Origin: Bifidobacterium sp. ESL0769
GTDB taxonomy: Bacteria; Actinomycetota; Actinomycetes; Actinomycetales; Bifidobacteriaceae
Reading direction: 5' to 3'
Assembly (NCBI RefSeq): GCF_029395495.1
Contig: NZ_CP113918.1
Span: forward strand, 868,001-932,000
Length of the DNA stretch: 64,000 nucleotides
A program made the translations under genes and the position numbers. Position 1 is the first letter of the stretch. The number at the start of each line of letters is the position of its first letter. Below the pieces are notes generated by a model, which had not been told where the DNA came from, made no database searches, and worked only from the letters and a program-made list of their open reading frames with translations. This document shows positions 1 to 64,000 of this stretch, in pieces.

Positions 1-347
1 CTGGTCATCAAAAAATAGACCATGATGCCCATGGCGACATAGGCCACAAGCCCGCCGCCCGGGCCCGCTTTCGAGATGGTGGAGCCGGAGGTCATGAACA
101 GGCCCGTGCCGATGCAACCACCGAGGGCAATCATCGAGATATGACGGGTCTTGAGGTTGCGCTGTACACCGTTTGTCTGCTTGGATTTGTTTTTATCGTC
201 GATGGGCGGGATGGGGTGTACGGCGGCGGTTTTGATATCAGACGTGTATGGCCTGTCCTTTGCCGCCGTTCCTGACTGCTGGCTTGATATCCGTGTCGGT
301 GCAGTTGTGCTGTCCGTGTGCCCGGTATGGCCGGTTCCTGCCGGCAT
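1..347 (-). CDS. lysP: Amino-acid permease, LysP/GABA-permease type (5' end only)
   Basis: The gene runs off the left edge, so only about 115 N-terminal residues are present. After a hydrophilic leader of about 65 residues rich in Thr, Ser and Pro, the protein reads NLKTRHISMIALGGCIGTGL, the first membrane segment of APC-superfamily permeases of the LysP/GabP/AroP group, followed by a Gly-rich turn and the start of the second helix. The start is the ATG at 347-345, preceded by GGAAGGA with six bases of spacing. The upstream leader carries a lysine-riboswitch-like RNA, which argues that the imported substrate is lysine. The family is clear; the lysine assignment is inferred from the leader. 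Confidence 0.8.
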   Translation of the reverse strand, partial: MPAGTGHTGHTDSTTAPTRISSQQSGTAAKDRPYTSDIKTAAVHPIPPIDDKNKSKQTNGVQRNLKTRHISMIALGGCIGTGLFMTSGSTISKAGPGGGLVAYVAMGIMVYFLMT

Positions 348-355
348 GCTGTTTC

Positions 356-370
356 CTTCCGATAGGGAAG
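356..370 (-). promoter_or_regulatory. Hairpin covering the Shine-Dalgarno of the permease
   Basis: On the minus strand CTTCC-CTATC-GGAAG forms a five-pair hairpin, extendable to about seven pairs with one G-U. It buries the GGAAGGA ribosome-binding site (354-360). It lies between the riboswitch-like aptamer and the start codon, where a translational expression platform would sit. The pairing is seen; the regulatory role is inferred. Confidence 0.4.
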
Positions 371-471
371 AAGCCTACAGATGGTGGGATTGCCATTTAC
401 GTTCTTGGTCGGATGAGTCAAGGGGAAGACCACGCCTCATCGCGAAAAAGCCTCACAAACGATTCCCATCG

Positions 472-660
472 ATAGCGCTCCGCGGCGTTGGCCGCGACAG
501 TCCTGGATTTCTTGAACCCAGGCCCAACTTCCTGCCGCGGAGGCGACCGGAAATTTCGGCTGAACTCCCTTTTGCCGACCTTCGCGGGCACCGCCGTGCC
601 TCTGGTCGGTTACTGATGGGTTCAGCGACCTCTTCTGTGATTGATAACAAGAGCGACTAT
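472..660 (-). ncRNA. Lysine riboswitch (L-box) aptamer
   Basis: Read on the minus strand, the leader shows the conserved blocks of the lysine aptamer in order: AGAAGAGGUCGC near 636-625, an AGUAACCG block, GGGAGUUCAGCCGAA at 569-555, then a GGGUU...CCAGGACUGUCGCGG block ending in a small GCGG/CCGC hairpin. The ends close as a P1 stem, AUAG-CGCUC (660-651, one bulged U) with GAGCGCUAU (480-472). The length of about 189 nt is usual for the class. It lies 125 bases upstream of an APC permease start, a common L-box position. Identification is from motif memory; a covariance-model search would settle it. Confidence 0.8.
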
Positions 661-755
661 AGGGGATTTTCGCGACAAATGATGAGGATTGTCCACGGAT
701 AACCCCCATGATGTCGTATTTGGTTCATTGATTTGCTTCCTCGTTGATCGGCTGA
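661..755. other. Intergenic spacer between permease leader and serpin stop
   Basis: This short spacer should hold the permease promoter, reading leftward. No convincing -35/-10 pair or gene was seen. Confidence 0.3.
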
Positions 756-2081
756 TTACAGATTTCGCACAATTCCGACGAACAGTGGGACTCCGTCAGG
801 CGTGTCGTATTCATAGAGGAACGGATGGTCAACAATGAATGATACAGATTTATCTATTCCAGGATTTGGCGCGCTGGTCTTCATATCGATTTTGTTGTAT
901 GCGGCAGCTTTGACGCCGGTTTCGCCCACGTCAATGCTGGTGCCTTGGATGATTCGACCGATGTAGAGGGGATCTTTGTTGGTCATTTTGGAAAAATTCG
1001 CGCGTGATGGGTTGAAAGCGGAACGAATGCCGAGCTTTCTTAAAATTGATATCGAATCGTCGAACGTATTGGCAATCTTGAACTTCGGAAGACTGAGATC
1101 GACTTCGGTTGGTTCGCTTTTCGCGTTGAACATGGCGCGTAGCGAGTCGGTTTTTCCCGCTAGGTCGTTTGCCGCTGTTTTTTGGTCGGGCAACACGATT
1201 TTCAGTTTGGATCCGTCGTCGAATGCTTTGTCGAGGCGCCTGAACCCTTTGCCTCTGGCCATATCCATCGTTCCGCTCTGGCTCATCATGGAGACCTTCG
1301 AGTCCCCTTTTTCTCCGTGGAACGGTTGGTCGGATGTGTTGTCCGCGTCGAATGGGTCTTGCCATTTCCCGTTTGCATACACGGTGTTGAGGAGCGTTAG
1401 GATTGCGTTGTCATCAGTGAAATTAGGCTTGAGAATCCCGTGAGTTTTCCTATCCACCCATGAGCTCATTTGCTCGGAGGCGTCACCCGAGACCGTTTTC
1501 ATCTCGGCGGAGAAGCCATGTTTCATATCCTTCCTGAAATCCTTGTCGAGGGGATGTCCTTTCTGAATCCATATCGAATTGGCGGTCTGCATCTTTGATT
1601 TGCCATGACGTCTGCCGTTGATGGAGAGCATCAGTGAATGATAATCGTCTGTGTTGGGCTGTTTATCGTCGTTGAGGGCAGCCTGCATTTCGTTTTTCGT
1701 AGTGCCGGCAGCTCCCTGTTCGGCCATGGAAAGTGCCGTCCACATCGAAGCGGGGGAATAGTTGGTATTGCCTTTGTCATCAGACAAGTCTTGGCTGGTA
1801 AGAAAAAGTGAAGAGCTGTTGTACGCAAATTGTTGGACGCTGGCTTTGACGGTTTTACTCGGGGGCGTTGCTTTGGGGTGGAGGATCAGCGCCCATGTCC
1901 CGTATGCTGCTGCGATGAGGAGAGCCACGATGACGCACACGCTCACTATTCGGGTCGGGATGCGTGAAAAACGGTGTCGGCGTTGTGAAACTACGATCTC
2001 TGGATCGTGTGGTGTTGAGGAAGATTCTGTTGGCTTGTGAAGGCGTTGCGCGTTGGAGCCTTTCTTGTCGTGATGTTTCAT
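756..2081 (-). CDS. Membrane-anchored serpin (serine protease inhibitor)
   Basis: A 441-residue protein: a basic cytoplasmic stretch, one membrane segment at about 43-65 (IVSVCVIVALLIAAAYG), then a full serpin fold. The C-terminus shows the hinge GETGVKAAAY, the reactive-centre loop and the signature FIVDHPFLYEYDTPDGVP. Serpins are suicide inhibitors of serine proteases; bifidobacterial ones act on elastase-like enzymes of the host. Counting 17 residues from the hinge Glu puts the scissile bond near Thr-Ser-Ala in the loop, so specificity may be for small residues, but this is only positional. The N-terminal anchor implies display on the outer face of the membrane. The gene stands alone; the ATG at 2081 has a weak ribosome site. 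Confidence 0.93.
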   Translation of the reverse strand: MKHHDKKGSNAQRLHKPTESSSTPHDPEIVVSQRRHRFSRIPTRIVSVCVIVALLIAAAYGTWALILHPKATPPSKTVKASVQQFAYNSSSLFLTSQDLSDDKGNTNYSPASMWTALSMAEQGAAGTTKNEMQAALNDDKQPNTDDYHSLMLSINGRRHGKSKMQTANSIWIQKGHPLDKDFRKDMKHGFSAEMKTVSGDASEQMSSWVDRKTHGILKPNFTDDNAILTLLNTVYANGKWQDPFDADNTSDQPFHGEKGDSKVSMMSQSGTMDMARGKGFRRLDKAFDDGSKLKIVLPDQKTAANDLAGKTDSLRAMFNAKSEPTEVDLSLPKFKIANTFDDSISILRKLGIRSAFNPSRANFSKMTNKDPLYIGRIIQGTSIDVGETGVKAAAYNKIDMKTSAPNPGIDKSVSFIVDHPFLYEYDTPDGVPLFVGIVRNL

Positions 2082-2645
2082 GATGCGTTCCCGCCTGCTG
2101 AAAGTGGCATATTTCTTCGTCTGTGTCCTTCCGCCGTTGGTAGTGTAGCTGTCAAGTGCTGATAACGATTGATTTCTATTCTAATAAGCTATCACTTCGA
2201 TTCCGATAGAAACTGATAGTCTGATTCTTGTTGCCGAATCTTCGAATGAATGGTTTGGAAGCTGTCTTGCCTCAATCGATTCATCTTGCTTTAATCAAAA
2301 TGTCGGCGGCGGTCGGCGTTGTCGATGTTCCATTACAATCGAAAACGAATAATTTGTGATGTTCGTTGTCGTCGGGCGTATTTATATGTTCGGCTCAGTC
2401 CTACATTGAGCCGTTCACGGCATGAGTCGATTCGATTGTTTACCTGATATAATTGGATGGTTCGCAACCCCGATGGCCATTGACTACTCTGATTCACTCG
2501 GTGAGATTGTTCATTAGAACCGTCAGGAATTGGATAGCGTTGTGGTTCTTGCCCTTGGAGCGTGGAGCTATCTTTTGGCAAACTGGGCGTTTGTGTACTG
2601 TGTGGAGCGAATCGCTTTCGTCCGCTTTGCCGCTAGACTTGAAGT
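2082..2645. other. Divergent intergenic region, serpin / ychF
   Basis: About 560 bases without a convincing gene; small ORFs on both strands have no ribosome site or recognisable domain. Near the serpin start an inverted CTATC...GATAG lies at 2189-2209, with a further GATAG at 2215, possibly regulator half-sites. A TATAAT box at 2448-2453 could belong to a ychF promoter with a long leader. Nothing else is recognised. Confidence 0.4.
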
Positions 2646-3734
2646 ATGTCTTTAACTATCGGAATCGTCGGTCTGCCCAACGTCGGCAAGTCCACCATGT
2701 TCAATGCCCTGACCCGCAACAACGTGCTTGCGGAAAACTACCCGTTCGCCACCATCGAGCCGAACACCGGCATCGTGCCGCTGCCTGACAAGCGGCTTCC
2801 TGTGCTGGCCAAGTTGGTGGGCACCGAGAAGATCGTGCCGGCCACCGTCACCTTTGTCGACATCGCTGGCATCGTCAAGGGTGCCTCCGAGGGCGAGGGC
2901 CTGGGCAACAAGTTCCTGGCCAACATCCGTGAGGCCGACGCGATCTGCGAGGTCGTGCGCGCCTTCAAAGATGATGATATCGTCCACGTCAACGGCAAGG
3001 TCGACCCGTCTGACGACATCGACACCATCAACACCGAGCTCATGCTCGCCGATCTGCAAACCATCGAGAACGCGCTGCCTAAGCTCGAGAAGGAGCTGCG
3101 CGGCAAGAAGGTCACGCAGGAATACATGGACGCGGTCAAGAAGGCACAGTCGATTTTGAGTGAGGGGGAGACCATCGACCACGCCGCATCCGCCGGCAAG
3201 ATCGACAAGGCCGATATTTATGACCTGCACCTGATGACCGCCAAGCCGTTCATCTACGTCTTCAATGTCGACGACAACGAACTTTCCGACAAGGACTTCC
3301 AGAAGCAGCTCGCCGATTCCGTGGCGCCTGCACAGTCGATTTTCCTCAATGCTCAGTTCGAGTCCGACCTGACTGACCTCGACGAGGCCGACGCCCGAGA
3401 AATGCTCACCGATGCCGGCTTGAAGGAATCCGGCCTTGACCAGCTGGCCCGCGTCGGCTTCGACGTGCTCGGTCTGCAGACCTTCCTTACTGCCGGTGTC
3501 AAGGAAGTGCGCGCCTGGCAGATTCATCAGGGCTGGACCGCCCCGCAAGCCGCCGGCGTGATCCACAGTGATTTCGAGCGTGGCTTCATCAAGGCCGACA
3601 TCGTCTCCTACGACGATTTCGTCGCTGCCAACGGCAGCATGAACGAAATCAAGGAGGAAGGCAAGCTCCGTCAGGAGGGCCGCGACTACGTGATGCAGGA
3701 CGGTGACATCGTAGACTTCAAGTTCAACGTGTGA
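2646..3734 (+). CDS. ychF: Ribosome-associated P-loop ATPase YchF (Obg-like ATPase, OLA1 family)
   Basis: A 362-residue Obg-family ATPase of normal length. The Walker A loop GLPNVGKST is at residues 8-16, the switch region [19 protein letters not shown] near 74, and the altered G4 motif FNVDDNE near 200. YchF proteins replace the GTP-specifying NKxD here and prefer ATP. The C-terminal TGS domain ends [19 protein letters not shown]. It binds ribosomes and modulates translation and stress responses. The gene is single, with host-like codon use, and is followed by a terminator; it marks the right end of normal chromosome before the AT-rich island. Confidence 0.97.
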
Positions 3735-3758
3735 GACTGCAATAGTCTGACTCTCAAA

Positions 3759-3797
3759 AGTGGTTCGATATTTTATAAGTGTCGAACCACTCTTGTT
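3759..3797 (+). terminator. Rho-independent terminator after ychF
   Basis: AGTGGTTCGA at 3759-3768 pairs with TCGAACCACT at 3782-3791, followed by the T-rich CTTGTTATTT. It lies 24 bases past the ychF stop. Confidence 0.75.
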
Positions 3798-3950
3798 ATT
3801 TCTAAGTGTGGGTTGGAGAATTTAGCTTACGTTCTTGTGTGTTTTACAATGATACGCACAATCATATTTGGTTTTGATTTAGAGCCTTATTTTATTGTGA
3901 ATGTGGTTTTGAATTTCTTCATTATAGATTTAATGCCTTTGATCTTTAAA

Positions 3951-3986
3951 GAGCAGGTTGCACTAGAACTATAGTGCAACCTGCTC
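3951..3986 (-). terminator. Perfect 15-bp hairpin, terminator of the DUF262 operon
   Basis: GAGCAGGTTGCACTA at 3951-3965 pairs perfectly with TAGTGCAACCTGCTC at 3972-3986 around a six-base loop. It sits 24 bases beyond the stop of the minus-strand gene at 4011 and is followed on that strand by TTTAAAG. It separates the convergent ychF and DUF262 units. Confidence 0.65.
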
Positions 3987-4010
3987 TACTTCGGGTTTTA
4001 GATACCTCGA

Positions 4011-6425
4011 TTAATTATCGCTTTGAGAAGAAAGTATTTTTTCTATTATTTGTATTGCTTCTTTCGTTGTGTCATAATAATCTGTTTTTCCAGCATTGGT
4101 AATTGTTATAACTGGGATAGCATCATAAATTCCAGAATCATTTTTGGTGATTATGTATTCTTTACCAACAGCAATATGTGCATTACCTTTGGAAACCGAG
4201 AGATATTTAAATGGTTTATCGTATTTGTCTCCAGGATATAAACGTCCTACATATACATATAAAGTGCAATCAGCTTCATGTTTAAGTTCCCCACAAATAA
4301 CGCATGCGTCAAGCTCACTGTTCCGGCCGTTTAATTGTGTATTATTGCCGATAGGCAGATAGCATATCTTATCTTCGATTCGGTATTGTTTCAATGAACC
4401 TAAGTAAGCCCAAGTTTCGGGATGCTCAATCAATGCGCGAGATTGCCAATCTTGTCTGTTTGAATCCCATTGATATTCTTCGGTTATTTGGTTCAGAATT
4501 GGAATTATCTCTGAAGTAGTCAAGTGATTGCAGTCTTCAATTCGTTGAAGTATGTCGTCATATAAATCACGAATTAGATATCGTTTCTCATCTGGAGGAT
4601 TTCGACGATTTCCGTCTCTGAGCAAGTTTTTCCAACTAATAGATCTTGTAAAGCTTCCTTCTCTAGTGAGATAACTATAAATACTGCTTTGCTTTAAGGA
4701 ATAATCTCCTTTTGTCAGTAAGGCACGATGGAAAGCTACAGATAGTTCTTCTGTTTCCTCGTCAGGGAATATCACAGAAGTAAGCGCGACATATTGATTG
4801 AATTTATCGAGTAGATTATCTTGAGTAAGAGCAGTGTTCTTAGTGGTTTTGTCAATGTTGATGAATGCGAAAAGAAAACCGATTTTACCTTGGAAATAAG
4901 TTATATCTTCAGCTTTCTCGATAGCCTCTGTCCAATCCGTGCTTTTAGCAATGAGCCATGACTTCAATTCTTCTTCCTCTATTTGATCATGGGGAGTGAA
5001 TCCTTGAATATCGGGGAATTGGGCAAAATAATTAATAAGATTATCCGCATAGGGTTGGAAACTTGCAACTGCTTTAACGGCTTGCGTATACTGCCCGAGT
5101 GTATTGTATCCTTGCCAAATTTGTGCAGCTTCGGATAAATGAGTAATGATGCGATTCCATTGTTTCCAGGATTTTGCCTCTGGCTGTTTATGAAGAGCAT
5201 ACATGCCATCAACATAAGTCATTGCTGACTCCAACCGCATACGGTCACCGTAGTCGATTGATTGATTAGGATCACTGATATGACGAGTGATGTGGACGAT
5301 TTCATCAAGAGAGTCCTTTTGAGAAACATAATCGAGATAGTGGGATATTTTGTGTAGTGTTTCGATGCAGATGGTTTTTGCATTTTCTGGAATGCCGCAT
5401 TCATAATCAGATAAACGACGTTGGTGTGTTATTTCTTCAGCTAGTATTTCCGAAGGGAGCTTATAATTGGTGTCGGCTTTTATTCTTTCTGCCCATTGAT
5501 TCCATAGACTCCAATTTAGGAATTGCATAAACCAAGCGTCGTATTTATTTCTATTATCGTTAGCAGTATTGTTATTTGCTGCATCCCAGAAGAAATCTGT
5601 CCATGCGCCATCCATTTTTTGACGAAAATCAAGGTTTTCTCGATCAGGCAACAGGTCTTTAGATTTTTCTTCAAGTTCAGCCTTTAAACTTTCGAAATCA
5701 CTCAGTTGTTTGCCTCTGGCATTCATTTTTATATATAGTTCGTCGCCATTGCCGATGTCTTCAATGTCAAGCCATTCGAATCGGATTGGGCAGTCGGCCC
5801 CAGTTAATAATGCCCATTGATTAGGATTTGATATTACTGATTTTCCTCTGATTTCATCTAGTACCACAAGCGCTGAAATAATTGTGGGATCATACAGAAA
5901 ATCTGGACGGAACCAGTGTTTTTCTTCAATAAAAGAAGAAAGATGCTGGTGGTTATTGTCGGTTTGAGACCACATGGCAATGTCTCGTATGATTCTTTCT
6001 TGACTCATCAGCTCGAAAAAGTCTTTTGCGGTTTGTCTGGTCTCATAAGAAAAGCGACTGAGGACATTGACAGCTTCAGTAACATCTGCTTCCGGGGTAT
6101 CAACAAGCATTTGCACAAGAGCACTCCAGTAAATGAAATAGAGAGTGGTAAGTCGTTGTTGCCCGTCCAGTGGTTTGCAGATTGGAACAATATCTCCTTG
6201 GGATGTTGTGTCAATTTCTCCATATATAAAATTAAAGCTGAAGTATTTCCCGCTGATTAGATGTTCTTTGACTTCATCTAACACTCCTGATCGAACCGAG
6301 TTAGTAGCTTTATCTGATCTACCGTAGACATAGTCGCGCTGGATAGTTGGAATATGAATGGCATAGTGACTTATGAGTTGCCAAAAAGTGATTGATTGAC
6401 CGTTTTGGAATGGTATGTCGTTCAT
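4011..6425 (-). CDS. DUF262-domain protein (GmrSD-like), 804 residues
   Basis: The N-terminus carries the DUF262 signature: IPTIQRDYVYGR near residue 30 and PLDGQQRLTTLYF near 85. This ParB/sulfiredoxin-like fold hydrolyses nucleotides in GmrS-type modules. Unlike its operon partner it shows no clear C-terminal HNH (DUF1524) motif; the last 100 residues hold one CVICGE pair and otherwise unknown sequence. The start overlaps the upstream ORF by four bases (ATGA), so the two are translationally coupled. Base composition is far more AT-rich than the chromosome, suggesting transfer. GmrSD-family proteins restrict modified phage DNA; a defence role here is inferred from family and pairing. Confidence 0.8.
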   Translation of the reverse strand: MNDIPFQNGQSITFWQLISHYAIHIPTIQRDYVYGRSDKATNSVRSGVLDEVKEHLISGKYFSFNFIYGEIDTTSQGDIVPICKPLDGQQRLTTLYFIYWSALVQMLVDTPEADVTEAVNVLSRFSYETRQTAKDFFELMSQERIIRDIAMWSQTDNNHQHLSSFIEEKHWFRPDFLYDPTIISALVVLDEIRGKSVISNPNQWALLTGADCPIRFEWLDIEDIGNGDELYIKMNARGKQLSDFESLKAELEEKSKDLLPDRENLDFRQKMDGAWTDFFWDAANNNTANDNRNKYDAWFMQFLNWSLWNQWAERIKADTNYKLPSEILAEEITHQRRLSDYECGIPENAKTICIETLHKISHYLDYVSQKDSLDEIVHITRHISDPNQSIDYGDRMRLESAMTYVDGMYALHKQPEAKSWKQWNRIITHLSEAAQIWQGYNTLGQYTQAVKAVASFQPYADNLINYFAQFPDIQGFTPHDQIEEEELKSWLIAKSTDWTEAIEKAEDITYFQGKIGFLFAFINIDKTTKNTALTQDNLLDKFNQYVALTSVIFPDEETEELSVAFHRALLTKGDYSLKQSSIYSYLTREGSFTRSISWKNLLRDGNRRNPPDEKRYLIRDLYDDILQRIEDCNHLTTSEIIPILNQITEEYQWDSNRQDWQSRALIEHPETWAYLGSLKQYRIEDKICYLPIGNNTQLNGRNSELDACVICGELKHEADCTLYVYVGRLYPGDKYDKPFKYLSVSKGNAHIAVGKEYIITKNDSGIYDAIPVITITNAGKTDYYDTTKEAIQIIEKILSSQSDN

Positions 6426-6682
6426 GCTGTTTTATCCTCACCGTTAAGATAGTTGCTGATAGTTTTGATGATGCCGTAAGGTCCGTGAAGGTAGTCCTCA
6501 CGATCTTTTGCGCTCCAAATGGAGAAGTTATCAGGATTGTCTGTATAATATTTGAGAAATACATTTTTGGTACAAGGTGGTACGAATGTTGTATTGCGGT
6601 CTGCCTCTATAATCCAGCGTCGTTTTTCAAGGAAACTTGCATTTTGATATCCTCGATTAATTTTGGCAGAAAGCAACGCCAT
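6422..6682 (-). pseudogene. C-terminal part of the frameshifted DUF262-DUF1524 protein
   Basis: The 86-residue ORF opens MALLSAKINRGYQNASFLEK and continues EADRNTTFVPPCTKNVFLKYY. That is the typical C-terminal end of DUF1524-bearing DUF262 proteins (the stretch after the 'N-L-LL-NRSY' motif), not an independent gene. The frame is open further upstream and reads RDFLRDEDENNISN directly into it, overlapping the end of the preceding ORF. A one-base slip at the six-A run complementary to 6762-6767 would join the two into one protein of about 628 residues. It could be a mutation, a sequencing error or a site of ribosomal slippage. Confidence 0.7.
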
Positions 6683-6711
6683 GTTGCTGATGTTATTTTC
6701 GTCTTCATCCC

Positions 6712-8307
6712 TCAGAAAATCTCGTATTTGTTGTTTATTCCGATCCCAAAAATTGTGACAGTTTTTTCTGTAAAATCGTCTGATTCCAAGAACTCTTGAA
6801 TAATACTTATTAGTTTATTTCGAGTGTTTTGTGTCTGGAGAGAGTTGAAAGATTCAGATGTTGTACTTAAGATTAGTTCCTTTAGATCTTTAAAGAATTG
6901 TTGTCGTATCTGATTAGCGGTTAAACTATTTTCTTTCTTATTTTTATTTATCTCTTCATCGGTTGGCGGGCCACCAGCTATCGCATGTATGTGTTCTATG
7001 TCCCATTTGTCTTTCTTATATAGATCAAATGGGAATCGTGTTTTTGAACTTGTGGTGCTATTAATGGTCAGTAGGTTAAAAAGCAACAAAGCATTACGAA
7101 TCAAGTTTTGGGTATTGGATTTGGGGTCATTATATTCAAGCTGCTCAATTTGTTGTGGTTCGTTACCATATTCTTTAAGTGAATTTCGGATCTTGTTCCG
7201 GATGTGCTCGCGCAATTGAGATTTATCCAGCCCAGAAAATTCTGCATATAAATCGATGATTTTGCTTTTAGGAGTTGTATATTTTTGATTTCCTCGGCAT
7301 GCAATAAGGTATCCAAAAAGATGATAAAGGTCGTTACTCTGATACCAGTTTTCTAGGTTTGCAAAAATTTCCTTGCAGCTACTCCACATTTCTCGGAGTA
7401 TTCCTTTACCGGCGTTATTCTTATTTGAAGAGTTATAAATATAAGTAAACATAGCATAGGGGTTGTCAAGATTTTGTGTTTCTGGTTTCGTATTTTGAAT
7501 GCTTAACCAGATGTCGAAAATCAGATCCATGCGGGTGGAATAGGTATCGCGTTCATCTCCTGTAAGGAAATACCAGAACTCATCGTTTTGTAGTTGTTGC
7601 TCCATATGATTCCATTCAATGGCTATAGGAGTCTGCTCATGTCGTTTTATGATTTCTGAGTCACTGAGCAATAAAGCTTTTACAAGCTCTGCATTGGTTA
7701 GAGGAATTTTTCCTTCATTGATTTTTCTGAACATATCGATTGAGTCAGTAGATGAAGGAACCTCATACCAGATAACCTTAACGTTTTTAATAACTTGACA
7801 CCAAAATCGGTAAAGATCAGGTTTTTCTTTCTGATGCTCATTAGCCCAACTATCGATGCAATCAAAAGCCTGAGACATAAAATAGAAATCGGGATTGTCC
7901 AATGCTTTTTGTCGGTAAGCTTTGTTGGTAAGACTTAGCGATTCTAGAAATTCCTCGCTGTTTTGCCTTGTTTCATAGGTAATGGTGTACTTGACCCCAT
8001 TTTCCACAACATCACAATAGCGCCCAAGAATATACAACGTGGTGAGTCGTTGTTGTCCGTCAATGACTTCATAGACATTGTTTTCGCGGTGCCGGACGAC
8101 GATTGGTTGAAGACAGTATTGTAAATTCTTATCATTATCAAAATATGGGCTTAAATCGTCCATTAGTGTATTAATTTCGGTTTTGCCCCAGCGATATCCG
8201 CGCTGATAAGAAGGTACTGAGAAACAGTAGTTTTCGTCTTGTTTATCTGGCTTTAAATTTTGTATGGATCTCATACGAATTTGAGTATTAGATAACGGCT
8301 GTGTCAT
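6712..8307 (-). CDS. DUF262-DUF1524 (GmrSD-like) nuclease, N-terminal and HNH part; frameshifted
   Basis: The protein begins with the DUF262 signature (SYQRGYRWGK near residue 35, EVIDGQQRLTTLY near 82). Near residue 435 it carries WDIEHIHA, the HNH-like motif of DUF1524. This is the domain order of GmrSD type IV restriction enzymes and SspE-like proteins. The ORF stops early, and the expected family C-terminus lies in the -1 frame downstream (6422-6682). Start: the ATG at 8307 is spaced better from AAGGA than the one at 8313. It is the first gene of a two-protein operon with the DUF262 gene at 4011. The DNA is strongly AT-rich, marking a transferred segment. Confidence 0.78.
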   Translation of the reverse strand: MTQPLSNTQIRMRSIQNLKPDKQDENYCFSVPSYQRGYRWGKTEINTLMDDLSPYFDNDKNLQYCLQPIVVRHRENNVYEVIDGQQRLTTLYILGRYCDVVENGVKYTITYETRQNSEEFLESLSLTNKAYRQKALDNPDFYFMSQAFDCIDSWANEHQKEKPDLYRFWCQVIKNVKVIWYEVPSSTDSIDMFRKINEGKIPLTNAELVKALLLSDSEIIKRHEQTPIAIEWNHMEQQLQNDEFWYFLTGDERDTYSTRMDLIFDIWLSIQNTKPETQNLDNPYAMFTYIYNSSNKNNAGKGILREMWSSCKEIFANLENWYQSNDLYHLFGYLIACRGNQKYTTPKSKIIDLYAEFSGLDKSQLREHIRNKIRNSLKEYGNEPQQIEQLEYNDPKSNTQNLIRNALLLFNLLTINSTTSSKTRFPFDLYKKDKWDIEHIHAIAGGPPTDEEINKNKKENSLTANQIRQQFFKDLKELILSTTSESFNSLQTQNTRNKLISIIQEFLESDDFTEKTVTIFGIGINNKYEIF

Positions 8308-8473
8308 TTGCATCCTTACATAGGATAATATATTTAATTGTCATATAAATTATAGGCTTAAGTGTCTATATATAGTATGTCCAAATCTAGTAATTTGTGA
8401 CAATCTTATTGCCGATAATTTTTGATACTAGGTAGTATCTTTTATGACGATTTTCTCCCGGAATGCTTTCTAT
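8308..8473 (-). promoter_or_regulatory. AT-rich leader of the DUF262 operon
   Basis: About 160 very AT-rich bases separate the Fic gene stop from the DUF262 start. Several TATA-like runs (TATATATAG, TATAAATTATAG) could serve as the operon's -10 element; none stands out. Confidence 0.3.
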
Positions 8474-9208
8474 TTAAATTTTGCTTGACTGGTTTCTTAT
8501 ACGATTTTTGTTCCAGTTAGTCAGCCAATTGATGAGGAATATGTCATCGTCTAAGTACCAAGTGCTCAGCTTGTCATTGAACGTTTCGCGGTCTGGCGGC
8601 TCCACTGGCACGGCGAGCACATCGGATGAGCCCAGTTTGAGCAGTAGCCCATTGGCGGCGAGCAGGACCGTACGTTTGTTGCCATCTCCGAATGGTTGCA
8701 TTTTCGCCAGTGTGGCGAACAGATGTGAAGCCTGATTCAGCGCTTGCGAAGCTTTCAGAGGCTTTGTTGTATCGAGGGTGTCTAGAGACAATGTTGTATC
8801 GTCGTTTGAAACTTGATTCAGTTCCTGTTCAATTGCCGCGGCAGAAGGTACCGGTGGAGTATAAGTGCCTCGGTGAGTGAAGACAATAACGTTTTCAGCA
8901 GTTCTTAAAACGCCAGGTTCCATTGCAGCAGTGCGGGTCATCTTTGCGTTGATACCGGTGAACCAGTCCAAATCCATGGGACGGGTCGAGTAATCGTATT
9001 CAATGACGTAAGAAGAGGCATCTTTCAAATCGCAAAGCAATACATAATCATTACGTGACCCCACTACCTTGGGATTGCCGGTATGCAGAAAATCCTCGGT
9101 AGCCATCAGTGAGGTATTGAGCCCATCAAAGGTGCGCCCCATCCGATAGAGCAATCCTGCGAGTCCTTTGACCGTCATCAGGGGAGAGGCGTTGTGCCGC
9201 GTCGTCAT
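8474..9208 (-). CDS. Fic/DOC-family protein with a Gln in place of the catalytic His
   Basis: A 244-residue protein; near residue 180 it reads MQPFGDGNKRT, which matches the Fic active-site loop HxFx(D/E)GN(G/K)R except that Gln stands at the catalytic His position. Fic enzymes transfer AMP or other phosphate-containing groups to proteins; the His is the general base, so classical AMPylation would be impaired unless another His (SHLFATL, nearby) substitutes. No obvious inhibitory [S/T]xxxE[G/N] motif was seen. The start at 9208 is chosen because AAGGAGAG lies just before it; an in-frame ATG at 9232 would put that site inside the gene. Lies in the AT-rich island, upstream of the DUF262 operon and in the same direction. 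Confidence 0.75.
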   Translation of the reverse strand: MTTRHNASPLMTVKGLAGLLYRMGRTFDGLNTSLMATEDFLHTGNPKVVGSRNDYVLLCDLKDASSYVIEYDYSTRPMDLDWFTGINAKMTRTAAMEPGVLRTAENVIVFTHRGTYTPPVPSAAAIEQELNQVSNDDTTLSLDTLDTTKPLKASQALNQASHLFATLAKMQPFGDGNKRTVLLAANGLLLKLGSSDVLAVPVEPPDRETFNDKLSTWYLDDDIFLINWLTNWNKNRIRNQSSKI

Positions 9209-9366
9209 AATTGCTCTCCTTGTTGATGTCATAAATCAAGATTCCATTGTGAAACATTACGATTCACAGTGACTTTTCGATTATAGAGGATATCAGGAAA
9301 GAGTTTTCAAGATTACAGATTTCCCCTACAATGAGATTTAGAGCTAGGACTTAAAGAGGTGATCAG
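9209..9366. promoter_or_regulatory. Divergent promoter region, Fic gene / DUF4160 gene
   Basis: 158 bases between divergent starts, AT-rich, and so holding promoters for both genes. No clear boxes or repeats were assigned. Confidence 0.35.
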
Positions 9367-9633
9367 ATGCCAGAAGTAAGTAGATTCTTCGGAATCATTA
9401 TAAAGATGATGTATCAGGATGAAGGCAAACATCATAAACCACATGTGCATGTAAAATATGGTGATTTCAAAGCATCGATTGGCATTGATGGTGAAGTGCT
9501 GGCTGGTTCTTTACCGGAAAAGCAATATAAACTAGTAGCTGCTTGGCTCGAATTGCATGAGGAAGAGTTGTATGGTGCATGGAATGAAGCTGTAGAAGGT
9601 AAGCCTTTTGCCAAGATTAAGCCGCTGTCTTAA
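9367..9633 (+). CDS. DUF4160 protein (88 residues)
   Basis: The sequence matches the DUF4160 pattern: an N-terminal MPEVSRFFGI, then HHKPHVHVKYGDFKASI with its run of His residues, then LPEKQYKLVAAWLELHEEEL. It is the usual length for the family. AGAGGTGA precedes the ATG. DUF4160 genes are very often followed directly by a DUF2442 gene, as here (11-base gap), which has led to suggestions of toxin-antitoxin-like units; the biochemical role is unknown. The pair lies in the AT-rich accessory island. Confidence 0.85.
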   Translation: MPEVSRFFGIIIKMMYQDEGKHHKPHVHVKYGDFKASIGIDGEVLAGSLPEKQYKLVAAWLELHEEELYGAWNEAVEGKPFAKIKPLS

Positions 9634-9644
9634 GGAGATTTTCT

Positions 9645-9956
9645 ATGTTTGTACAAAATGGGATTGTTTATGCTGACTCTCCAATTAAAGAGATGGAGGT
9701 ACGTGATGCCCGTGTAACCGGCGACCATATCATGGTGGTGACGTTTTCGAACGGAGAGACACGACTTTGCGATTTTACCGAGATGTTTGATGATGTTCCT
9801 GCGTTTGCTCCATTACGAGATGAAGCCGTTTTCGAGGATTTTCGGATAGATGATGGTGTCTTGACATGGCAGGACGGATCAATCGATATCGCTGCTTCAT
9901 ATCTTTATAATCATTCGTATGAATACGATGTCCGTGCTCGGCTTGTGACGGCGTAA
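9645..9956 (+). CDS. DUF2442 protein (103 residues)
   Basis: A small protein with the DUF2442 pattern: a short beta-rich segment with TFSNGETRLCDF, then the C-terminal GVLTWQDGSIDIAASYLYNHS. AAGGAGA precedes the ATG. It is the second gene of a two-gene operon with the DUF4160 gene and is probably cotranscribed. Pairs of this kind are widespread and mobile; function is not established. Confidence 0.85.
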   Translation: MFVQNGIVYADSPIKEMEVRDARVTGDHIMVVTFSNGETRLCDFTEMFDDVPAFAPLRDEAVFEDFRIDDGVLTWQDGSIDIAASYLYNHSYEYDVRARLVTA

Positions 9957-10034
9957 AGAAATAAAGGGAATAAAAAGCCGGTTGTTAACCAGCATGAGAG
10001 TGAACCTGTTAGCTAGTGCAGAAAGCAGGTTTCT

Positions 10035-10337
10035 TTGAGCGAGATTGTTACTATGAAACTCGGTTCTCGCAAGACGGTTCGACATGAAGAGTTGCCCGAT
10101 GGCGGCTACCGCGAATTCGTAGGCTGGCAGGGGGGTATGTCGCCCAAAGAAGTGTGGCAGGCAGGTAACAGCTGGTGGAAGCTTGAGCCAGATCGCGCTG
10201 TACGCTGCGATTTGGCGGTCACTCTCAATCCTGGAAACGTTGTCGTTTGCGTAGCCAAGATTCGTGGCCTGATTAAGCGCGAGGATATGCGCATGGGTTT
10301 CATTGGTGAACCGGTGGAAAGCAAATACGATGCATAG
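10035..10337 (+). pseudogene. Small hypothetical protein cut by an in-frame amber codon
   Basis: The ORF gives 100 residues from a TTG (or 94 from the ATG at 10053), rich in Trp and Gly (FVGWQGGMSPKEVWQAG) and ending at TAG (10335-10337). The same frame continues open past the TAG for 35 codons, LGKSLKRNNSKNPIAYFDECDVLVSDE and on, to a TAA at 10443-10445. This extension has normal composition and looks like the rest of the same protein, so a sense codon such as CAG (Gln) has probably mutated to amber. No family is recognised. Confidence 0.5.
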
Positions 10338-10590
10338 CTTGGCAAGAGTCTCAAGCGCAACAATTCCAAGAATCCGATTGCTTATTTTGACGAGTGCGAT
10401 GTCCTTGTTTCCGATGAAGTAAAGAAAAAGCACCAAGATTCTTAATCGCGAATAATTCACAAAACTAAAGTTGAAAGAAACAAGTTGTACATCCTCGGCG
10501 TACTTCCGCAGCGGTACTTATGGATTTGTTTGATTCCTATTTGTATTGGCATTGTCCTACTACCTGTTTCTTTAAAAATGAAGCAGATAA

Positions 10591-10869
10591 GTGAAGCCTG
10601 TTCAAAAAGATTCCGGGAACGGAAAGAAAGCGGGAGAACTTTCTCAAGGCTTGAGACGGATGCAAGAGAAATATGGTCAAGCGTTGAAGTTGATTTCGAA
10701 TGAATATCGTCATGCAAATGAATTAAGTTATTTCATTAAGCATTTAAAAAATAGTGATGATTCATTTGCTGATATTGCTGAACAATATGAGATTGAGAAC
10801 CTACATTGCTTTCAGTATGGGCTGTACGACACGCCGATAAATGTGATTTGTTTAACGGGAAAATTGTAA
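10591..10869 (+). CDS. Hypothetical small protein (92 residues)
   Basis: A GTG-started ORF encoding a mostly helical, charged protein (ELSQGLRRMQEKYGQALKLI, then NEYRHANELSYFIKHLKN). The ribosome site is weak. An overlapping ORF in another frame (10485-10703) encodes a membrane-helix-like stretch, so either frame could be a remnant. No family was recognised; it may be the leftover of a larger gene in this decayed part of the island. Confidence 0.3.
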   Translation: MKPVQKDSGNGKKAGELSQGLRRMQEKYGQALKLISNEYRHANELSYFIKHLKNSDDSFADIAEQYEIENLHCFQYGLYDTPINVICLTGKL

Positions 10870-10973
10870 TTCAATATCCTTTCAAACCTCAATCGACACA
10901 ACGCTTGAGCGTTTAAACAAATCGTCATTCAGTGTATAGTGACGCAGCTCACTATCGTGTATTAGATTGACCC

Positions 10974-11118
10974 GGTAAACGAAACGGACTATGCTTTGAA
11001 ATTAGCCAAGGAGGGGACACCTCGAGAAATCAAGGTGTATAACTGCCCGAGTTTTTTGGGGTGCTGTCCGTCGGGCGTACTTAACGAAGAGTATCGTCAG
11101 CTAATCGACGGACTGTAA
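10974..11118 (+). pseudogene. C-terminal gene remnant upstream of the carbamoyltransferase
   Basis: Reading one frame from just after a stop near 10970 gives about 48 residues, ALKLAKEGTPREIKVYNC continuing through two adjacent Cys to [11 protein letters not shown] and a TAA at 11116. It has no good start or ribosome site. The composition looks like coding sequence and resembles the tail of a longer protein, so a truncated gene at the island edge is likely. No family assigned. Confidence 0.3.
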
Positions 11119-11128
11119 GGTGGTTATT

Positions 11129-12148
11129 ATGACTGAATTGTCCCATTTCCAAGGGCGTAGTTTGCTCTCTACACGTGATTTCACAAAAGAAGAACTCATG
11201 TGGCTTATTGGGTTTGCGATCCATCTCAAGGAATTGAAGCGCAACAACATCCCTCATCGTTATCTTGAAGGCAAGAACATCGCGTTGCTCTTCGAGAAGA
11301 CCTCGACGCGTACTCGTTCCGCTTTCACCACCGCAAGCATCGATCTCGGCGCTCATCCCGAATTCCTCGGCAAGTCGGATATCCAGCTGGGCAAGAAGGA
11401 GACCGTACGTGATACCGCGTTGGTCTTGGGCTCCATGTTTGACGGCATTGAATTCCGTGGATTCAAGCACGAGCACGTTCTGCAGCTTGCGAAGTATTCC
11501 GGGGTACCGGTCTGGAACGGGCTTACCGATCAGGAGCACCCGACGCAGATGCTCGCCGATTTCATGACGATTCTTGAGGAGTTTGGCACTCTTGAGGGTA
11601 AGACGTTGGCTTATTGCGGACAAGGTCGTAACAATGTCCAGAATTCGCTGATGATTACCAGTGCCATTCTCGGTGTGAATTATGTGAATGCGACTCCTGA
11701 AGATCTGGCTCCGGATCCGGCCATTGTGAAGGTCGCCGAAGGCTTCGCAGCAAAGTCGGGGTCGACCATCAAGGTTACTTCCGACCCGGTCGAGGCTGTG
11801 CGTGATGCCGATGTCATCTACACGAATGTATGGGCTGCGATGGGTGAAGAGGCGCAGTTCTCCGAACGTGTTCGCGTGATGCGTCCGTATCAAGTCAATT
11901 CTGAATTGCTCTCCAACGTTCGTAACCCCAACTACATCATTCTGCATTGCCTGCCTGCGTTCCATAACGCCGAGACCGATTACGCCAAGGATATCCAGGA
12001 GCGTTTCGGAATCAGCGAGATGGAAATTACCGACGAGTGCTTCTATTCGTCGCACGCACGTCAGTTCCAAGAAGCTGAGAACCGTATGCATAGCATCAAG
12101 GCTATCATGGCGGCGACCTTAGGGAATCTTTACGTCCCTAGCATCTGA
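11129..12148 (+). CDS. arcB: Ornithine carbamoyltransferase-like protein with altered SMG loop
   Basis: A 339-residue carbamoyltransferase with the carbamoyl-phosphate site STRTRS near residue 55, HPTQ near 133 and HCLPAF near 270. Overall it looks like catabolic OTC (ArcB), which splits citrulline to ornithine and carbamoyl phosphate. Two positions differ from known OTCs: the loop expected as DVWxSMGE reads NVWAAMGE (11825-11845), so Asp is Asn and Ser is Ala. These residues hold the alpha-amino group of ornithine. The carboxylate-binding GRNN motif is kept. The true substrate may therefore lack an alpha-amino group. The ATG at 11129 follows AAGGTGG. First gene of the deiminase-like cluster. 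Confidence 0.85.
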
Positions 12149-12179
12149 TGCATTGATGCTCCTCTGATTATTTTCTATT

Positions 12180-12229
12180 CCCGGACCGGGCTCCTGTAAT
12201 TTCCTCGTATTATGGGAGCCTGGCCGGGG
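12180..12229 (+). terminator. Long GC-rich hairpin after the carbamoyltransferase gene
   Basis: CCCGGACCGGGCTCC pairs with GGGAGCCTGGCCGGG across about 19 bases with a small internal mismatch. No long T-run follows, so it may attenuate rather than end transcription before the carrier gene. Confidence 0.5.
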
Positions 12230-12250
12230 CATAACTTTAGCCATTCATCT

Positions 12251-12273
12251 GGTACCAGTGTGGGTACCAGTAT
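12251..12273 (+). repeat. Direct repeat GGTACCAGT ahead of the carrier gene
   Basis: GGTACCAGT occurs at 12251-12259 and again at 12263-12271, 19 bases before the carrier start. The longer form GGTACCAGTAT recurs at 23878-23888 ahead of the histidine phosphatase gene. It could be an operator or chance. Confidence 0.3.
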
Positions 12274-12291
12274 ATGAAAAAGGATTTTCTT

Positions 12292-13833
12292 ATGTCACAA
12301 ACTACTGTTGCAAAATCTGATGAAAAGAAGGATGTCAAGCCCAAGCGTCGCAAGTCGATGCCGAATACTTATGTCATTCTCTTCCTCATTATCGTAGTAA
12401 TTGCCGTTCTCACATGGTTTGTTCCCGGCGGAGCCTATAAGGCGGATGCCACGGGCCACGCGATTTCAGGTACGTATCACAGCGTGAAGTCGACGCCGCA
12501 GGGCATATGGGATATGCTCATGGCGCCTATCACCGGTATGCTCGGCTCCAAGACCATTGATCCGGCGATTCCGATTTCGCTGTTCATTATGCTTTTCGGC
12601 TCCTTCCTCGAAATGATGGAAGAGAGCGGGGCTCTGAAGATCGGTCTGCGCAAGATCGCAATTGCGAGCCAGAAGAAGCTGCTGCTGCTCATCGTGGCAC
12701 TTACCAGCATCATGAGTGTCTTGGGAACCATCGAAGGTGCATATGAGGAAGGCATCGTCTACCTGCTGATGTTCCTGCCATTGCTTCTGGCGATGGGACT
12801 CGATACCGTCACCGGCACCATGATTATCGTGCTTGGTACTCAGGCAGGCTGCCTGGCGTCTACGATTAATCCGTTCGCTACTGGAATCGCTTCGGGCATC
12901 GCTCGTATTTCCGTCGGCGACGGCCTTGGCTTGCGTGTCATCATGCTGGTCGTATTCACTGCACTGGTCTCGTTCCTCATTTTCACCTATGCCAAGCGCG
13001 TTCAGAAGGACCCCTCCCGTTCAATGCAGTATTACCGCAGAGACAAGGATCTTGAGCTGTTCCCGACCGCAGAGGATGACTCTCATCTTTCCCTTTCCGG
13101 AGCTCAGAAGGCTTCCTTGTGGCTGTTCGTCGCGACCTTCGTGATTATGGTTGTCTCGCTCATTCCCTGGACGGGACTCAACTCGAAGTGGACGTTCTTC
13201 GAGACCTTCGCTACTTGGATTGGCAAGACGCCGGTGCTTCGCGTGTTGCTTGGCTCTGACATCACCCCGTTCGGCTCTTGGTATTTCGCTGAGCTTTCGA
13301 TGCTGCTGCTGGTCATGTCGTTCATCATCGGCAAGGTCATGGGTTACACCACCGACAAGATTGTCAACATCATCATTCGTGGCGCCTCCGGTCTGGTGTC
13401 CACGGCGTTGATCGTGGCGATGGCCCGTGGTATCCAGGTCGTTATGGATGACGGCCAGATTACGCCGACCATCCTGCACATGGGTGAGAGCTCGTTGGCC
13501 GCGCTGCCTCCGATCGCATTCATGATCGTCTCACTCATCTTCTACACCCTTATTGCCTGCCTCATCCCCAGCTCAACTGGACTTGCGGCTGCGACCATGG
13601 CCATCATGGCATCGTTGGCCGGCTTCGCACACGTTCCTGCGGCGTTGATGGTTACGATTTACTGCATGGCCTTGGGCTTGGCGAAGATGATTACACCAAC
13701 ATCCATCGTGCTGATGACGTGCCTTCAGGCCGCGCATATTTCGTATGGGAAATGGATACGTTTTATTGCGCCGTATTGGGCGATCCTCTTTGGTACATGC
13801 TGCGTCATCCTTGTCATTGCGGCGCTCATCTGA
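12292..13833 (+). CDS. YfcC/ArcD-like membrane carrier (513 residues)
   Basis: A polytopic protein with about 12 hydrophobic segments, starting after a basic N-terminus at NTYVILFLIIVVIAVLTWFV. The pattern MPNTYVI...TWFVPGGAY and the internal GTIEGAYEEGI and PSSTGLAAATMAIMA stretches fit the YfcC family, which includes carriers adjacent to arginine deiminase genes. It probably moves the guanidino substrate in and the amino product out. The ATG at 12292 follows AAAGGA; an upstream in-frame ATG at 12274 has no site. It lies between the carbamoyltransferase and amidinohydrolase genes, supporting a joint role; the substrate is not known. Confidence 0.8.
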   Translation: MSQTTVAKSDEKKDVKPKRRKSMPNTYVILFLIIVVIAVLTWFVPGGAYKADATGHAISGTYHSVKSTPQGIWDMLMAPITGMLGSKTIDPAIPISLFIMLFGSFLEMMEESGALKIGLRKIAIASQKKLLLLIVALTSIMSVLGTIEGAYEEGIVYLLMFLPLLLAMGLDTVTGTMIIVLGTQAGCLASTINPFATGIASGIARISVGDGLGLRVIMLVVFTALVSFLIFTYAKRVQKDPSRSMQYYRRDKDLELFPTAEDDSHLSLSGAQKASLWLFVATFVIMVVSLIPWTGLNSKWTFFETFATWIGKTPVLRVLLGSDITPFGSWYFAELSMLLLVMSFIIGKVMGYTTDKIVNIIIRGASGLVSTALIVAMARGIQVVMDDGQITPTILHMGESSLAALPPIAFMIVSLIFYTLIACLIPSSTGLAAATMAIMASLAGFAHVPAALMVTIYCMALGLAKMITPTSIVLMTCLQAAHISYGKWIRFIAPYWAILFGTCCVILVIAALI

Positions 13834-13974
13834 GCGTTTCCCGCACTGATATTTCACACTGATATTCCTACAGAGAAGTGTTTTTTCTCTGCTTATCAGA
13901 TAAGGTTTTGTTTAGTCTTAAAAACTAGACAAATAAAAAATAAAGGTATAAATAATAAGAAAGGTTGGGCCATC

Positions 13975-14844
13975 ATGAATGCCCCAGCAGATACAAGCAA
14001 AACATATGTAACCAATGCGACTAATCCTCTGAAGAAGGTGATGATGTGTTCACCGGTGGGCTATAAGTTCAACGATATCAACGTCATCACCACCGAGTGG
14101 ATGAAGAAGGGTGACACCGAAAAGAACGACGTCATGGTCCGTGAATGGCAGACCCTGGTCGATGCCTATAAGGATAACGGCATCGAGGTCGTTCAAGTCG
14201 AGCCGCATCCTGAGTGCGAGGTCATGACGTTTTCCCGTGACTATGGCTGCATGGTCAAGGAAGGCGCCATCATCGGCCACTTCCGTCACCCGGCACGTCA
14301 GATTGAAACCAAGTACTATGAGGCGAAACTCAAGGAAATGGGCGTTCCGATCATCGCCAGGGTCAACGCCGGCTGCATGGAAGGCGGAGACTTCTGGATG
14401 CTTGATGAGCACACGCTGGCTTGGGGTGAAGTCGACCGCACCGACGAAGCCGGTGTCGCCAACCTCCGTGAGCAGCTGTGGAAGTACGGCTATACCGTCG
14501 TAGGTGTTCCTGTCAACCCGGACAACCTCCATCTTGACATGTGCTTCAACATCGTCGCCCCGCAGGTCGCGCTGGCCGTCATCGATCAGCTTCCTTATCA
14601 GTTCGTGAAGGCTCTGAAGCGTCGTAACTTCGAGCTCATCCCTGTGGATGCTCAGGATGTGTTCAAGCATGGCTGCAATGTCGAGGCAATCGGCAACGGC
14701 AAGGTCATTGCCATCGAGAAGAACAAGCACATCAACGATAAGATGCGTGCTCTCGGCCTCGATGTCATTGACGTGCCCTTCGATCAGATTCTGCACGCCG
14801 GCGGTGGTCCTCACTGCCTGACTCAGCCTATTGAGCGTCCGTGA
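13975..14844 (+). CDS. DDAH/arginine deiminase-like amidinohydrolase (289 residues)
   Basis: A member of the guanidino-modifying (pentein) superfamily with its catalytic set visible: Glu in EGGDFWML near residue 138, His in HLDMCFNIV near 183, and nucleophile Cys in GGGPHCLTQP near 281. At 289 residues it is about the size of dimethylarginine dimethylaminohydrolase and far shorter than true ArcA (about 410). It should hydrolyse a guanidino group to a ureido group. It replaces arginine deiminase in a cluster that otherwise has carbamoyltransferase and carbamate kinase. AAAGGTTGGG precedes the start, and the next gene begins 14 bases after its stop. The substrate is open: arginine, methylarginine or a hydroxy analogue. 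Confidence 0.85.
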   Translation: MNAPADTSKTYVTNATNPLKKVMMCSPVGYKFNDINVITTEWMKKGDTEKNDVMVREWQTLVDAYKDNGIEVVQVEPHPECEVMTFSRDYGCMVKEGAIIGHFRHPARQIETKYYEAKLKEMGVPIIARVNAGCMEGGDFWMLDEHTLAWGEVDRTDEAGVANLREQLWKYGYTVVGVPVNPDNLHLDMCFNIVAPQVALAVIDQLPYQFVKALKRRNFELIPVDAQDVFKHGCNVEAIGNGKVIAIEKNKHINDKMRALGLDVIDVPFDQILHAGGGPHCLTQPIERP

Positions 14845-14858
14845 GAAAAGGCTCTGTA

Positions 14859-15848
14859 ATGCATATTCTTATCTGTGATTATCCGGATTCAATGATGCCG
14901 GACCATCGCTTGGAAATGCAGACGCTGAGAGACGGATTGGGCGACGACACCGTCATCGATGTACTCGAGTATGACGATTCGCGACGTGACGAGTTTCTGC
15001 AAGCCGTGAGCAAGGCAGATGCGCTGTTGACTGCGTTCGTCAATGTCGATGCTTCGGTGATGGATGCCGCGCCTAATCTCAAGGTCGTTTCGTTGAATTC
15101 CACAGGATATGATCGTGTGGATCTCAAGGAAGCGACCAAGCGGGGCATCGGTGTATGCCCTGTAGGCGAATACTGCACAACGGATGTCGCGGAAGCGGCT
15201 GTTGCCTTCGTGCTGGCCCTGCACAAAAGGATTAAGCCTTATGGTCAGCAAATCGACAGGGATCATGTATGGGATTTCTCTGCATTCCCGGCTTGGCCGC
15301 GTTTGCAGGACCAGAGCGTGGGTATCTTCGGTTTCGGCAAGATCGGCAAGGCGACTTCGCGCAAGCTGATGGGCCTGGTCAAAGACATCTCTGTTTATGA
15401 TCCCTATATCAGCAATGAGTCCGCTCTCGCTGCAGGGGTAACCATGAAGGACAAGGATGAGCTGCTTGCAACAAGCGACGTCATCATCAATATCATGAAC
15501 CTCAACGATACTAACAGCGGCTTCTTCAACGCCGATGCATTTGCAGCGATGCAAAAAAAGCCGTTGTTCGTCAATGTCAGCCGTGGCCTGTGTGTAGATG
15601 AGTCTGCACTGTTGGAAGCACTCGATTCCGGACAGATTCGTGGCTATGCGGCCGATGTGTTGAGCGACGAGACGCCCGACTTGGCCAATAATGCCTTGGT
15701 CGGCAGGGACAACGTGCTCCTGACCCCGCATTCTGCGTTCTATTCCACAACCTCAATGGAAGCTTTGCAGCGTTTGTCTTGCGAGAACATCGTGCACTTC
15801 CTGAAAGGTGAAAAGGAAAGGGTGTTCAAGCTCGTTAATGCAGTGTGA
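14859..15848 (+). CDS. D-2-hydroxyacid dehydrogenase, NAD-dependent
   Basis: A 329-residue D-isomer-specific dehydrogenase. The dinucleotide fold shows GFGKIGKATS near residue 155, and the catalytic triad is Arg in NVSRGL, Glu in VLSDETPD and His in TPHSAFYS. These enzymes interconvert 2-oxo acids and D-2-hydroxy acids. Such a gene does not belong to the standard arginine deiminase pathway, yet it lies 14 bases after the amidinohydrolase and 32 before carbamate kinase, clearly in one operon. It may reduce or oxidise a 2-oxo/2-hydroxy form of the guanidino or amino compound handled here. The ATG at 14859 follows AAAAGG; an upstream GTG overlaps the previous stop. Confidence 0.85.
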   Translation: MHILICDYPDSMMPDHRLEMQTLRDGLGDDTVIDVLEYDDSRRDEFLQAVSKADALLTAFVNVDASVMDAAPNLKVVSLNSTGYDRVDLKEATKRGIGVCPVGEYCTTDVAEAAVAFVLALHKRIKPYGQQIDRDHVWDFSAFPAWPRLQDQSVGIFGFGKIGKATSRKLMGLVKDISVYDPYISNESALAAGVTMKDKDELLATSDVIINIMNLNDTNSGFFNADAFAAMQKKPLFVNVSRGLCVDESALLEALDSGQIRGYAADVLSDETPDLANNALVGRDNVLLTPHSAFYSTTSMEALQRLSCENIVHFLKGEKERVFKLVNAV

Positions 15849-15880
15849 AACTCCGTTCGCACTGGAAAGGAAATAAAAAT

Positions 15881-16828
15881 ATGTCTACAGATCCACGTAG
15901 CGTACTCGCGCTTGGTGGCAACGCTTTGGGGAACACACCTCAGGAACAGCTCGAGCGGGTTCGAGATACCGCCAAAGCGCTCATTGAGATGATCATGCAT
16001 GACAATGAGATTATTGTCACCCATGGCAACGGCCCACAGGTCGGCATGATTCAGAAGGCGTTTTCCGTCGCGTCCCAGACGGATCAGAAAATACCTTCGA
16101 TGCCATTGCCTGAGTGTGGGGCGATGAGCCAAGGCTACATTGGATATCATTTGCAGCAAGCACTGCAGAATGAGATCAAGCGGCGCGGCAAGCAATGGCA
16201 TGTCTCTTCGCTTGTCACGCAGATTGAAGTCGATCCCGCTGATCCGGCATTCAACAATCCGACGAAGCCTGTTGGAGCTTTCCTCACCGAAGAACAGATG
16301 AAGAAAGCGTCCCAAGAGTCGCCCGATCTGAAGTTTGTCGAGGATTCGGGCAGGGGATGGCGTCAAGTAGTCGCCTCGCCGGCCCCGTTGCGAATCGTCG
16401 AAAAGCCGTCGATTCTCAATTTGCTTGATTCCGAGTTCATAGTGATTTGCTCCGGAGGCGGAGGGGTTCCCGTTGTCAGCAATAAGGATGGCATGCTTCA
16501 GGGTGTTCCCGCCGTCATCGACAAGGACCTCGCTGCGGCCGTTTTGGCCGAGGATGTCGGCGCGCAGACGCTGTGCCTTCTGACTGCGGTCGACAGGGTG
16601 GCGATTAACTTCGGCACTCCGCAGCAGCAAGATCTTAACGATCTGACAACCGCCGAGGCCCGCAAGCTGTGCAAAGAGGGCCAGTTTGCTCCCGGTAGCA
16701 TGCTTCCCAAGGTGCTTGCGGCTATACGCTTCGCGGAATCTGGTCCGGGTAAGGTTGCCGTCATCGGTTCGTTGCAGCAAGCGGCAGCGACGCTTGCAGG
16801 TACCGCCGGGACACGCATCCACGCCTGA
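15881..16828 (+). CDS. arcC: Carbamate kinase
   Basis: A 315-residue amino-acid kinase family member of standard length, with VLALGGNALG at the N-terminus, VTHGNGPQVGM near 50 and ICSGGGGVPVV near 200. It converts carbamoyl phosphate and ADP to ammonia, carbon dioxide and ATP, giving the energy yield of deiminase pathways. The ATG at 15881 follows GGAAAGGA; an in-frame GTG at 15845 overlaps the previous gene and lacks a site. It is the last enzyme gene of the cluster. Confidence 0.95.
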   Translation: MSTDPRSVLALGGNALGNTPQEQLERVRDTAKALIEMIMHDNEIIVTHGNGPQVGMIQKAFSVASQTDQKIPSMPLPECGAMSQGYIGYHLQQALQNEIKRRGKQWHVSSLVTQIEVDPADPAFNNPTKPVGAFLTEEQMKKASQESPDLKFVEDSGRGWRQVVASPAPLRIVEKPSILNLLDSEFIVICSGGGGVPVVSNKDGMLQGVPAVIDKDLAAAVLAEDVGAQTLCLLTAVDRVAINFGTPQQQDLNDLTTAEARKLCKEGQFAPGSMLPKVLAAIRFAESGPGKVAVIGSLQQAAATLAGTAGTRIHA

Positions 16829-16857
16829 AACTGATTATATGTGGCAAGGAGAAGACT

Positions 16858-16904
16858 CACAGTGGTGATGGGTAGCGCATGGTATGCCGCCCATCACCAC
16901 TGTG
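16858..16904. repeat. Perfect 15-bp inverted repeat between arcC and the symporter
   Basis: CACAGTGGTGATGGG at 16858-16872 pairs perfectly with CCCATCACCACTGTG at 16890-16904 over a 17-base loop. Neither side ends in a T-run, so it may be a weak terminator, an RNA-processing stem or an operator. Confidence 0.5.
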
Positions 16905-17047
16905 GGTTGTATCTAGTGTCCCGGCGGAATTGAGTTGAAAGTTCTCAAAATTTTCGTGTCGTTGGGTCAATGTGTTCCTGGTGGTGTTTGTTTTATGGTT
17001 CAAATTTATAGATTTTTCATTAATCATGAGAATCGAAGGTGATTTTC

Positions 17048-18613
17048 TTGAAATCCTTGCATATATTGGATTTTATTGTTATCGGATTGTATTTCGTAGT
17101 CCTGATAGGTATAGGGCTTTGGTCGTTGCGTAAAACCAAAAATCGCGATGACTACCTCGTTGCTGGCCGCCGTTTGCACTTTCCGTTGTTCTTCGGGTGT
17201 ATGGCGGCCATGGCTGTAGGTGGTGCCGTTACCGTCGGCGGAACCGAGAAAGGCTATTCCGACGGCATCGCCGGTGCCTGGGTGGGTACTTCGCTCGGTT
17301 TGGGCCTTATAGCGCTCGGAATCTTGGTCTCCAGCAAGCTCAGTAAGCTGAGCGCATTGTCAATCAATGAAGTGATCGAACGCAACTATGGTGCCAGTGC
17401 CCGTGTTTTCGGGGCCGTTCTCACCATCATCTACACGGTTTCTCTGACAGTGGTTCAGGTGGTATCGATGGGCGCCATCGTCTCTGGCATCTTCAAGATT
17501 CCGAAAGTCTGGGCCATCATCGGTTCGGGCCTGGTCGTGGTTTTCTATACCTTCCTTGGCGGTATGTGGTCGGTGACCATGACCGATATCGTCCAATTCA
17601 TCATCAAAACGCTTGGCGTGATGATCTTGGTGCCTATTTTCGTGCTCAGCAACCCTGCTGTCGGGGGAATTGCCGGATTCGTCCAGCACATCCCTGCTAC
17701 CCATTGGAATCTGGGTGCCTACGGTTTCTCAGGAACACTTCATTGGATTCTACTTTATGTTCCCGGTCTGGTAATCGGCCAGGATATGTGGCAGCGCATC
17801 TTCACGGCCAAGACGCCGAAGATCGCACGCTGGGGCACGATTACCGCCGGCATCTATGCCATCTTCTATTCACTGGCTGCGGTCATGCTGGGAATGTTCG
17901 TGTGTGCGGCCGGATTCAAATTGAGCGATCCCTCGCTGGCATTCGAAACGGGTATCTCCGCTTTCCTGCCCACTGGTCTTGTCGGTCTATTGCTTGCAGC
18001 GGCGCTTGCCGCGGCCATGTCGGTGGCATCGGGAACGATATTGGCCTGCTCGACGGTCATTTACAATGATTTGTATCTGCGTTTCGTCAAGGGCCAGAAG
18101 AGCTCCGAAGCCTCTGCCGTTTCCGATGGTCAGGATGCCAAAAACGACGTCAAGGCGGAAGCTGCGAATGAAGAAGCCAAAAAGAATCATGGCGGCAATG
18201 ATGTGTGGATCAATCGTGGAATCGCCATCGTCGTCGGCATCGTCATTATCGCTTTGTCGTTGCTGATCAGCGATATCTTCAAGGCGCTGGATCTTGCCTA
18301 CGGTTTCCTTTCCGGCTGTGTCTTCATCCCTGTGATTTTCTCCTTCGTATTGAAGAAGATCTCCCGTTTCGCCGGTTTCGCCTCGTTGTTCGCCAGTACG
18401 GCCGCCGTGTCCGTCACCATGATCTACGGTGAGCTGACCAAGCAGACCGAGTTTGCCGTCGGTGGCAATTGGCCCATTATTTTCGGAATTTCGGTAGGCC
18501 TTATCGTCTATCTCTTGGTGACGGCGCTTGACAAGCATAAGGTGACTCCGAACGTATCGGCGGATGAAGTGGAACCTGCAAAGGATGCCGTAGCCGTCGC
18601 AGATGCCTCGTGA
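17048..18613 (+). CDS. Sodium/solute symporter (SSS family)
   Basis: A 521-residue membrane protein opening DFIVIGLYFVVLIGIGLWS, with the family's DDYLVAGRR motif after the first helix and about 13 hydrophobic segments. A hydrophilic loop of about 40 residues (KGQKSSEASAVSDGQDAK and on) splits helices near residue 350. SSS proteins import sugars, amino acids or carboxylates with sodium. The start is taken as the TTG at 17048, seven bases after GAAGGT; a GTG at 17039 overlaps that site. It may supply the substrate of the cluster, though the palindrome before it suggests a separate transcript. Confidence 0.8.
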   Translation: MKSLHILDFIVIGLYFVVLIGIGLWSLRKTKNRDDYLVAGRRLHFPLFFGCMAAMAVGGAVTVGGTEKGYSDGIAGAWVGTSLGLGLIALGILVSSKLSKLSALSINEVIERNYGASARVFGAVLTIIYTVSLTVVQVVSMGAIVSGIFKIPKVWAIIGSGLVVVFYTFLGGMWSVTMTDIVQFIIKTLGVMILVPIFVLSNPAVGGIAGFVQHIPATHWNLGAYGFSGTLHWILLYVPGLVIGQDMWQRIFTAKTPKIARWGTITAGIYAIFYSLAAVMLGMFVCAAGFKLSDPSLAFETGISAFLPTGLVGLLLAAALAAAMSVASGTILACSTVIYNDLYLRFVKGQKSSEASAVSDGQDAKNDVKAEAANEEAKKNHGGNDVWINRGIAIVVGIVIIALSLLISDIFKALDLAYGFLSGCVFIPVIFSFVLKKISRFAGFASLFASTAAVSVTMIYGELTKQTEFAVGGNWPIIFGISVGLIVYLLVTALDKHKVTPNVSADEVEPAKDAVAVADAS

Positions 18614-18800
18614 AGTCTAAAAAGCTGCGGGCTGGTCGCGTTTTCAGACCGACACCGCAGCTGGCGCAATCAGATGATTGATTATAGCTGTCCGCGAACG
18701 TATACGGCGGTGTGATAATTGTTTGATGCGCGGTCAGTGAAGAAGCGGATGGCGCATGAGGCAGGCGCACAAGGCGCCATTCGTGAAAGGTTTGACGAGT

Positions 18801-19496
18801 ATGTCACAGATACAACAACAGCGGAAAGTCATTGTTCTGGGCGGACACGGGAAGGTGGCGTTGCTTGCCGAGCCGAAGCTTAAGGAAGCCGGTTTCAACG
18901 TCGATGCGGTGATCCGCAACCCGGCGCAGTCCGACGACGTGCGCAAGGCCGGCGCGAACCCGGTGGTCTTCGATATGGAACATGCCAACGTCGACAGCTT
19001 TGCTGGTCTGTTCGAAGGCGCCGTTGCCGTCGTGTTCTCGGCAGGTGCCGGCGGTGGGGATGACGTTCGTACCCATGCCGTCGATTATCAGGCAGCGGTC
19101 AACGCGATTGATGCGGCCGAAAAGGTGGGTGTGCGCCGCTTTGTCATGGTTTCGTATGATACGGCTGACCGCGATCCGCAGGAGATGGGCTGGCCTGACT
19201 CGTTCATCACGTATGCACAGTCTAAGCACGATGCTGACGCCCACTTGCGTGATTCCTCGCTTGAATATACGATTCTCGGCCCCGGCCTGCTTACGCTTGA
19301 GCCGGAAACCGACAAGATTGTCTTGACCGATGACCATACGATGATTGACGGCAAGCCGGCAACCAGCGAGCAAAGTGCGACCTCGCGCGGCAACGTCGCG
19401 GCGGTCATCGCCCGCGTGCTCGGTGCCGATGTCGCCAAGCGTAAGACCATCGATTTCTACGACGGTGACAAGCCGATCGACGAGGTTCTGGTCTGA
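18801..19496 (+). CDS. NAD(P)-binding Rossmann-fold protein (NmrA/atypical SDR)
   Basis: A 231-residue protein with the dinucleotide motif VLGGHGKVALL at its N-terminus, a VVFSAGAGGG strand-turn near 80 and FITYAQSKHDAD near 145, the YxxxK-like segment of atypical short-chain reductases. Family members are oxidoreductases or NAD(P)H sensors; no substrate can be named. The ATG at 18801 has GAAAGG ten bases before it; earlier in-frame starts lack a site. It is a single gene closed by a strong terminator. Confidence 0.8.
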   Translation: MSQIQQQRKVIVLGGHGKVALLAEPKLKEAGFNVDAVIRNPAQSDDVRKAGANPVVFDMEHANVDSFAGLFEGAVAVVFSAGAGGGDDVRTHAVDYQAAVNAIDAAEKVGVRRFVMVSYDTADRDPQEMGWPDSFITYAQSKHDADAHLRDSSLEYTILGPGLLTLEPETDKIVLTDDHTMIDGKPATSEQSATSRGNVAAVIARVLGADVAKRKTIDFYDGDKPIDEVLV

Positions 19497-19526
19497 AGTT
19501 CAGATCGAAATCTGATTCTGACATAT

Positions 19527-19566
19527 TGCCGCTCCCGAAAGCACAGGCTTCGGAAGCGGCATTTTT
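19527..19566 (+). terminator. Rho-independent terminator
   Basis: TGCCGCTCCCGAA at 19527-19539 pairs with TTCGGAAGCGGCA at 19549-19561, with one mismatch, followed by TTTTT. Confidence 0.85.
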
Positions 19567-19649
19567 ATGCCAGCGCTGTATGGTTAGATAGACTATTGAG
19601 AGATATACAAACATGTTGAGAGATGTACAAATATAAAGAAAGGCCCCCG

Positions 19650-19859
19650 ATGGAGCAGAAACAGTACGTATGTGTCAAGTGCGGCTGCCAGCACTACACC
19701 TCCGATCAATTCCAAGCGACCGGCGGTGAATTCGCCAAGCTGTTCAACGTACAGAACAAGAAATTCATTACCGTCAGCTGCACCCAGTGCGGCTACACCG
19801 AGCTCTATCGTGCCGAAACCGACGCCGGCATGAACATTCTTGATTTCCTGATGAGCTGA
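19650..19859 (+). CDS. Small zinc-ribbon protein
   Basis: A 69-residue protein with two zinc-binding pairs, CVKCGC at the N-terminus and CTQCGY near residue 45, separated by a helix-like segment (EFAKLFNVQNKKF). It matches the predicted nucleic-acid-binding zinc-ribbon family DUF2082 and is close to its usual length. AAAGAAAGG precedes the ATG at 19650. The function is not known. Confidence 0.75.
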   Translation: MEQKQYVCVKCGCQHYTSDQFQATGGEFAKLFNVQNKKFITVSCTQCGYTELYRAETDAGMNILDFLMS

Positions 19860-19925
19860 TGTCTGTTGTTCTGACCTTATTTGCGTTACGCTTTAGGTAG
19901 TTGTCAAGCCAAAGGGGCGGAAGAT

Positions 19926-20282
19926 ATGACGATTGCGTTGAAGCGGGTTTATGAGGTGGCCGAGGATTCGGATGGCTATCGTGTGTTGGTCGACCGGCTT
20001 TGGCCTCGCGGCATTTCCAAGGTGAACGCGAAGCTCGACTTGTGGCTCAAGGAGATCGGCCCGACCACGCAGCTGCGTAAGTGGTTCGGTCACGACCCCG
20101 CCAAATTCGATGAGTTCGCCGATAAATACCGCAAGGAACTGGACAATAACACGGAAACGGTCGACAAGCTGGTTGCGATATGCCGCGACCAGCCGAAAGT
20201 CACTCTGCTATACGGCGCCAAGGACCCGGCGCACAATCAGGCAGTGGTTTTGAAAGATTATCTCGCCAGGAAACTTTCATAA
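19926..20282 (+). CDS. DUF488 family protein (YeaO-like)
   Basis: A 118-residue protein with the family core RVLVDRLWPRGISK near residue 20 and a C-terminal KVTLLYGAKDPAHNQAVVL, both conserved in YeaO-type DUF488 proteins, which are of uncharacterised function. GGGGCGGA precedes the ATG. Unlikely to be longer: the in-frame TTG at 19881 has no site. Confidence 0.85.
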   Translation: MTIALKRVYEVAEDSDGYRVLVDRLWPRGISKVNAKLDLWLKEIGPTTQLRKWFGHDPAKFDEFADKYRKELDNNTETVDKLVAICRDQPKVTLLYGAKDPAHNQAVVLKDYLARKLS

Positions 20283-20480
20283 ATGATTTTCACGTTCTCG
20301 CAAAATCGCTTGACCGACGGCTTTCGTAAAGCAATGCGTTCTGTTGTCAAATGCTGTTATTGCGAAATGACGAAAGATAATCGGTCGTATATCAGAAAAG
20401 TTCGGTTTCGGACATCCCAAAGTCAGGAATTTCATAGAAAAAATCCTTATTTAGGCCGTGTAAAGCCGTTTGTATAGCGT

Positions 20481-20918
20481 ATGATAATAGTTATGGCGAC
20501 AGTGACGTTATCAATACCGAGGGCACACAAGCGTGAGCGTGCCATTTCCGACTACTTCAACATGTGGGTGACGCGCGATTTCGATAAACTCGACGCGATT
20601 TTCGCTCCGGATTGTGTCTACGAGGAATCCAACGGGCATATCTACGAAAACCGCAACCAGATTCATCATTGGATCGAGGACGCGATGGAGCGTCAGACGA
20701 TACTGACGTGGAAAGTCAGCTATTTTACGCACGCACGCGGTCGTGAGGGCCAGCCGTCGATCACCGTTTTCTGGACGCTTGCAGGGCAGGAGCGCGAGGG
20801 CGAGTCCTATGATTATGACGGGGTTTCGGTCATTGAGTTCAATCGCCAGAACAAGATCAAGCGTGTCCGCGAGTTCACGGCCACACGTCGCCGTGACTAC
20901 CCGTACAAGGGCGAGTAA
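20481..20918 (+). CDS. SnoaL/NTF2-like fold protein
   Basis: About 145 residues with the SnoaL/NTF2 pattern: a first helix with ISDYFNMWVTRDFDKL, then IFAPDCVYEESNGHIYENRNQIHHWI, then paired strands (ITVFWTLAGQ, YDGVSVIEFNRQNKI). These cone-shaped folds act as isomerases, hydrolases or binding proteins; nothing narrows the role here. Two starts are possible (20481 and 20493), neither with a good site. Next to the DUF488 gene but 200 bases away. Confidence 0.75.
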   Translation: MIIVMATVTLSIPRAHKRERAISDYFNMWVTRDFDKLDAIFAPDCVYEESNGHIYENRNQIHHWIEDAMERQTILTWKVSYFTHARGREGQPSITVFWTLAGQEREGESYDYDGVSVIEFNRQNKIKRVREFTATRRRDYPYKGE

Positions 20919-20963
20919 AACAGTAGATTTTATTTAAATGTAACAAAACGGGGATTTCCAAAA

Positions 20964-20984
20964 CTTGAGTCGAGGAGACTCAAG
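20964..20984 (+). promoter_or_regulatory. HAIR operator (HspR-binding inverted repeat)
   Basis: CTTGAGT-N7-ACTCAAG, an exact match to the actinobacterial HAIR consensus, within a larger inverted repeat AAAACTTGAGTC/GACTCAAGTTTT. HspR represses heat-shock genes such as dnaK, clpB and hsp20 through this site. It lies 170 bases before the Hsp20 start, so the gene should be HspR-controlled. Confidence 0.9.
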
Positions 20985-21153
20985 TTTTGTTCACTGCAGG
21001 TTAAATTCGGGAAGCCGCAGCGGGAATATCGGTTGGACTAAGTGACAAGATAAAGACTTGGAGCCGTGAGGTTCCGGAGCCTCTCGTCACCCGGCTGGCC
21101 GGCTTCCGGCCGCGGACGTCATGGCTTGCCTCCAATACTTAGGAGTATTGATT

Positions 21154-21609
21154 ATGGCTATGTTTCCGGCTTTGATGCATGATGCGTTCTCTGATATGTT
21201 CGACGATCCGTTCTTCGCCGGTTGGGGTGATTCGAGCTCCCGCATGGGCAACCCGATCTCTTCGGCCAACATGATGAAGACCGATGTTCGCGAGACCGAT
21301 AAGGCCTACGACGTCTCCATCGATATGCCCGGCTTCAACAAGGACGATATCGCCCTTGAGCTGCACGACGGTTATCTGACCGTCTCCGCCAAGCGTGACG
21401 AGAACCATGACGAGAAGAACGATGAAGGCAAGTGGCTGCGTCGCGAACGTTACGCCGGCACCTGCTCGCGTAGCTTCTACGTCGGCGACGAGGTCAAGGA
21501 ATCTGACATTCACGCCGCCTACAAGGACGGCACGCTGAGCCTCGAAATTGCCAAGGTTCAGCCGCAGCCGAAGGTCGAGGCCAAGCATCAGATTGCCATT
21601 GAGGGCTGA
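21154..21609 (+). CDS. Small heat-shock protein (Hsp20/alpha-crystallin)
   Basis: A 151-residue chaperone with the alpha-crystallin domain from about residue 40: KTDVRETDKAYDVSIDMPGF, then LELHDGYLTVSAKRD, ending with AAYKDGTLSLEIAK, which holds the conserved A-x-x-x-n-G-x-L motif. It holds denatured proteins for refolding by DnaK. The ATG at 21154 has TTAGGAG upstream. A HAIR operator lies 170 bases upstream, so heat-induced release of HspR should switch it on. Confidence 0.95.
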   Translation: MAMFPALMHDAFSDMFDDPFFAGWGDSSSRMGNPISSANMMKTDVRETDKAYDVSIDMPGFNKDDIALELHDGYLTVSAKRDENHDEKNDEGKWLRRERYAGTCSRSFYVGDEVKESDIHAAYKDGTLSLEIAKVQPQPKVEAKHQIAIEG

Positions 21610-21644
21610 TTTGCCGATAGGTCGTTTTGACCGATAAAACGCGC

Positions 21645-21690
21645 AGGCCGTTTGGTTGGGAATACCAATCAGACGGCCTTTTCGTTTTGT
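21645..21690 (+). terminator. Rho-independent terminator after hsp20
   Basis: AGGCCGTTTGGTT pairs with the complementary segment ending in ACGGCCT, with one mismatch, then TTTTCGTTTTG. Confidence 0.85.
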
Positions 21691-21780
21691 GTAAATGGGG
21701 GAAATAGCTATATGTGCTGAGGGCGGTCAATTCGGCGATTGTGAGATGCTTATGCCAATTGTTACTTCTTTGGCGTCCTG

Positions 21781-21880
21781 TTTCTTGCATTTGCGTCACG
21801 AAATGCAAGAAATGCGTCGCTGGGATTGTTTTCATCGTCCCATTTCTTGCATATGGTTACGAAAAGTAAGAAATGGGACG
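21781..21880. repeat. Two related palindromes in tandem
   Basis: The first palindrome is TTTCTTGCATTT (21781-21792) with AAATGCAAGAAA (21801-21812). The second is CGTCCCATTTCTT (21836-21848) with AAGAAATGGGACG (21868-21880). Both units begin TTTCTTGCAT and end AAGAAATG with a central T(C)ACGAAA, so one looks like a diverged copy of the other. They lie past the stop of the minus-strand lipoprotein gene. Confidence 0.6.
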
Positions 21881-21945
21881 CCGGACCCACCTTACGTGGT
21901 GGCAACCAACCTCCGGTTCCGTTTTCGCCCCTGAATTTTCCTGTA

Positions 21946-23604
21946 TTACTTCGTGATCTTCTCGTATTCGGGAAGGCCCATATAGTTGAAATCGACCTTG
22001 ACGTTTTTGGTGCTGCCGGCGGCCACGTTCGCGTACCACAAAGGAATCACTGGCAAGTCGCGCAGCAGCGTCTCTTCGGCCTGCTGATAAGTTGAAATCG
22101 AGTCTGACAGCGAAGGTTGCGCTGCCGCCTTGTCGATCAAAGAGTCGAATTCCGCACTCCTGTAATCGCCGTTGTTGAGCCCCTTCCCGTCAGCCGCCGA
22201 AGAATCGTAGGCCTGCACAAGGTAGCCTTCCGGATGCGGGTAATCCGATTGCAGCCCTTGCACGAAAGCCGCGTTGATGGTCCGGTTGTGCACCGCCCCG
22301 CTGAATTCCTTCTGCGTGGGCAGCGCATAAGGTGCGGCGTCAATCGAAAGCGAGTTCTTGATCGAGTTGACGATGGCCTCCACCCAGGGCTTGAACCCGC
22401 TGTCGGCGCTGTAGGCCAGACGGAACTGCCCGTCGAAGGGAGCAATGGCATCGGCCTTTTTCCACAGTTCCCGCGCCTTCTTCGGGTTGTAGCCGATGAC
22501 GTCGGCGCCGACGAGTTTGGTGGAGTAGCCCGCAATGGTGGGGGCTGTGAAGTCCGTGGCCATCTTGGCCGTGCCGTGCAGCACTTTGGTGGTGATGTCT
22601 TTGCGGTCGATGGAAAGCGAAATCGCCTCGCGCCGCAAGCGGCCTTCCTCGCCGCTGAAATGCTTGAGATTCTGGGGGATGGTGAAGGATTTGAAGGCCG
22701 GACCGGGCTTGACGTAAGGGGTGACGTCCTTGTCCGAACGGAACGTGGTCAGCGCCGAGTTGGGGATGGCGTCGAGCACGTCGAGATTGCCGCCTTCGAG
22801 ATCCGAATACGCCGAATCGACGTTCGTGTAAAGCTTGAAGGTAAGCCCTGAATTTGCTGGTTTGCGAGGGCCTTTGTAGGTCTTGCTCGGTGTCAGCCGT
22901 ATCTCCCGGTCGTGGGTCCAGGATGTGAGTTTGTATGGCCCGTTGCCCACTGGATGCTCACCGAACGCCTTGATATCGGCGAATGCGCTCGAAGGCATTG
23001 GCAGGAACGCCACATCGCCGACCTTGTAGTTGAACGACGAATCGTGGCCGTTGATATCGACCTTGAGCGTGTTGTCGTCCACGGCGTGCAGACCGGAAAG
23101 CTGCGCCTTCGGGTCGCCTTTCTCGTTCTGCAGCGCGTCGTAGCCCGCGATGGTCGAGAAGATGGAGGCTCCCATCATGCCATTGGCGGCGTTGGCGGCG
23201 AACGACCAGGATTTTGCGTAGGTTTCGGCGGTGATGCGCTCGCCATTGGAGAAGGTGAGTCCTGGCTTCAAAGTGATGGTGTATTGCGAGGCGTCGGCGT
23301 TGGAGGTGATGGATTGTGCCCCGGCGTTGACGAGTTTGCCGTCCTTGCCGAACGTGACCAGCCCTTCGAACAGTTGGGTGACGACCTTCCAACCCGCGGT
23401 GTCGTCGGTGTTGGAGGGGACAAGGCCCACTGCGGGCTCGACGTTGTTGACCACCACCGGTTGCTGTGACGCGGAGCCTGTTGAGGAAGCGTCGCCCTGC
23501 CTCGTCCCACCTGTCGATCCGCCGCAACCGGCCAAGGCCATGGAGACGCTGAGAGTCAGTGCCAAGCCTGCGATGGCGGTGTTGATGGTGTTTCGAGTGG
23601 ACAT
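21946..23604 (-). CDS. Peptide/nickel-type ABC transporter substrate-binding lipoprotein
   Basis: A 552-residue family-5 extracellular solute-binding protein. The lipoprotein signal is at 1-26 with lipobox LAGC, then GGS, followed by a Ser-rich linker. The domain shows the VEPAVGLVPSNTDDTAGWKVVTQLFE start, KPGLTFSNGERITAETYAKSW near 115 and LPVIPLWY at the C-terminus, as in OppA/DppA. It captures peptides for an ABC importer, but no permease or ATPase genes are adjacent, so it may serve a transporter elsewhere. AAAAGGTCG precedes the start. Confidence 0.92.
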   Translation of the reverse strand: MSTRNTINTAIAGLALTLSVSMALAGCGGSTGGTRQGDASSTGSASQQPVVVNNVEPAVGLVPSNTDDTAGWKVVTQLFEGLVTFGKDGKLVNAGAQSITSNADASQYTITLKPGLTFSNGERITAETYAKSWSFAANAANGMMGASIFSTIAGYDALQNEKGDPKAQLSGLHAVDDNTLKVDINGHDSSFNYKVGDVAFLPMPSSAFADIKAFGEHPVGNGPYKLTSWTHDREIRLTPSKTYKGPRKPANSGLTFKLYTNVDSAYSDLEGGNLDVLDAIPNSALTTFRSDKDVTPYVKPGPAFKSFTIPQNLKHFSGEEGRLRREAISLSIDRKDITTKVLHGTAKMATDFTAPTIAGYSTKLVGADVIGYNPKKARELWKKADAIAPFDGQFRLAYSADSGFKPWVEAIVNSIKNSLSIDAAPYALPTQKEFSGAVHNRTINAAFVQGLQSDYPHPEGYLVQAYDSSAADGKGLNNGDYRSAEFDSLIDKAAAQPSLSDSISTYQQAEETLLRDLPVIPLWYANVAAGSTKNVKVDFNYMGLPEYEKITK

Positions 23605-23937
23605 GTGGGCGACCTTTTCTCGCTGGGGTTTATACAGCTTTGAGTTGTGCTATCCACCATATCGGCCCCATCCCCGTTAGCGAGGTGTTTGAAACATAAA
23701 TTTGGCGGATAGGTGAACGTGAGATTATCGGCGTTGTTTATGACATCTTATCAAAGCTTGCTAGACAGTGCCGGTCGTGATAATGGAATAATATTTGGTA
23801 CTTTTGGAAAATATCGCCAGGTTTGGCGTGGTTGCGGCCAGCGTTGCTGCAATCGGGAAGAACGTGGGATTATGATTGGTACCAGTATTTATTGATGAGG
23901 CATATACGGGAATATATGTAGGAATAGAGGTGGGCAT
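23605..23937. other. Divergent intergenic region, lipoprotein / histidine phosphatase
   Basis: About 330 bases that must hold the promoters of both genes. It contains the GGTACCAGTAT motif at 23878-23888 also found near 12263. No gene was seen. Confidence 0.35.
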
Positions 23938-24750
23938 ATGGGTATGCCATTGGATTTGTATGTGATTCGACATGGTGAGTCGGAGGCGAACGTCATCGTC
24001 AAGGCCGGGGAGCACGGCGATAATTCGCTTTATACGCAGGACAACGTCACTGTCCCGGACCGCTCGTGGAGGCTGACGGCGACGGGGCGCAAGCAGGCCT
24101 ATTGTATCGGCCGCTGGCTGGTCGAGCAGCAGCAGCTTTTTGATCGCTACTTGGTTTCTCCTTACGTTCGTACCCGCGAGACCGCGGCGACCATGGCATT
24201 GCCCAAGGCCAAGTGGGAGGAGACCCGCGTGTTGCGCGAACGTTCGTGGGGCGAGATCAGCACGGTGACCCAGGACGTGTTCAAGAACAACTACGAACGC
24301 AACTGGATGTTCAAGAAGACGGATCCGCTCTACTGGCGTCCGCCGGCCGGCGAATCCCTTGCCGACGTCGCCGAAAACCGCGTCCATAACCTGCTGACGT
24401 CGCTGAACCGCCGCGCCGAAGCCCAGTCCGTCATCGTGGTGACCCACGGTGATTTCATGCTTTCGCTGATGCTCACCCTCGAAGACCTTTCCGACGAAGA
24501 GTTCCTGCGCCGCGCTGACAGCGACAATTGGAAGATCACCAACTGCACCTGCCTGCACTATTCGCGCCGCGACCCCCACACCGGCCGCACCGACGAGCGC
24601 ATCCGTTTCGAGCAGACCGCGCGCCCGGTCTACGATAAGGACACCGGCCGTTGGACGATCAAGGTCGACCCGTGGCGCGAGTTCCAGCGTCCCCTCCTCT
24701 CCAACGGTGACCTCGTAGACGTCGTCCAATCGGTAACCCCTCATCTATAA
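23938..24750 (+). CDS. Histidine phosphatase family protein
   Basis: A 270-residue phosphoglycerate-mutase-like protein. The phosphate-accepting His sits in VIRHGESEAN near residue 10, Arg in VSPYVRTRETA near 78, and the second catalytic His in VIVVTHGDFMLS near 180. Larger than small PhoE-like phosphatases, and the substrate is unknown. GAGGTGGGC precedes the ATG. Single gene. Confidence 0.88.
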   Translation: MGMPLDLYVIRHGESEANVIVKAGEHGDNSLYTQDNVTVPDRSWRLTATGRKQAYCIGRWLVEQQQLFDRYLVSPYVRTRETAATMALPKAKWEETRVLRERSWGEISTVTQDVFKNNYERNWMFKKTDPLYWRPPAGESLADVAENRVHNLLTSLNRRAEAQSVIVVTHGDFMLSLMLTLEDLSDEEFLRRADSDNWKITNCTCLHYSRRDPHTGRTDERIRFEQTARPVYDKDTGRWTIKVDPWREFQRPLLSNGDLVDVVQSVTPHL

Positions 24751-24781
24751 GTCGTTTCCTCAACAGTGAGAATGTGTTGAG

Positions 24782-24955
24782 TGCTGGAGGCTGGGATATG
24801 TGATGCTCAGGCGTAAAGCTTGGCCTACCGGCCTGTGCAAAATCAAAGATTTTGCCTTCGCGCTCGATGCATCGCGCTCACTCCACCTACAGGAAGCCCA
24901 CCGGGCTTCCTGCTTAACGGCTCAGCCCGAACCTTGTATATCCCAGCCTCCAGCA
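24782..24955. mobile_element. 174-bp element bounded by perfect 18-bp inverted repeats (MITE-like)
   Basis: TGCTGGAGGCTGGGATAT at 24782-24799 is the exact reverse complement of 24938-24955. Between them lie small hairpins, including AGGAAGCCC/GGGCTTCCT and CAAAATC/GATTTTG, and no ORF with a ribosome site. The plan (long perfect ends, about 170 bp, structured non-coding core) is that of a MITE or of a structured RNA. No target duplication is evident at the outer edges. It sits between the histidine phosphatase and NCS2 permease genes. Confidence 0.5.
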
Positions 24956-25122
24956 ACGTCAGTTGTCGCTTCAAAGAAATGGTTGTCACTTGTGCGATAC
25001 TCGACACGCCGACGTCAAGGGGACCGCTATAATATCCAACGGCGCGTGACGAAATCAAAGCCGCGCGGTGAATCCCCTATTTTCTATTAGTGGCGGAAGT
25101 ATGCCCAAAAGGAGAGTCAAGG

Positions 25123-26406
25123 ATGAGCAACATGTTCACCTGGAAACTGCACGGTGACGGCAAGACGTTGAATCCCGGGGAAGTGGTCGACCCCGACGAG
25201 AGAATGACGTGGGGCCGAACGGCGGGCATTGGTGCCCAGCACGTGATCGCGATGTTCGGCGCGACGTTCCTCGTTCCGATACTGACGGGCTTCGATCCGT
25301 CCACGACGTTGTTTTTCACGGCGATGTCGACGGCGCTGTTCCTGTTGATCAATAAAAATGAGCTACCCAGTTATTTGGGTAGCTCATTTGGTTTTATAGC
25401 CCCGATTGTCGCGGTCACCACCGCGCACAAGGGCATTGCCGTGGCGAGCTTTGGCATCATGGTCACCGGTATGCTGCTGGCGCTGATTGGTATTCTGGTG
25501 CACTTCGCCGGCGCGAAATGGATTGACATCATCATGCCTCCGGTGGTCAACGGCGCCATAGTGGCCATCATCGGTTTCAACTTGGCTCCATCGGTATGGA
25601 ATAATTTCCAGAAGGCTCCCGACACCGCGGCAGTTACATTGATTGCCGTCCTGCTTATTGCCGTGCTCTTCAAGGGGCTGCTCGGCCGCCTGAATATCCT
25701 GCTCGGTGTCTTGGTCGGTTACGCCTACGCCTGCTTCCGGGGCCAGGTCGACTTCGCCGCCGTGGGCAGGGCCGCATGGATTGGTTTCCCGCACTTCCAC
25801 CTGCCGCAGGTTGATTTCTCGGTGCTGCCGATGTTCATTCCGGTGGTCATGGTCCTGATCGCCGAAAACGTCGGCCATGTCAAGTCCGTCGCACAGATGA
25901 CCGGCCGCAACTATGACGACCACATCGGCACCGCCCTCTTCGCTGATGGCCTTGGAACCACGATCGCCGGCTTTGGCGGCGGATCAGGCACCACCACCTA
26001 CGGTGAGAACATCGGCGTAATGGCCGCCACCCGCGTCTATTCCACCGCCGCCTACTGGTGCGCGGCTGCTTTCGCTCTGATCCTGAGCCTCTGCCCGAAG
26101 TTCGGCGCCATCATCAACACGATTCCCGCCGGCGTCTTGGGCGGCGTGACCACCTTGCTCTACGGCATGATCGGCATGGTCGGCGTGCGCATCTGGGTCG
26201 ACAACCACGTCGACTTCGGCAAGCCCCTGAACAACATGACCGCCGCGGTGACGATGATCATCGGCATCGCCGACTTCGGCTTCGCAATTAGCGGCGTCAA
26301 GTTCAACGGCATCGCCATCGGCACTGTCGCGGTGCTCGTGATGTACCACGGCCTGCGCGCCATCGGACGCGCCACCGGAGCCATCGCCAAGGACGGCACC
26401 GAGTGA
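25123..26406 (+). CDS. NCS2 nucleobase/proton symporter (uracil permease type)
   Basis: A 427-residue permease with the NCS2 hallmarks: GAQHVIAMFGATFLVPILTG near residue 35, LPSYLGSSFGFIAP near 78, AENVGHVKSVAQMTG and GGSGTTTYGENIGVMAATRVYS. The pattern is closest to UraA/RutG uracil carriers. AAGGAG precedes the ATG at 25123. Codons 78-89 are oddly AT-rich and form a perfect hairpin, listed separately. It is followed by a strong terminator. Confidence 0.9.
   Translation: MSNMFTWKLHGDGKTLNPGEVVDPDERMTWGRTAGIGAQHVIAMFGATFLVPILTGFDPSTTLFFTAMSTALFLLINKNELPSYLGSSFGFIAPIVAVTTAHKGIAVASFGIMVTGMLLALIGILVHFAGAKWIDIIMPPVVNGAIVAIIGFNLAPSVWNNFQKAPDTAAVTLIAVLLIAVLFKGLLGRLNILLGVLVGYAYACFRGQVDFAAVGRAAWIGFPHFHLPQVDFSVLPMFIPVVMVLIAENVGHVKSVAQMTGRNYDDHIGTALFADGLGTTIAGFGGGSGTTTYGENIGVMAATRVYSTAAYWCAAAFALILSLCPKFGAIINTIPAGVLGGVTTLLYGMIGMVGVRIWVDNHVDFGKPLNNMTAAVTMIIGIADFGFAISGVKFNGIAIGTVAVLVMYHGLRAIGRATGAIAKDGTE
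25356..25389 (+). repeat. Perfect 14-bp hairpin inside the permease gene
   Basis: AAATGAGCTACCCA at 25356-25369 pairs perfectly with TGGGTAGCTCATTT at 25376-25389 over a six-base loop and is followed by GGTTTTAT. The encoded peptide is the conserved NELPSYLGSS segment, but the codons are AT-rich and unlike their neighbours. The structure looks like an intrinsic terminator placed inside the gene. Confidence 0.6.
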
Positions 26407-26473
26407 CGCCGATGGCTCGATAGCTTTAAAAAGTACCGCAAAAGTACCAAGCCGGAAACCAAGGCCGGCTGAT

Positions 26474-26513
26474 ATGCCGGGTGGCAATTCAACGTCACCC
26501 GGCGTTTTTTTAA
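26474..26513 (+). terminator. Rho-independent terminator after the NCS2 permease
   Basis: TGCCGGGTG pairs with CACCCGGCG across GCAATTCAACGT, then a run of seven T. Confidence 0.88.
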
Positions 26514-26698
26514 CCGTGAGTGGTCGGGTTCCAAAGCAGAAAAAAATATGTCTCGTCCGGTTTGCATATCTCGAAATCTGTATTGCGAAAGCATTGTCGG
26601 CGTGTCATATCTGCACGAGTATTCAGATATTTGTAACCCCATGGTTTATATAGCAGAATGATTAACGTCTGAATATATCTGATTGTAAATATAAGTAC

Positions 26699-26709
26699 TC
26701 TCTTTAAAA
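26699..26709. promoter_or_regulatory. TCTCTTTAAAA motif upstream of gntK
   Basis: TCTCTTTAAAA lies just upstream of the gntK promoter. The same 11 bases occur at 30991-31001 ahead of the 6-phosphogluconate dehydrogenase gene. This suggests a common operator for the GntR-family regulator encoded between them. Confidence 0.45.
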
Positions 26710-26724
26710 ACTTTGGTCATTCTT

Positions 26725-26753
26725 TTGACAAAACGGTTACATCGTCATATAGT
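26725..26753 (+). promoter_or_regulatory. Sigma-70-type promoter of gntK
   Basis: TTGACA at 26725-26730, 17 bases of spacing, and TATAGT at 26748-26753, 45 bases before the gntK start. The -35 is perfect and the -10 one base off consensus. Confidence 0.75.
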
Positions 26754-26797
26754 AATTTTCGTCGGTTGTTCATTGCGAGGACGCAGGAGAGTTAAAT

Positions 26798-27319
26798 ATG
26801 AGTATTCATGTTGTCATCATGGGCGTTGCCGGCTGCGGCAAAACCACCGTAGCGCAGGCTGTGCGAGACCAATTGGGCTTCGTGATGGCCGAAGGCGACG
26901 ATTTCCACCCCAAGGCGAATGTAGACAAAATGAGTCATGGCATACCGCTAACGGACGAGGATCGTTGGCCTTGGCTGGAGACCATTAGCCAGTGGATGAC
27001 CGATCAGGACAAGGAAGGCAACTCCACCGTGGTTTCCTGCTCTGCGTTGAAGCGGACCTATCGCGAGGTACTCCACAAGCATGTTAACGTCCTTTTTGTT
27101 CATCTTTCCGGCAGCCAAGAGCTCATCGGCGGTCGTCTGGCCAAGCGCAAAGGCCATTACATGCCGCCGTCGTTGCTTCCCAGCCAGTTCGCCGATCTTG
27201 AGCCGCTTGAACCCGACGAAAACGGTGTCACGGTCTCCGTTGAAGGAGACCCGACCACCGTCGAAAACCGCGCCATCGCAGCCATCAAGCGCTACGAAGA
27301 AACCGGTAAGCTCGCTTAG
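26798..27319 (+). CDS. gntK: Gluconokinase
   Basis: A 173-residue P-loop kinase of the GntK/IdnK type. Walker A is GVAGCGKTT at residues 9-17, the substrate segment EGDDFHPKANVDKMSHGIPL starts near 32, and SCSALKRTYRE follows near 80. It phosphorylates gluconate to 6-phosphogluconate. First gene of the gluconate region, which continues with an SDR, GntP, a repressor and Gnd. A good promoter is visible upstream. Confidence 0.95.
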   Translation: MSIHVVIMGVAGCGKTTVAQAVRDQLGFVMAEGDDFHPKANVDKMSHGIPLTDEDRWPWLETISQWMTDQDKEGNSTVVSCSALKRTYREVLHKHVNVLFVHLSGSQELIGGRLAKRKGHYMPPSLLPSQFADLEPLEPDENGVTVSVEGDPTTVENRAIAAIKRYEETGKLA

Positions 27320-27509
27320 TCGACATCATTGGTAAAAGTCGCGGCGAAGGTAAGGCTGCTTTCGCCGCAGCAGTTCCTGATTCAGCAAAAACATGCGGAA
27401 TCAGACGGCTTGGCTGAATTGGTCGATTCGAATGATTTAGTCGGTTGATTCAGCCGAATGTAGTTAAAACGTATAACAAAGCCTTTAACGACGAAGGAAA
27501 GGATACATT

Positions 27510-28283
27510 ATGGCCGATTTTTCCATTCACAGTTTTGAGCTGACCGACAAAGTCGTGCTTATCACCGGAGGCGCAAGCGGGCTGGGGAAGTACTATACTC
27601 AGGCTGTCAGCACGGTCGGAGCCGATGTCTGCGTCGTCAGCGCCACCGAAAACGGTTGGGACGAGACGCGCAAGATCGTTGAGGGCAATGGTCGTAAGGT
27701 CGTGTTCATCAAGCAAGACATCACCGAAGACGGCGCGGCCAAGTCCATCGTTGAACAAGCTCTCAAAGAATTCGGCCGCATCGACGTGCTCATCAACAAC
27801 GCCGGTATCCAGCTTCGCCACGATCTCGCTGATTTCCCCGACGAAGACTGGCGCAAGGTCATTGATGTGAACCTCAACGCTTTGTATTACCTTTCTCATG
27901 AAGTCGCGAAAGTGATGATGAAGCAGAAGAGCGGCAAGATCGTCAACATCGGCTCGATGCAGTCCTACCGTGCCGGCAAGCGAATCTTCCCGTACGCCGC
28001 CAGTAAGCACGCGGTCATGGGGCTCACCAAGGCCTATGCCGATGCCCTCGCGCCGTACAATGTGCAGGTCAACGGCCTGGCTCCCGGCTATATCAACACA
28101 CCGATGACACTCGCCCTCCAAAATGACCCGGTGCGCAGCGTCGAGATTCACGATCACATTCCGGCAGGCCATTGGGGTGAGCCGAGCGAGCTCATGGGGG
28201 CGATGGTGTTCCTATGCTCCGCGGCCTCCGACTATGTCACCGGCGTGATGTTGCCTGTCGACGGAGGCTACCTGCTCCGCTGA
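27510..28283 (+). CDS. SDR-family dehydrogenase, gluconate 5-dehydrogenase type
   Basis: A 257-residue classical short-chain dehydrogenase: cofactor loop TGGASGLGK near residue 19, NNAG near 95, catalytic Ser in IGSMQSYRAG and YAASK near 158. Its sequence is like gluconate 5-dehydrogenase or 2-deoxy-gluconate 3-dehydrogenase (KduD) enzymes. By position between gluconokinase and GntP, it likely converts ketogluconate to gluconate, feeding GntK. GAAGGAAAGG precedes the start. The exact substrate is not determined. Confidence 0.85.
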   Translation: MADFSIHSFELTDKVVLITGGASGLGKYYTQAVSTVGADVCVVSATENGWDETRKIVEGNGRKVVFIKQDITEDGAAKSIVEQALKEFGRIDVLINNAGIQLRHDLADFPDEDWRKVIDVNLNALYYLSHEVAKVMMKQKSGKIVNIGSMQSYRAGKRIFPYAASKHAVMGLTKAYADALAPYNVQVNGLAPGYINTPMTLALQNDPVRSVEIHDHIPAGHWGEPSELMGAMVFLCSAASDYVTGVMLPVDGGYLLR

Positions 28284-28328
28284 TGCCGGTTTAACGCCGG
28301 AGCTGCCCAAATCGGGCTGAGCGGGGCC

Positions 28329-28366
28329 GAGGTTCAAATCAAAGGTTAAAGCCAAAGGTTCAAGCC
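28329..28366. repeat. Short tandem repeats ahead of gntP
   Basis: GAGGTTCAAATC, AAAGGTTAAAGCC and AAAGGTTCAAGCC lie head to tail, units of 12-13 bases with one or two differences. This is in the 180-base gap between the SDR and permease genes. Confidence 0.5.
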
Positions 28367-28464
28367 CAAGGCCGGTCCATCAACAAAGTTGTTTCCCGTG
28401 TCGAAAGACGCAGGAATGAAAAATAGAAAACAAAGAAGAACAATATGAAGGAGTATGAAAAGCA

Positions 28465-29799
28465 ATGCCATTAGTAATTGTGGCCTGCGCTGTCGCAGTG
28501 CTGATTTTTCTGATCGCTAAATGCAAGCTCAATACGTTTGTATCGCTGATTATAACCTCGATTCTGGCGGCATTGGTCCTCCAGATCCCCATCGCCAAGA
28601 TTCCGACGACCATCGAAACCGGCATCGGCGGCCAGCTTGGCCACCTTGCCGTCATCTTCGGCTTCGGTTCGATGTTGGGCAAGCTGGTTTCCGATTCCGG
28701 CGGCGGACACCGCATCGCCATGACCCTGATTGACAAATTCGGACGCAAGCACATCCAGATCGCCGTCGTTCTGGCATCCTTCATCGTCGGCATCGCGCTG
28801 TTCTTCGAAGTTGGCCTTGTTGTGCTGCTCCCGATCATCTTCGTGATCGCGCGTGAAATCGACATGCCGTTCATGGAGCTTGGCCTTTCCGCGGCCGTCA
28901 CATTGAACGTCGCCCACGCCTTCCTGCCGCCGCACCCTGCACCCACCGCAATCGTCGGCACGCTCGGCGCGAACATGGGCCAGGTCATGATCTATGGCAT
29001 CATCGTCGCCATCCCGACCGTCATCATCTCCGGCCCTGTCTTCAACCACTTCCTGCACAAGCTGCGTCCCGGCCTCTACCGCAAGGACATCGACATCACC
29101 GTGCTCGGCGAGTACAAGGAATTCAAGACCGAGGACACCCCGGGCTTCGGCATCTCCGTGCTTACCTCGCTGCTGCCGGTCATCCTGATCGCGTTCGCGA
29201 CCATCTGCTCGTTCATCCTCCCCAAGAAGAACGTCGTCAACGAGGCCATCCAGTTCGTCGGCGCGCCTGATATCGCAATGCTGCTCTCCATGCTTTTCGC
29301 TATGTGGTCGATGGGCTTCCACCAGAAGAGGAAGATGGGCGAGATCACCAAGTCCATGGAGCAGTCCGTCAAACAAATCGCCATGATGCTTCTGATCATC
29401 GGCGGCGGCGGCGCCTTCAAGCAGGTGCTCGTCGACGGCGGTGTTTCCACCTATGTCTCCCACCTGTTCACGAACATCAGCATGCCGCCGCTGATCGCCG
29501 CCTGGCTCATCACCGCCATCCTGCGCGTTTGTGTCGGTTCGTCGACCGTCGCCTCGCTTACCGGCGCAGGCCTGGTGTTGCCGCTGATGGCTTCCACCGG
29601 TGCGAACCCCGCACTGATGGTGCTTGCCGTCGGCGCTGGCTCTGTGTTCTGCGATCACGTCAACGACGCAGGCTTCTGGATGATCAAGGAATACTTCGGC
29701 CTTTCGCTGAAGGACACCCTTTCGTCCTGGACAGTCGCGACAGCGGTGATATCCGTTGTGGGCTTGCTTTCCGTGCTCTGCCTCTCGCTGTTCGTCTGA
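28465..29799 (+). CDS. gntP: Gluconate permease, GntP family
   Basis: A 444-residue membrane protein with about 12 hydrophobic segments and the family motifs GFGSMLGKLVSDSGG near residue 70, AFLPPHPAPTAIVG near 150, and GSVFCDHVNDAGFWM near 395. It imports gluconate with protons. GAAGGAG lies upstream of the ATG. It is downstream of the SDR and in the same direction, probably in one transcript, and ends at a bidirectional terminator. Confidence 0.93.
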   Translation: MPLVIVACAVAVLIFLIAKCKLNTFVSLIITSILAALVLQIPIAKIPTTIETGIGGQLGHLAVIFGFGSMLGKLVSDSGGGHRIAMTLIDKFGRKHIQIAVVLASFIVGIALFFEVGLVVLLPIIFVIAREIDMPFMELGLSAAVTLNVAHAFLPPHPAPTAIVGTLGANMGQVMIYGIIVAIPTVIISGPVFNHFLHKLRPGLYRKDIDITVLGEYKEFKTEDTPGFGISVLTSLLPVILIAFATICSFILPKKNVVNEAIQFVGAPDIAMLLSMLFAMWSMGFHQKRKMGEITKSMEQSVKQIAMMLLIIGGGGAFKQVLVDGGVSTYVSHLFTNISMPPLIAAWLITAILRVCVGSSTVASLTGAGLVLPLMASTGANPALMVLAVGAGSVFCDHVNDAGFWMIKEYFGLSLKDTLSSWTVATAVISVVGLLSVLCLSLFV

Positions 29800-29834
29800 G
29801 CGATAGCGTCTGCAGACACTAGGCATAATAGAAA

Positions 29835-29880
29835 AATCGGGTCCCGCGCCATTCTGTTTGAAGTGGTGCGGGACCCGATT
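29835..29880. terminator. Bidirectional terminator between gntP and the GntR gene
   Basis: AATCGGGTCCCGC at 29835-29847 pairs perfectly with GCGGGACCCGATT at 29868-29880. T-runs lie on both sides, serving the convergent genes. Confidence 0.85.
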
Positions 29881-29932
29881 TTGTATGTCGGATTATCGGA
29901 ATATCGGATTATTGGTTTGCTGGTTTGCCGGA

Positions 29933-30895
29933 TCAGGAGTGCTGTGTGGTTGTGCGCACCTCGCTGACGATATGCGTCATGGCCTTGCGTGCGAGTTTCG
30001 CATCGCCCTTCCAGATGCCCTCGGCTACTTTTTCGTGAGCGTCCAGCGCGTCGGGACGCGGCCTGGCGGGGTAAAGCCCCTGTTCCACACGGCTTTTCAG
30101 CACGATGTCGACCAGCGGCGAAAGTGCGGTGAACAGTTCGTTGCCGCTGTGCGTCAGTATCTCGTTGTGGAACCGGGTATCAAGTTTATGGAATTCCGTA
30201 AGATTGCCGGATTCCCCATCCTTGCGCATCTGGCTGGCCAGAACCGGCATCAGCGCTTTGGTTTCCATCGGTGCGTACATCGCGGCATCCTCGGCGGCCA
30301 CGGGTTCGACGGCCAGACGCAGCTCGGTAATTCTCAGCAATTGCTCTTTCCTGCAGCTGGAGTGCAGCTTCCATTCGATGACCTGAGTGTCGAGTGACTG
30401 CCATTTATCCAGTTTCTGGGCGATGAGACCGACGCGTTTCCGCACGATGACGGCATTGGCGGATTGCAGGGCATGAGCGGCTTCCCTTGCCACGGTCCTG
30501 GAGATTGAGAAACGTTCCTGAATGTCATTAAGTGTGATACTGGTGCCTGGTTTCCAGCGGTTTTCGATGATATCGATCGCGAGTTTTTCGGCGACGTCGT
30601 GATGCATCGGAATTGGCGTGGTTTGTGCCTCGGTTGCGCTCACCGGGGCTGGATGTGCCTTGGTCGCATTCGTGGGAGTGGATTGAGCTTCTATAACATT
30701 TGTCAGGCTTGCCTGTGTGCCGGAGTCATTCTTGGGTGTTGTCTGCATTTCGTCTGCATTCGCCGTACTCTGTGCCAGCTTTGCTTTCGGCTTGGTCTTT
30801 TTGGCTGGGTGCTTCTTCGCTTCCAAATCGTCATCGTCATTGGTTCGGGAATCGGGGACGGGGCTGTGCGTCTGCCTTTTGCGTTTGTTGCTCAT
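29933..30895 (-). CDS. GntR-family (FadR subfamily) regulator with a long disordered N-terminus
   Basis: A 320-residue regulator. The winged helix spans about residues 100-165 (ITLNDIQERFSISRTVAREA, then VIVRKRVGLIAQ), and the FadR-type FCD effector domain follows to the end (RLAVEPVAAEDAA, EFHKLDTRFHNEIL, DALDAHEKVAEGI). The first 95 residues are low-complexity, rich in Thr, Pro, Ala and Lys, with loose repeats of an AQ(S/T)TP unit, unusual for the family. It probably represses the gluconate genes that surround it. The start at 30895 is taken because the 16 codons before it look non-coding and lack a site. Confidence 0.88.
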   Translation of the reverse strand: MSNKRKRQTHSPVPDSRTNDDDDLEAKKHPAKKTKPKAKLAQSTANADEMQTTPKNDSGTQASLTNVIEAQSTPTNATKAHPAPVSATEAQTTPIPMHHDVAEKLAIDIIENRWKPGTSITLNDIQERFSISRTVAREAAHALQSANAVIVRKRVGLIAQKLDKWQSLDTQVIEWKLHSSCRKEQLLRITELRLAVEPVAAEDAAMYAPMETKALMPVLASQMRKDGESGNLTEFHKLDTRFHNEILTHSGNELFTALSPLVDIVLKSRVEQGLYPARPRPDALDAHEKVAEGIWKGDAKLARKAMTHIVSEVRTTTQHS

Positions 30896-30990
30896 TCTCT
30901 CAAGGTTATCAAAAACTTGTAAAAAATTCGCATATGTCGTCAAAAAATTAAAGATAAAATAAAAAGAAATCTTTTTAAAAATAAAGGTAA

Positions 30991-31001
30991 TCTCTTTAAA
31001 A
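30991..31001. promoter_or_regulatory. TCTCTTTAAAA motif upstream of gnd
   Basis: A second copy of the motif at 26699, here in the AT-rich divergent gap between the GntR gene and gnd. A nearby ACTCTTTAATT (31010-31020) resembles it. A plausible repressor site for both divergent promoters. Confidence 0.45.
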
Positions 31002-31053
31002 TATATGATACTCTTTAATTGTAGACAAACAGTTGTTTCTCAAGGAGGAAATG

Positions 31054-31929
31054 ATGCAGCTCGGCATGATTGGTCTAGGACGTATGGGCGGCAACATGGC
31101 TAAGAGGATTCGCGAAGCCGGCCACGAAGTCGTGGGTTACGATTTGAACCCCGAATCCGGTCGCGATGTTTCGAGCCTAGAAGAGCTGGTCTCCAAGCTC
31201 GATGCCCCGCGTAACGTGTGGGTCATGGTGCCCTCGGGCAAGGCCACGGACAGCACGCTCGACGAGCTTCTGGAGCTGCTTGAGCCCGGCGACATGGTGA
31301 TCAACGGTGGCAATTGCCGCTATACCGATGACAAGATCAATGCCGACAAGCTGGCGAAAAAAGGCATCGAATATATGGACTGCGGCGTCTCCGGCGGTGT
31401 CTGGGGCGAAGAGCGTGGCTATGCTTTGATGGCAGGTGGCACCGATGAGGAATATCAGCGCATGCTCCCGATTTTCGAGGCGCTGAAGCCGGAAGGCAAA
31501 GACGGTTTGGTCCATGCCGGTCCGGTCGGCGGCGGCCACTTTGCCAAGATGGTGCACAACGGTATCGAATACGGCATGATGCAGGCGTTCGGCGAAGGTT
31601 TCGCGACGATGGAACGCAGCGAATATGTCACTGATCCTGCAAAGGTCATGGCTTCGTGGCGCGCCGGCAGTGTCGTCGATTCCTGGCTCCTTGACCTTGT
31701 GGTCCGTGCGATGAAGGATGATCCTGACCTTAAGGGGATGCCGCCGGTAGCCGACGAGACCGGCGAGGCGAAGTGGACGATCGAGGCCGCGGCTGAACTG
31801 GGTGTCCCGACCCCGGCCATCAGCGCCGGTCTTTACACTCGTCAGGCCTCGCGCGGCGGTGCGGACGATATTCTGCGTGTGGTCACCGCGATGCGCAACC
31901 AGTTCGGCGGTCACATCACCAAAGCCTGA
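31054..31929 (+). CDS. gnd: 6-phosphogluconate dehydrogenase, decarboxylating (short NAD type)
   Basis: A 291-residue enzyme of the short GntZ/YqeC class rather than the 470-residue form. Cofactor motif GMIGLGRMGGNMA at the N-terminus; substrate and catalytic segments DCGVSGGVWGEERGYALM near 115, and GGGHFAKMVHNGIEYGMMQA near 160. It oxidises 6-phosphogluconate to ribulose-5-phosphate, completing the gluconate route started by gntP and gntK. AAGGAGG lies five bases before the ATG at 31054. Confidence 0.93.
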   Translation: MQLGMIGLGRMGGNMAKRIREAGHEVVGYDLNPESGRDVSSLEELVSKLDAPRNVWVMVPSGKATDSTLDELLELLEPGDMVINGGNCRYTDDKINADKLAKKGIEYMDCGVSGGVWGEERGYALMAGGTDEEYQRMLPIFEALKPEGKDGLVHAGPVGGGHFAKMVHNGIEYGMMQAFGEGFATMERSEYVTDPAKVMASWRAGSVVDSWLLDLVVRAMKDDPDLKGMPPVADETGEAKWTIEAAAELGVPTPAISAGLYTRQASRGGADDILRVVTAMRNQFGGHITKA

Positions 31930-31982
31930 GGCGAATGCTCATTTCATATGGCTTGATTATGAAACATAATCGATATTGATTA

Positions 31983-32019
31983 TTGTGGGGTTCCATTTAT
32001 TGAAGACGGAACCCCACAA
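31983..32019. terminator. Terminator between gnd and brnQ
   Basis: TTGTGGGGTTCC at 31983-31994 pairs perfectly with GGAACCCCACAA at 32008-32019 between convergent genes. A short T/A tract flanks it. Confidence 0.75.
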
Positions 32020-32047
32020 ATGTATACGAACTCAGACTTCTTTGCGA

Positions 32048-33493
32048 CTACTCATGATTGCGCCGGATCAGACTGTCCACGATACCGATGACGATGCCGA
32101 CAGCGGCGGGGATGAGCCACGTCAGCTGAGCACTATAGAGCGGCAAATGAGCCAGCACGTTGCTCACAGAAGTTACGGAAAGCCCGAAGACGGCAAGCAG
32201 CTTGATGATGCAGTCGAAGATGGTGTATAGCGCCACCAGCAGTACTGTCCAGAAGTAGACGCGCTGGAACTTGGAAGCGAACGGCTTTTCGACGAGGTTC
32301 AACACAACCAGCACGATGGCGATGGGGTAGAGGGCGCCTAGCACCGGCAGTGAGACGGTGATGATGGCGCTCAGACCGGCGTTCGAGACGATGAAACTAA
32401 AGACGGCGAAGATGACGCTCCAGGCGCGATAGTTCACTGCATGGCCGAAAACGGTGGGGAAGTTCTCTTCGAAATAGGTGGCACATGTCGAGATGAGGCC
32501 GGTGCAGACGTTGAAGCACGCGAGCACGAAGATTACGCCGACGAAGGCGGTGCCGATGGAGCCGAACGCCGAGGTGGTGAGGTTGGTCAGCACGGTGGCG
32601 CCGGTGTCGTTTTTGCCGTTGGCGGATTTGATGGTTCCGCTCACCGCACCAATGAAGGAAAGGGCGGCGTAGATGAGAATGAGCAGGATGCCGGCGCCTG
32701 TTCCAGCGATGCCGGTTTCGCGGCGGTTCGTTTTGGTGTCGGTGACGCCGAACTCCGAAATATTGGCGGAAATGACGATACCGAAGTAGAGTGCGGCCAG
32801 GAGGTCCATGGTCTGGTAGCCGTTGATAAACCCGTAGATCAGCGAACCGTGAGAGTAGTCGCCGAACGGCTTGCCCAGCGGGGCGTGATTGATGAAGATG
32901 CAGGCAACGAACATGACTGCGATTAGCACGAGCAGCAGCGGTCCCATGAAGCGGCCGAGCGATTTCGAAAGCTTTTCAGGGTGTTGGCTCAGGATGAATG
33001 AAAGTGCAAAGAAGACCAGCGAATAGATCAGCAGCGCTACACGGTTGTTTTCGCCGACGAACGGGGTGATGGCCATTTCGTAAGAGGTCGTGGCCGTGCG
33101 AGGGATGGCGAAGCAGGGGCCGATGGCCATGATGATGACGAAGGCCAGTACGGCGGCGAACTTGGGGGAGACCCGCGAGGCGAGGTGCTCGAAGCCGCCG
33201 GCCGAAGCTACTGCCAGCACGCCCAGAATTGGCAGGCCGACCGCCGAGACGATGAAGCCGATGGTGGCCGGGATTGCGGCGGACTGCGCTTGAGCGCCCA
33301 TAAGCGGCGGGAAAATGAGATTGCCGGCGCCGAAAAACATCGAGAAGAAAGTGAACGCGATGACCAGTCGATGTTTGCCGGAAAGTTTTATGGTTTTGGG
33401 CTTTCCCGTTTCCGGTTTTGCGGACTGTTTACCCATTTGCTGCGAGGCGTCGTTGGCTTTTGGCTCGACGGCTCCGGTCTTTGCTTGAGGCAT
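32048..33493 (-). CDS. brnQ: Branched-chain amino acid carrier BrnQ (LIVCS family)
   Basis: A 481-residue permease. After a hydrophilic leader of about 40 residues, the first helix carries the family signature FTFFSMFFGAGNLIFPP. Further motifs include TATTSYEMAITPF and TCATYFEENFP. About 12 membrane segments. It imports leucine, isoleucine and valine with a sodium ion or proton. CAGGAG precedes the start. A single gene convergent with gnd. Confidence 0.95.
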   Translation of the reverse strand: MPQAKTGAVEPKANDASQQMGKQSAKPETGKPKTIKLSGKHRLVIAFTFFSMFFGAGNLIFPPLMGAQAQSAAIPATIGFIVSAVGLPILGVLAVASAGGFEHLASRVSPKFAAVLAFVIIMAIGPCFAIPRTATTSYEMAITPFVGENNRVALLIYSLVFFALSFILSQHPEKLSKSLGRFMGPLLLVLIAVMFVACIFINHAPLGKPFGDYSHGSLIYGFINGYQTMDLLAALYFGIVISANISEFGVTDTKTNRRETGIAGTGAGILLILIYAALSFIGAVSGTIKSANGKNDTGATVLTNLTTSAFGSIGTAFVGVIFVLACFNVCTGLISTCATYFEENFPTVFGHAVNYRAWSVIFAVFSFIVSNAGLSAIITVSLPVLGALYPIAIVLVVLNLVEKPFASKFQRVYFWTVLLVALYTIFDCIIKLLAVFGLSVTSVSNVLAHLPLYSAQLTWLIPAAVGIVIGIVDSLIRRNHE

Positions 33494-33720
33494 GTTGACT
33501 CCTGAATATTTTTCTATTGCAAAAATGTCATCGCAAGATGCGCGTTGATGACGCTCACTATATAACAGGGGACGGTATGGTGGGTTATTCGGCTTTTCTT
33601 AAGGTGGGTTCGGGCAATGATGGCTCGGCTCGATACATTAAGTTTTGACGATAAATAGCATTTGGTGATGGTGTGATTCGCTCAAAGGTGACGGGCGACA
33701 CCTTTCGGTACGATTGAGGC
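33494..33720. promoter_or_regulatory. Divergent gap, brnQ / UPF0182 gene
   Basis: About 230 bases holding the promoters of both genes. No boxes, repeats or ORFs stand out. Confidence 0.35.
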
Positions 33721-36700
33721 ATGTCTTTCTTTGACTTTTTTGGCAGGTTCCCGGACCCGCGCGATGGTTTCAACCGTGGCCGTCAGCAAGACGATGACGA
33801 CGACCCGAAGATTCTGCATATCCATACCGATGGGGACGACGAGGCCAACAGCGGTGGTCGGCGTCCGAATTTTTCGGCAAGCGACTTCTGGCCGTCGCGA
33901 GGAGGTAATGGCAACCCTCGTCTCACGCGCCGGGCGAACTACAAGCCAAAGGGCACATCCAAGTCGACGAAGGTCTTCATCGGCGTGGTCGTGGTCGTGG
34001 TATTGATCCTTGCTTTGATCTTCGGTCTTGACCATTTCGTCACCGATCTCATGTGGTACGGCCAGCTAGGTTTCCAATCGGTGGTGTGGACACAGCTTTG
34101 GACGAAGATTGGCCTGTGGGTCGCCTTCGCCGTGTTGATGGCGCTGGTGAGCTACTTCGCCGCCACCATGGCTATTCGCAAGCGCCCGGATTCCGCTGAC
34201 GGCTCCAAGATTCGCGTTCGTGGCGATGTCGTCGAAGTCGGCAAGTCCGTTAGCTCGAAATCCGCCAGGAAAGTGGCAGTGATCGTCTCTCTGATTGTCG
34301 GCCTGATTTTCGGTGCCCAATTCAACTCGAACTGGTCCGAGGTCCTGCTGATGTTCCACGCCCAGCCATTCGGCGTGCGTGACCCGCAATTCGGCATTGA
34401 CAACGGCTTCTACGTTTTCATTCTTCCCGGCGTGAATCTGATGCTTTCAGCGCTCAGAATGCTGCTGTTCTTCGGCTTGTTGTTCTCGGTGATCACCCAT
34501 TTCGCCATGGGTGGTATCCGTGTGACCATGCCGGTCAACGGCCACGGCATCATGACCATGACCAAGTACGCGCGCCGTCAGATCAGCGTCTGGTTCATTC
34601 TGAACATGCTCGCCTGGTCCGTACGCCAGGTCATCGGCGTCTTCAACACGTTGACCCAAGTCGGCGACCGCTTCACCGGTGCCGACTACACCACAGTGCA
34701 CGCCAACGTTCCGGTCACCTTCATTCTCGCCGGACTCACCGCGATTCTCGGCCTTCTGCTTGGCATCTGGCTCATGCGCTCCCACTCCTTCGACGGACCC
34801 GCCTCACCGGACGTCCGCGTGGTCGCCGCCGTCAAGGCCTGGCGCGTGCCGATGATTGCCATCGCCGCCGTCGCGGTTGTCGCCGTCGTACTCGGCATGC
34901 TTTGGCCGACGCTTCTGCAGCGCTTCAAGGTCAGCCCAAACGAGCAGGAAATGGAATCAACGTATATCGCCCGCAACATCAAGGCGACGCAACAGGCTTA
35001 TGGCCTCGACAAGGTCAAGGTTGGCAGCTACAACGCCACCACCCACGGCCAGTCCGGTGCGCTCGCAAGCGACCCGGAGACCACCGCGCAGATTCGTCTG
35101 CTTGATCCCGATGTCATTTCACCGACGTTTAAGCAGCTGCAGCAGTCCAAGCAGTATTACATGTTCGCCGATTCGCTGGCGGTCGATAAATACGACATCG
35201 ACGGGCATAGCCAGGATACCGTGATCGCGGCACGCGAGCTCAACGTCAACGGCAATGACAATCGCAACTGGGTCAACGACCATACCGTCTTCACGCACGG
35301 CTATGGCGTCGTCGCCGCTTACGGCAACAAGGTGACCAGTGACGGCAACCCCGAGTTCTTCGAATCCGGCATCCCGACGCAGGGCAAGTTGACGAAGACG
35401 CAGCATTATCAGCCGCGCATCTACTTCTCGCCGAACTCGCCGGAATACTCCATCGTCGGCTCGCCCAAGGGCACCTCTCCTTGGGAGTTCGACTATCCGA
35501 AGGGCTCCACCGGCGCTTCCAACACCTTCGATGGCAACGGTGGGCCGAAGGTTGGCAACATGCTGACCCGTCTGCTCTACGCCATCCGCTTTGGCAGCGA
35601 CCAGATCTTCTTCTCCGACCGCGTCACTTCCGACTCGCAAATCCTCTATGATCGCAGCCCGCGTGACCGCGTGGCCAAGGTCGCTCCGTACCTGACACTC
35701 GACGGACGTGTGTACCCGGCGGTGGTCAACGGACGCGTGAAATGGATCGTCGACGGCTATACGACTTCGGACGCCTATCCGTATTCGCAGATGACCGATC
35801 TTGGCGTGGCCACGCAGGATTCGACCACGATCACTTCCAAGACCGTGCAAGGGCTCAATTCGCAACCCGCCAACTATATCCGCAACTCGGTGAAGGCCAC
35901 GGTGGATGCCTACGATGGTTCGGTGGACCTTTATACTTGGGATACGAAGGATCCGGTCATCAAGGCCTGGCAGAAGATTTTCCCGGGCCAATACCATCCG
36001 ATCTCGGATATTTCCGGCCAGTTGATGAGCCACTTGCGTTACCCGGAAAGCCTCTTCAAGGTTCAGCGCCAGCTGCTTGCCAAGTATCACGTCGGCGATG
36101 CAAAACAATTCTTCTCGGGCGAGGACTTCTGGCAGACCCCGGTCGATCCTACGGAATCTCCTACCAAGAGAGACCACAATGTGCTGCAGCCTCCCTATTA
36201 CCTGACCCTTAAAACCGGAGGGTCGAAGCGTCCGCTGTTCTCGTTGACCTCGACATACATCCCGGCCGGCAATTCGTCGGTAAGAAGGGAAAATCTGACC
36301 GGTTTCCTGTCGGTGGATTCCGATGCGGGAGGTCAGAAGGGCAAAATCGGTCCGAATTATGGAACGATACGGCTCCAGGAGTTGCCAAAGGATGCGAACG
36401 TACCCGGACCGGGGCAGGCTCAGAACAATTTCAATACCAATGCGACTGTGGCCACGCAGCTCAATCTTTTGGGCAGCAAGGAATCCAATAGCAAGGTATC
36501 CACCAACGTGGTGCAGGGCAATCTGCTTACCCTTCCGCTTGGCGGAGGACTGGTGTATGTCGAGCCGATTTATGTGCAGTCGAGCGGTGGCACTGGATTC
36601 CCCTTGCTGAAGAAGGTCCTGGTGGCCTTCGGCGATCAGGTCGGATTTGCCGATACGCTGGATGAGGCGCTCGATCAGGTCTTCGGCGGCGATTCCGGTG

Positions 36701-37029
36701 CTTCTGCGGGCGACGCCGAGAACAAGGGCGGTGGCGCTGCTGCGGCTGGCGATTCGTCGTCCGGTGATTCTTCTACCGGCGACACTTCTTCAGGTGGTTC
36801 CGCCACTCAAGGTGACACCAGCGGCAAGAGCAGCACCTCAGGTACGTCCGGTACGTCCGGAAACGCTGCCAGCAATCCAGACCTGAAGGACGCCTTGAGC
36901 AAGGCCAGCCAGGCGATGAAGGACTCGGACGCTGCCATGAAGAAGGGCGACTGGGCGGCCTACGGCAAGGCCCAGCAGGAGCTTAACGATCAGTTGAACC
37001 GCGCCTTGCAGTCGGAAGGTCAGCAGTAA
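33721..37029 (+). CDS. UPF0182 family large membrane protein
   Basis: A 1102-residue protein of the actinobacterial UPF0182 (COG1615) family. It has a basic, Asn/Arg-rich cytoplasmic start, seven or so membrane segments in residues 80-400 (TKVFIGVVVVVVLILALIFG first), then a large outer domain with family motifs such as YIARNIKATQQAYGL and RLLYAIRF. The tail is Gly/Ser/Thr-rich, then a short helical end (KDALSKASQAMKDSDAAMKKGDWAAYGKAQ in part), probably amphipathic. Function is unknown. Confidence 0.9.
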   Translation: MSFFDFFGRFPDPRDGFNRGRQQDDDDDPKILHIHTDGDDEANSGGRRPNFSASDFWPSRGGNGNPRLTRRANYKPKGTSKSTKVFIGVVVVVVLILALIFGLDHFVTDLMWYGQLGFQSVVWTQLWTKIGLWVAFAVLMALVSYFAATMAIRKRPDSADGSKIRVRGDVVEVGKSVSSKSARKVAVIVSLIVGLIFGAQFNSNWSEVLLMFHAQPFGVRDPQFGIDNGFYVFILPGVNLMLSALRMLLFFGLLFSVITHFAMGGIRVTMPVNGHGIMTMTKYARRQISVWFILNMLAWSVRQVIGVFNTLTQVGDRFTGADYTTVHANVPVTFILAGLTAILGLLLGIWLMRSHSFDGPASPDVRVVAAVKAWRVPMIAIAAVAVVAVVLGMLWPTLLQRFKVSPNEQEMESTYIARNIKATQQAYGLDKVKVGSYNATTHGQSGALASDPETTAQIRLLDPDVISPTFKQLQQSKQYYMFADSLAVDKYDIDGHSQDTVIAARELNVNGNDNRNWVNDHTVFTHGYGVVAAYGNKVTSDGNPEFFESGIPTQGKLTKTQHYQPRIYFSPNSPEYSIVGSPKGTSPWEFDYPKGSTGASNTFDGNGGPKVGNMLTRLLYAIRFGSDQIFFSDRVTSDSQILYDRSPRDRVAKVAPYLTLDGRVYPAVVNGRVKWIVDGYTTSDAYPYSQMTDLGVATQDSTTITSKTVQGLNSQPANYIRNSVKATVDAYDGSVDLYTWDTKDPVIKAWQKIFPGQYHPISDISGQLMSHLRYPESLFKVQRQLLAKYHVGDAKQFFSGEDFWQTPVDPTESPTKRDHNVLQPPYYLTLKTGGSKRPLFSLTSTYIPAGNSSVRRENLTGFLSVDSDAGGQKGKIGPNYGTIRLQELPKDANVPGPGQAQNNFNTNATVATQLNLLGSKESNSKVSTNVVQGNLLTLPLGGGLVYVEPIYVQSSGGTGFPLLKKVLVAFGDQVGFADTLDEALDQVFGGDSGASAGDAENKGGGAAAAGDSSSGDSSTGDTSSGGSATQGDTSGKSSTSGTSGTSGNAASNPDLKDALSKASQAMKDSDAAMKKGDWAAYGKAQQELNDQLNRALQSEGQQ

Positions 37030-37071
37030 CAGGCTGTCGAATCCGGTAAACCGGTAAGCGGTAGATTACGA

Positions 37072-37125
37072 TAACGGCGTTATACGAACGGCAGTGTTTC
37101 ATTTGCTGTTCATATAACGCCGTTA
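37072..37125. repeat. Inverted repeat downstream of the UPF0182 gene
   Basis: TAACGGCGTTATA at 37072-37084 pairs perfectly with TATAACGCCGTTA at 37113-37125. The loop is 28 bases; no T-run follows. It may be a terminator with long loop or a regulatory site. Confidence 0.5.
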
Positions 37126-37134
37126 CCATATCTA

Positions 37135-37174
37135 AACGTTACGGTTTCGAACGAGGTTTTAACGTTACGGTTTC
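37135..37174. repeat. Direct repeat AACGTTACGGTTTC
   Basis: The 14 bases AACGTTACGGTTTC occur at 37135-37148 and again at 37161-37174, 26 bases apart, ahead of the GNAT gene. Confidence 0.6.
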
Positions 37175-37258
37175 TGGCGAGTCTGAACGGCTTACTTTCG
37201 GACAGGTCCAAGCCGTATACTTTTGGATAAGTTTTTAGGTTTTGGAATAGGGGCAGCC

Positions 37259-37750
37259 ATGATTCGAGCGGCGCAGGACAGCGATTTGCAGGCAATCACT
37301 GACATCTACAACGAGGCGGTTGTCGCTGGTGGGTCCACCGCCGACTTGAAACCTCGCACCATCGACCAGCGTCGTGAGTGGGTGGCTGAACATGAACCGC
37401 GCCGTGATTTTCCTGTGGTCGTCTTGGAAGACGAGAGTGGGAAAGTGGTCGGTTTCGGCTCCCTGTCGCGTTTCCATCCCCGTGCCGGTTACGACGGAGT
37501 TGTTGAGCTGAGCTATTACATCGCCACCGCCGCGCAATATCAAGGATATGGTACCCAGATGGTCTCCTGGCTCATCAACAAAGCCAAGGAACTCGGCAAT
37601 CGCAAGGCCATCGGACTGATTTTTGCCAGTAACTCCGGCTCCATCGCTCTGATGAAGCATTTCGGCTTCACCCGTTACGGCTTCCTTCCTAAGGCTTGCT
37701 GGGACGGTCACGGTTATCTCGACATGTCTTACTGGTACCTCGATTTGTGA
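37259..37750 (+). CDS. GNAT N-acetyltransferase (phosphinothricin-acetyltransferase-like)
   Basis: A 163-residue acetyltransferase with the opening MIRAAQDSDLQAITDIYNEA, the acetyl-CoA loop QYQGYGTQMVSWLINKA near residue 100 and FASNSGSIALMKHFGFTRYG near 125. The pattern is that of the Pat/YncA group, which acetylates amino groups of toxic amino-acid analogues. AGGGGC precedes the ATG at 37259. Confidence 0.88.
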   Translation: MIRAAQDSDLQAITDIYNEAVVAGGSTADLKPRTIDQRREWVAEHEPRRDFPVVVLEDESGKVVGFGSLSRFHPRAGYDGVVELSYYIATAAQYQGYGTQMVSWLINKAKELGNRKAIGLIFASNSGSIALMKHFGFTRYGFLPKACWDGHGYLDMSYWYLDL

Positions 37751-37942
37751 TAGCAGCAGGTTGATTGTCTGCAGCTTCATGCGTTCACCGGTAGGCGTAG
37801 CTAAGCGTCTCTTGGAATCGGTATGATGGATGTCAGATAACCGCATTTCGGGGCGTTTTGTCATGCCCGGATACAGGCGGTTTGTGAGAATAGACCTGAG
37901 ATATCGCTTGTATATCGCCGAAAAGAAAGAACGTAGCGCGAG

Positions 37943-38542
37943 ATGGCATCACAATTCTGGTTGATTGCAGGACTGGGCAACCCCGGCAAGAAGTACGAAG
38001 GCACCCGCCACAACATGGGGTTCATGGTCGCTGATGTCTTGGCGGAACGCTGGTCGGTGAATCTTAGTGATCATAAAGGATTGGCCGAACTGGGCAAAGG
38101 TATCATGAACCTCAGCGGCAAAAGCATGAAGTTCTTCCTCGCCAAGCCGCTGACCTATATGAACGATTCCGGCGATGCGGTCTCGTCGATCTCAGAGTAT
38201 TACGATATCGATCCAAGCCGCGTCATCGCCATCCACGACGATATGGATCTCGATTTCGGACGTATCAAGGTGAAAGCCGGCGGCTCTGCAGGCGGTCACA
38301 ACGGCATTCGCTCGATCGACAAATCGCTGGGCACCAACAAGTATTCGCGCGTCCGTATGGGTACCGGCCACGCTGCTCGTGGACCGCATGCCCACGAAAA
38401 TACCATCAACTGGGTGCTCGGCGGCTTCTCTGCGGCCCAACGCAAGGAGCTTCCCGAATTCCTCGCCGATGGTGCTGACGCGGTGGAAACCATCATGTTT
38501 GAAGGCATGAGCGAGGCGCAGGAGCGGTTCAATGGCCGCTGA
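37943..38542 (+). CDS. pth: Peptidyl-tRNA hydrolase
   Basis: A 199-residue Pth with the catalytic His in GTRHNMGFM near residue 25, IHDDMDLDFGRIKVKAGGSAGGHNG near 95-120 and Asn in YMNDSG near 75. It releases peptides from peptidyl-tRNA that drops off ribosomes. Its 3' end overlaps the start of mfd by 11 bases, and the two are likely cotranscribed. Confidence 0.97.
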   Translation: MASQFWLIAGLGNPGKKYEGTRHNMGFMVADVLAERWSVNLSDHKGLAELGKGIMNLSGKSMKFFLAKPLTYMNDSGDAVSSISEYYDIDPSRVIAIHDDMDLDFGRIKVKAGGSAGGHNGIRSIDKSLGTNKYSRVRMGTGHAARGPHAHENTINWVLGGFSAAQRKELPEFLADGADAVETIMFEGMSEAQERFNGR

Positions 38543-41500
38543 AACGAAGGGCCGTTCCGTAAAAGTATCGAATCGTAAGAGCAAGGATAAAGCAGAAACG
38601 TCTCCATCGAAGCCAGCAACGAAACCGGTAAAAAATTCGGGTCAAGACACTAAAAAAGAAGAACAATTGCAAGATATGTCCGGTGCACTTGCCGGATTTC
38701 TGCCGCGTCTTGACGATGACGGGGCGTTTCGCGATCTGCTGGCCGGTGAGATTGAGCCGCCGGAAGGTGCGGCCGACCAAGCGTTGACCGTCGGCGCTCC
38801 CGAGGGCATCAGGCCGGCGCTCGCTGCCGCGCGTGCGCAATATTCCTCCGTGGTGATGGTGGTGTCTTCGAGCCGCGAGGCTGAGGAAACCGTCAACTCC
38901 ATCCGTTCGTGGTATGGGGGAGACCCCAATGAAGTCAGCCAGCTCGAGGCTTGGGAAACCCTGCCGCACGAACGCCTTTCACCGCGTGCCGACACTGTGG
39001 CCAGCCGTATGGCCGTCTTCCGCAGGCTCTGCCACCCGAAAGACGGCAGCGAAATGTTCGGCCCGATCCGCATTCTGGTGATGCCGGTGCGTTCGCTGAT
39101 TCAGCCGGTGGTCGCCGGTTTGGGCGACGTGGAACCGTTGGTGTTCAAAGTCGGCAGCGAGATTCCGCTGGACGAGGTTTCCGCACGTCTGGTCGAAAAC
39201 GCGTATACCCGTGTCGATCTGGTCGTCAACCGCGGCGAGTTCGCGGTGCGCGGCGGCATCGTCGATGTGTTTTCGCCGACACTTCCGCATCCGGTGCGTA
39301 TCGAGTTCTTCGGCGACGAGATCGACACCATCAAGGAATTCCACGCCTCCGACCAGCGCACGTACGGCGACGGCATCGATGTCGTCTGGGCCACGCCATG
39401 CCGCGAACTGCAGCTGACCGACAAGGTTCGTACCCGCGCCAAATCATTGATTGGCCGGATTCCCAACGCCGACGATATGCTGCAATCCATCGCCGATTCC
39501 ATTCCGGTGGAAGGTATGGAATCGCTGATTCCCGCTCTGATTGACGACATGCAGCCGGTGGCCACGATGCTGCCCCGCGACGCGGTCATCATGCTTTCCG
39601 ACCCCGAAAAGCTTCGCCGCGCCGCCGCTGATCTTGCCAAAACCGCCAATGAGTTCCTTGCCGCGAGTTGGCATGTGGCCGCAAGCGGTCACGGAGCAGG
39701 TGCACCCATCAGCTTCGACCAGGCGAGTTTCCTCGATTTCGACGAGACCATCCGTTCGTTGGAATTCTCCAACCACGACGTGTGGCGGCTCACCAGTTTC
39801 GGCGTCGACAAGACCATGGCTGGCCAAGTCCAGCTCGATGCGTCGGTTCCCGAGGAATATCGCGGTGACGAAAAGCGCGCAAAGACGGGTGTCGAGGGTC
39901 TGATTGACGACGGTTTCGAGGTAACGATTACCGCTGCCGCCAACGGCACGTTGTCCCGTTTGAAGCGTGCGCTCGGCCAGACCGGCGTGACGCGGTTCGA
40001 CACCGTGCGTTCGCAGGCCATGGACGGATTCATCGATTCCGCCGCCAAATTCGCGTTGCTTACCGAACGCGACCTGACCGGCAAGACCAGCGCCGTGGCC
40101 CAGCAGAAGACCCCGCGGCGTCGCCATAAGGCTATTGATCTGATGGAGCTCAAGGCCGGCGATTACATCGTCCACGAGCAGCATGGCATCGGCCAATTCG
40201 TCGAGATGCGCCAGCGCACCACCGGTGTCGGCGCCAACCGTGCCACTCGCGAATATCTGGTCATCGAATATGCCCCGTCCAAGCGCAACGCGCCGCCGGA
40301 CAAGCTTTTCATCCCGACCGACCAGCTCGACCAGATCTCCAAATACATCGGTGCCGACAAGCCCAAGCTCAACAAGCTCGGCGGCTCCGACTGGGCGCAG
40401 ACCAAGGCCAAGGCCCGCAAGCACGTCCACGAGATCGCCGATGACCTGGTCAAGCTCTATTCCGCTCGCCAGCAGGCCAAGGGCTTTGCGTTCAGCCCCG
40501 ACACCCCGTGGCAGAAGGAATTGGAAGACGCTTTCCCATATCAGGAGACTGCCGATCAGCTCACCACTATCGACGAGGTCAAGGCCGACATGGAGAAGCC
40601 CGTGCCGATGGACCGCCTGATCTGCGGCGATGTCGGCTTCGGCAAGACGGAAATCGCGGTGCGAGCCGCGTTCAAGGCCGTGCAGGACGGCAAGCAGGTG
40701 GCCATACTGGCCCCGACCACGCTTCTGGTGCAGCAGCATTATGAGACGTTCACCGAGCGTTACGAGGGCTTCCCGGTCAACGTGGCGGCGATGAGCCGAT
40801 TCCAGACCAAGAAAGAGATCGATGAGACGCTCAAAGGCTTGGAATCCGGGTTTGTCGATGTCGTTATCGGCACGCACAAGCTTCTGAACCCGAAAATCAA
40901 GTTCAAGGATTTGGGTCTGCTGATCATCGACGAGGAACAGCGTTTCGGTGTCGAACACAAAGAGACGCTGAAGGCACTGCGCACCAATATTGACGTGCTT
41001 TCCCTTTCTGCTACCCCGATTCCCAGAACGCTCGAGATGGCTGTCACCGGCATCCGTGAGATGTCGACGCTCGCCACGCCTCCTGAAGACCGTTTGCCGG
41101 TGCTTACCTACGTCGGCGCTTACGAGGATGCGCAGGTCACCGCAGCGGTTCGGCGAGAGCTCTTGCGCGGAGGCCAGGTCTTCTACGTTCATAATCGAGT
41201 CAACGATATCGACAAGGTCGCCGCCAAGATTCACGAACTGGTGCCGGAGGCGAAAATCGGCATTGCGCACGGCAAGATGGGGGAGAAGCAGCTCGACAAC
41301 ATCATCCAGGACTTCTGGCACCGCGATATCGATGTGCTTGTTTGTACGACAATCATTGAAACCGGCCTCGATATTACCAACGCGAACACGCTGATCGTCG
41401 ACCATGCCGATCGCTTCGGCTTAAGCCAGCTTCACCAGCTGCGTGGCCGGGTGGGCCGTGGCCGCGAACGCGCTTATGCCTACTTCCTCTACGACCCCAG

Positions 41501-42200
41501 CAAGCCCATGACCCAGCAGTCGCACGACCGCTTGGCCACCATCGCCCAGAACACTGCGCTCGGAAGCGGATTTGATGTCGCGATGAAGGACCTTGAGCTG
41601 CGTGGCACTGGCAACCTTCTGGGTGGTGAGCAGAGCGGACACATCGAGGGCGTCGGCTTCGACCTCTACGTGCGCATGGTCTCTGATGCCGTCGAGAAAT
41701 ACAAGGAACCGGAACGCAAAGAATCCGTGGCCGTCACCATCGACCTGCCGATTGAAGCGTCGATCCCGGTCGACTACATCGATTCGGACAAGCTGCGTCT
41801 CGAGGCCTACCGCAAGCTGGCCAGCGCCAGAACCGAAGACGACCTCACCGAACTACGCGAGGAGCTCACCGACCGTTACGGCCCGCTTCCCGAGGAATTC
41901 GATACGCTCTTCGACGTTGCTCGCCTCCGTAGCAAGGCCCGTGCACTCGGTGTCTCCGAAATCGTCACACAAGGCAACCGTGTACGCGTCGCCAAGATCG
42001 ACCCGCCCGAATCCCTGCAGATACGGCTCTCGCGTATCTACAAGGGCACGCAATACCGCCCCGTAACCCACACGCTCCTGATCCCAGCACCATTCGGCGG
42101 GACGCTCGGCGGCAAGCCGATGACCAGCCCCGAAGTGATGGGCTGGACCGACCAGTTGCTCGAGGATCTGGCGTGGACGGGCAAACCGAAGCAGAACTGA
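38532..42200 (+). CDS. mfd: Transcription-repair coupling factor Mfd
   Basis: A 1222-residue helicase of normal length. The UvrB-like domain is N-terminal, the RNA-polymerase-interacting CarD-like domain shows LKAGDYIVHEQHGIGQFVEM near residue 540, the translocase motor has CGDVGFGKTE near 700 and IIDEEQRFG near 800, and the C-terminal TRCF domain follows. It removes stalled RNA polymerase and recruits UvrA. A Lys/Ser-rich stretch of about 45 residues precedes the conserved part. The ATG at 38532 follows CAGGAG inside the pth gene. Confidence 0.97.
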   Translation: MAAETKGRSVKVSNRKSKDKAETSPSKPATKPVKNSGQDTKKEEQLQDMSGALAGFLPRLDDDGAFRDLLAGEIEPPEGAADQALTVGAPEGIRPALAAARAQYSSVVMVVSSSREAEETVNSIRSWYGGDPNEVSQLEAWETLPHERLSPRADTVASRMAVFRRLCHPKDGSEMFGPIRILVMPVRSLIQPVVAGLGDVEPLVFKVGSEIPLDEVSARLVENAYTRVDLVVNRGEFAVRGGIVDVFSPTLPHPVRIEFFGDEIDTIKEFHASDQRTYGDGIDVVWATPCRELQLTDKVRTRAKSLIGRIPNADDMLQSIADSIPVEGMESLIPALIDDMQPVATMLPRDAVIMLSDPEKLRRAAADLAKTANEFLAASWHVAASGHGAGAPISFDQASFLDFDETIRSLEFSNHDVWRLTSFGVDKTMAGQVQLDASVPEEYRGDEKRAKTGVEGLIDDGFEVTITAAANGTLSRLKRALGQTGVTRFDTVRSQAMDGFIDSAAKFALLTERDLTGKTSAVAQQKTPRRRHKAIDLMELKAGDYIVHEQHGIGQFVEMRQRTTGVGANRATREYLVIEYAPSKRNAPPDKLFIPTDQLDQISKYIGADKPKLNKLGGSDWAQTKAKARKHVHEIADDLVKLYSARQQAKGFAFSPDTPWQKELEDAFPYQETADQLTTIDEVKADMEKPVPMDRLICGDVGFGKTEIAVRAAFKAVQDGKQVAILAPTTLLVQQHYETFTERYEGFPVNVAAMSRFQTKKEIDETLKGLESGFVDVVIGTHKLLNPKIKFKDLGLLIIDEEQRFGVEHKETLKALRTNIDVLSLSATPIPRTLEMAVTGIREMSTLATPPEDRLPVLTYVGAYEDAQVTAAVRRELLRGGQVFYVHNRVNDIDKVAAKIHELVPEAKIGIAHGKMGEKQLDNIIQDFWHRDIDVLVCTTIIETGLDITNANTLIVDHADRFGLSQLHQLRGRVGRGRERAYAYFLYDPSKPMTQQSHDRLATIAQNTALGSGFDVAMKDLELRGTGNLLGGEQSGHIEGVGFDLYVRMVSDAVEKYKEPERKESVAVTIDLPIEASIPVDYIDSDKLRLEAYRKLASARTEDDLTELREELTDRYGPLPEEFDTLFDVARLRSKARALGVSEIVTQGNRVRVAKIDPPESLQIRLSRIYKGTQYRPVTHTLLIPAPFGGTLGGKPMTSPEVMGWTDQLLEDLAWTGKPKQN

Positions 42201-43631
<1,431 letters not shown>

Positions 43632-43675
43632 TTTTTGCTAGCCAATCACGGCGCGTGTTTGCGCTGTGAGCTTTG

Positions 43676-43712
43676 CCCGTCACATTGACTCCATGGAGTC
43701 GAATGTGACGGG
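43676..43712 (+). terminator. Terminator after eno
   Basis: CCCGTCACATT at 43676-43686 pairs with AATGTGACGGG at 43702-43712, with a GACTC/GAGTC inner stem and one bulged G, followed by TATTTTAT. Confidence 0.8.
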
Positions 43713-43725
43713 TATTTTATGTCTT

Positions 43726-44406
43726 ATGGGCACTACGAAAAGCAAGGGCAAAGGCAAAGCCGAGAGCGACAAGAAGCGCAGCGGGTCGCGCGGTTCCGGC
43801 CCGATAGCGTTCTTTATCGCGGTGTTCATCGTGGCCCTGGGCGCTATTCAACTGGTGGCTACGTTTCATAGCTATGCCTTGAATCTCGCCGAACTCAATG
43901 GATTGAAGCGGCAGGAAGCCGCGTTGGTATCGCAAAAGCAGAATCTGGAGAACGATATCTCCCGTTGGAACGACAACGCTTACGTCACCGCGCAGGCGCG
44001 TGAACGGCTTGGCTTCGTCTTCCCCGGAGAGCAAGCCATCCATGTTGAACATCCCGAAGCGGTCACCGGTGTCAAACCGAAATCGGACAATACCGATCAG
44101 GATGATGTCAGTTCGGACAAGCCGGCATTGCCTTGGTATCGTGAACTGGCGTACGGCTTCAAGAAAGCCGATGAGCCGTTGAAAAAGAACAAGTCTGGCG
44201 AGGTCACGACGCCCAAGGCTGTGGGCGGGCAAAGTGATTCCGAACCGGATATGGACGGCACGCCGAATGCTGACGATAATACCAACCAGACTGACAATGC
44301 GAATCAGGCGGGCAACAACGATAAAAAGAACGCCGTAAATCCACAGAACAAGGGTCAAAAGGCGGGTGCTGGTTCCGGTTCACAGAGCGGCGGCGGTAAG
44401 AAATGA
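43726..44406 (+). CDS. DivIC/FtsB-like septum formation initiator
   Basis: A 226-residue protein with one membrane helix near residue 33 (IAFFIAVFIVALGAIQLVA) followed by a coiled coil (LAELNGLKRQEAALVSQKQNLENDI, in part) and the DivIC signature YVTAQARERLGFVFPGE. A long acidic, Asn/Gly/Lys-rich tail of about 110 residues follows. It links the divisome proteins FtsL and FtsQ. The ATG at 43726 is chosen because earlier in-frame codons lie within the eno terminator. It begins the conserved divIC-DUF501-ppx block. Confidence 0.88.
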   Translation: MGTTKSKGKGKAESDKKRSGSRGSGPIAFFIAVFIVALGAIQLVATFHSYALNLAELNGLKRQEAALVSQKQNLENDISRWNDNAYVTAQARERLGFVFPGEQAIHVEHPEAVTGVKPKSDNTDQDDVSSDKPALPWYRELAYGFKKADEPLKKNKSGEVTTPKAVGGQSDSEPDMDGTPNADDNTNQTDNANQAGNNDKKNAVNPQNKGQKAGAGSGSQSGGGKK

Positions 44407-44566
44407 ACGGTTCCGCGATAGTTGGAACTGGCGGCGCATTTGACATTGGTGCTTGGCGTTGCGTTCGATAAAAATCTGAACGCGCCCATATAGGCATGTT
44501 CTAGGTATGTCAAATACTGATAATTTTTATATAAATAAGACAGAATGATATTCGATAAGGAACAGC

Positions 44567-45241
44567 GTGCAAAAAGAGCAATCCCAATCTTTGAAATCCG
44601 CAAATCCGAGCGTAGAAGGTGGCGAACGCCAAACCGTTGCGCAAAATGCAGGTGCGATGCCGATTCAGATCGACGAAGCCGGCCTCGAGGTGCAAGCCAA
44701 GGAACTGGTGGACCGCGTGATGGCGGACAAGGCCAGCGATGACGATGTCGCTTTGGTCAAAAAGCAACTTGGGCGTTTCCCGCGTGGCATGGTCGCTGTG
44801 GGCGCGCGTTGCGTGTGCGGCAGACCGCTGGCCGTGGTGACGCGTCCCGTGTTGCCCGATGGCACACCGTTCCCTACAACGTGCTATCTGACAAGCCCGG
44901 AGGCGACCAAGGCCGTTTCGCGCGTCGAAGCGGATGGTTCGATGCAACACTATACCGACTTGGTACAGCATGACGAGACGATTCACGCGCAATATGAGCG
45001 TGCGCACCGGCTTTATCTTGCCTTCCGCCACGATTTGGCGACCCGGCTTGGCGACAGCGAGGAGCACATCGCAGGCACAAGCGCCGGCGGTATGCCCGTA
45101 CGTGTCAAATGTCTGCATGCGCTGGTGGCGCAGACATTGGTGATGGGAGAGGGTGTCAACCCCATAGGCGATATGGTGATGAAGCGTATCGCCGGCGAGT
45201 TTGACCCGAAGGTCTGCCGTTGCACTACAGAACTGGACTGA
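44567..45241 (+). CDS. DUF501 protein
   Basis: A 224-residue protein with the DUF501 core: VKKQLGRFPRGMVAVGARCVCGRP near residue 65, TTCYLTSPEATKAVSRVEADG, and the tail PIGDMVMKRIAGEFDPKVCRC. Cys residues in CVCG and CRC may bind metal. The function is not known. The gene sits between DivIC and exopolyphosphatase in most actinobacteria. The start is GTG after AAGGAA. Confidence 0.92.
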   Translation: MQKEQSQSLKSANPSVEGGERQTVAQNAGAMPIQIDEAGLEVQAKELVDRVMADKASDDDVALVKKQLGRFPRGMVAVGARCVCGRPLAVVTRPVLPDGTPFPTTCYLTSPEATKAVSRVEADGSMQHYTDLVQHDETIHAQYERAHRLYLAFRHDLATRLGDSEEHIAGTSAGGMPVRVKCLHALVAQTLVMGEGVNPIGDMVMKRIAGEFDPKVCRCTTELD

Positions 45242-45346
45242 ATCTGCAGCTTCATGCGTGTCGCGGCACGGATAAGGTTGTTGACGGGCGGAGACCAGCT
45301 TCACAATGTTGCGTCTGACGGATAATGTCTAAAGCAGCGAAACAAG

Positions 45347-46387
45347 ATGAAGCGAAAAACGGATGGTGCTGAAATGCGAGATGAAACCAAGGATTTTGTG
45401 ACCGTTGCCGGAATCGATTGCGGTACCAATTCCATACGTCTCAAGGTTTCCAAGGTGTTTGCCGACGGCAGTGTCGAAGACGTCGTGCCACGCGTGCTGC
45501 AGGTCATCAGGCTCGGTCAGGATGTCGACAAAACGCATCGTTTCGCCGAAGACGCGCTTGAACGCGCCTACTCTGCGGCTCGTGATTTCGCAAAAGTTTT
45601 GAAGGAGCATCCGGCCGACGGCCTGCGTTTCGTGGCCACTTCGGCGACGCGTGATGCCGAAAACCGCAAGGATTTCGAGGACGGCATCGAATCGATCTTG
45701 GGCGTACGGCCCGAAGTGATTCCCGGAACGGAAGAAGCCGCGCTGAGCTTCCTTGGGGCTACGGGCAGCGTGCCGCGCAAGGGGCTTGAGGCGCCGTATC
45801 TGGTGGTAGATCTTGGTGGTGGTTCCACAGAAATGGTGATGGGTGGCGACGGCAAGTCCGCGCCGGCCACCAGCGTACAAGCAGCATTCTCGATGAACAT
45901 CGGCTCGGTTCGGATGACGGAACGTCACTTACGTACTGATCCGCCGACGCAAGACGAAATCGCCGAGGCGAGCGAGGATATCGACCGGTATATCAATGAA
46001 GCGTTCGAGCACGTACCTGCTGGCAAAGCGCGTACCATTATTGGCGTTTCCGGAACGGTCACCACGATGACTGCGCTGGTACTGGGCTTGAAGGCATACG
46101 ACCACCGTGCCGTCGACGGCGTACGGGTTTCGTACAAGGACATTTTCGCAGTCGATGACCGCTTCCTTAACATGACCCGTGCCGAACGCGCCACCTACAA
46201 GACCATCCATCCCGGCCGCATCGATGTGGTCGGCGGGGGAGCGCTGGTTTGGAACCACGTGCTGACCAAGGTTTCCCAGGCCGCGCAACGCGACCACGGC
46301 ACCCCGATTGATTCTTTTGTTTCCAGTGATCATGGCCTTCTGGACGGCATCGTCCTTGATTACGGCATGAGAATGCTAAACAGCTGA
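45347..46387 (+). CDS. ppx: Exopolyphosphatase, Ppx/GppA family
   Basis: A 346-residue actin-like ATPase-fold phosphatase with VAGIDCGTNSIRLKV near residue 20, VDLGGGSTEMVMG near 150 and GVSGTVTTMTAL near 230. It hydrolyses inorganic polyphosphate or pppGpp. Single-domain form. An alternative ATG at 45374 follows GGATGGTG and could be the true start. Closes the divIC-DUF501-ppx block. Confidence 0.92.
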   Translation: MKRKTDGAEMRDETKDFVTVAGIDCGTNSIRLKVSKVFADGSVEDVVPRVLQVIRLGQDVDKTHRFAEDALERAYSAARDFAKVLKEHPADGLRFVATSATRDAENRKDFEDGIESILGVRPEVIPGTEEAALSFLGATGSVPRKGLEAPYLVVDLGGGSTEMVMGGDGKSAPATSVQAAFSMNIGSVRMTERHLRTDPPTQDEIAEASEDIDRYINEAFEHVPAGKARTIIGVSGTVTTMTALVLGLKAYDHRAVDGVRVSYKDIFAVDDRFLNMTRAERATYKTIHPGRIDVVGGGALVWNHVLTKVSQAAQRDHGTPIDSFVSSDHGLLDGIVLDYGMRMLNS

Positions 46388-46500
46388 TGGTTTTAGGATT
46401 ATCAATTTTGTAATATTGTATGGTGTTTTGTATTATATTGTGCCCTGTTAGTGGTAGAGCGGATGTGGCATAATAACGTCTTGTCGGCATTTGTCGATGT

Positions 46501-46581
46501 GCTCCCGTGGCGGAATTGGTAGACGCAGCTGACTTAAAATCAGCCGCCATTGGCTTGTGGGTTCGAGTCCCACCGGGAGTA
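46501..46581 (+). tRNA. tRNA-Leu (anticodon TAA)
   Basis: An 81-base cloverleaf: acceptor GCTCCCG/CGGGAGT (one G-U), D-arm GCGGAATTGGTAGACGC, anticodon arm CTGACTTAAAATCAG with TAA, a long class-II variable arm, and T-arm GGGTTCGAGTCCC. CCA is not encoded. Confidence 0.97.
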
Positions 46582-46670
46582 CTCTGTCTCATAAAGTATC
46601 GGTTTGTAACCTTGGCGACATTTCTGCGGGTAAAATAATTCATGTTTTACTTACTTGAAAGGCGATATAC

Positions 46671-47951
46671 ATGGCTGAGACTGTAGAAGGCAAACCGACA
46701 GCAGATACGGCAAAACGTGGCGGCGCGATGATCATCGTCTCGCTGATGGCCGGCTATTCCGTGGTCTACATGGACAAGAGCATGATTTCGTTGGCCATCA
46801 TGCCCATCGGCAAGCAGTTCGGGCTTGACACCGGCCAGACTGGCCTGATCATGTCGTTCTTCTTCCTGGGATACGCTTTGATGCAGATTCCCTGTGGCTG
46901 GCTGGCCGACCGCATCGGTGCCAAAAAGGTGCTGGTGGGCTCGCTTACCTTCATCGCTGTTTTCGCCTTCCTCTTCGGAGCCATGGGCGGCCTGATCCTT
47001 TTCATTGTCATGCGTTTCTGCATGGGTCTCGGCCATGGTGGCTATCCGCCGAGCGTCACCAAGTCGATTGCCGAGAACTTCCCGCTTAAAAAGCGCACGT
47101 TCGTCCAGTCGCTGATTCTTTCCACCTCCGGCATCGGCGGCATCCTCGCCTTCACCCTGGGCGGCGTGCTGGTCGATAAAAACTGGCGTCTCGCCTATGC
47201 CGTCCTCGGCGCGCTCTATCTGGTCTCCGTCATCCTCATCTGGTTCTTCGTGCCCTCGCACGGTGGCGCGGCTGAAGAAGAACAAAGGGCTCGGGCCGAA
47301 GCTCAGGCCGGCAATGCGGAAGCCGCCAAAGCCGACGCCCCCAAGGCCGGTTTTAAAGACGTCATCAAGAACCGTAACGTCATCGTCCTATTCATCGCGA
47401 TGCTGTTCATCAATGTCATGCTTTATGGCCAGATGTCGTGGATGCCCACCTATATCAAGACCACTTTCGCATTGAGTACGACGAAGGCCGCGTTGGTGCT
47501 GGCGTTCAACTCCATCTTCACCATGTTGGCCACTATCTTCTCGGGTTCCCTGCTCTCCAAGCTGTTCCTCGGCCGGGAGCGCATGGCCATTATTGGTTCC
47601 TGTCTGATTACCGCCGTGCTCATCGTGATCTTCATCTTCGTGGGCAAGAGCAGTCTGGTGATATCGATGGTGCTGCTCGCGCTGATGAGCCTGGTCTCCA
47701 TGTTTGCCTTCACCGGTATCTTTACCTGGCCGCACAAGATTATGAACGCCGAAATCATTGGTTCCTCTATCGCTGTTATCAACACCGGCGGTACGATCGG
47801 CGGCTTCCTCGCCCCGACCATCCTCGGCAATATGGTCAAGTCCGCGGGCGGCTCGTTCACCGGCGCCTTCCTGTTCATCGCCGCGATGACGATATTGTGC
47901 GCGCTGGTTGTGCTGTTTGTGAAACCGGAACTCACGACAGCCAGCAAGTAA
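46671..47951 (+). CDS. MFS transporter (anion/cation symporter-like)
   Basis: A 426-residue 12-helix major-facilitator protein. It starts after a short hydrophilic N-terminus, with the MFS loop GWLADRIGAKKVLVG near residue 80 and a charged central loop (AEEEQRARAEAQAGNAEAAK) between helices 6 and 7. VVYMDKSMISLAIMPIG near residue 30 fits the ACS/hexuronate-type group. The substrate is unknown. It stands just after tRNA-Leu. Confidence 0.88.
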   Translation: MAETVEGKPTADTAKRGGAMIIVSLMAGYSVVYMDKSMISLAIMPIGKQFGLDTGQTGLIMSFFFLGYALMQIPCGWLADRIGAKKVLVGSLTFIAVFAFLFGAMGGLILFIVMRFCMGLGHGGYPPSVTKSIAENFPLKKRTFVQSLILSTSGIGGILAFTLGGVLVDKNWRLAYAVLGALYLVSVILIWFFVPSHGGAAEEEQRARAEAQAGNAEAAKADAPKAGFKDVIKNRNVIVLFIAMLFINVMLYGQMSWMPTYIKTTFALSTTKAALVLAFNSIFTMLATIFSGSLLSKLFLGRERMAIIGSCLITAVLIVIFIFVGKSSLVISMVLLALMSLVSMFAFTGIFTWPHKIMNAEIIGSSIAVINTGGTIGGFLAPTILGNMVKSAGGSFTGAFLFIAAMTILCALVVLFVKPELTTASK

Positions 47952-48052
47952 AACGGAATCAGATTGTCTCTGACGGATAATCGATAACCGATATTTTGTG
48001 GGTTCGCACACAAAGAAACGTGTTGCACATAGAGTGACGTTAAAATAGGGAT

Positions 48053-49516
48053 ATGTTCACAATTCTCGACATGTTCAAAATCGGCGTCGGGCCGAGCTCG
48101 TCGCATACCGTTGGCCCGATGGTGGCTGCTTCGAATTTCGTCACCTCACTTGACGAGCGCGACCTGCTCGGTCGCGTAAGTCGCGTCAAGACCACGCTTT
48201 ACGGTTCCCTGTCGATGACTGGTCTCGGCCACGGCACTGACAGAGCCACCATGGCGGGTCTGGAAGGCGACGTGCCGGCCATAGTCGACACGATGCATTT
48301 GGCGACCATCAGGGAAGAGTGCGAGAACACCGGCAGGCTCAACCTCGGAGGCAAACATAATATTGATTTCGATTACAGCAAGGACGTCATCTTCGAGAAA
48401 TGGAAGATGCTCGCCGCCCATCCCAACGGCATGCGTTTCGAGGCGTTCGACAAAACAGGCCGGAAAATAGACGAGCAGGTCTGGTATTCCATCGGCGGCG
48501 GATTCGTACGCAAAGGTCATCCCGACGACCTTTTGATCGGCATCCATGAGAAGGCGCCGAAGGGCACGACCTTTGCTGAAGAGGCGAGCGTCGACAGCAG
48601 CAATGATTTTCCGCCTGAAGCGCCCTATCCCTTTGCCAGCGCGGACGAGCTGCTTGAAATCTGCAAGCGCGAAGGCAAAAGCATCTCCGAAATCGTATGG
48701 GCCAATGAGACGGCCACGCGTTCGCCCAAAGAAGTCAAGGATGCGCTGTTGAACGTCTGGCATCATATGGATGACTGTGTCAAGAACGGCTGCATGTCCA
48801 CTCAACACACGCTGCCCGGCGGCCTTGACGTGCCGCGACGCGCACCAAAGATTTACCGTGAGCTTTCCGGCAACGCCGACATTCTTTCGCATAATGTGCG
48901 TAGACCCGCCGCCCTGCTCGAATCCTCCGAATGCACGTGGGTCGACCTTTTCGCGCTCGCGGTCAACGAGGAGAACGCCGGCGGTGGCCGCATCGTCACC
49001 GCCCCCACCAACGGTTCGGCAGGCATCATCCCAGCGGTGCTCGAATATTATTGGCATTTCGCCGGAACAGCGAACGAGGATGGCGTCATCCGCTTCCTCC
49101 TGGCCGCCGGGGCCGTCGGTTACCTTTTCAAGCGCAACGCTTCCATTTCCGGAGCGGAGGTCGGCTGCCAGGGGGAAGTCGGTTCCGCGGCTTCGATGGC
49201 GGCTGCAGGGCTTTGCGAAGTGATGCAGGGCACGCCGCGGCAGGTCGAGAACGCGGCGGAAGTGGCCATGGAGCATCATCTGGGGCTGACCTGTGACCCG
49301 GTGGCCGGCCTCGTCCAGATTCCCTGCATCGAGCGCAACGCGATGGCCGCCAACACCGCCGTCAACGCGGTACGCATGGCCTTGCTCGGTAACGGCCAGC
49401 ACATGGTCAGCCTCGATCAGGTCATCAAGACGATGAAAGACACCGGCGCCGACATGATGTCGAAGTACAAGGAGACCTCGGAAGGCGGTCTTGCCGTCAA
49501 TGTCGTCGAATGCTGA
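48053..49516 (+). CDS. sdaA: L-serine dehydratase, iron-sulfur type, single chain
   Basis: A 487-residue fused beta-alpha enzyme of standard length, opening with [18 protein letters not shown]. The Fe-S cluster Cys lie in the C-terminal domain: near [10 protein letters not shown], and [21 protein letters not shown] near 430. It converts serine to pyruvate and ammonia and is oxygen-sensitive. AT-rich upstream region. Confidence 0.95.
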
Positions 49517-49689
49517 CAATGCGGCGAACCGGCAACTCGCCGTATTCGCAGCGAATGGTTCGGCAGCTTGTTCGGAAATGATAACGATTTTCCTCTCGTA
49601 GGTTCTGTGCACTTTCGGCCTATCGACGAACATCGGGGTGCGGGAAGTGCTAACCTAATGTCATTGTAAAACAACAAGGAGGCCTACGT

Positions 49690-50097
49690 ATGGCTACGAA
49701 CATGCCCGAGGTAAATGCCGAGTTCGGCGCGAAACCCGTTATCGAATTCCCCGATACTCCCGCACCGGCCGGTCTCAAGGCTGTGGAACTGGTCGAAGGC
49801 AACGGTCCGATGGTCCGTTCCGGAGACAATGTAACCGTCAACTATCACGGCGTGGTCTGGGGCAAGGAAGAACCGTTCGACTCGAGCTTCGACCGTCATC
49901 AGCCGGCGAGTTTCGGCATCGGTGTCGGCCAGGTCATCAAAGGGTGGGACCGCACGGTTCCCGGACACAACGTCGGTTCGCGTCTGGTGGTCTCGATCCC
50001 GCCGGAATACGGTTACGGCAGGCAGGGCATGCCACAGGCCGGAATAGGCGGAGATGACACGCTGGTGTTTGTCATCGACATCATTTCCACGCGCTGA
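49690..50097 (+). CDS. FKBP-type peptidyl-prolyl isomerase
   Basis: A 135-residue single-domain FKBP without signal peptide. It shows VTVNYHGVVWGKEEPFDSSFDR near residue 48, GQVIKGWDRTVPGHNVGSRLVVSIPPEYGYG near 80-110 and DTLVFVIDI at the end. It catalyses prolyl isomerisation in the cytoplasm. AAGGAGG precedes the start. A GC-rich hairpin follows, then greA. Confidence 0.95.
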   Translation: MATNMPEVNAEFGAKPVIEFPDTPAPAGLKAVELVEGNGPMVRSGDNVTVNYHGVVWGKEEPFDSSFDRHQPASFGIGVGQVIKGWDRTVPGHNVGSRLVVSIPPEYGYGRQGMPQAGIGGDDTLVFVIDIISTR

Positions 50098-50118
50098 AGC
50101 CAGGGGAATCCAATACGA

Positions 50119-50151
50119 TTGGCCGGCCAGCGCGCCGGCCAAATTTATTTT
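50119..50151 (+). terminator. Terminator between the FKBP gene and greA
   Basis: TTGGCCGGC at 50119-50127 pairs perfectly with GCCGGCCAA at 50134-50142, followed by ATTTATTTT. Confidence 0.82.
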
Positions 50152-50214
50152 GGCTTCTCCGGTACAAGCCGGGCACAAAACGTAAAACAAACCATAAAAA
50201 GGCAAGGAAGAATC

Positions 50215-50697
50215 ATGGCAGAGGAAGAAAAGACCATTCTGCTCACGCAAGAGGCCTATGACAAGCTCCAGAAGGAGCTGGCCTACCGTCAGGGCGACTA
50301 TCGCGACGAGATTACCCAGCGCATCGCCACGGCGCGCGCCGAAGGTGACCTTTCCGAAAACGGCGGCTATCAGGCTGCCCGTGAGGAACAGGGCAAGAAC
50401 GAGGGGCGCATCAACGAGCTCATCGTCAAACTGCGCAACACCAAGATCCTGAAGGCCCCGCCGGCAGGCAAGGTGGGCAACGGCTCGCTGGTCACGCTCG
50501 AGCTCGCCGGCAAGGAGATGAACTACGTACTCGGTTCCCGCGACATCGCTGTGGCCACCGACTACGACGTCATCAGCCCTGAGTCGCCCATCGGTGCGGC
50601 CATCATGGGTGCCAAGAAAGGCGACGAGGTCTCCTACAAAGCCCCGAACGGTCGTGAGATCAAGGTGAAGATCAAGGACTCCAAGCCGATGAAGTAA
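50215..50697 (+). CDS. greA: Transcription elongation factor GreA
   Basis: A 160-residue GreA: a coiled-coil N-terminus with LLTQEAYDKLQKELAY and the acidic tip EGDLSENGGYQAAREEQGKNEGRI, then a globular FKBP-like C-terminal domain ending KVKIKDSKPMK. It rescues backtracked RNA polymerase. The ATG at 50215 follows AAGGAAG; the open frame further upstream is the FKBP terminator region. Confidence 0.97.
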   Translation: MAEEEKTILLTQEAYDKLQKELAYRQGDYRDEITQRIATARAEGDLSENGGYQAAREEQGKNEGRINELIVKLRNTKILKAPPAGKVGNGSLVTLELAGKEMNYVLGSRDIAVATDYDVISPESPIGAAIMGAKKGDEVSYKAPNGREIKVKIKDSKPMK

Positions 50698-50751
50698 GGC
50701 CGGCTTTTGTTCACCTGTTTTATCGGCATATTGTCATATCGATAAATATGA

Positions 50752-50792
50752 AAAGGGTCTGAATCCATGCAATCGTGGGTTCAGACCCTTTC
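50752..50792 (+). terminator. Terminator after greA
   Basis: AAAGGGTCTGAA pairs with TTCAGACCCTTT across a 16-base loop, followed by CGTTTG. Confidence 0.82.
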
Positions 50793-50905
50793 GTTTGCCT
50801 ATGAAGCATGGAAAGAATGAAGGTATGGAAAATGGTCTCGAAACGTCGTTAACAGTTCTATGGGATTATACGGGAAAATCTTTCTAAGACGAAAGGTTTT
50901 CGGCA

Positions 50906-51940
50906 TTACCATAGGTTGACGATGACCATGTAGATGGCCACCATATGGCAGGCGTAACCGGCAACCGTGCCCAAATGGAAAATCTCGTGGAAGCCGAAGA
51001 CGCGCGGCCATGGGTCGGGCTTGCGCAGCGCGTAGACGATGGCCCCGGCGATATAGCAGGCGCCGCCCGCAGCGAGCAGAACGACCACCGCCGGGCCCGC
51101 GTAAGGTGAGAACCAGAAGAGATCGAGAAAGGCGACGCCGGAGACGCCAAAGATGATGTAGACCGCTGTATAAAGCCAGCGTGGTGCGTTAATCCAGATG
51201 ACGTGAATCAAGAGCGCCACCAGCGTGCAGGCCCACATCCCGCCGATCACCCCGTTGCGCCAGTTCGGTGTCAGGGCGAAGGAGACCGGGGTGTAGGTGC
51301 CGGCGATCAACAGGAAGATATTCATATGGTCGATGCGGCGCAGGATGTCGGTGGTCTTGGGCGACCAATCGCCCAAATGGTAGGCGGCGGAGTTCGTGAA
51401 CAGGATCATCGAGCAGACCATGAAGACGGCGCATGCCCATTTGAGCCCCGTGCCTTTTGCCAGGCAGATGAGCACGATACCGGCGGCGAGTGAGAGCGGC
51501 GCCGCCACGGCGTGGATCCAGCCGCGCAGCAACGGCTTCGGCCGTCCATGAACGTCAAGGCGGACCTTGCGTCCAGGCATGGGCGGGGGAGTGATGCCCA
51601 ATGTTTCGGCGGCCTTCACTTCGCCTTGGGCGATGACGTAGGCTGCACGCTCCTCGGCTTTGCGGCGGATGGTGTCGGCCTTGCTGTGCGCCACCGTTCT
51701 GATGGCTTCGGCCTTGGCTTCCATGGCCTGCTGCTGCGCCTTGGTAACAGTGGTTTTGATGTCTTTGGGGTCCTTGGCCGGTTTGCCGGAGCGAGGGGAA
51801 TTTGTATTATTCCTGGCCAATCCGTTTTGCTTCGTTGTTTTTGACGATAAGTTGCTGCTGTCGCCCTGCCCGGAGGCATGATGATACGTATTGATGGCTA
51901 TGGTGCCGTCTGCCATGGTTTTGACGGACTTGTTGGACAT
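50906..51940 (-). CDS. Hemolysin III/PAQR family membrane protein with an N-terminal extension
   Basis: A 344-residue protein. The last 210 residues form the seven-helix hemolysin III domain with SAAYHLGDWSP, RRIDHMNIFLLIAGTYTPV and a His-rich end (FHEIFHLGTVAGYACHMVAI). The first 130 residues, mostly charged and Ala-rich (AQQQAMEAKAEAIRTVAHSK and on), are not usual for the family and may form a coiled coil. PAQR-type folds include metal-dependent hydrolases; this one's role is unknown. AGGGA precedes the ATG. Confidence 0.88.
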   Translation of the reverse strand: MSNKSVKTMADGTIAINTYHHASGQGDSSNLSSKTTKQNGLARNNTNSPRSGKPAKDPKDIKTTVTKAQQQAMEAKAEAIRTVAHSKADTIRRKAEERAAYVIAQGEVKAAETLGITPPPMPGRKVRLDVHGRPKPLLRGWIHAVAAPLSLAAGIVLICLAKGTGLKWACAVFMVCSMILFTNSAAYHLGDWSPKTTDILRRIDHMNIFLLIAGTYTPVSFALTPNWRNGVIGGMWACTLVALLIHVIWINAPRWLYTAVYIIFGVSGVAFLDLFWFSPYAGPAVVVLLAAGGACYIAGAIVYALRKPDPWPRVFGFHEIFHLGTVAGYACHMVAIYMVIVNLW

Positions 51941-52135
51941 GGTCCCTCCAAAGTCTCAACTATTCCTGTTGTTTCAATTACCTGCTACATCGGGCGATAC
52001 GCTGTGAAATGCTCAAAACCAGATAACTGGTCTCCGCCTACGCAAACGTAACTTACGACATCGTAACCTGAGTTGGTGACATATTTTTTAAGACCGACAA
52101 CACCCGGCGAAACCGACTCATAGTATCATTGAACT

Positions 52136-53638
52136 ATGGCTGATTTTGATGAGATTCTCGCCGCGCAGTCCGATTTCGACGCAGGCGATCGTGAATGGCT
52201 TCATTTGTTGGTGGCGGACTGGCAGGTCATCGCCGATTTGAGTTTTGCGGACCTGTTGCTGGTCCTTCGGCGTGACGACGGCAAATACATCGTCGCCGAG
52301 CAGTGCCGCCCATCCACCGTGATGACGATGCGCAGCGATGATGCAGTCGGCAATGAGGTCTCGCCGAACCTAGTCGATGAGATCGACACCGCGATGAACG
52401 CCAAAGGGGTACTACACACCACGACGTTGCACCAGGTCGGCAAATCGAGTGTCTGCAACGTCTACGCTCCGATACGTTGCGGCAACAAGACGCTTGGCGT
52501 GGTGGTGCGCGAGACCAATATGTCGACCCGTGAATCCAACGGCCGCTACGAATCCGAAAGCATCAATGCCGGCAAGATGCTCTTCGAAATGATTCCTCGT
52601 GGGCAATTCCCCTATCATGACGCACTGATGAGCCAGCAGCACAACGCCAGGGTCTCGGACGGCTTCATCATCCTCGGCCCCACCGGCATCGTCAAATATG
52701 CCGCGCCCAACGCCATCAGCTGCTTCCGCAGGCTTGGTGCCATCACCCAAATGGAAGGACACTATTTAAGCGAAATAGGAACGCAACTGCTCCATCCCAA
52801 CGACCCGGTCCCAGAGACCCTGCCGCTGGTCCTGAGCGGCAAGGCGGCCGCCGACTGTGAGCTCGACGCCAACAATTCCATGGTCTCGATGCATTCGTTG
52901 CCGCTCTACAACGAAACAGGACGTGCCGGCGCCATCGTGCTTTGCCGCGATGTCACGGAACTGCGTCGTCGCGAACAGGAACTGCAAACGAAGGACGCCA
53001 CCATCTCCGAAATCCACCACAGGGTAAAGAACAATCTCCAGACTGTGTCTGCATTGCTCCGCCTGCAGGCGCGAAAGACGAAATCGCAGGAGGTGAAAAC
53101 CGAACTCAAGGAGGCGCAACGACGTATCCAGACCATCGCCACCGTGCACGAGGGCCTGAGCCAGACCGTCAATGAGATTGTCGACTATGACGCCGTGATC
53201 TCGAATTTGCTCAAGATGAGTGTTGACCTTGCCACGATGGACGACCAGCACATCCACATTCGTTACATCGGTAAGTTCGGCATGATGCCGGCGCAGGATG
53301 CCACGCCGCTTTCGCTGGTGTTGACCGAGCTCATCACCAATGCCGTCGAGCATGGTTTCGAAGGCCGCAAGGAAGGCAACATCACCATTTCCGTGGGCCG
53401 CAGCGGCAATCATCTGAACGTCGTCGTCGAAGATGACGGCTCCGGCCTGGCCGCGGAAGAAGACAATGGCATGGCCCGTTCCTCCGGTTCCGGGCTCGGC
53501 ACGCAGATCATCAACACCTTCGTGACCAACGACTTCAACGGCACTGTGCGTTGGGACGAACGCCACGGCGGCGGCACGCGCGTCATCCTCGACATCAACC
53601 TGCGTGCGGCGCAGGAAGGCGACGAGAGGGAGTACTGA
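52136..53638 (+). CDS. pdtaS: PdtaS-type cytoplasmic sensor histidine kinase
   Basis: A 500-residue soluble kinase with an N-terminal GAF-like domain to about 160, a PAS-like domain at about 180-275, a HisKA_2 phosphoacceptor domain with EIHHRVKNNLQTVSALL near residue 298, and a HATPase_c domain with VLTELITNAVEHGFEG and DDGSGL. Matches mycobacterial PdtaS, which signals to the ANTAR response regulator PdtaR. A whiB gene lies next to it, as in mycobacteria. No response regulator lies nearby. Confidence 0.92.
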   Translation: MADFDEILAAQSDFDAGDREWLHLLVADWQVIADLSFADLLLVLRRDDGKYIVAEQCRPSTVMTMRSDDAVGNEVSPNLVDEIDTAMNAKGVLHTTTLHQVGKSSVCNVYAPIRCGNKTLGVVVRETNMSTRESNGRYESESINAGKMLFEMIPRGQFPYHDALMSQQHNARVSDGFIILGPTGIVKYAAPNAISCFRRLGAITQMEGHYLSEIGTQLLHPNDPVPETLPLVLSGKAAADCELDANNSMVSMHSLPLYNETGRAGAIVLCRDVTELRRREQELQTKDATISEIHHRVKNNLQTVSALLRLQARKTKSQEVKTELKEAQRRIQTIATVHEGLSQTVNEIVDYDAVISNLLKMSVDLATMDDQHIHIRYIGKFGMMPAQDATPLSLVLTELITNAVEHGFEGRKEGNITISVGRSGNHLNVVVEDDGSGLAAEEDNGMARSSGSGLGTQIINTFVTNDFNGTVRWDERHGGGTRVILDINLRAAQEGDEREY

Positions 53639-53646
53639 ATATAGCT

Positions 53647-53681
53647 TGGCAGCCATTCCGCGATGCGTGGTATGGCTGCCA
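53647..53681 (+). terminator. Hairpin after pdtaS
   Basis: TGGCAGCCAT at 53647-53656 pairs perfectly with ATGGCTGCCA at 53672-53681. No clear T-run follows. Confidence 0.55.
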
Positions 53682-53791
53682 GCCCAATATCAAGTCTGGT
53701 ATTGAGTTGCCTATACCCCGATATTCGTGCGTCTCGTCGCTTGACTGATTCGTCGGCCGAGCGCAGACAAATGCATAGCCGCACGACACAA

Positions 53792-53833
53792 CAAATGTCC
53801 CTTCCGATTCCAACAAATCGGAAGGGACATTTG
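53792..53833. terminator. Bidirectional terminator between pdtaS and whiB
   Basis: CAAATGTCCCTTCCGATT at 53792-53809 pairs perfectly with AATCGGAAGGGACATTTG at 53816-53833, an 18-bp stem between convergent genes. Confidence 0.82.
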
Positions 53834-53901
53834 ATGTTAAGAAGCTACAAACAAGTCACTCACTGGCGCTGCACTTTCCAAGTGCAGCGCAACAAACGAA
53901 A

Positions 53902-54180
53902 TCAGACCTGCATCTGCATGTTCTGGCTGCGGCGGGCGCGCATGGCGCGACGCTTCAGGGCGCGGCGCTCATCCTCGCTCAGGCCGCCCCAGACGCCATA
54001 GTCCTGATTGGTGTCAAGCGCGCATTTCAAGCACGCGTCGATGACCTTGCAGGTACGGCAGATGGCCTTGGCCTCTTCGATTTGCTGATAGGCGGCGCCG
54101 GTGTTGCCGACAGGGAAGAAAAGCTCGGGATCCTTGTCGCGGCATGCCGCCTTGGCCCGCCAATCAAACGCATTACTCAT
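53902..54180 (-). CDS. whiB: WhiB-family iron-sulfur transcription factor
   Basis: A 92-residue WhiB protein. The four cluster Cys are ACRDKD near residue 9-11 and CRTCKVIDACLKC near 41-52; the family GVWGGLSEDER and a basic tail (RRALKRRAMRARRSQ) follow. It resembles WhiB1, the essential nitric-oxide-sensitive regulator. The ATG at 54180 is chosen because the 14 codons before it are not conserved. It is convergent with pdtaS, matching the mycobacterial whiB1-pdtaS neighbourhood. Confidence 0.92.
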   Translation of the reverse strand: MSNAFDWRAKAACRDKDPELFFPVGNTGAAYQQIEEAKAICRTCKVIDACLKCALDTNQDYGVWGGLSEDERRALKRRAMRARRSQNMQMQV

Positions 54181-54280
54181 AGAAGCTAACGACCTTCCTA
54201 TTTGTCCTCGACTGCATTCCACTACTTAGATAATCACGAAAACGATAATTTTTCAAGGGATTTTGCCAGAAAGATAGATT

Positions 54281-55627
54281 TTAATTGTTTCCGAGCGTCT
54301 CCGCCAGGGTCCCGACCGTTCCCGGCTTATGGGTGCCGGTTGCCAGCTGTTCGAACAATTCGAGGTTTTTCGTGTCATCCAGAAGAACGGTGGAACCCAC
54401 ACCGTCGACGTAATGGTCGGGGTCGGTCCAGTAGACTGAGCCTGAGACGCCCTGTTTGCCGGTGGCGGCCTTGAATGCCATGGCCATCGACAACAGCGTC
54501 AGCGGATTGGTCTGCTTGTCCACTTCGATAGAAGAGAGGGCGGCTTTGGCGACTTTCTGTGCCTTCGCCGGGCTTTTCATCGTTTCGGGAGACGAGGCCT
54601 TGCTCATGATGGCTCCGATGACCTGACGCTGGCGTTCGGCACGTCCGAAATCGCCTTTCGGATCTGAGTAGCGCATGCGTGAGAAGGCCAGGGCGGTGCC
54701 GCCGTCGGCCACATGGCAGCCGGCCTGCCAGTTGAGTCCGGAGTATGCGTCGTCGACCGTGGTGTCGTAACAGAGGTTGACCCCGCCCAGCGCATCGACC
54801 ACCTTGGTCAGGCCGTTGAACTTGATTTCGGCGACATGATCGATTTTCTGCCCGGTGATGTCTTCGACTTCGCCGGTAAGTGTTCTCTTGCTCTGTGTTT
54901 CGGCGACGGCATTGATTTTCATGCTGGTTCCGTTGACCTTGACCAGCGAATCGCGCGGAATCGAGATGAGTGAGGAGCTGCCGTGCTTTGGCTTGGTAAG
55001 CACCAGCATGGTGTCGGTGCGGAAGCCGGGGGTGTCGTCGGCGCTGCCGCCGATGCCGGAATCGTCGCGTTCGTCGGAGCCGAGCACCAGCCAGGAAGTG
55101 CCGTCGGTGTCGGCCTTGCCGGTCAGCCAATCGGTTTTGTCAAGCTGGGAATTGGCCCAGTTCCAGCAGCCGAAAAGCGCCAAAACGATTGCCAGAATGA
55201 TGACCAATAACGTGGTGAGTATCCAGTGGTGTTTTTTATGCGGCTTGGCCACTTCGCCGCCGAAGCCTGAAGGCTGTGCACGGTTGGGACGTTGCGGTGG
55301 CATTACGGAACCGCCATAATTTCTTTCGGAATTCAGGGATGAGGAGGAACGTGCCGGGGAAGCGACGCGGGAGGAACCGGCGCTTTGACGCGGTGCACGT
55401 GAAGACCTGGGAGTTGCAACTGCTGGAGCCACTGAAGTTGCCGGTTGCTGGACCGGCGGATGGCCCGCCGCCCGTTTACGCGGCTTGATAGGCGAAAATG
55501 CAGGAGGGGTCTGTGGCGGATTGGTTGCGGCCGGCACCCGGCCCGTATCCGGACGCTTGCGCGCGCCCGAGGGTATGAAGCTGGGTGGGGTGCCCTGCGC
55601 GTCGTATCCACCAGACTGCTTGACCAT
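54281..55627 (-). CDS. LytR-CpsA-Psr (LCP) family glycopolymer ligase, first copy
   Basis: A 448-residue type-II membrane protein: a Pro/Ser/Arg-rich cytoplasmic part of about 130 residues, one helix (WILTTLLVIILAIVLALFG), then the LCP domain with WLVLGSDERDD, GFRTDTMLVL, ISIPRDSLVKV and FSRMRYSDPKGDFGRAERQRQV. LCP proteins attach glycopolymers to peptidoglycan. GGGAGGG precedes the ATG at 55627. It is the second of two tandem LCP genes reading the same way, 70 bases apart. Confidence 0.92.
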   Translation of the reverse strand: MVKQSGGYDAQGTPPSFIPSGARKRPDTGRVPAATNPPQTPPAFSPIKPRKRAAGHPPVQQPATSVAPAVATPRSSRAPRQSAGSSRVASPARSSSSLNSERNYGGSVMPPQRPNRAQPSGFGGEVAKPHKKHHWILTTLLVIILAIVLALFGCWNWANSQLDKTDWLTGKADTDGTSWLVLGSDERDDSGIGGSADDTPGFRTDTMLVLTKPKHGSSSLISIPRDSLVKVNGTSMKINAVAETQSKRTLTGEVEDITGQKIDHVAEIKFNGLTKVVDALGGVNLCYDTTVDDAYSGLNWQAGCHVADGGTALAFSRMRYSDPKGDFGRAERQRQVIGAIMSKASSPETMKSPAKAQKVAKAALSSIEVDKQTNPLTLLSMAMAFKAATGKQGVSGSVYWTDPDHYVDGVGSTVLLDDTKNLELFEQLATGTHKPGTVGTLAETLGNN

Positions 55628-55697
55628 AAACCCTCCCGAAAGATAAAAGCAGTTACTACTTTTACTCGCGGAAACGTGTAAGGAATGAAAAATTGCC

Positions 55698-57104
55698 CTA
55701 CTTCTGCGCAGGAACCGCACATACGGTCGCGTTGAGGTACTGGTTGGCGACGCCCATGTACTGGCCGGTGACCGGGTCATGGATCATGCCGTCGTCTTTG
55801 TCTACCGTGCCTCCGGTGATCGGGTCGATGAGCCTGCCGTCGGAGGTCGTGATCAGACCGGTCTTCGGATCGGGCGTGCCTTGCTGCTGGGCTTGCGTGC
55901 CGTTGGAATCCTGGCTTTGTCCGTTCGTGCTTTGGCTATTGGGATCCTGGCTCTGGTTTTGTCCGTCCGAACTTTGCGCAGAGTCGGTGTCCTGCTGGGT
56001 CAGAGGCTTGTATTTGCGCAGCGCGTTCCATGTATCGTCGGCGTTGTCGGCCCAGACCACGCGGTTATCGGGGTCGGTGGGCGCCGGGACGACGGGGATG
56101 GTGCGCGCGTAGACGTGATCTGGCTTGAGGTTGTGCAGGCTCAAGGCAAGACCGGCCAGCGTGGTGGCGTTGGAGAGGCCGGCGGAGATGTTCAGGGACT
56201 TCAAGGCCTCGTGGGCAAGCCGGTAGAGCTGTTGGCTGTTGGTCAGAAGGTTCTTCGACAACGCTTCGGTGAGTACTTCCTTGACCAGATATTGCTGGCG
56301 GGCGGTGCGCATGATGTCGCTGCCGTCGGTGCCGGTTCCGTGGCGCATACGGGCGTATTCGGTGGCTTGTGTGCCGTCGAGATGCTGGAGTCCGCGTTTG
56401 AGGTCAAGGCCGGTGTAATCGTCTTTCGTGTCGGTCGGCAGGCAGACGTTGACCCCGCCGATGGCGTTGATCATGCCTTGCAGCCCTTGGAAGTCGACGA
56501 CGATGAAATGCTCAAGCTTGAGACCGGTCAGCGCGTTGACCGCGTTCATCGTGCAGCTTGCGGCACTGGCCAGGTCGCCGCCTTCGCTCCAGCCGGTAGC
56601 GAAAATGGAATTGAACATGACATTGCGCTGGGCGGGAATGACACCTTTGGAGGTCTGGCAGCTGGGTGCGTTGACCAGGGAATCACGCGGAATGGAAACT
56701 ATGTTGATATAGGAACGGTCGGCGCTGATCTGCACCACCATCGTGGTATCGGCGTTGTGCTCGCCTTCGTCGTCGCTTCCGCCGAGCGCGGCATTATCGC
56801 CGCCCTCTCGGGTATCCTGCCCCAAAACGAGGAATTCGATGGCTTTGCCCTCATTGGGATCGACGAGCTTTTCCTCGTTGACGTGCGGTTGGAGGATGGG
56901 CTTGATGCTTTTGGGGGAACGGGCCAACGCGATTGCGGCGACGCCCACCGCAGTGAAAACGAATACGAGGATACCCACAAGGGTCATGATGATGCCGCTG
57001 CGCAGCCTGTGGCGAACGATATAGGCGGTTCCGTGCATGGGTTTGGGAGAGTGCCACCCACCGAGGTTAGGTATTTTGAGGTCTTTGATACGGTGTGAAG
57101 CCAT
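55698..57104 (-). CDS. LytR-CpsA-Psr (LCP) family glycopolymer ligase, second copy
   Basis: A 468-residue LCP protein with one helix near residue 40-60 (IIMTLVGILVFVFTAVGVAA), then the LCP domain (FLVLGQDTREGG, NADTTMVVQI, VSIPRDSLVN, EYARMRHGTGTDGSDIMRTARQQ) and a low-complexity Gln/Ser/Asn-rich stretch followed by repeats of a DPxTG type (DPKTGLITTSDG, DPITGGTVDKDDG, DPVTGQYMG). The tail looks like a wall-binding or spacer region. First gene of the pair; AGAAAGGCAAG precedes the ATG. Confidence 0.92.
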   Translation of the reverse strand: MASHRIKDLKIPNLGGWHSPKPMHGTAYIVRHRLRSGIIMTLVGILVFVFTAVGVAAIALARSPKSIKPILQPHVNEEKLVDPNEGKAIEFLVLGQDTREGGDNAALGGSDDEGEHNADTTMVVQISADRSYINIVSIPRDSLVNAPSCQTSKGVIPAQRNVMFNSIFATGWSEGGDLASAASCTMNAVNALTGLKLEHFIVVDFQGLQGMINAIGGVNVCLPTDTKDDYTGLDLKRGLQHLDGTQATEYARMRHGTGTDGSDIMRTARQQYLVKEVLTEALSKNLLTNSQQLYRLAHEALKSLNISAGLSNATTLAGLALSLHNLKPDHVYARTIPVVPAPTDPDNRVVWADNADDTWNALRKYKPLTQQDTDSAQSSDGQNQSQDPNSQSTNGQSQDSNGTQAQQQGTPDPKTGLITTSDGRLIDPITGGTVDKDDGMIHDPVTGQYMGVANQYLNATVCAVPAQK

Positions 57105-57337
57105 ATCTTGCCTTTCTGTTTACCCGCCAGCCGAAGCCTCAGAGGCCGCTGCGGTACTGCAATTCACTATTCCTAGAGGGCATTGTATGCCTAGAGGTTG
57201 AATTTTTCCTGAAAATTCGATGTAAAAGCCGCTTTGGGCACGACGATTTATTGTACATAACCCTCCATATAAACCAAAATTTCTCCGTATCGGTGTATTC
57301 CGGCGTACTAGCGAGGCCTTCGTCTACACTGGGGAAC

Positions 57338-60300
57338 ATGAGTTCCAACGGCAGTGTCGATATCAAGCGGATTGTGGCCGAGGTAATCGCTTCCAGGCCC
57401 CGGATAAGCGGGCAGAGTGTCGATCGAAGTGTTGCCGCGATTATCAGTGTCGAACATGATGTGAGGTTTTTCCCCGCGACCTTGCGTGCGTTGATGGCCC
57501 AGAAAGTCCTGCCGCGCACCATCGTCATCGCCGATTGCACAGGTGGTACGGCCCAGCCGATGCGTACCGGTTTCACCATCTCGTCCGTTCCTAAGCTCGG
57601 CCATGGGGCGGCCCAGCAGTTGATGCCGGAACCTCCCCAACGCGTGGACGTCCAACTGGTGCGTTCCGCCGGGGCGCGTTCTTTTTCCGATGCCGTTTCC
57701 AAGGCGTTCCGTTATGCCAGCCTTCCCGCCTCCGTTCGTGCTCTTTGGCTTTTGCATGACGATTCCAGGCCCGTGGGCGAGAATTGCCTCGAGGCTCTGG
57801 TCGAGGCCTGGCACAATACGCCCACGGTTTCGCTGATCGGCGCCAAACAGCTTGATTGGGGTGGTACTGAGCTTCATGATGTTGGCAGCTATGCCGGCAA
57901 ACATTGCCTGGAAAGCCTCGTGGTCGACGGCGAACCCGATCAGGAGCAGTACGACGGACGCGCCGACGTGTTCGCGGTCTCGCTGGCCGGTGCCCTGATG
58001 CCATTGCAGACCAAAAAAGAGACCGGAGAAATCAATCCGTGGTTCACGACCTATGCCGAAGGCGCGGATTTCTCTCGGCGCATCTGCGAGGGTGGAGGGC
58101 GCGTCATCGTGGTGCCGCAGGCCCATATCGCGCACCGTCGTGCACGTTTCGAAGGCATTCGCAGCCGTGTCGGAGAACCCATCGACGAGGAAAGCCCGTT
58201 GGATACCACATCCTCAGTTCTCGACGCCGCGCAGAAATACTATTACACCGATATCCGTGCCCTCTTCTGGCCGTTGATGTGGGTGCTCAATCTCTTCCGT
58301 GCCCTCTGGCATGCCATCGGCGCGCTTCTTGCCAAAAGCCCGTGGCGGGCGTGGTGCATCCTGTGCCTGCCGTGGCGCATGCTCGGGCAGCTGCCACAGA
58401 TGGTTCACGCACGGCGTCAACAGAAGATACGTCACGGAGCCGGAACGGCGGCACTGGATCTGCTGACGGCCGACCACAAACAGATTGAGGAATGGCGCAA
58501 ACGTAGCCGCGCCTTCGACAGCCAGCAGCATACCGAGCTCCTGAGTCCGCTGGCGAAAAACCATCTGCGGATGCGCGCCGTGCGGCGTTTCGGCGGTGCG
58601 GCCCTCATGGCCGTTGTGGCTTTTGTGGTGGTTGTCGCCTTTGAATGGGGCGTTTTCCGTCAGGTGTTGGGCGGCGCAAGTCTGTATTCGCTTTCGTTGT
58701 TGGCCAGCGGGGCGAGCTTCTCGACCTTGCTTTCAGCGGCCAGTACGCCGTGGGCCTTTGGGATCGGCATTGGGGTGCCGGCGCCTCCCGCTCCCTGGTT
58801 GATGGTTTGGCTGGCGGTTTCGGTTGTTACTATCGGACACCCGGTCATTGCTATTTCGTTGATGTTCTTCCTTGCTGCTCCGGCCATGGCTCTGGCTTTT
58901 TGGGCATTGGCTGGCGTTTTCACCCGCTCGGACTGGGTGCGTGTGGTCGTCGGTCTGCTGTGGGTCGCCTTGGCATTGGCTTTGGGGGCCTTCGGTAGTG
59001 CGAACATCCCGTTGCTGATGACCATGGTGTTCCTGCCGGCGGCTTTCGCCTTCACGTTCAGGGCTGTGGGAATGTACGGCACTGAGGATCTCGTGCGCTC
59101 GCACGCTTCCGTTCAGGCCGCGGGTTGTGCGGCGCTCTGCTTCGCCGTCACCGTGGCCTGCGAACCGCAGCTGATATTCCCGCTGATTGTCTGTTTGGTC
59201 TTTTTCCTCGTGGTCGTCCGTTCTCATCGGTTAATGCTCCTGCTTATCCCGGTGCCTGGCTTGGCGCTCCTGCTGCCGACACTCGTCAACAGTGTTCATT
59301 ACGCAAATGTCGGGGCGTGGCGGCAGCTTTTCGCCGATGTCATCCAGCCTTCTGCCAATACTGCACCGGCCTCGCTTTCCTTCGGACAGGTTGTTTCACG
59401 CGCCTTCGCCCTTCCCTTCGGGGGTGATATCAGCTCGCAGCTTTTCAGTCGGCAGGGTATCGAGGCCGTGGCGGTTCTGGCTGCATTGTGCATCATCGTG
59501 GTGATGGCGTTGGTCGCGCTGTTGCTGCCGTTCGCGCTGCGCGCCTCGAGAATGATGTGGTTCGTCGCCATCACCGGACTCGTGCTGGCCATGGCTGCTT
59601 CCCGAATCTGCGTGTCCGTCGAAAGCGGTGACGCCTTTGCCGCGTCGGTGCTTCCCGGTGTCGTGCTGACGCTTCTGGCATTGCTTTCCTGCGCCTGCAT
59701 CGTTTCCGGCGGTGCGGTCAAACGTTTCGTGCCTTTGAGGATTTCGGAAAGCGAACAGTCCAAACAGAACAATGAAACCAATGCTGGTAAGGGCAAGATT
59801 AAAGGCGTGGCCATCAAATTCGGTCGTGCGGTGCTTGTCGTTGTGCTGGCGCTATGCACCTTGCTGGCCGGGGCATTCGGCATGCTCTCTCGGGGCAACC
59901 AAGTCGAGGCAAGCGATGCCGGATTGCCCATGGTGGCCGTGGATTATTTGCAGAATAAGGAAAATCATCGCATTCTGGCACTTCAGGCCGTTGCCGGCAA
60001 CCATATCGATTTCTCTGTGATGCGCTCACGGCGCGGTGACTTGGTCGACGTCTCACCGGCGTGGAAGGCCAGTCTCGCTTCCGGCGCCAGCGATTTGTCC
60101 GTCGACCTGATCGCGAAGGCCAGTAGTGAATTGCTTTCCAACGGCAACGATCAGGCCATCGATTCCCTTGCCAAGCTGGGAATTGGGGGCATTTACGTTT
60201 CCGCCGACGAATCCACATCCGACAAGGACGCCACGCTGCGCCTGATCAGCAACATCAACTCCAGCGATGGTGCCCAATCCTTGGTGAACGCAACGAGCGG

Positions 60301-60481
60301 AACCTATTACCGGCTGACGAAAGTCGATGAAAAGAAACAAGGCGTGCCGATGAAGGGAATTGACGTTGCGCGGCATAGCGTCTGGCGCAAGACCTGGCTA
60401 TGGTGTCTGGGCATAGTCATGGTGATTTATGTTCTGGTGGCGATACCCAGAACTCGCAGATACGGGCGGGAACAGGCATGA
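57338..60481 (+). CDS. Large GT2 glycosyltransferase with multi-span membrane region
   Basis: A 1047-residue protein. The first 290 residues form a GT-A domain (AAIISVEHDVRFFPATLRAL, LWLLHDDSRP with its DD metal motif near residue 140, and a TYAEGADFSRRICEGG motif), with about 12 membrane segments after residue 420. The length and plan match actinobacterial cell-wall GT2 proteins. It probably makes a surface polysaccharide or glycolipid. The ATG at 57338 is chosen; the open frame before it lies in the divergent LCP promoter. It overlaps the next gene by four bases. Confidence 0.85.
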   Translation: MSSNGSVDIKRIVAEVIASRPRISGQSVDRSVAAIISVEHDVRFFPATLRALMAQKVLPRTIVIADCTGGTAQPMRTGFTISSVPKLGHGAAQQLMPEPPQRVDVQLVRSAGARSFSDAVSKAFRYASLPASVRALWLLHDDSRPVGENCLEALVEAWHNTPTVSLIGAKQLDWGGTELHDVGSYAGKHCLESLVVDGEPDQEQYDGRADVFAVSLAGALMPLQTKKETGEINPWFTTYAEGADFSRRICEGGGRVIVVPQAHIAHRRARFEGIRSRVGEPIDEESPLDTTSSVLDAAQKYYYTDIRALFWPLMWVLNLFRALWHAIGALLAKSPWRAWCILCLPWRMLGQLPQMVHARRQQKIRHGAGTAALDLLTADHKQIEEWRKRSRAFDSQQHTELLSPLAKNHLRMRAVRRFGGAALMAVVAFVVVVAFEWGVFRQVLGGASLYSLSLLASGASFSTLLSAASTPWAFGIGIGVPAPPAPWLMVWLAVSVVTIGHPVIAISLMFFLAAPAMALAFWALAGVFTRSDWVRVVVGLLWVALALALGAFGSANIPLLMTMVFLPAAFAFTFRAVGMYGTEDLVRSHASVQAAGCAALCFAVTVACEPQLIFPLIVCLVFFLVVVRSHRLMLLLIPVPGLALLLPTLVNSVHYANVGAWRQLFADVIQPSANTAPASLSFGQVVSRAFALPFGGDISSQLFSRQGIEAVAVLAALCIIVVMALVALLLPFALRASRMMWFVAITGLVLAMAASRICVSVESGDAFAASVLPGVVLTLLALLSCACIVSGGAVKRFVPLRISESEQSKQNNETNAGKGKIKGVAIKFGRAVLVVVLALCTLLAGAFGMLSRGNQVEASDAGLPMVAVDYLQNKENHRILALQAVAGNHIDFSVMRSRRGDLVDVSPAWKASLASGASDLSVDLIAKASSELLSNGNDQAIDSLAKLGIGGIYVSADESTSDKDATLRLISNINSSDGAQSLVNATSGTYYRLTKVDEKKQGVPMKGIDVARHSVWRKTWLWCLGIVMVIYVLVAIPRTRRYGREQA

Positions 60482-62199
60482 AGAACAGGAATAACATTAT
60501 GAACAATGACATGGATAGCGATAAGCGTCGCGCTGCCGTTCCCTCTCTTCAGCAAGTTGTTCCGGGCCCGCCGGCCCCTCCGGCCGCTCCGGGGGTATCT
60601 GGAAGTTCCGAGCATTTTCAGGACATTGTTAGTGCCGGGCGGGTGCAAGGTGCCGCCAACGGTTCCGAAGCGGTGAAGGCAGGCGCATCGCATACTCGGA
60701 CGGTTTCGCGTGTCGTGCTGGCCGTGGTCACCGTCGTGGTGCTGGTCGTGTTGATTGTGGCTGTGGTGCTGCTGCCTATGCCGGGCTGGCTTGTCGATTC
60801 GGCCAAAGCCGGCAATGCCACCGCTGCCAAGCAAGTCGAGCAGACGGATCTGACCTATTATTGTCCCTCTCGCATGGCGCTTTCGGACAACGGCAAGTAT
60901 GGCGACAGCGAGTTCCAGTCTTCGGAAGGCAACGTGGCTTCGTCAGCGCGATACTCCGCTTTCGGTTCGGTCTACGAGGCGAGCGTCGGCGCGGTGACCA
61001 ACGGCAGTGAGGCAGACAACAAGAAACTTACTGGCAAAGACACCGTCGATTCCGCGATGGTCAAGACCTATTCCGGCACCGCCGATCACGGCTCGCAGGC
61101 GTTCGAGACACGTCTTCTGGCGGCGAAATCCGGTACCGGTGCCGCCGCATCTGTGGCTTCATGGGCCACTGACGGCGATTTGAAAGGTCTGGCGGCCTCC
61201 ACTTGCGTCGCGCCTGCGCTCGAGCAGGACTTTCTCTTGGGGCCCACCACCACCGGGGCGACACAGCAATTGTCCGTCGCTAATTTCTCCTCGAAGGCCA
61301 CTTCGCTGCAGGTGCAGATCTGGAGCACCAAGCATGGCACGCCTTTGCAGCTTTCCACCGGAAACGTCGTCAATATCGGCGCCAACGGCGAAACGAATGT
61401 GGAACTTTCCGCTGCAGCTCCCGGCAATGAGGCGCTTTTCGTGAAGGTCAAGAGCAAGGAGACCCCGATTGCCGCAATCGTGCGCAGCGTTGAGCTGGAT
61501 GGCCTCAATGCCAAGGGTTCCGATTATGCGGTGCCGCTGAATGTTGCGACGACGAAGGCCTATCTGCCGGGGATTACCGGTGATGACGCAGTGACCGTAT
61601 TGGCCCGTGCCGAGCAGACCACGGATTTGAACCTTTCGTGGATCGACGGCAATGGGGCCTCATCGGCCAAGACGCAGCATCTTGAAGCCGGCAAAGTCGT
61701 CGCCGTGGATTTAGGTAAGGCTCCCGACGGAGTGACCGGGCTTCAGGCCAGTGCATCAAGTCCCGTCGATGTCAGCGCAAAAGTGACCCAAAATGGGGAT
61801 TCCGGCACCGATTTCGCCTATGTCTCGCCTTCTCAGAGCTTCACCCAATCGGCTGTTGTGATTCCTGATCATACCGACGGCACGATCACGTTGCTCAACA
61901 CCTCCGGCAGCGAGACCAAGGCCACGCTGCAGGGCTATGATGCTTCCGGCAAACCTGCGGGAAGCAAACAAGTCAGCATTCCGGGCAACGCCGGAACGAG
62001 TGTCGCGGCCAAGGACGTCGACGAAAACGCCGTGATGTTCACGCTGAAAAACGGCAAGGACGTATCGATGGGCGTGAGGCTTACCCAGTCGGATGTTCAG
62101 GGATCCAAGCTCGCTTCGGTCGCCTACCTTGCATCTTCGGGTCTCGAGCCGCGCAACATGAAGGTTTGGGTCAACGACAACGCCGGAATCGTGCGCTGA
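60478..62199 (+). CDS. DUF5719 family membrane-anchored protein
   Basis: A 573-residue protein with a Pro-rich N-terminus, one membrane helix near residue 80-102 (VVLAVVTVVVLVVLIVAVVLL) and a long extracellular beta-rich domain with repeated Ser/Thr-rich strands. It matches actinobacterial DUF5719 proteins, found beside GT2 genes, of unknown function. The start overlaps the previous stop as ATGA, implying coupling; an internal ATG at 60499 is an alternative. Probably a partner of the glycosyltransferase. Confidence 0.8.
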   Translation: MKNRNNIMNNDMDSDKRRAAVPSLQQVVPGPPAPPAAPGVSGSSEHFQDIVSAGRVQGAANGSEAVKAGASHTRTVSRVVLAVVTVVVLVVLIVAVVLLPMPGWLVDSAKAGNATAAKQVEQTDLTYYCPSRMALSDNGKYGDSEFQSSEGNVASSARYSAFGSVYEASVGAVTNGSEADNKKLTGKDTVDSAMVKTYSGTADHGSQAFETRLLAAKSGTGAAASVASWATDGDLKGLAASTCVAPALEQDFLLGPTTTGATQQLSVANFSSKATSLQVQIWSTKHGTPLQLSTGNVVNIGANGETNVELSAAAPGNEALFVKVKSKETPIAAIVRSVELDGLNAKGSDYAVPLNVATTKAYLPGITGDDAVTVLARAEQTTDLNLSWIDGNGASSAKTQHLEAGKVVAVDLGKAPDGVTGLQASASSPVDVSAKVTQNGDSGTDFAYVSPSQSFTQSAVVIPDHTDGTITLLNTSGSETKATLQGYDASGKPAGSKQVSIPGNAGTSVAAKDVDENAVMFTLKNGKDVSMGVRLTQSDVQGSKLASVAYLASSGLEPRNMKVWVNDNAGIVR

Positions 62200-62284
62200 G
62201 ATGTTGGCGTTGTCTGCTGGTATTTTCTGCCGTTGTCATTTCGAGATAATGCCGTAAAAGCGAAAATCGGTGAAGCGGAATGTG

Positions 62285-62722
62285 CTAGAGCTCGGTGCCG
62301 GTCCAGTCGGGGTCGATTTCTTCGGGCCTGCGGCCATAGAGATCGGCGAGCCTTGCGACCAAAGCGTCGCGGATGGCCCATTCCAGTTCTGCCTTGTTCG
62401 GATGATGCATCTGCATTGGCATACGGTAGAGCACGATACGTGCCGGGATGCCGTGGTTTGCGGCAAAAGACTGCGAAGTCGGGTTGCGTTTGGGTTCCCA
62501 AGGTGCGGGCGTGGAAGGCGGCACGTCCTCAACGGCGAACTGCACCGGACGCACGAGCTCGGGCCACGCCGCCAGAAGCCGTCGAATCTGGGAGGAAACC
62601 ATATCGTCGAACATGCCGCTTCGGGTACGGTAACGGGGCAGACGCACACCGAACATCGGAGTTCTCGAGCCGCGTCCGTGCCGGTTTCGATAGACGTGGG
62701 TCTGCCAAGGTGGTCGCAACAT
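62285..62722 (-). CDS. Metallopeptidase-like (zincin-fold) family protein
   Basis: A 145-residue protein on the minus strand with RHGRGSRTPMFGVRLPRYRTRSGMFDD near residue 13 and VQFAVEDVPP near 60. This fits the small actinobacterial metallopeptidase (PF06262-type) family. The expected HExxH zinc site is absent; the aligned helix reads AIRDALVARLADLYG, so catalysis is doubtful. It is convergent with the DUF5719 gene and divergent from the HAD gene. Competing ORFs on the plus strand lack recognised motifs. Confidence 0.7.
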   Translation of the reverse strand: MLRPPWQTHVYRNRHGRGSRTPMFGVRLPRYRTRSGMFDDMVSSQIRRLLAAWPELVRPVQFAVEDVPPSTPAPWEPKRNPTSQSFAANHGIPARIVLYRMPMQMHHPNKAELEWAIRDALVARLADLYGRRPEEIDPDWTGTEL

Positions 62723-62814
62723 GGTTTCATTCTATGGTGCGCCATAGGCATTGGTGGTCGTAACATAAAGGGGTATTGGTTGCTGGGGCAGCCCACGAAA
62801 CGAACGGAGCATCG

Positions 62815-63627
62815 ATGGCAGCAGGGGCAAATGCGGCGATAGAGACATGGCGCGACCACGATCTTTCCGAACTTGTGAGTGGTATCAAGGTGGTTGCCTT
62901 CGATTTGGACAACACGCTCGCCCGCTCGAAGAAACCGATGCATGCCGACATGGCCTCGCGTTTTTCCGCTTTGACGCGTCTCATCGATGTGGCCGTCATC
63001 ACCGGCGGCCGTTTTGAGCTGGCGAAAAGCCAGGTGCTCGACGTGCTCGAGTCGGATGCCTGCCGCTCCCGCATCCATGTCATGCCGACTAGCGGTACGC
63101 GCTATTACCGTTGGAATGACGGGGCTTGGAAGTGCGTCTATGCCAACGAACTGGACATGGCCGACCGCAAGCGCGCCATCGCCTCCATCGAACGCCACGC
63201 CCGAGAGCAGGGCATCTGGTTGGAGCATACTTGGGGGCCACGTATCGAGGACCGTGGCAGTCAGATCACGTTTTCCGCGTTGGGGCAGGAAGCTCCGGTC
63301 GACGAGAAGGAGGGCTGGGATCCTTGCAATAGCAAGAAAAACCGGCTCGCCGAAGCGGTGGCCGCCGACCTGCCGAACCTGGTGGTGCGTTCCGGCGGTT
63401 CGACCAGCATCGATATTTCGGCGCGTGGGGTCGACAAGGCCTATGCCGTGCGCAAGCTCTGCGGGATACTGGGCTGTAATGTCGATCAGGTCGTTTTCAT
63501 TGGCGACCGCATGGACCCGGACGGCAACGACTATCCTGCGGCCGTCATTGGCACGAAGCCGATTCTCGTAGCTGGTCCGCAAGACACGCTTCAGGTCTGT
63601 GACCGTCTTATCGTGGCCTTGTCGTAG
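62815..63627 (+). CDS. HAD-IIB family phosphatase
   Basis: A 270-residue haloacid-dehalogenase protein with catalytic Asp in VVAFDLDNTLARS near residue 28, ITGGR near 63 as motif II, and VVFIGDRMDPDGNDYP near 235 as motif IV. The cap domain is of the type found in phosphomannomutase- or sucrose-phosphatase-like proteins. Substrate not known. The ATG at 62815 follows GGAG; an in-frame TTG at 62776 is possible. Confidence 0.88.
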   Translation: MAAGANAAIETWRDHDLSELVSGIKVVAFDLDNTLARSKKPMHADMASRFSALTRLIDVAVITGGRFELAKSQVLDVLESDACRSRIHVMPTSGTRYYRWNDGAWKCVYANELDMADRKRAIASIERHAREQGIWLEHTWGPRIEDRGSQITFSALGQEAPVDEKEGWDPCNSKKNRLAEAVAADLPNLVVRSGGSTSIDISARGVDKAYAVRKLCGILGCNVDQVVFIGDRMDPDGNDYPAAVIGTKPILVAGPQDTLQVCDRLIVALS

Positions 63628-63762
63628 TCGAGGCATCTGGGTTCGCCTTTGAAATTGTGCATACTTTATTGCGACACGCCCGGAAAGTGGATAACCCATA
63701 GCATCCGACCACAGTGGTCGGTTTTGCGTCGGTTCTCACCGAGAATCCGCTAGCTTTGGAAT

Positions 63763-64000
63763 ATGGGAACTGTAGCTTCGCGACTTTTTGGTGCATTACG
63801 ATTTTGGTTTGCGGCCATTCGTGATGTCTTGCTGCCGCGAGGCTGTGCCGGATGCGATAAACCGGACGAGGTGCTTTGCCCTTCTTGCGCGTCACTTTTC
63901 GGACATGTTTATCGCAAGGCGTTGCCGGGGAATGCCGGGTGTTGCTATGGATGCTCTTGGTATCGAGGTGCGGTTCGTCAGGCGATCCTTAATTGGAAAG
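63763..64000 (+). CDS. ComF family protein (5' end only)
   Basis: The gene runs off the right edge, leaving 79 residues. They show the ComF zinc-ribbon start: LLPRGCAGCDKPDEVLCPSC, then GCCYGCSWYRG, and the RQAILNWK segment that precedes the phosphoribosyltransferase domain. ComF proteins aid DNA uptake in naturally transformable bacteria and are widespread. Confidence 0.9.
   Translation, partial: MGTVASRLFGALRFWFAAIRDVLLPRGCAGCDKPDEVLCPSCASLFGHVYRKALPGNAGCCYGCSWYRGAVRQAILNWK

Follow-up and report, generated by a model that had tools for sequence, protein, structure and literature searches.

A conserved deiminase gene cluster in a Bifidobacterium genome

The window analysed here, a 64,000-nucleotide stretch of Bifidobacterium DNA, contains the six genes that the first-pass annotation had grouped as a deiminase operon (Table 1). 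All six were found on the forward strand in the order it gave, and its spacing of 14 and 32 bases on the two sides of the dehydrogenase gene is exact with ATG starts at 14859 and 15881; the remaining gaps measure 125, 141 and 210 bases. A promoter and terminator scan returned 7 promoter-like sites (7.8 expected) and 3 terminator-like sites (9.0 expected). Since neither count exceeds expectation, it is gene spacing only that argues for co-transcription of the cluster.

Table 1. Genes of the cluster, with positions in the window.
Feature	Coordinates	Strand	Details
Carbamoyltransferase, OTC family	11129..12148	+	339 aa from ATG; GTG 11120 is an alternative start
YfcC/DcuC-family carrier	12274..13833	+	PF03606 309.6 bits; predicted substrate/product exchanger
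Guanidino-acid deiminase (predicted), ADI/DDAH fold	13975..14844	+	289 aa
D-2-hydroxyacid dehydrogenase	14859..15848	+	329 aa; PF02826 150.5 bits, PF00389 86 bits
Carbamate kinase	15881..16828	+	315 aa; NF009007 351.4 bits
SSS symporter (sodium:solute symporter family), accessory transporter	17039..18613	+	PF00474; GTG start

The YfcC carrier adjoins the deiminase gene in all 30 further loci, the carbamoyltransferase in 29 (in the exception, L079, the contig ends first) and the D-2-hydroxyacid dehydrogenase in 28 (exceptions L077 and L078). Thus, what recurs of the six-gene set is a constant core of four genes (carbamoyltransferase, carrier, deiminase and dehydrogenase), whereas a carbamate kinase lies near the core in at least 10 of the 30 loci and an SSS symporter within or divergent to the module in at least 13, both counts being lower bounds because several contigs end close to the operon. 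These counts exclude L103-L108, L110, L111, L113 and L114, which duplicate operon genes already counted; in L030, ORFs were lost to overlap in the ORF-based comparison, and the operon is complete by tblastn. Among 246 genomes of Coriobacteriia, the same 16 carry the deiminase (at least 79% identity) and a carbamoyltransferase of the Asn/Ala type described below (at least 77%). This gene arrangement is not due to chance.

Loss of a predicted alpha-amino ligand in the deiminase

The amidinohydrolase fell below cut-off in all seven NCBIfam models listed. As the first-pass annotation held for this 289-residue protein, it is not ArcA (75.8 bits against TIGR01078, cut-off 489.1), and it also failed the dimethylargininase models NF045659, NF045660 and NF045658 (86.6, 73.8 and 37.1 bits versus cut-offs of 300, 340 and 450) and the ArgZ/AgrE models NF052232 (66.1 bits, cut-off 450) and NF052231 (60.4 bits, cut-off 1025). 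It retains the guanidine-site residues Asp89, Glu136, His186, Asp188 and Cys281 and the carboxylate residues Arg108 and Arg155, all of them invariant in a 33-sequence alignment. Six residues before the catalytic Asp, at the position of a substrate-contacting Asn in arginine deiminase (ADI), the enzyme carries Val83. The equivalent residue of the Mycoplasma arginini enzyme is Asn155, which we take to serve the amino group of the substrate. For that enzyme, PMC3474736 describes Asn155, Leu44, Arg180, Arg232 and Gly392 as contacting the amino and carboxylate groups of the substrate; Leu44 and Gly392 serve the amino group through main-chain carbonyls, on which sequence cannot judge, and this limits the lost-ligand argument.

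The residue at this position is Val in 117 and Ile in 2 of 120 deiminase homologues (one was unmatched by the pattern), whereas it is Asn in all 18 ADIs recovered with the pattern TRDP and Asp in both background sequences matched with the DDAH-like FVED motif (L011 and L012). In DDAH this Asp (Asp60/Asp72) is presumably an alpha-amino ligand. The operon deiminase thus differs from ArgZ/AgrE, DDAH and ADI in having Val rather than Asp or Asn here, and ArgZ differs further in having Asn at the position of catalytic Asp89. With the NCBIfam cut-offs failed and this Asp absent, we rejected a DDAH acting on methylarginines.

Altered substrate motif in the carbamoyltransferase

The window carbamoyltransferase passed the ornithine carbamoyltransferase (OTC) model TIGR00658 (384.6 bits, cut-off 280.85), failed the putrescine carbamoyltransferase model TIGR04384 (245.4 bits, cut-off 500) and shares 63-66% identity with the OTCs of Lactobacillales carriers. 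It retains HCLP together with Lys60 (the Lys of FxKxSxRT) and Asn172 (the Asn167 equivalent), both on the carboxylate side. However, DxxxSMG, given in PMC4581275 as the ornithine-binding motif of OTC, is replaced by NxxxAMG (NVWAAMG, with N236 and A240 in 342-residue numbering). In a plant OTC with bound ornithine, PMC10765591 places N232, D293 and S297 in contact with the alpha-amine, and N232 and the backbone of M298 in contact with the carboxylate. The closest solved relative, the catabolic OTC of Lactobacillus hilgardii (PDB 2w37, 462 bits), keeps the D and S (YTDVWVSMGE) where the window enzyme has N and A. An Asn in place of the motif Asp remains able to act as hydrogen-bond acceptor for an ammonium group.

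The motif Asp was absent from all 30 operon carbamoyltransferases examined and present in all 23 non-operon OTCs having the same Lys/Asn pair. The non-operon set comprised 42 sequences, taken from 20 carrier genomes as matches scoring roughly 200 bits or higher, leaving out weaker matches (in the aspartate-carbamoyltransferase range) and fragmentary ones and counting L142, a duplicate of L101, only once. Five of the 42 lack the Asp (two of four transcarbamylases in L136, plus L139, L140 and L141), and all five also lack the carboxylate Lys. Of the best 120 homologues of the window carbamoyltransferase, a set in which it is counted, 71 read KNNA at these four positions, 46 KNDS and 3 a near-variant (KNRA, DNNA or KN-gap-A), with no KNNS or KNDA intermediate; none of 120 homologues of the Enterococcus-type carbamoyltransferase has the Asp. 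In a tree of 63 sequences (non-operon L128, L133, L136 and L138-L142 left out), the two operon types form separate clades, each at 100/99, and the window type nests within OTCs retaining D and S, with the caveat that several long branches meet and the Lactobacillales type joins the rest at only 94/69. The window genome also has a separate OTC of the KNDS type (L123).

The agmatine deiminase pathway applies the same logic to an arginine analogue and offers a precedent for a re-specialised OTC-like enzyme; its deiminase belongs to a different Pfam family, PF04371. In putrescine carbamoyltransferase, according to PMC3282769, the carboxylate Lys has become Gln, the Asp is kept and the loop reads DVWYG. 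The operon enzyme is the mirror image, keeping Lys and Asn and losing the Asp, and because the carboxylate pair is kept we rejected a putrescine/agmatine pathway.

A linked dehydrogenase and frequent coexistence with ArcA

The dehydrogenase matches the NAD-binding domain PF02826 and the catalytic domain PF00389 above the Pfam cut-offs, placing it in the D-2-hydroxyacid dehydrogenase superfamily, and falls below cut-off in all 21 NCBIfam models listed (glyoxylate reductase, D-lactate dehydrogenase and PGDH among them). Known members of this family act on 2-oxo or 2-hydroxy acids. With the Enterococcus dehydrogenase as query, operon dehydrogenases showed 45-70% identity compared to at most 33% for others in six of seven genomes, and they form a subfamily linked to this deiminase. 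Of the two loci that lack an adjacent dehydrogenase, one (G428) has an intact orthologue elsewhere in the genome (67%), and the genome G595 has none above 28% identity. Given linkage in 28 of 30 loci plus one unlinked orthologue, we rejected a passenger dehydrogenase. The carbamate kinase exceeds the NF009007 cut-off of 266 bits and misses TIGR00746 by about 2 bits (356.1 versus 358.25).

Across the whole window genome, PF02274 and TIGR01078 match only the operon locus, and no ArcA was found. The anticipated absence of ArcA holds there but not in general, since an ArcA scoring over the curated cut-off is present in 13 of the 17 other carriers checked; we therefore rejected the operon as a substitute for ArcA, and in most cases it supplements the ADI pathway. 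A second pathway for L-arginine would be redundant in those 13, an argument that fails for the four carriers, window genome included, without full-length ArcA. The operon resembles the ArcA/ArcB/ArcC/ArcD pathway in combining a deiminase, an OTC-family carbamoyltransferase, a carbamate kinase and a carrier, with ATP gained from carbamoyl phosphate by substrate-level phosphorylation. It differs in its short deiminase far under the ArcA cut-off, in its dehydrogenase, in the loss of alpha-amino ligands from deiminase and carbamoyltransferase and in often coexisting with ArcA. An ordinary ADI pathway with a short, divergent ADI and a passenger dehydrogenase would suit the OTC equivalog match of the carbamoyltransferase, its identity to Lactobacillales OTCs and the lack of ArcA in the window genome. 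We nevertheless consider it very unlikely, because both enzymes have lost residues through which the alpha-amino group is bound or contacted, most of the other carriers checked have ArcA, and the dehydrogenase is linked too regularly to be a passenger.

A candidate pathway for argininate and 2-oxoarginine

The deiminase and the carbamoyltransferase both appear to have lost their alpha-amino ligands while keeping carboxylate and catalytic residues, which supports the substrate class proposed by the first-pass annotation, a hydroxy- or oxo-analogue of arginine. Because guanidine and carboxylate residues are kept, the residue pattern strongly supports a predicted substrate with a guanidino and a carboxyl group and without an alpha-ammonium group, and the linked dehydrogenase makes argininate/2-oxoarginine the best candidate. 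That the substrate is a 2-hydroxy/2-oxo compound is moderately supported; a five-carbon chain, the direction of the dehydrogenase and the direction of transport are weakly supported. On balance, the operon probably encodes a variant arginine-deiminase-type pathway for alpha-hydroxy/alpha-oxo arginine.

In such a pathway, the YfcC carrier, perhaps with the SSS symporter, would import 2-oxoarginine and/or (R)-argininate, and the dehydrogenase would reduce 2-oxoarginine to (R)-argininate at the expense of NADH. The deiminase would convert (R)-argininate to (R)-2-hydroxy-5-ureidopentanoate and ammonia, the altered carbamoyltransferase would cleave that product by phosphorolysis to carbamoyl phosphate and 5-amino-2-hydroxypentanoate, and carbamate kinase would use the carbamoyl phosphate to make ATP. 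YfcC would swap the end product for fresh substrate, and each molecule would bring a net gain of one ATP and one NAD+. We see about an even chance that this is an undescribed pathway, here called the argininate (2-oxoarginine) deiminase pathway. Its two novel activities would be those of an (R)-argininate deiminase and of a 2-hydroxy-5-ureidopentanoate carbamoyltransferase, and the latter enzyme would have arisen at least twice from OTC-family ancestors through loss of the alpha-ammonium ligand; a search of open-access papers found no enzyme or pathway of this kind described.

Several points count against argininate. The 2 of 30 loci without an adjacent dehydrogenase are one, together with G595, and the loss of the Asp in 5 of 42 non-operon OTC-family sequences is another. 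Moreover, the apparent loss of alpha-amino ligands would fit a D-amino acid or an alpha-unsubstituted substrate equally well. The same enzymes might act on D-arginine, D-citrulline and D-ornithine, where the inverted alpha-carbon would shift the amino group off its usual ligands with the carboxylate ligands still in use. This is quite unlikely, as it leaves a dehydrogenase present in 28 of 30 further loci without a role and no racemase is found among the six operon genes. A deoxy guanidino acid, with 4-guanidinobutyrate or 5-guanidinovalerate deiminated to a ureido acid whose cleavage would release carbamoyl phosphate together with GABA or 5-aminovalerate, is unlikely given a linked dehydrogenase from a family acting on 2-oxo and 2-hydroxy acids. 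On the other side, an absent alpha-substituent would account for Val83 and N236/A240, and in the faecal-transplant study of PMC11340759 the plasma pattern of 4-guanidinobutanoate resembled that of 2-oxoarginine.

The Vagococcus operon L075 has an extra DDAH-like gene with Ser at the -6 position, which could hint at methylarginine substrates and is a further point against argininate. It would also suit another arginine derivative, blocked at the alpha-nitrogen or modified in some other way (N-alpha-acetylarginine or a methylated hydroxy analogue, for instance), whose masked amino group would likewise dispense with charged ligands. We judge such a substrate highly unlikely, since the six operon genes include no deacylase and the dehydrogenase would have no role on an acylated arginine.

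Implications for the metabolism of arginine analogues

If argininate or 2-oxoarginine is indeed the substrate, alpha-hydroxy/oxo acids would join arginine and agmatine as a third substrate class of carbamoyl-phosphate-yielding deiminase pathways, spread over Coriobacteriia, Lactobacillales and scattered other bacteria. Two unassigned enzyme activities would be predicted, and a switch of two residues in OTC and one in the deiminase would alter specificity. For carriers, arginine analogues that occur in animal faeces and human plasma would be both a source of ATP and a redox sink. PMC8745165 lists 2-oxoarginine and argininic acid as uremic solutes, for which a bacterial sink would be of medical interest; that source gives arginine's enzymes under 'argininic acid' and is used here for its solute list alone. 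In the faecal-transplant study, plasma 2-oxoarginine was lower after engraftment of Collinsella aerofaciens (PMC11340759). Given that no more than 2 of the 43 Collinsella species genomes have the operon, we treat this link as a lead only; one genome named Collinsella aerofaciens (L027) is a carrier. Public records, where they name these genes, usually call them ornithine carbamoyltransferase and dimethylarginine dimethylaminohydrolase, so that metabolic models would misread the operon.

Genomic setting of the deiminase operon

The six operon genes of the 2.50-Mb Bifidobacterium sp. ESL0769 genome are listed in the table, and the 14- and 32-base gaps that the first-pass annotation had read on either side of the dehydrogenase gene were borne out when the ATG codons at positions 14859 and 15881 are taken as starts. 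Because the deiminase was absent from all 36 other genomes of the genus searched (two of them gave weak matches to it, only via ADI-like proteins of 427 aa), the operon was probably gained horizontally. Just upstream lies an A+T-rich stretch that is likely a variable defence or mobile island.

Coordinates of the deiminase operon, its surroundings and features of two related loci
Feature	Sequence	Position	Strand	Content
Deiminase operon	Window	11129-18613	All genes on one strand	In order: OTC-family carbamoyltransferase, YfcC/DcuC carrier, 289-aa ADI/DDAH-fold protein (deiminase), D-2-hydroxyacid dehydrogenase, carbamate kinase, SSS symporter
A+T-rich stretch	Window	4001-12000		GC 0.38 and 0.45 in two 4-kb bins; operon just downstream
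Genes of the A+T-rich stretch	Window	6712-9956		GmrSD-N (DUF262) protein, Fic-domain protein, DUF2442 protein
100-aa ORF	Window	10035-10337		Between DUF2442 gene and operon; no Pfam match
Extra DDAH-like gene	L075 (Vagococcus operon)	3829-4611	-	Ser at -6
Putative guanidine/ureido cluster	L136 (Eggerthella sinensis, G062:C28)	1-20000		See Related loci

Conservation of the gene set and relation to ArcA

We collected loci from a contig scan (17 loci) and from searches of Coriobacteriia, Lactobacillales, Actinomycetales and Clostridia genomes, groups that bear the names of their anchor genomes, and counted neighbours at 30 loci with a deiminase of the same subfamily, the counts being lower bounds where contigs end. 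The YfcC/DcuC carrier adjoins the deiminase in 30/30 loci, the OTC-family enzyme in 29/30 (the exception being L079, where the contig ends first) and the D-2-hydroxyacid dehydrogenase in 28/30; the SSS symporter accompanies it in at least 13/30 and carbamate kinase in at least 10/30. A PucR-like regulator lies within 9 kb of the deiminase in 25/30 loci, its domains having been tested in five examples. The deiminase (≥79% identity) and the window-type carbamoyltransferase (≥77%) occur in one and the same set of 16 among 246 sampled Coriobacteriia genomes; weaker relatives occur in G300, a 17th genome (deiminase, 50%), and in G081 (carbamoyltransferase, 55%).

At one of the two loci without a linked dehydrogenase (L077, genome G428), an intact orthologue (67%) is encoded elsewhere in the genome; for the other, a search of genome G595 gave no match above 28%. 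The operon dehydrogenase forms a distinct subfamily, because the Enterococcus module enzyme, used as query, found a single match at 45-70% in 6/7 genomes searched, with nothing else there exceeding 33%.

The first-pass annotation had also proposed checking for absence of ArcA, which was confirmed for the window genome and contradicted by 13 of the 17 other carrier genomes (those behind the contig-scan loci), where ArcA scores above the curated cut-off (TIGR01078). On these counts the deiminase does not stand in for ArcA. Of the remaining carriers checked, G070 has a full-length ArcA scoring below the cut-off, and G065, G069 and G074 have none.

Our open-access literature search recognised no description of such an enzyme or pathway. 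In a study of E. lenta, which covers the ADI and agmatine pathways, no word of the main text starts with guanidin or hydroxyacid (PMC10234575). Public entries that carry a name give ornithine carbamoyltransferase for the carbamoyltransferase and either dimethylarginine dimethylaminohydrolase or arginine deiminase family protein for the deiminase; nitrate reductase also appears at times.

The operon carbamoyltransferase lacks the ornithine-binding aspartate

In Arabidopsis OTC, N232, D293 and S297 are described as holding the α-amine of bound ornithine, and N232 and the M298 backbone as holding its carboxylate, which K121 reaches by way of water (PMC10765591); the ornithine motif is given as DxxxSMG (PMC4581275). 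The window carbamoyltransferase keeps the Lys (Lys60) and Asn (Asn172), with Asp replaced by Asn236 and Ser by Ala240. The Asp is absent from all 30 operon carbamoyltransferases (29 further enzymes and that of the window), whose residues at these four positions are Lys-Asn-Asn-Ala in 22, Lys-Asn-Met-Ser in seven and Lys-Asn-Asn-Ser in one. It is present in 23/23 distinct non-operon OTC sequences with the same Lys and Asn, and in 37/42 non-operon OTC-family members from 20 carrier genomes, the remaining five also being without the Lys; the window genome itself has a separate ordinary OTC (L123) with Asp and Ser. Of the best 120 database homologues of the window enzyme, 71 were KNNA, 46 were KNDS and three were near-variants; neither of the mixed forms, KNNS and KNDA, was among them. 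Asp occurred in 0/120 homologues of the Enterococcus operon enzyme. The operon enzymes have thus lost their α-amino readers.

In a carbamoyltransferase tree, the two operon types are each a clade of their own (100/99 each). The window type nests among Lactobacillales OTCs in which Asp and Ser are retained (96/96 and 98/94); the Lactobacillales operon type lies outside these. Unless it was regained, the α-amine ligand was therefore lost two or more times among the carbamoyltransferases that partner this deiminase; the tree is midpoint-rooted, and some of its long branches meet. A third type, KNNS, at locus L073 groups with the Lactobacillales type; its neighbours are a 49% identical deiminase, with Tyr at -6 (six residues before the catalytic Asp, Val83 in the window), and an APC permease. 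This third Asp-lacking OTC-like group comprises L073 and homologues P0337-P0360, P0340 excepted, has the loop YGNxWxSMG in five members inspected and includes Listeria kieliensis and Scandinavium entries.

Candidate substrate

Retention of the carboxylate and guanidine readers, together with loss of the α-ammonium readers, points to a guanidino acid that lacks an α-ammonium group as the most likely operon substrate. The mirror image is putrescine carbamoyltransferase, in which the Asp is reported to persist and the carboxylate Lys to have gone (PMC3282769); the operon enzyme has lost the α-ammonium Asp. Of the possible substrates, which include D-arginine and deoxy guanidino acids, argininate/2-oxoarginine ranks first because a D-2-hydroxyacid dehydrogenase is almost always part of the set. 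With argininate/2-oxoarginine as substrate, the dehydrogenase would reduce 2-oxoarginine to (R)-argininate, a direction favoured because hydrophobic Val83 suits a hydrogen where the L-amino group sits and because NADH disposal benefits a fermenter; the order of steps is our inference.

Both compounds are reported as measured in cat faeces (PMC7407581). In a faecal transplant study, engraftment of Collinsella aerofaciens and Fusicatenibacter was linked to lower plasma 2-oxoarginine, an association its authors call purely statistical (PMC11340759); for this reason, and because the operon, although present in one genome named C. aerofaciens (L027), occurs in only 2/43 genomes of the genus, the Collinsella link is only a lead.

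Related loci

The Vagococcus operon locus L075 holds an extra DDAH-like gene with Ser at -6, where DDAH-like background sequences have Asp. Distant deiminases (40-43%) at L082, L083 and, more loosely, L145 have Asn at -6, with a class I/II aminotransferase and a D-2-hydroxyacid dehydrogenase close by and no OTC nearby, and possibly serve an arginine or citrulline transamination-reduction route. Two OTCs with KNDG, at L124 (G071:C21) and L125 (G059:C15), share their stretches with ArcA-like proteins (425-427 and 234-257 bits) and may represent another ADI variant. The E. sinensis cluster L136 encodes four OTC-family paralogues (ornithine-site signatures INDM, QNDY, WNEY and ENSY), three agmatine-deiminase-family (PF04371) proteins, two amino-acid permeases, an MFS transporter and an amino-acid-kinase (carbamate kinase-like) protein; in content it resembles an island for the use of several guanidine/ureido substrates.
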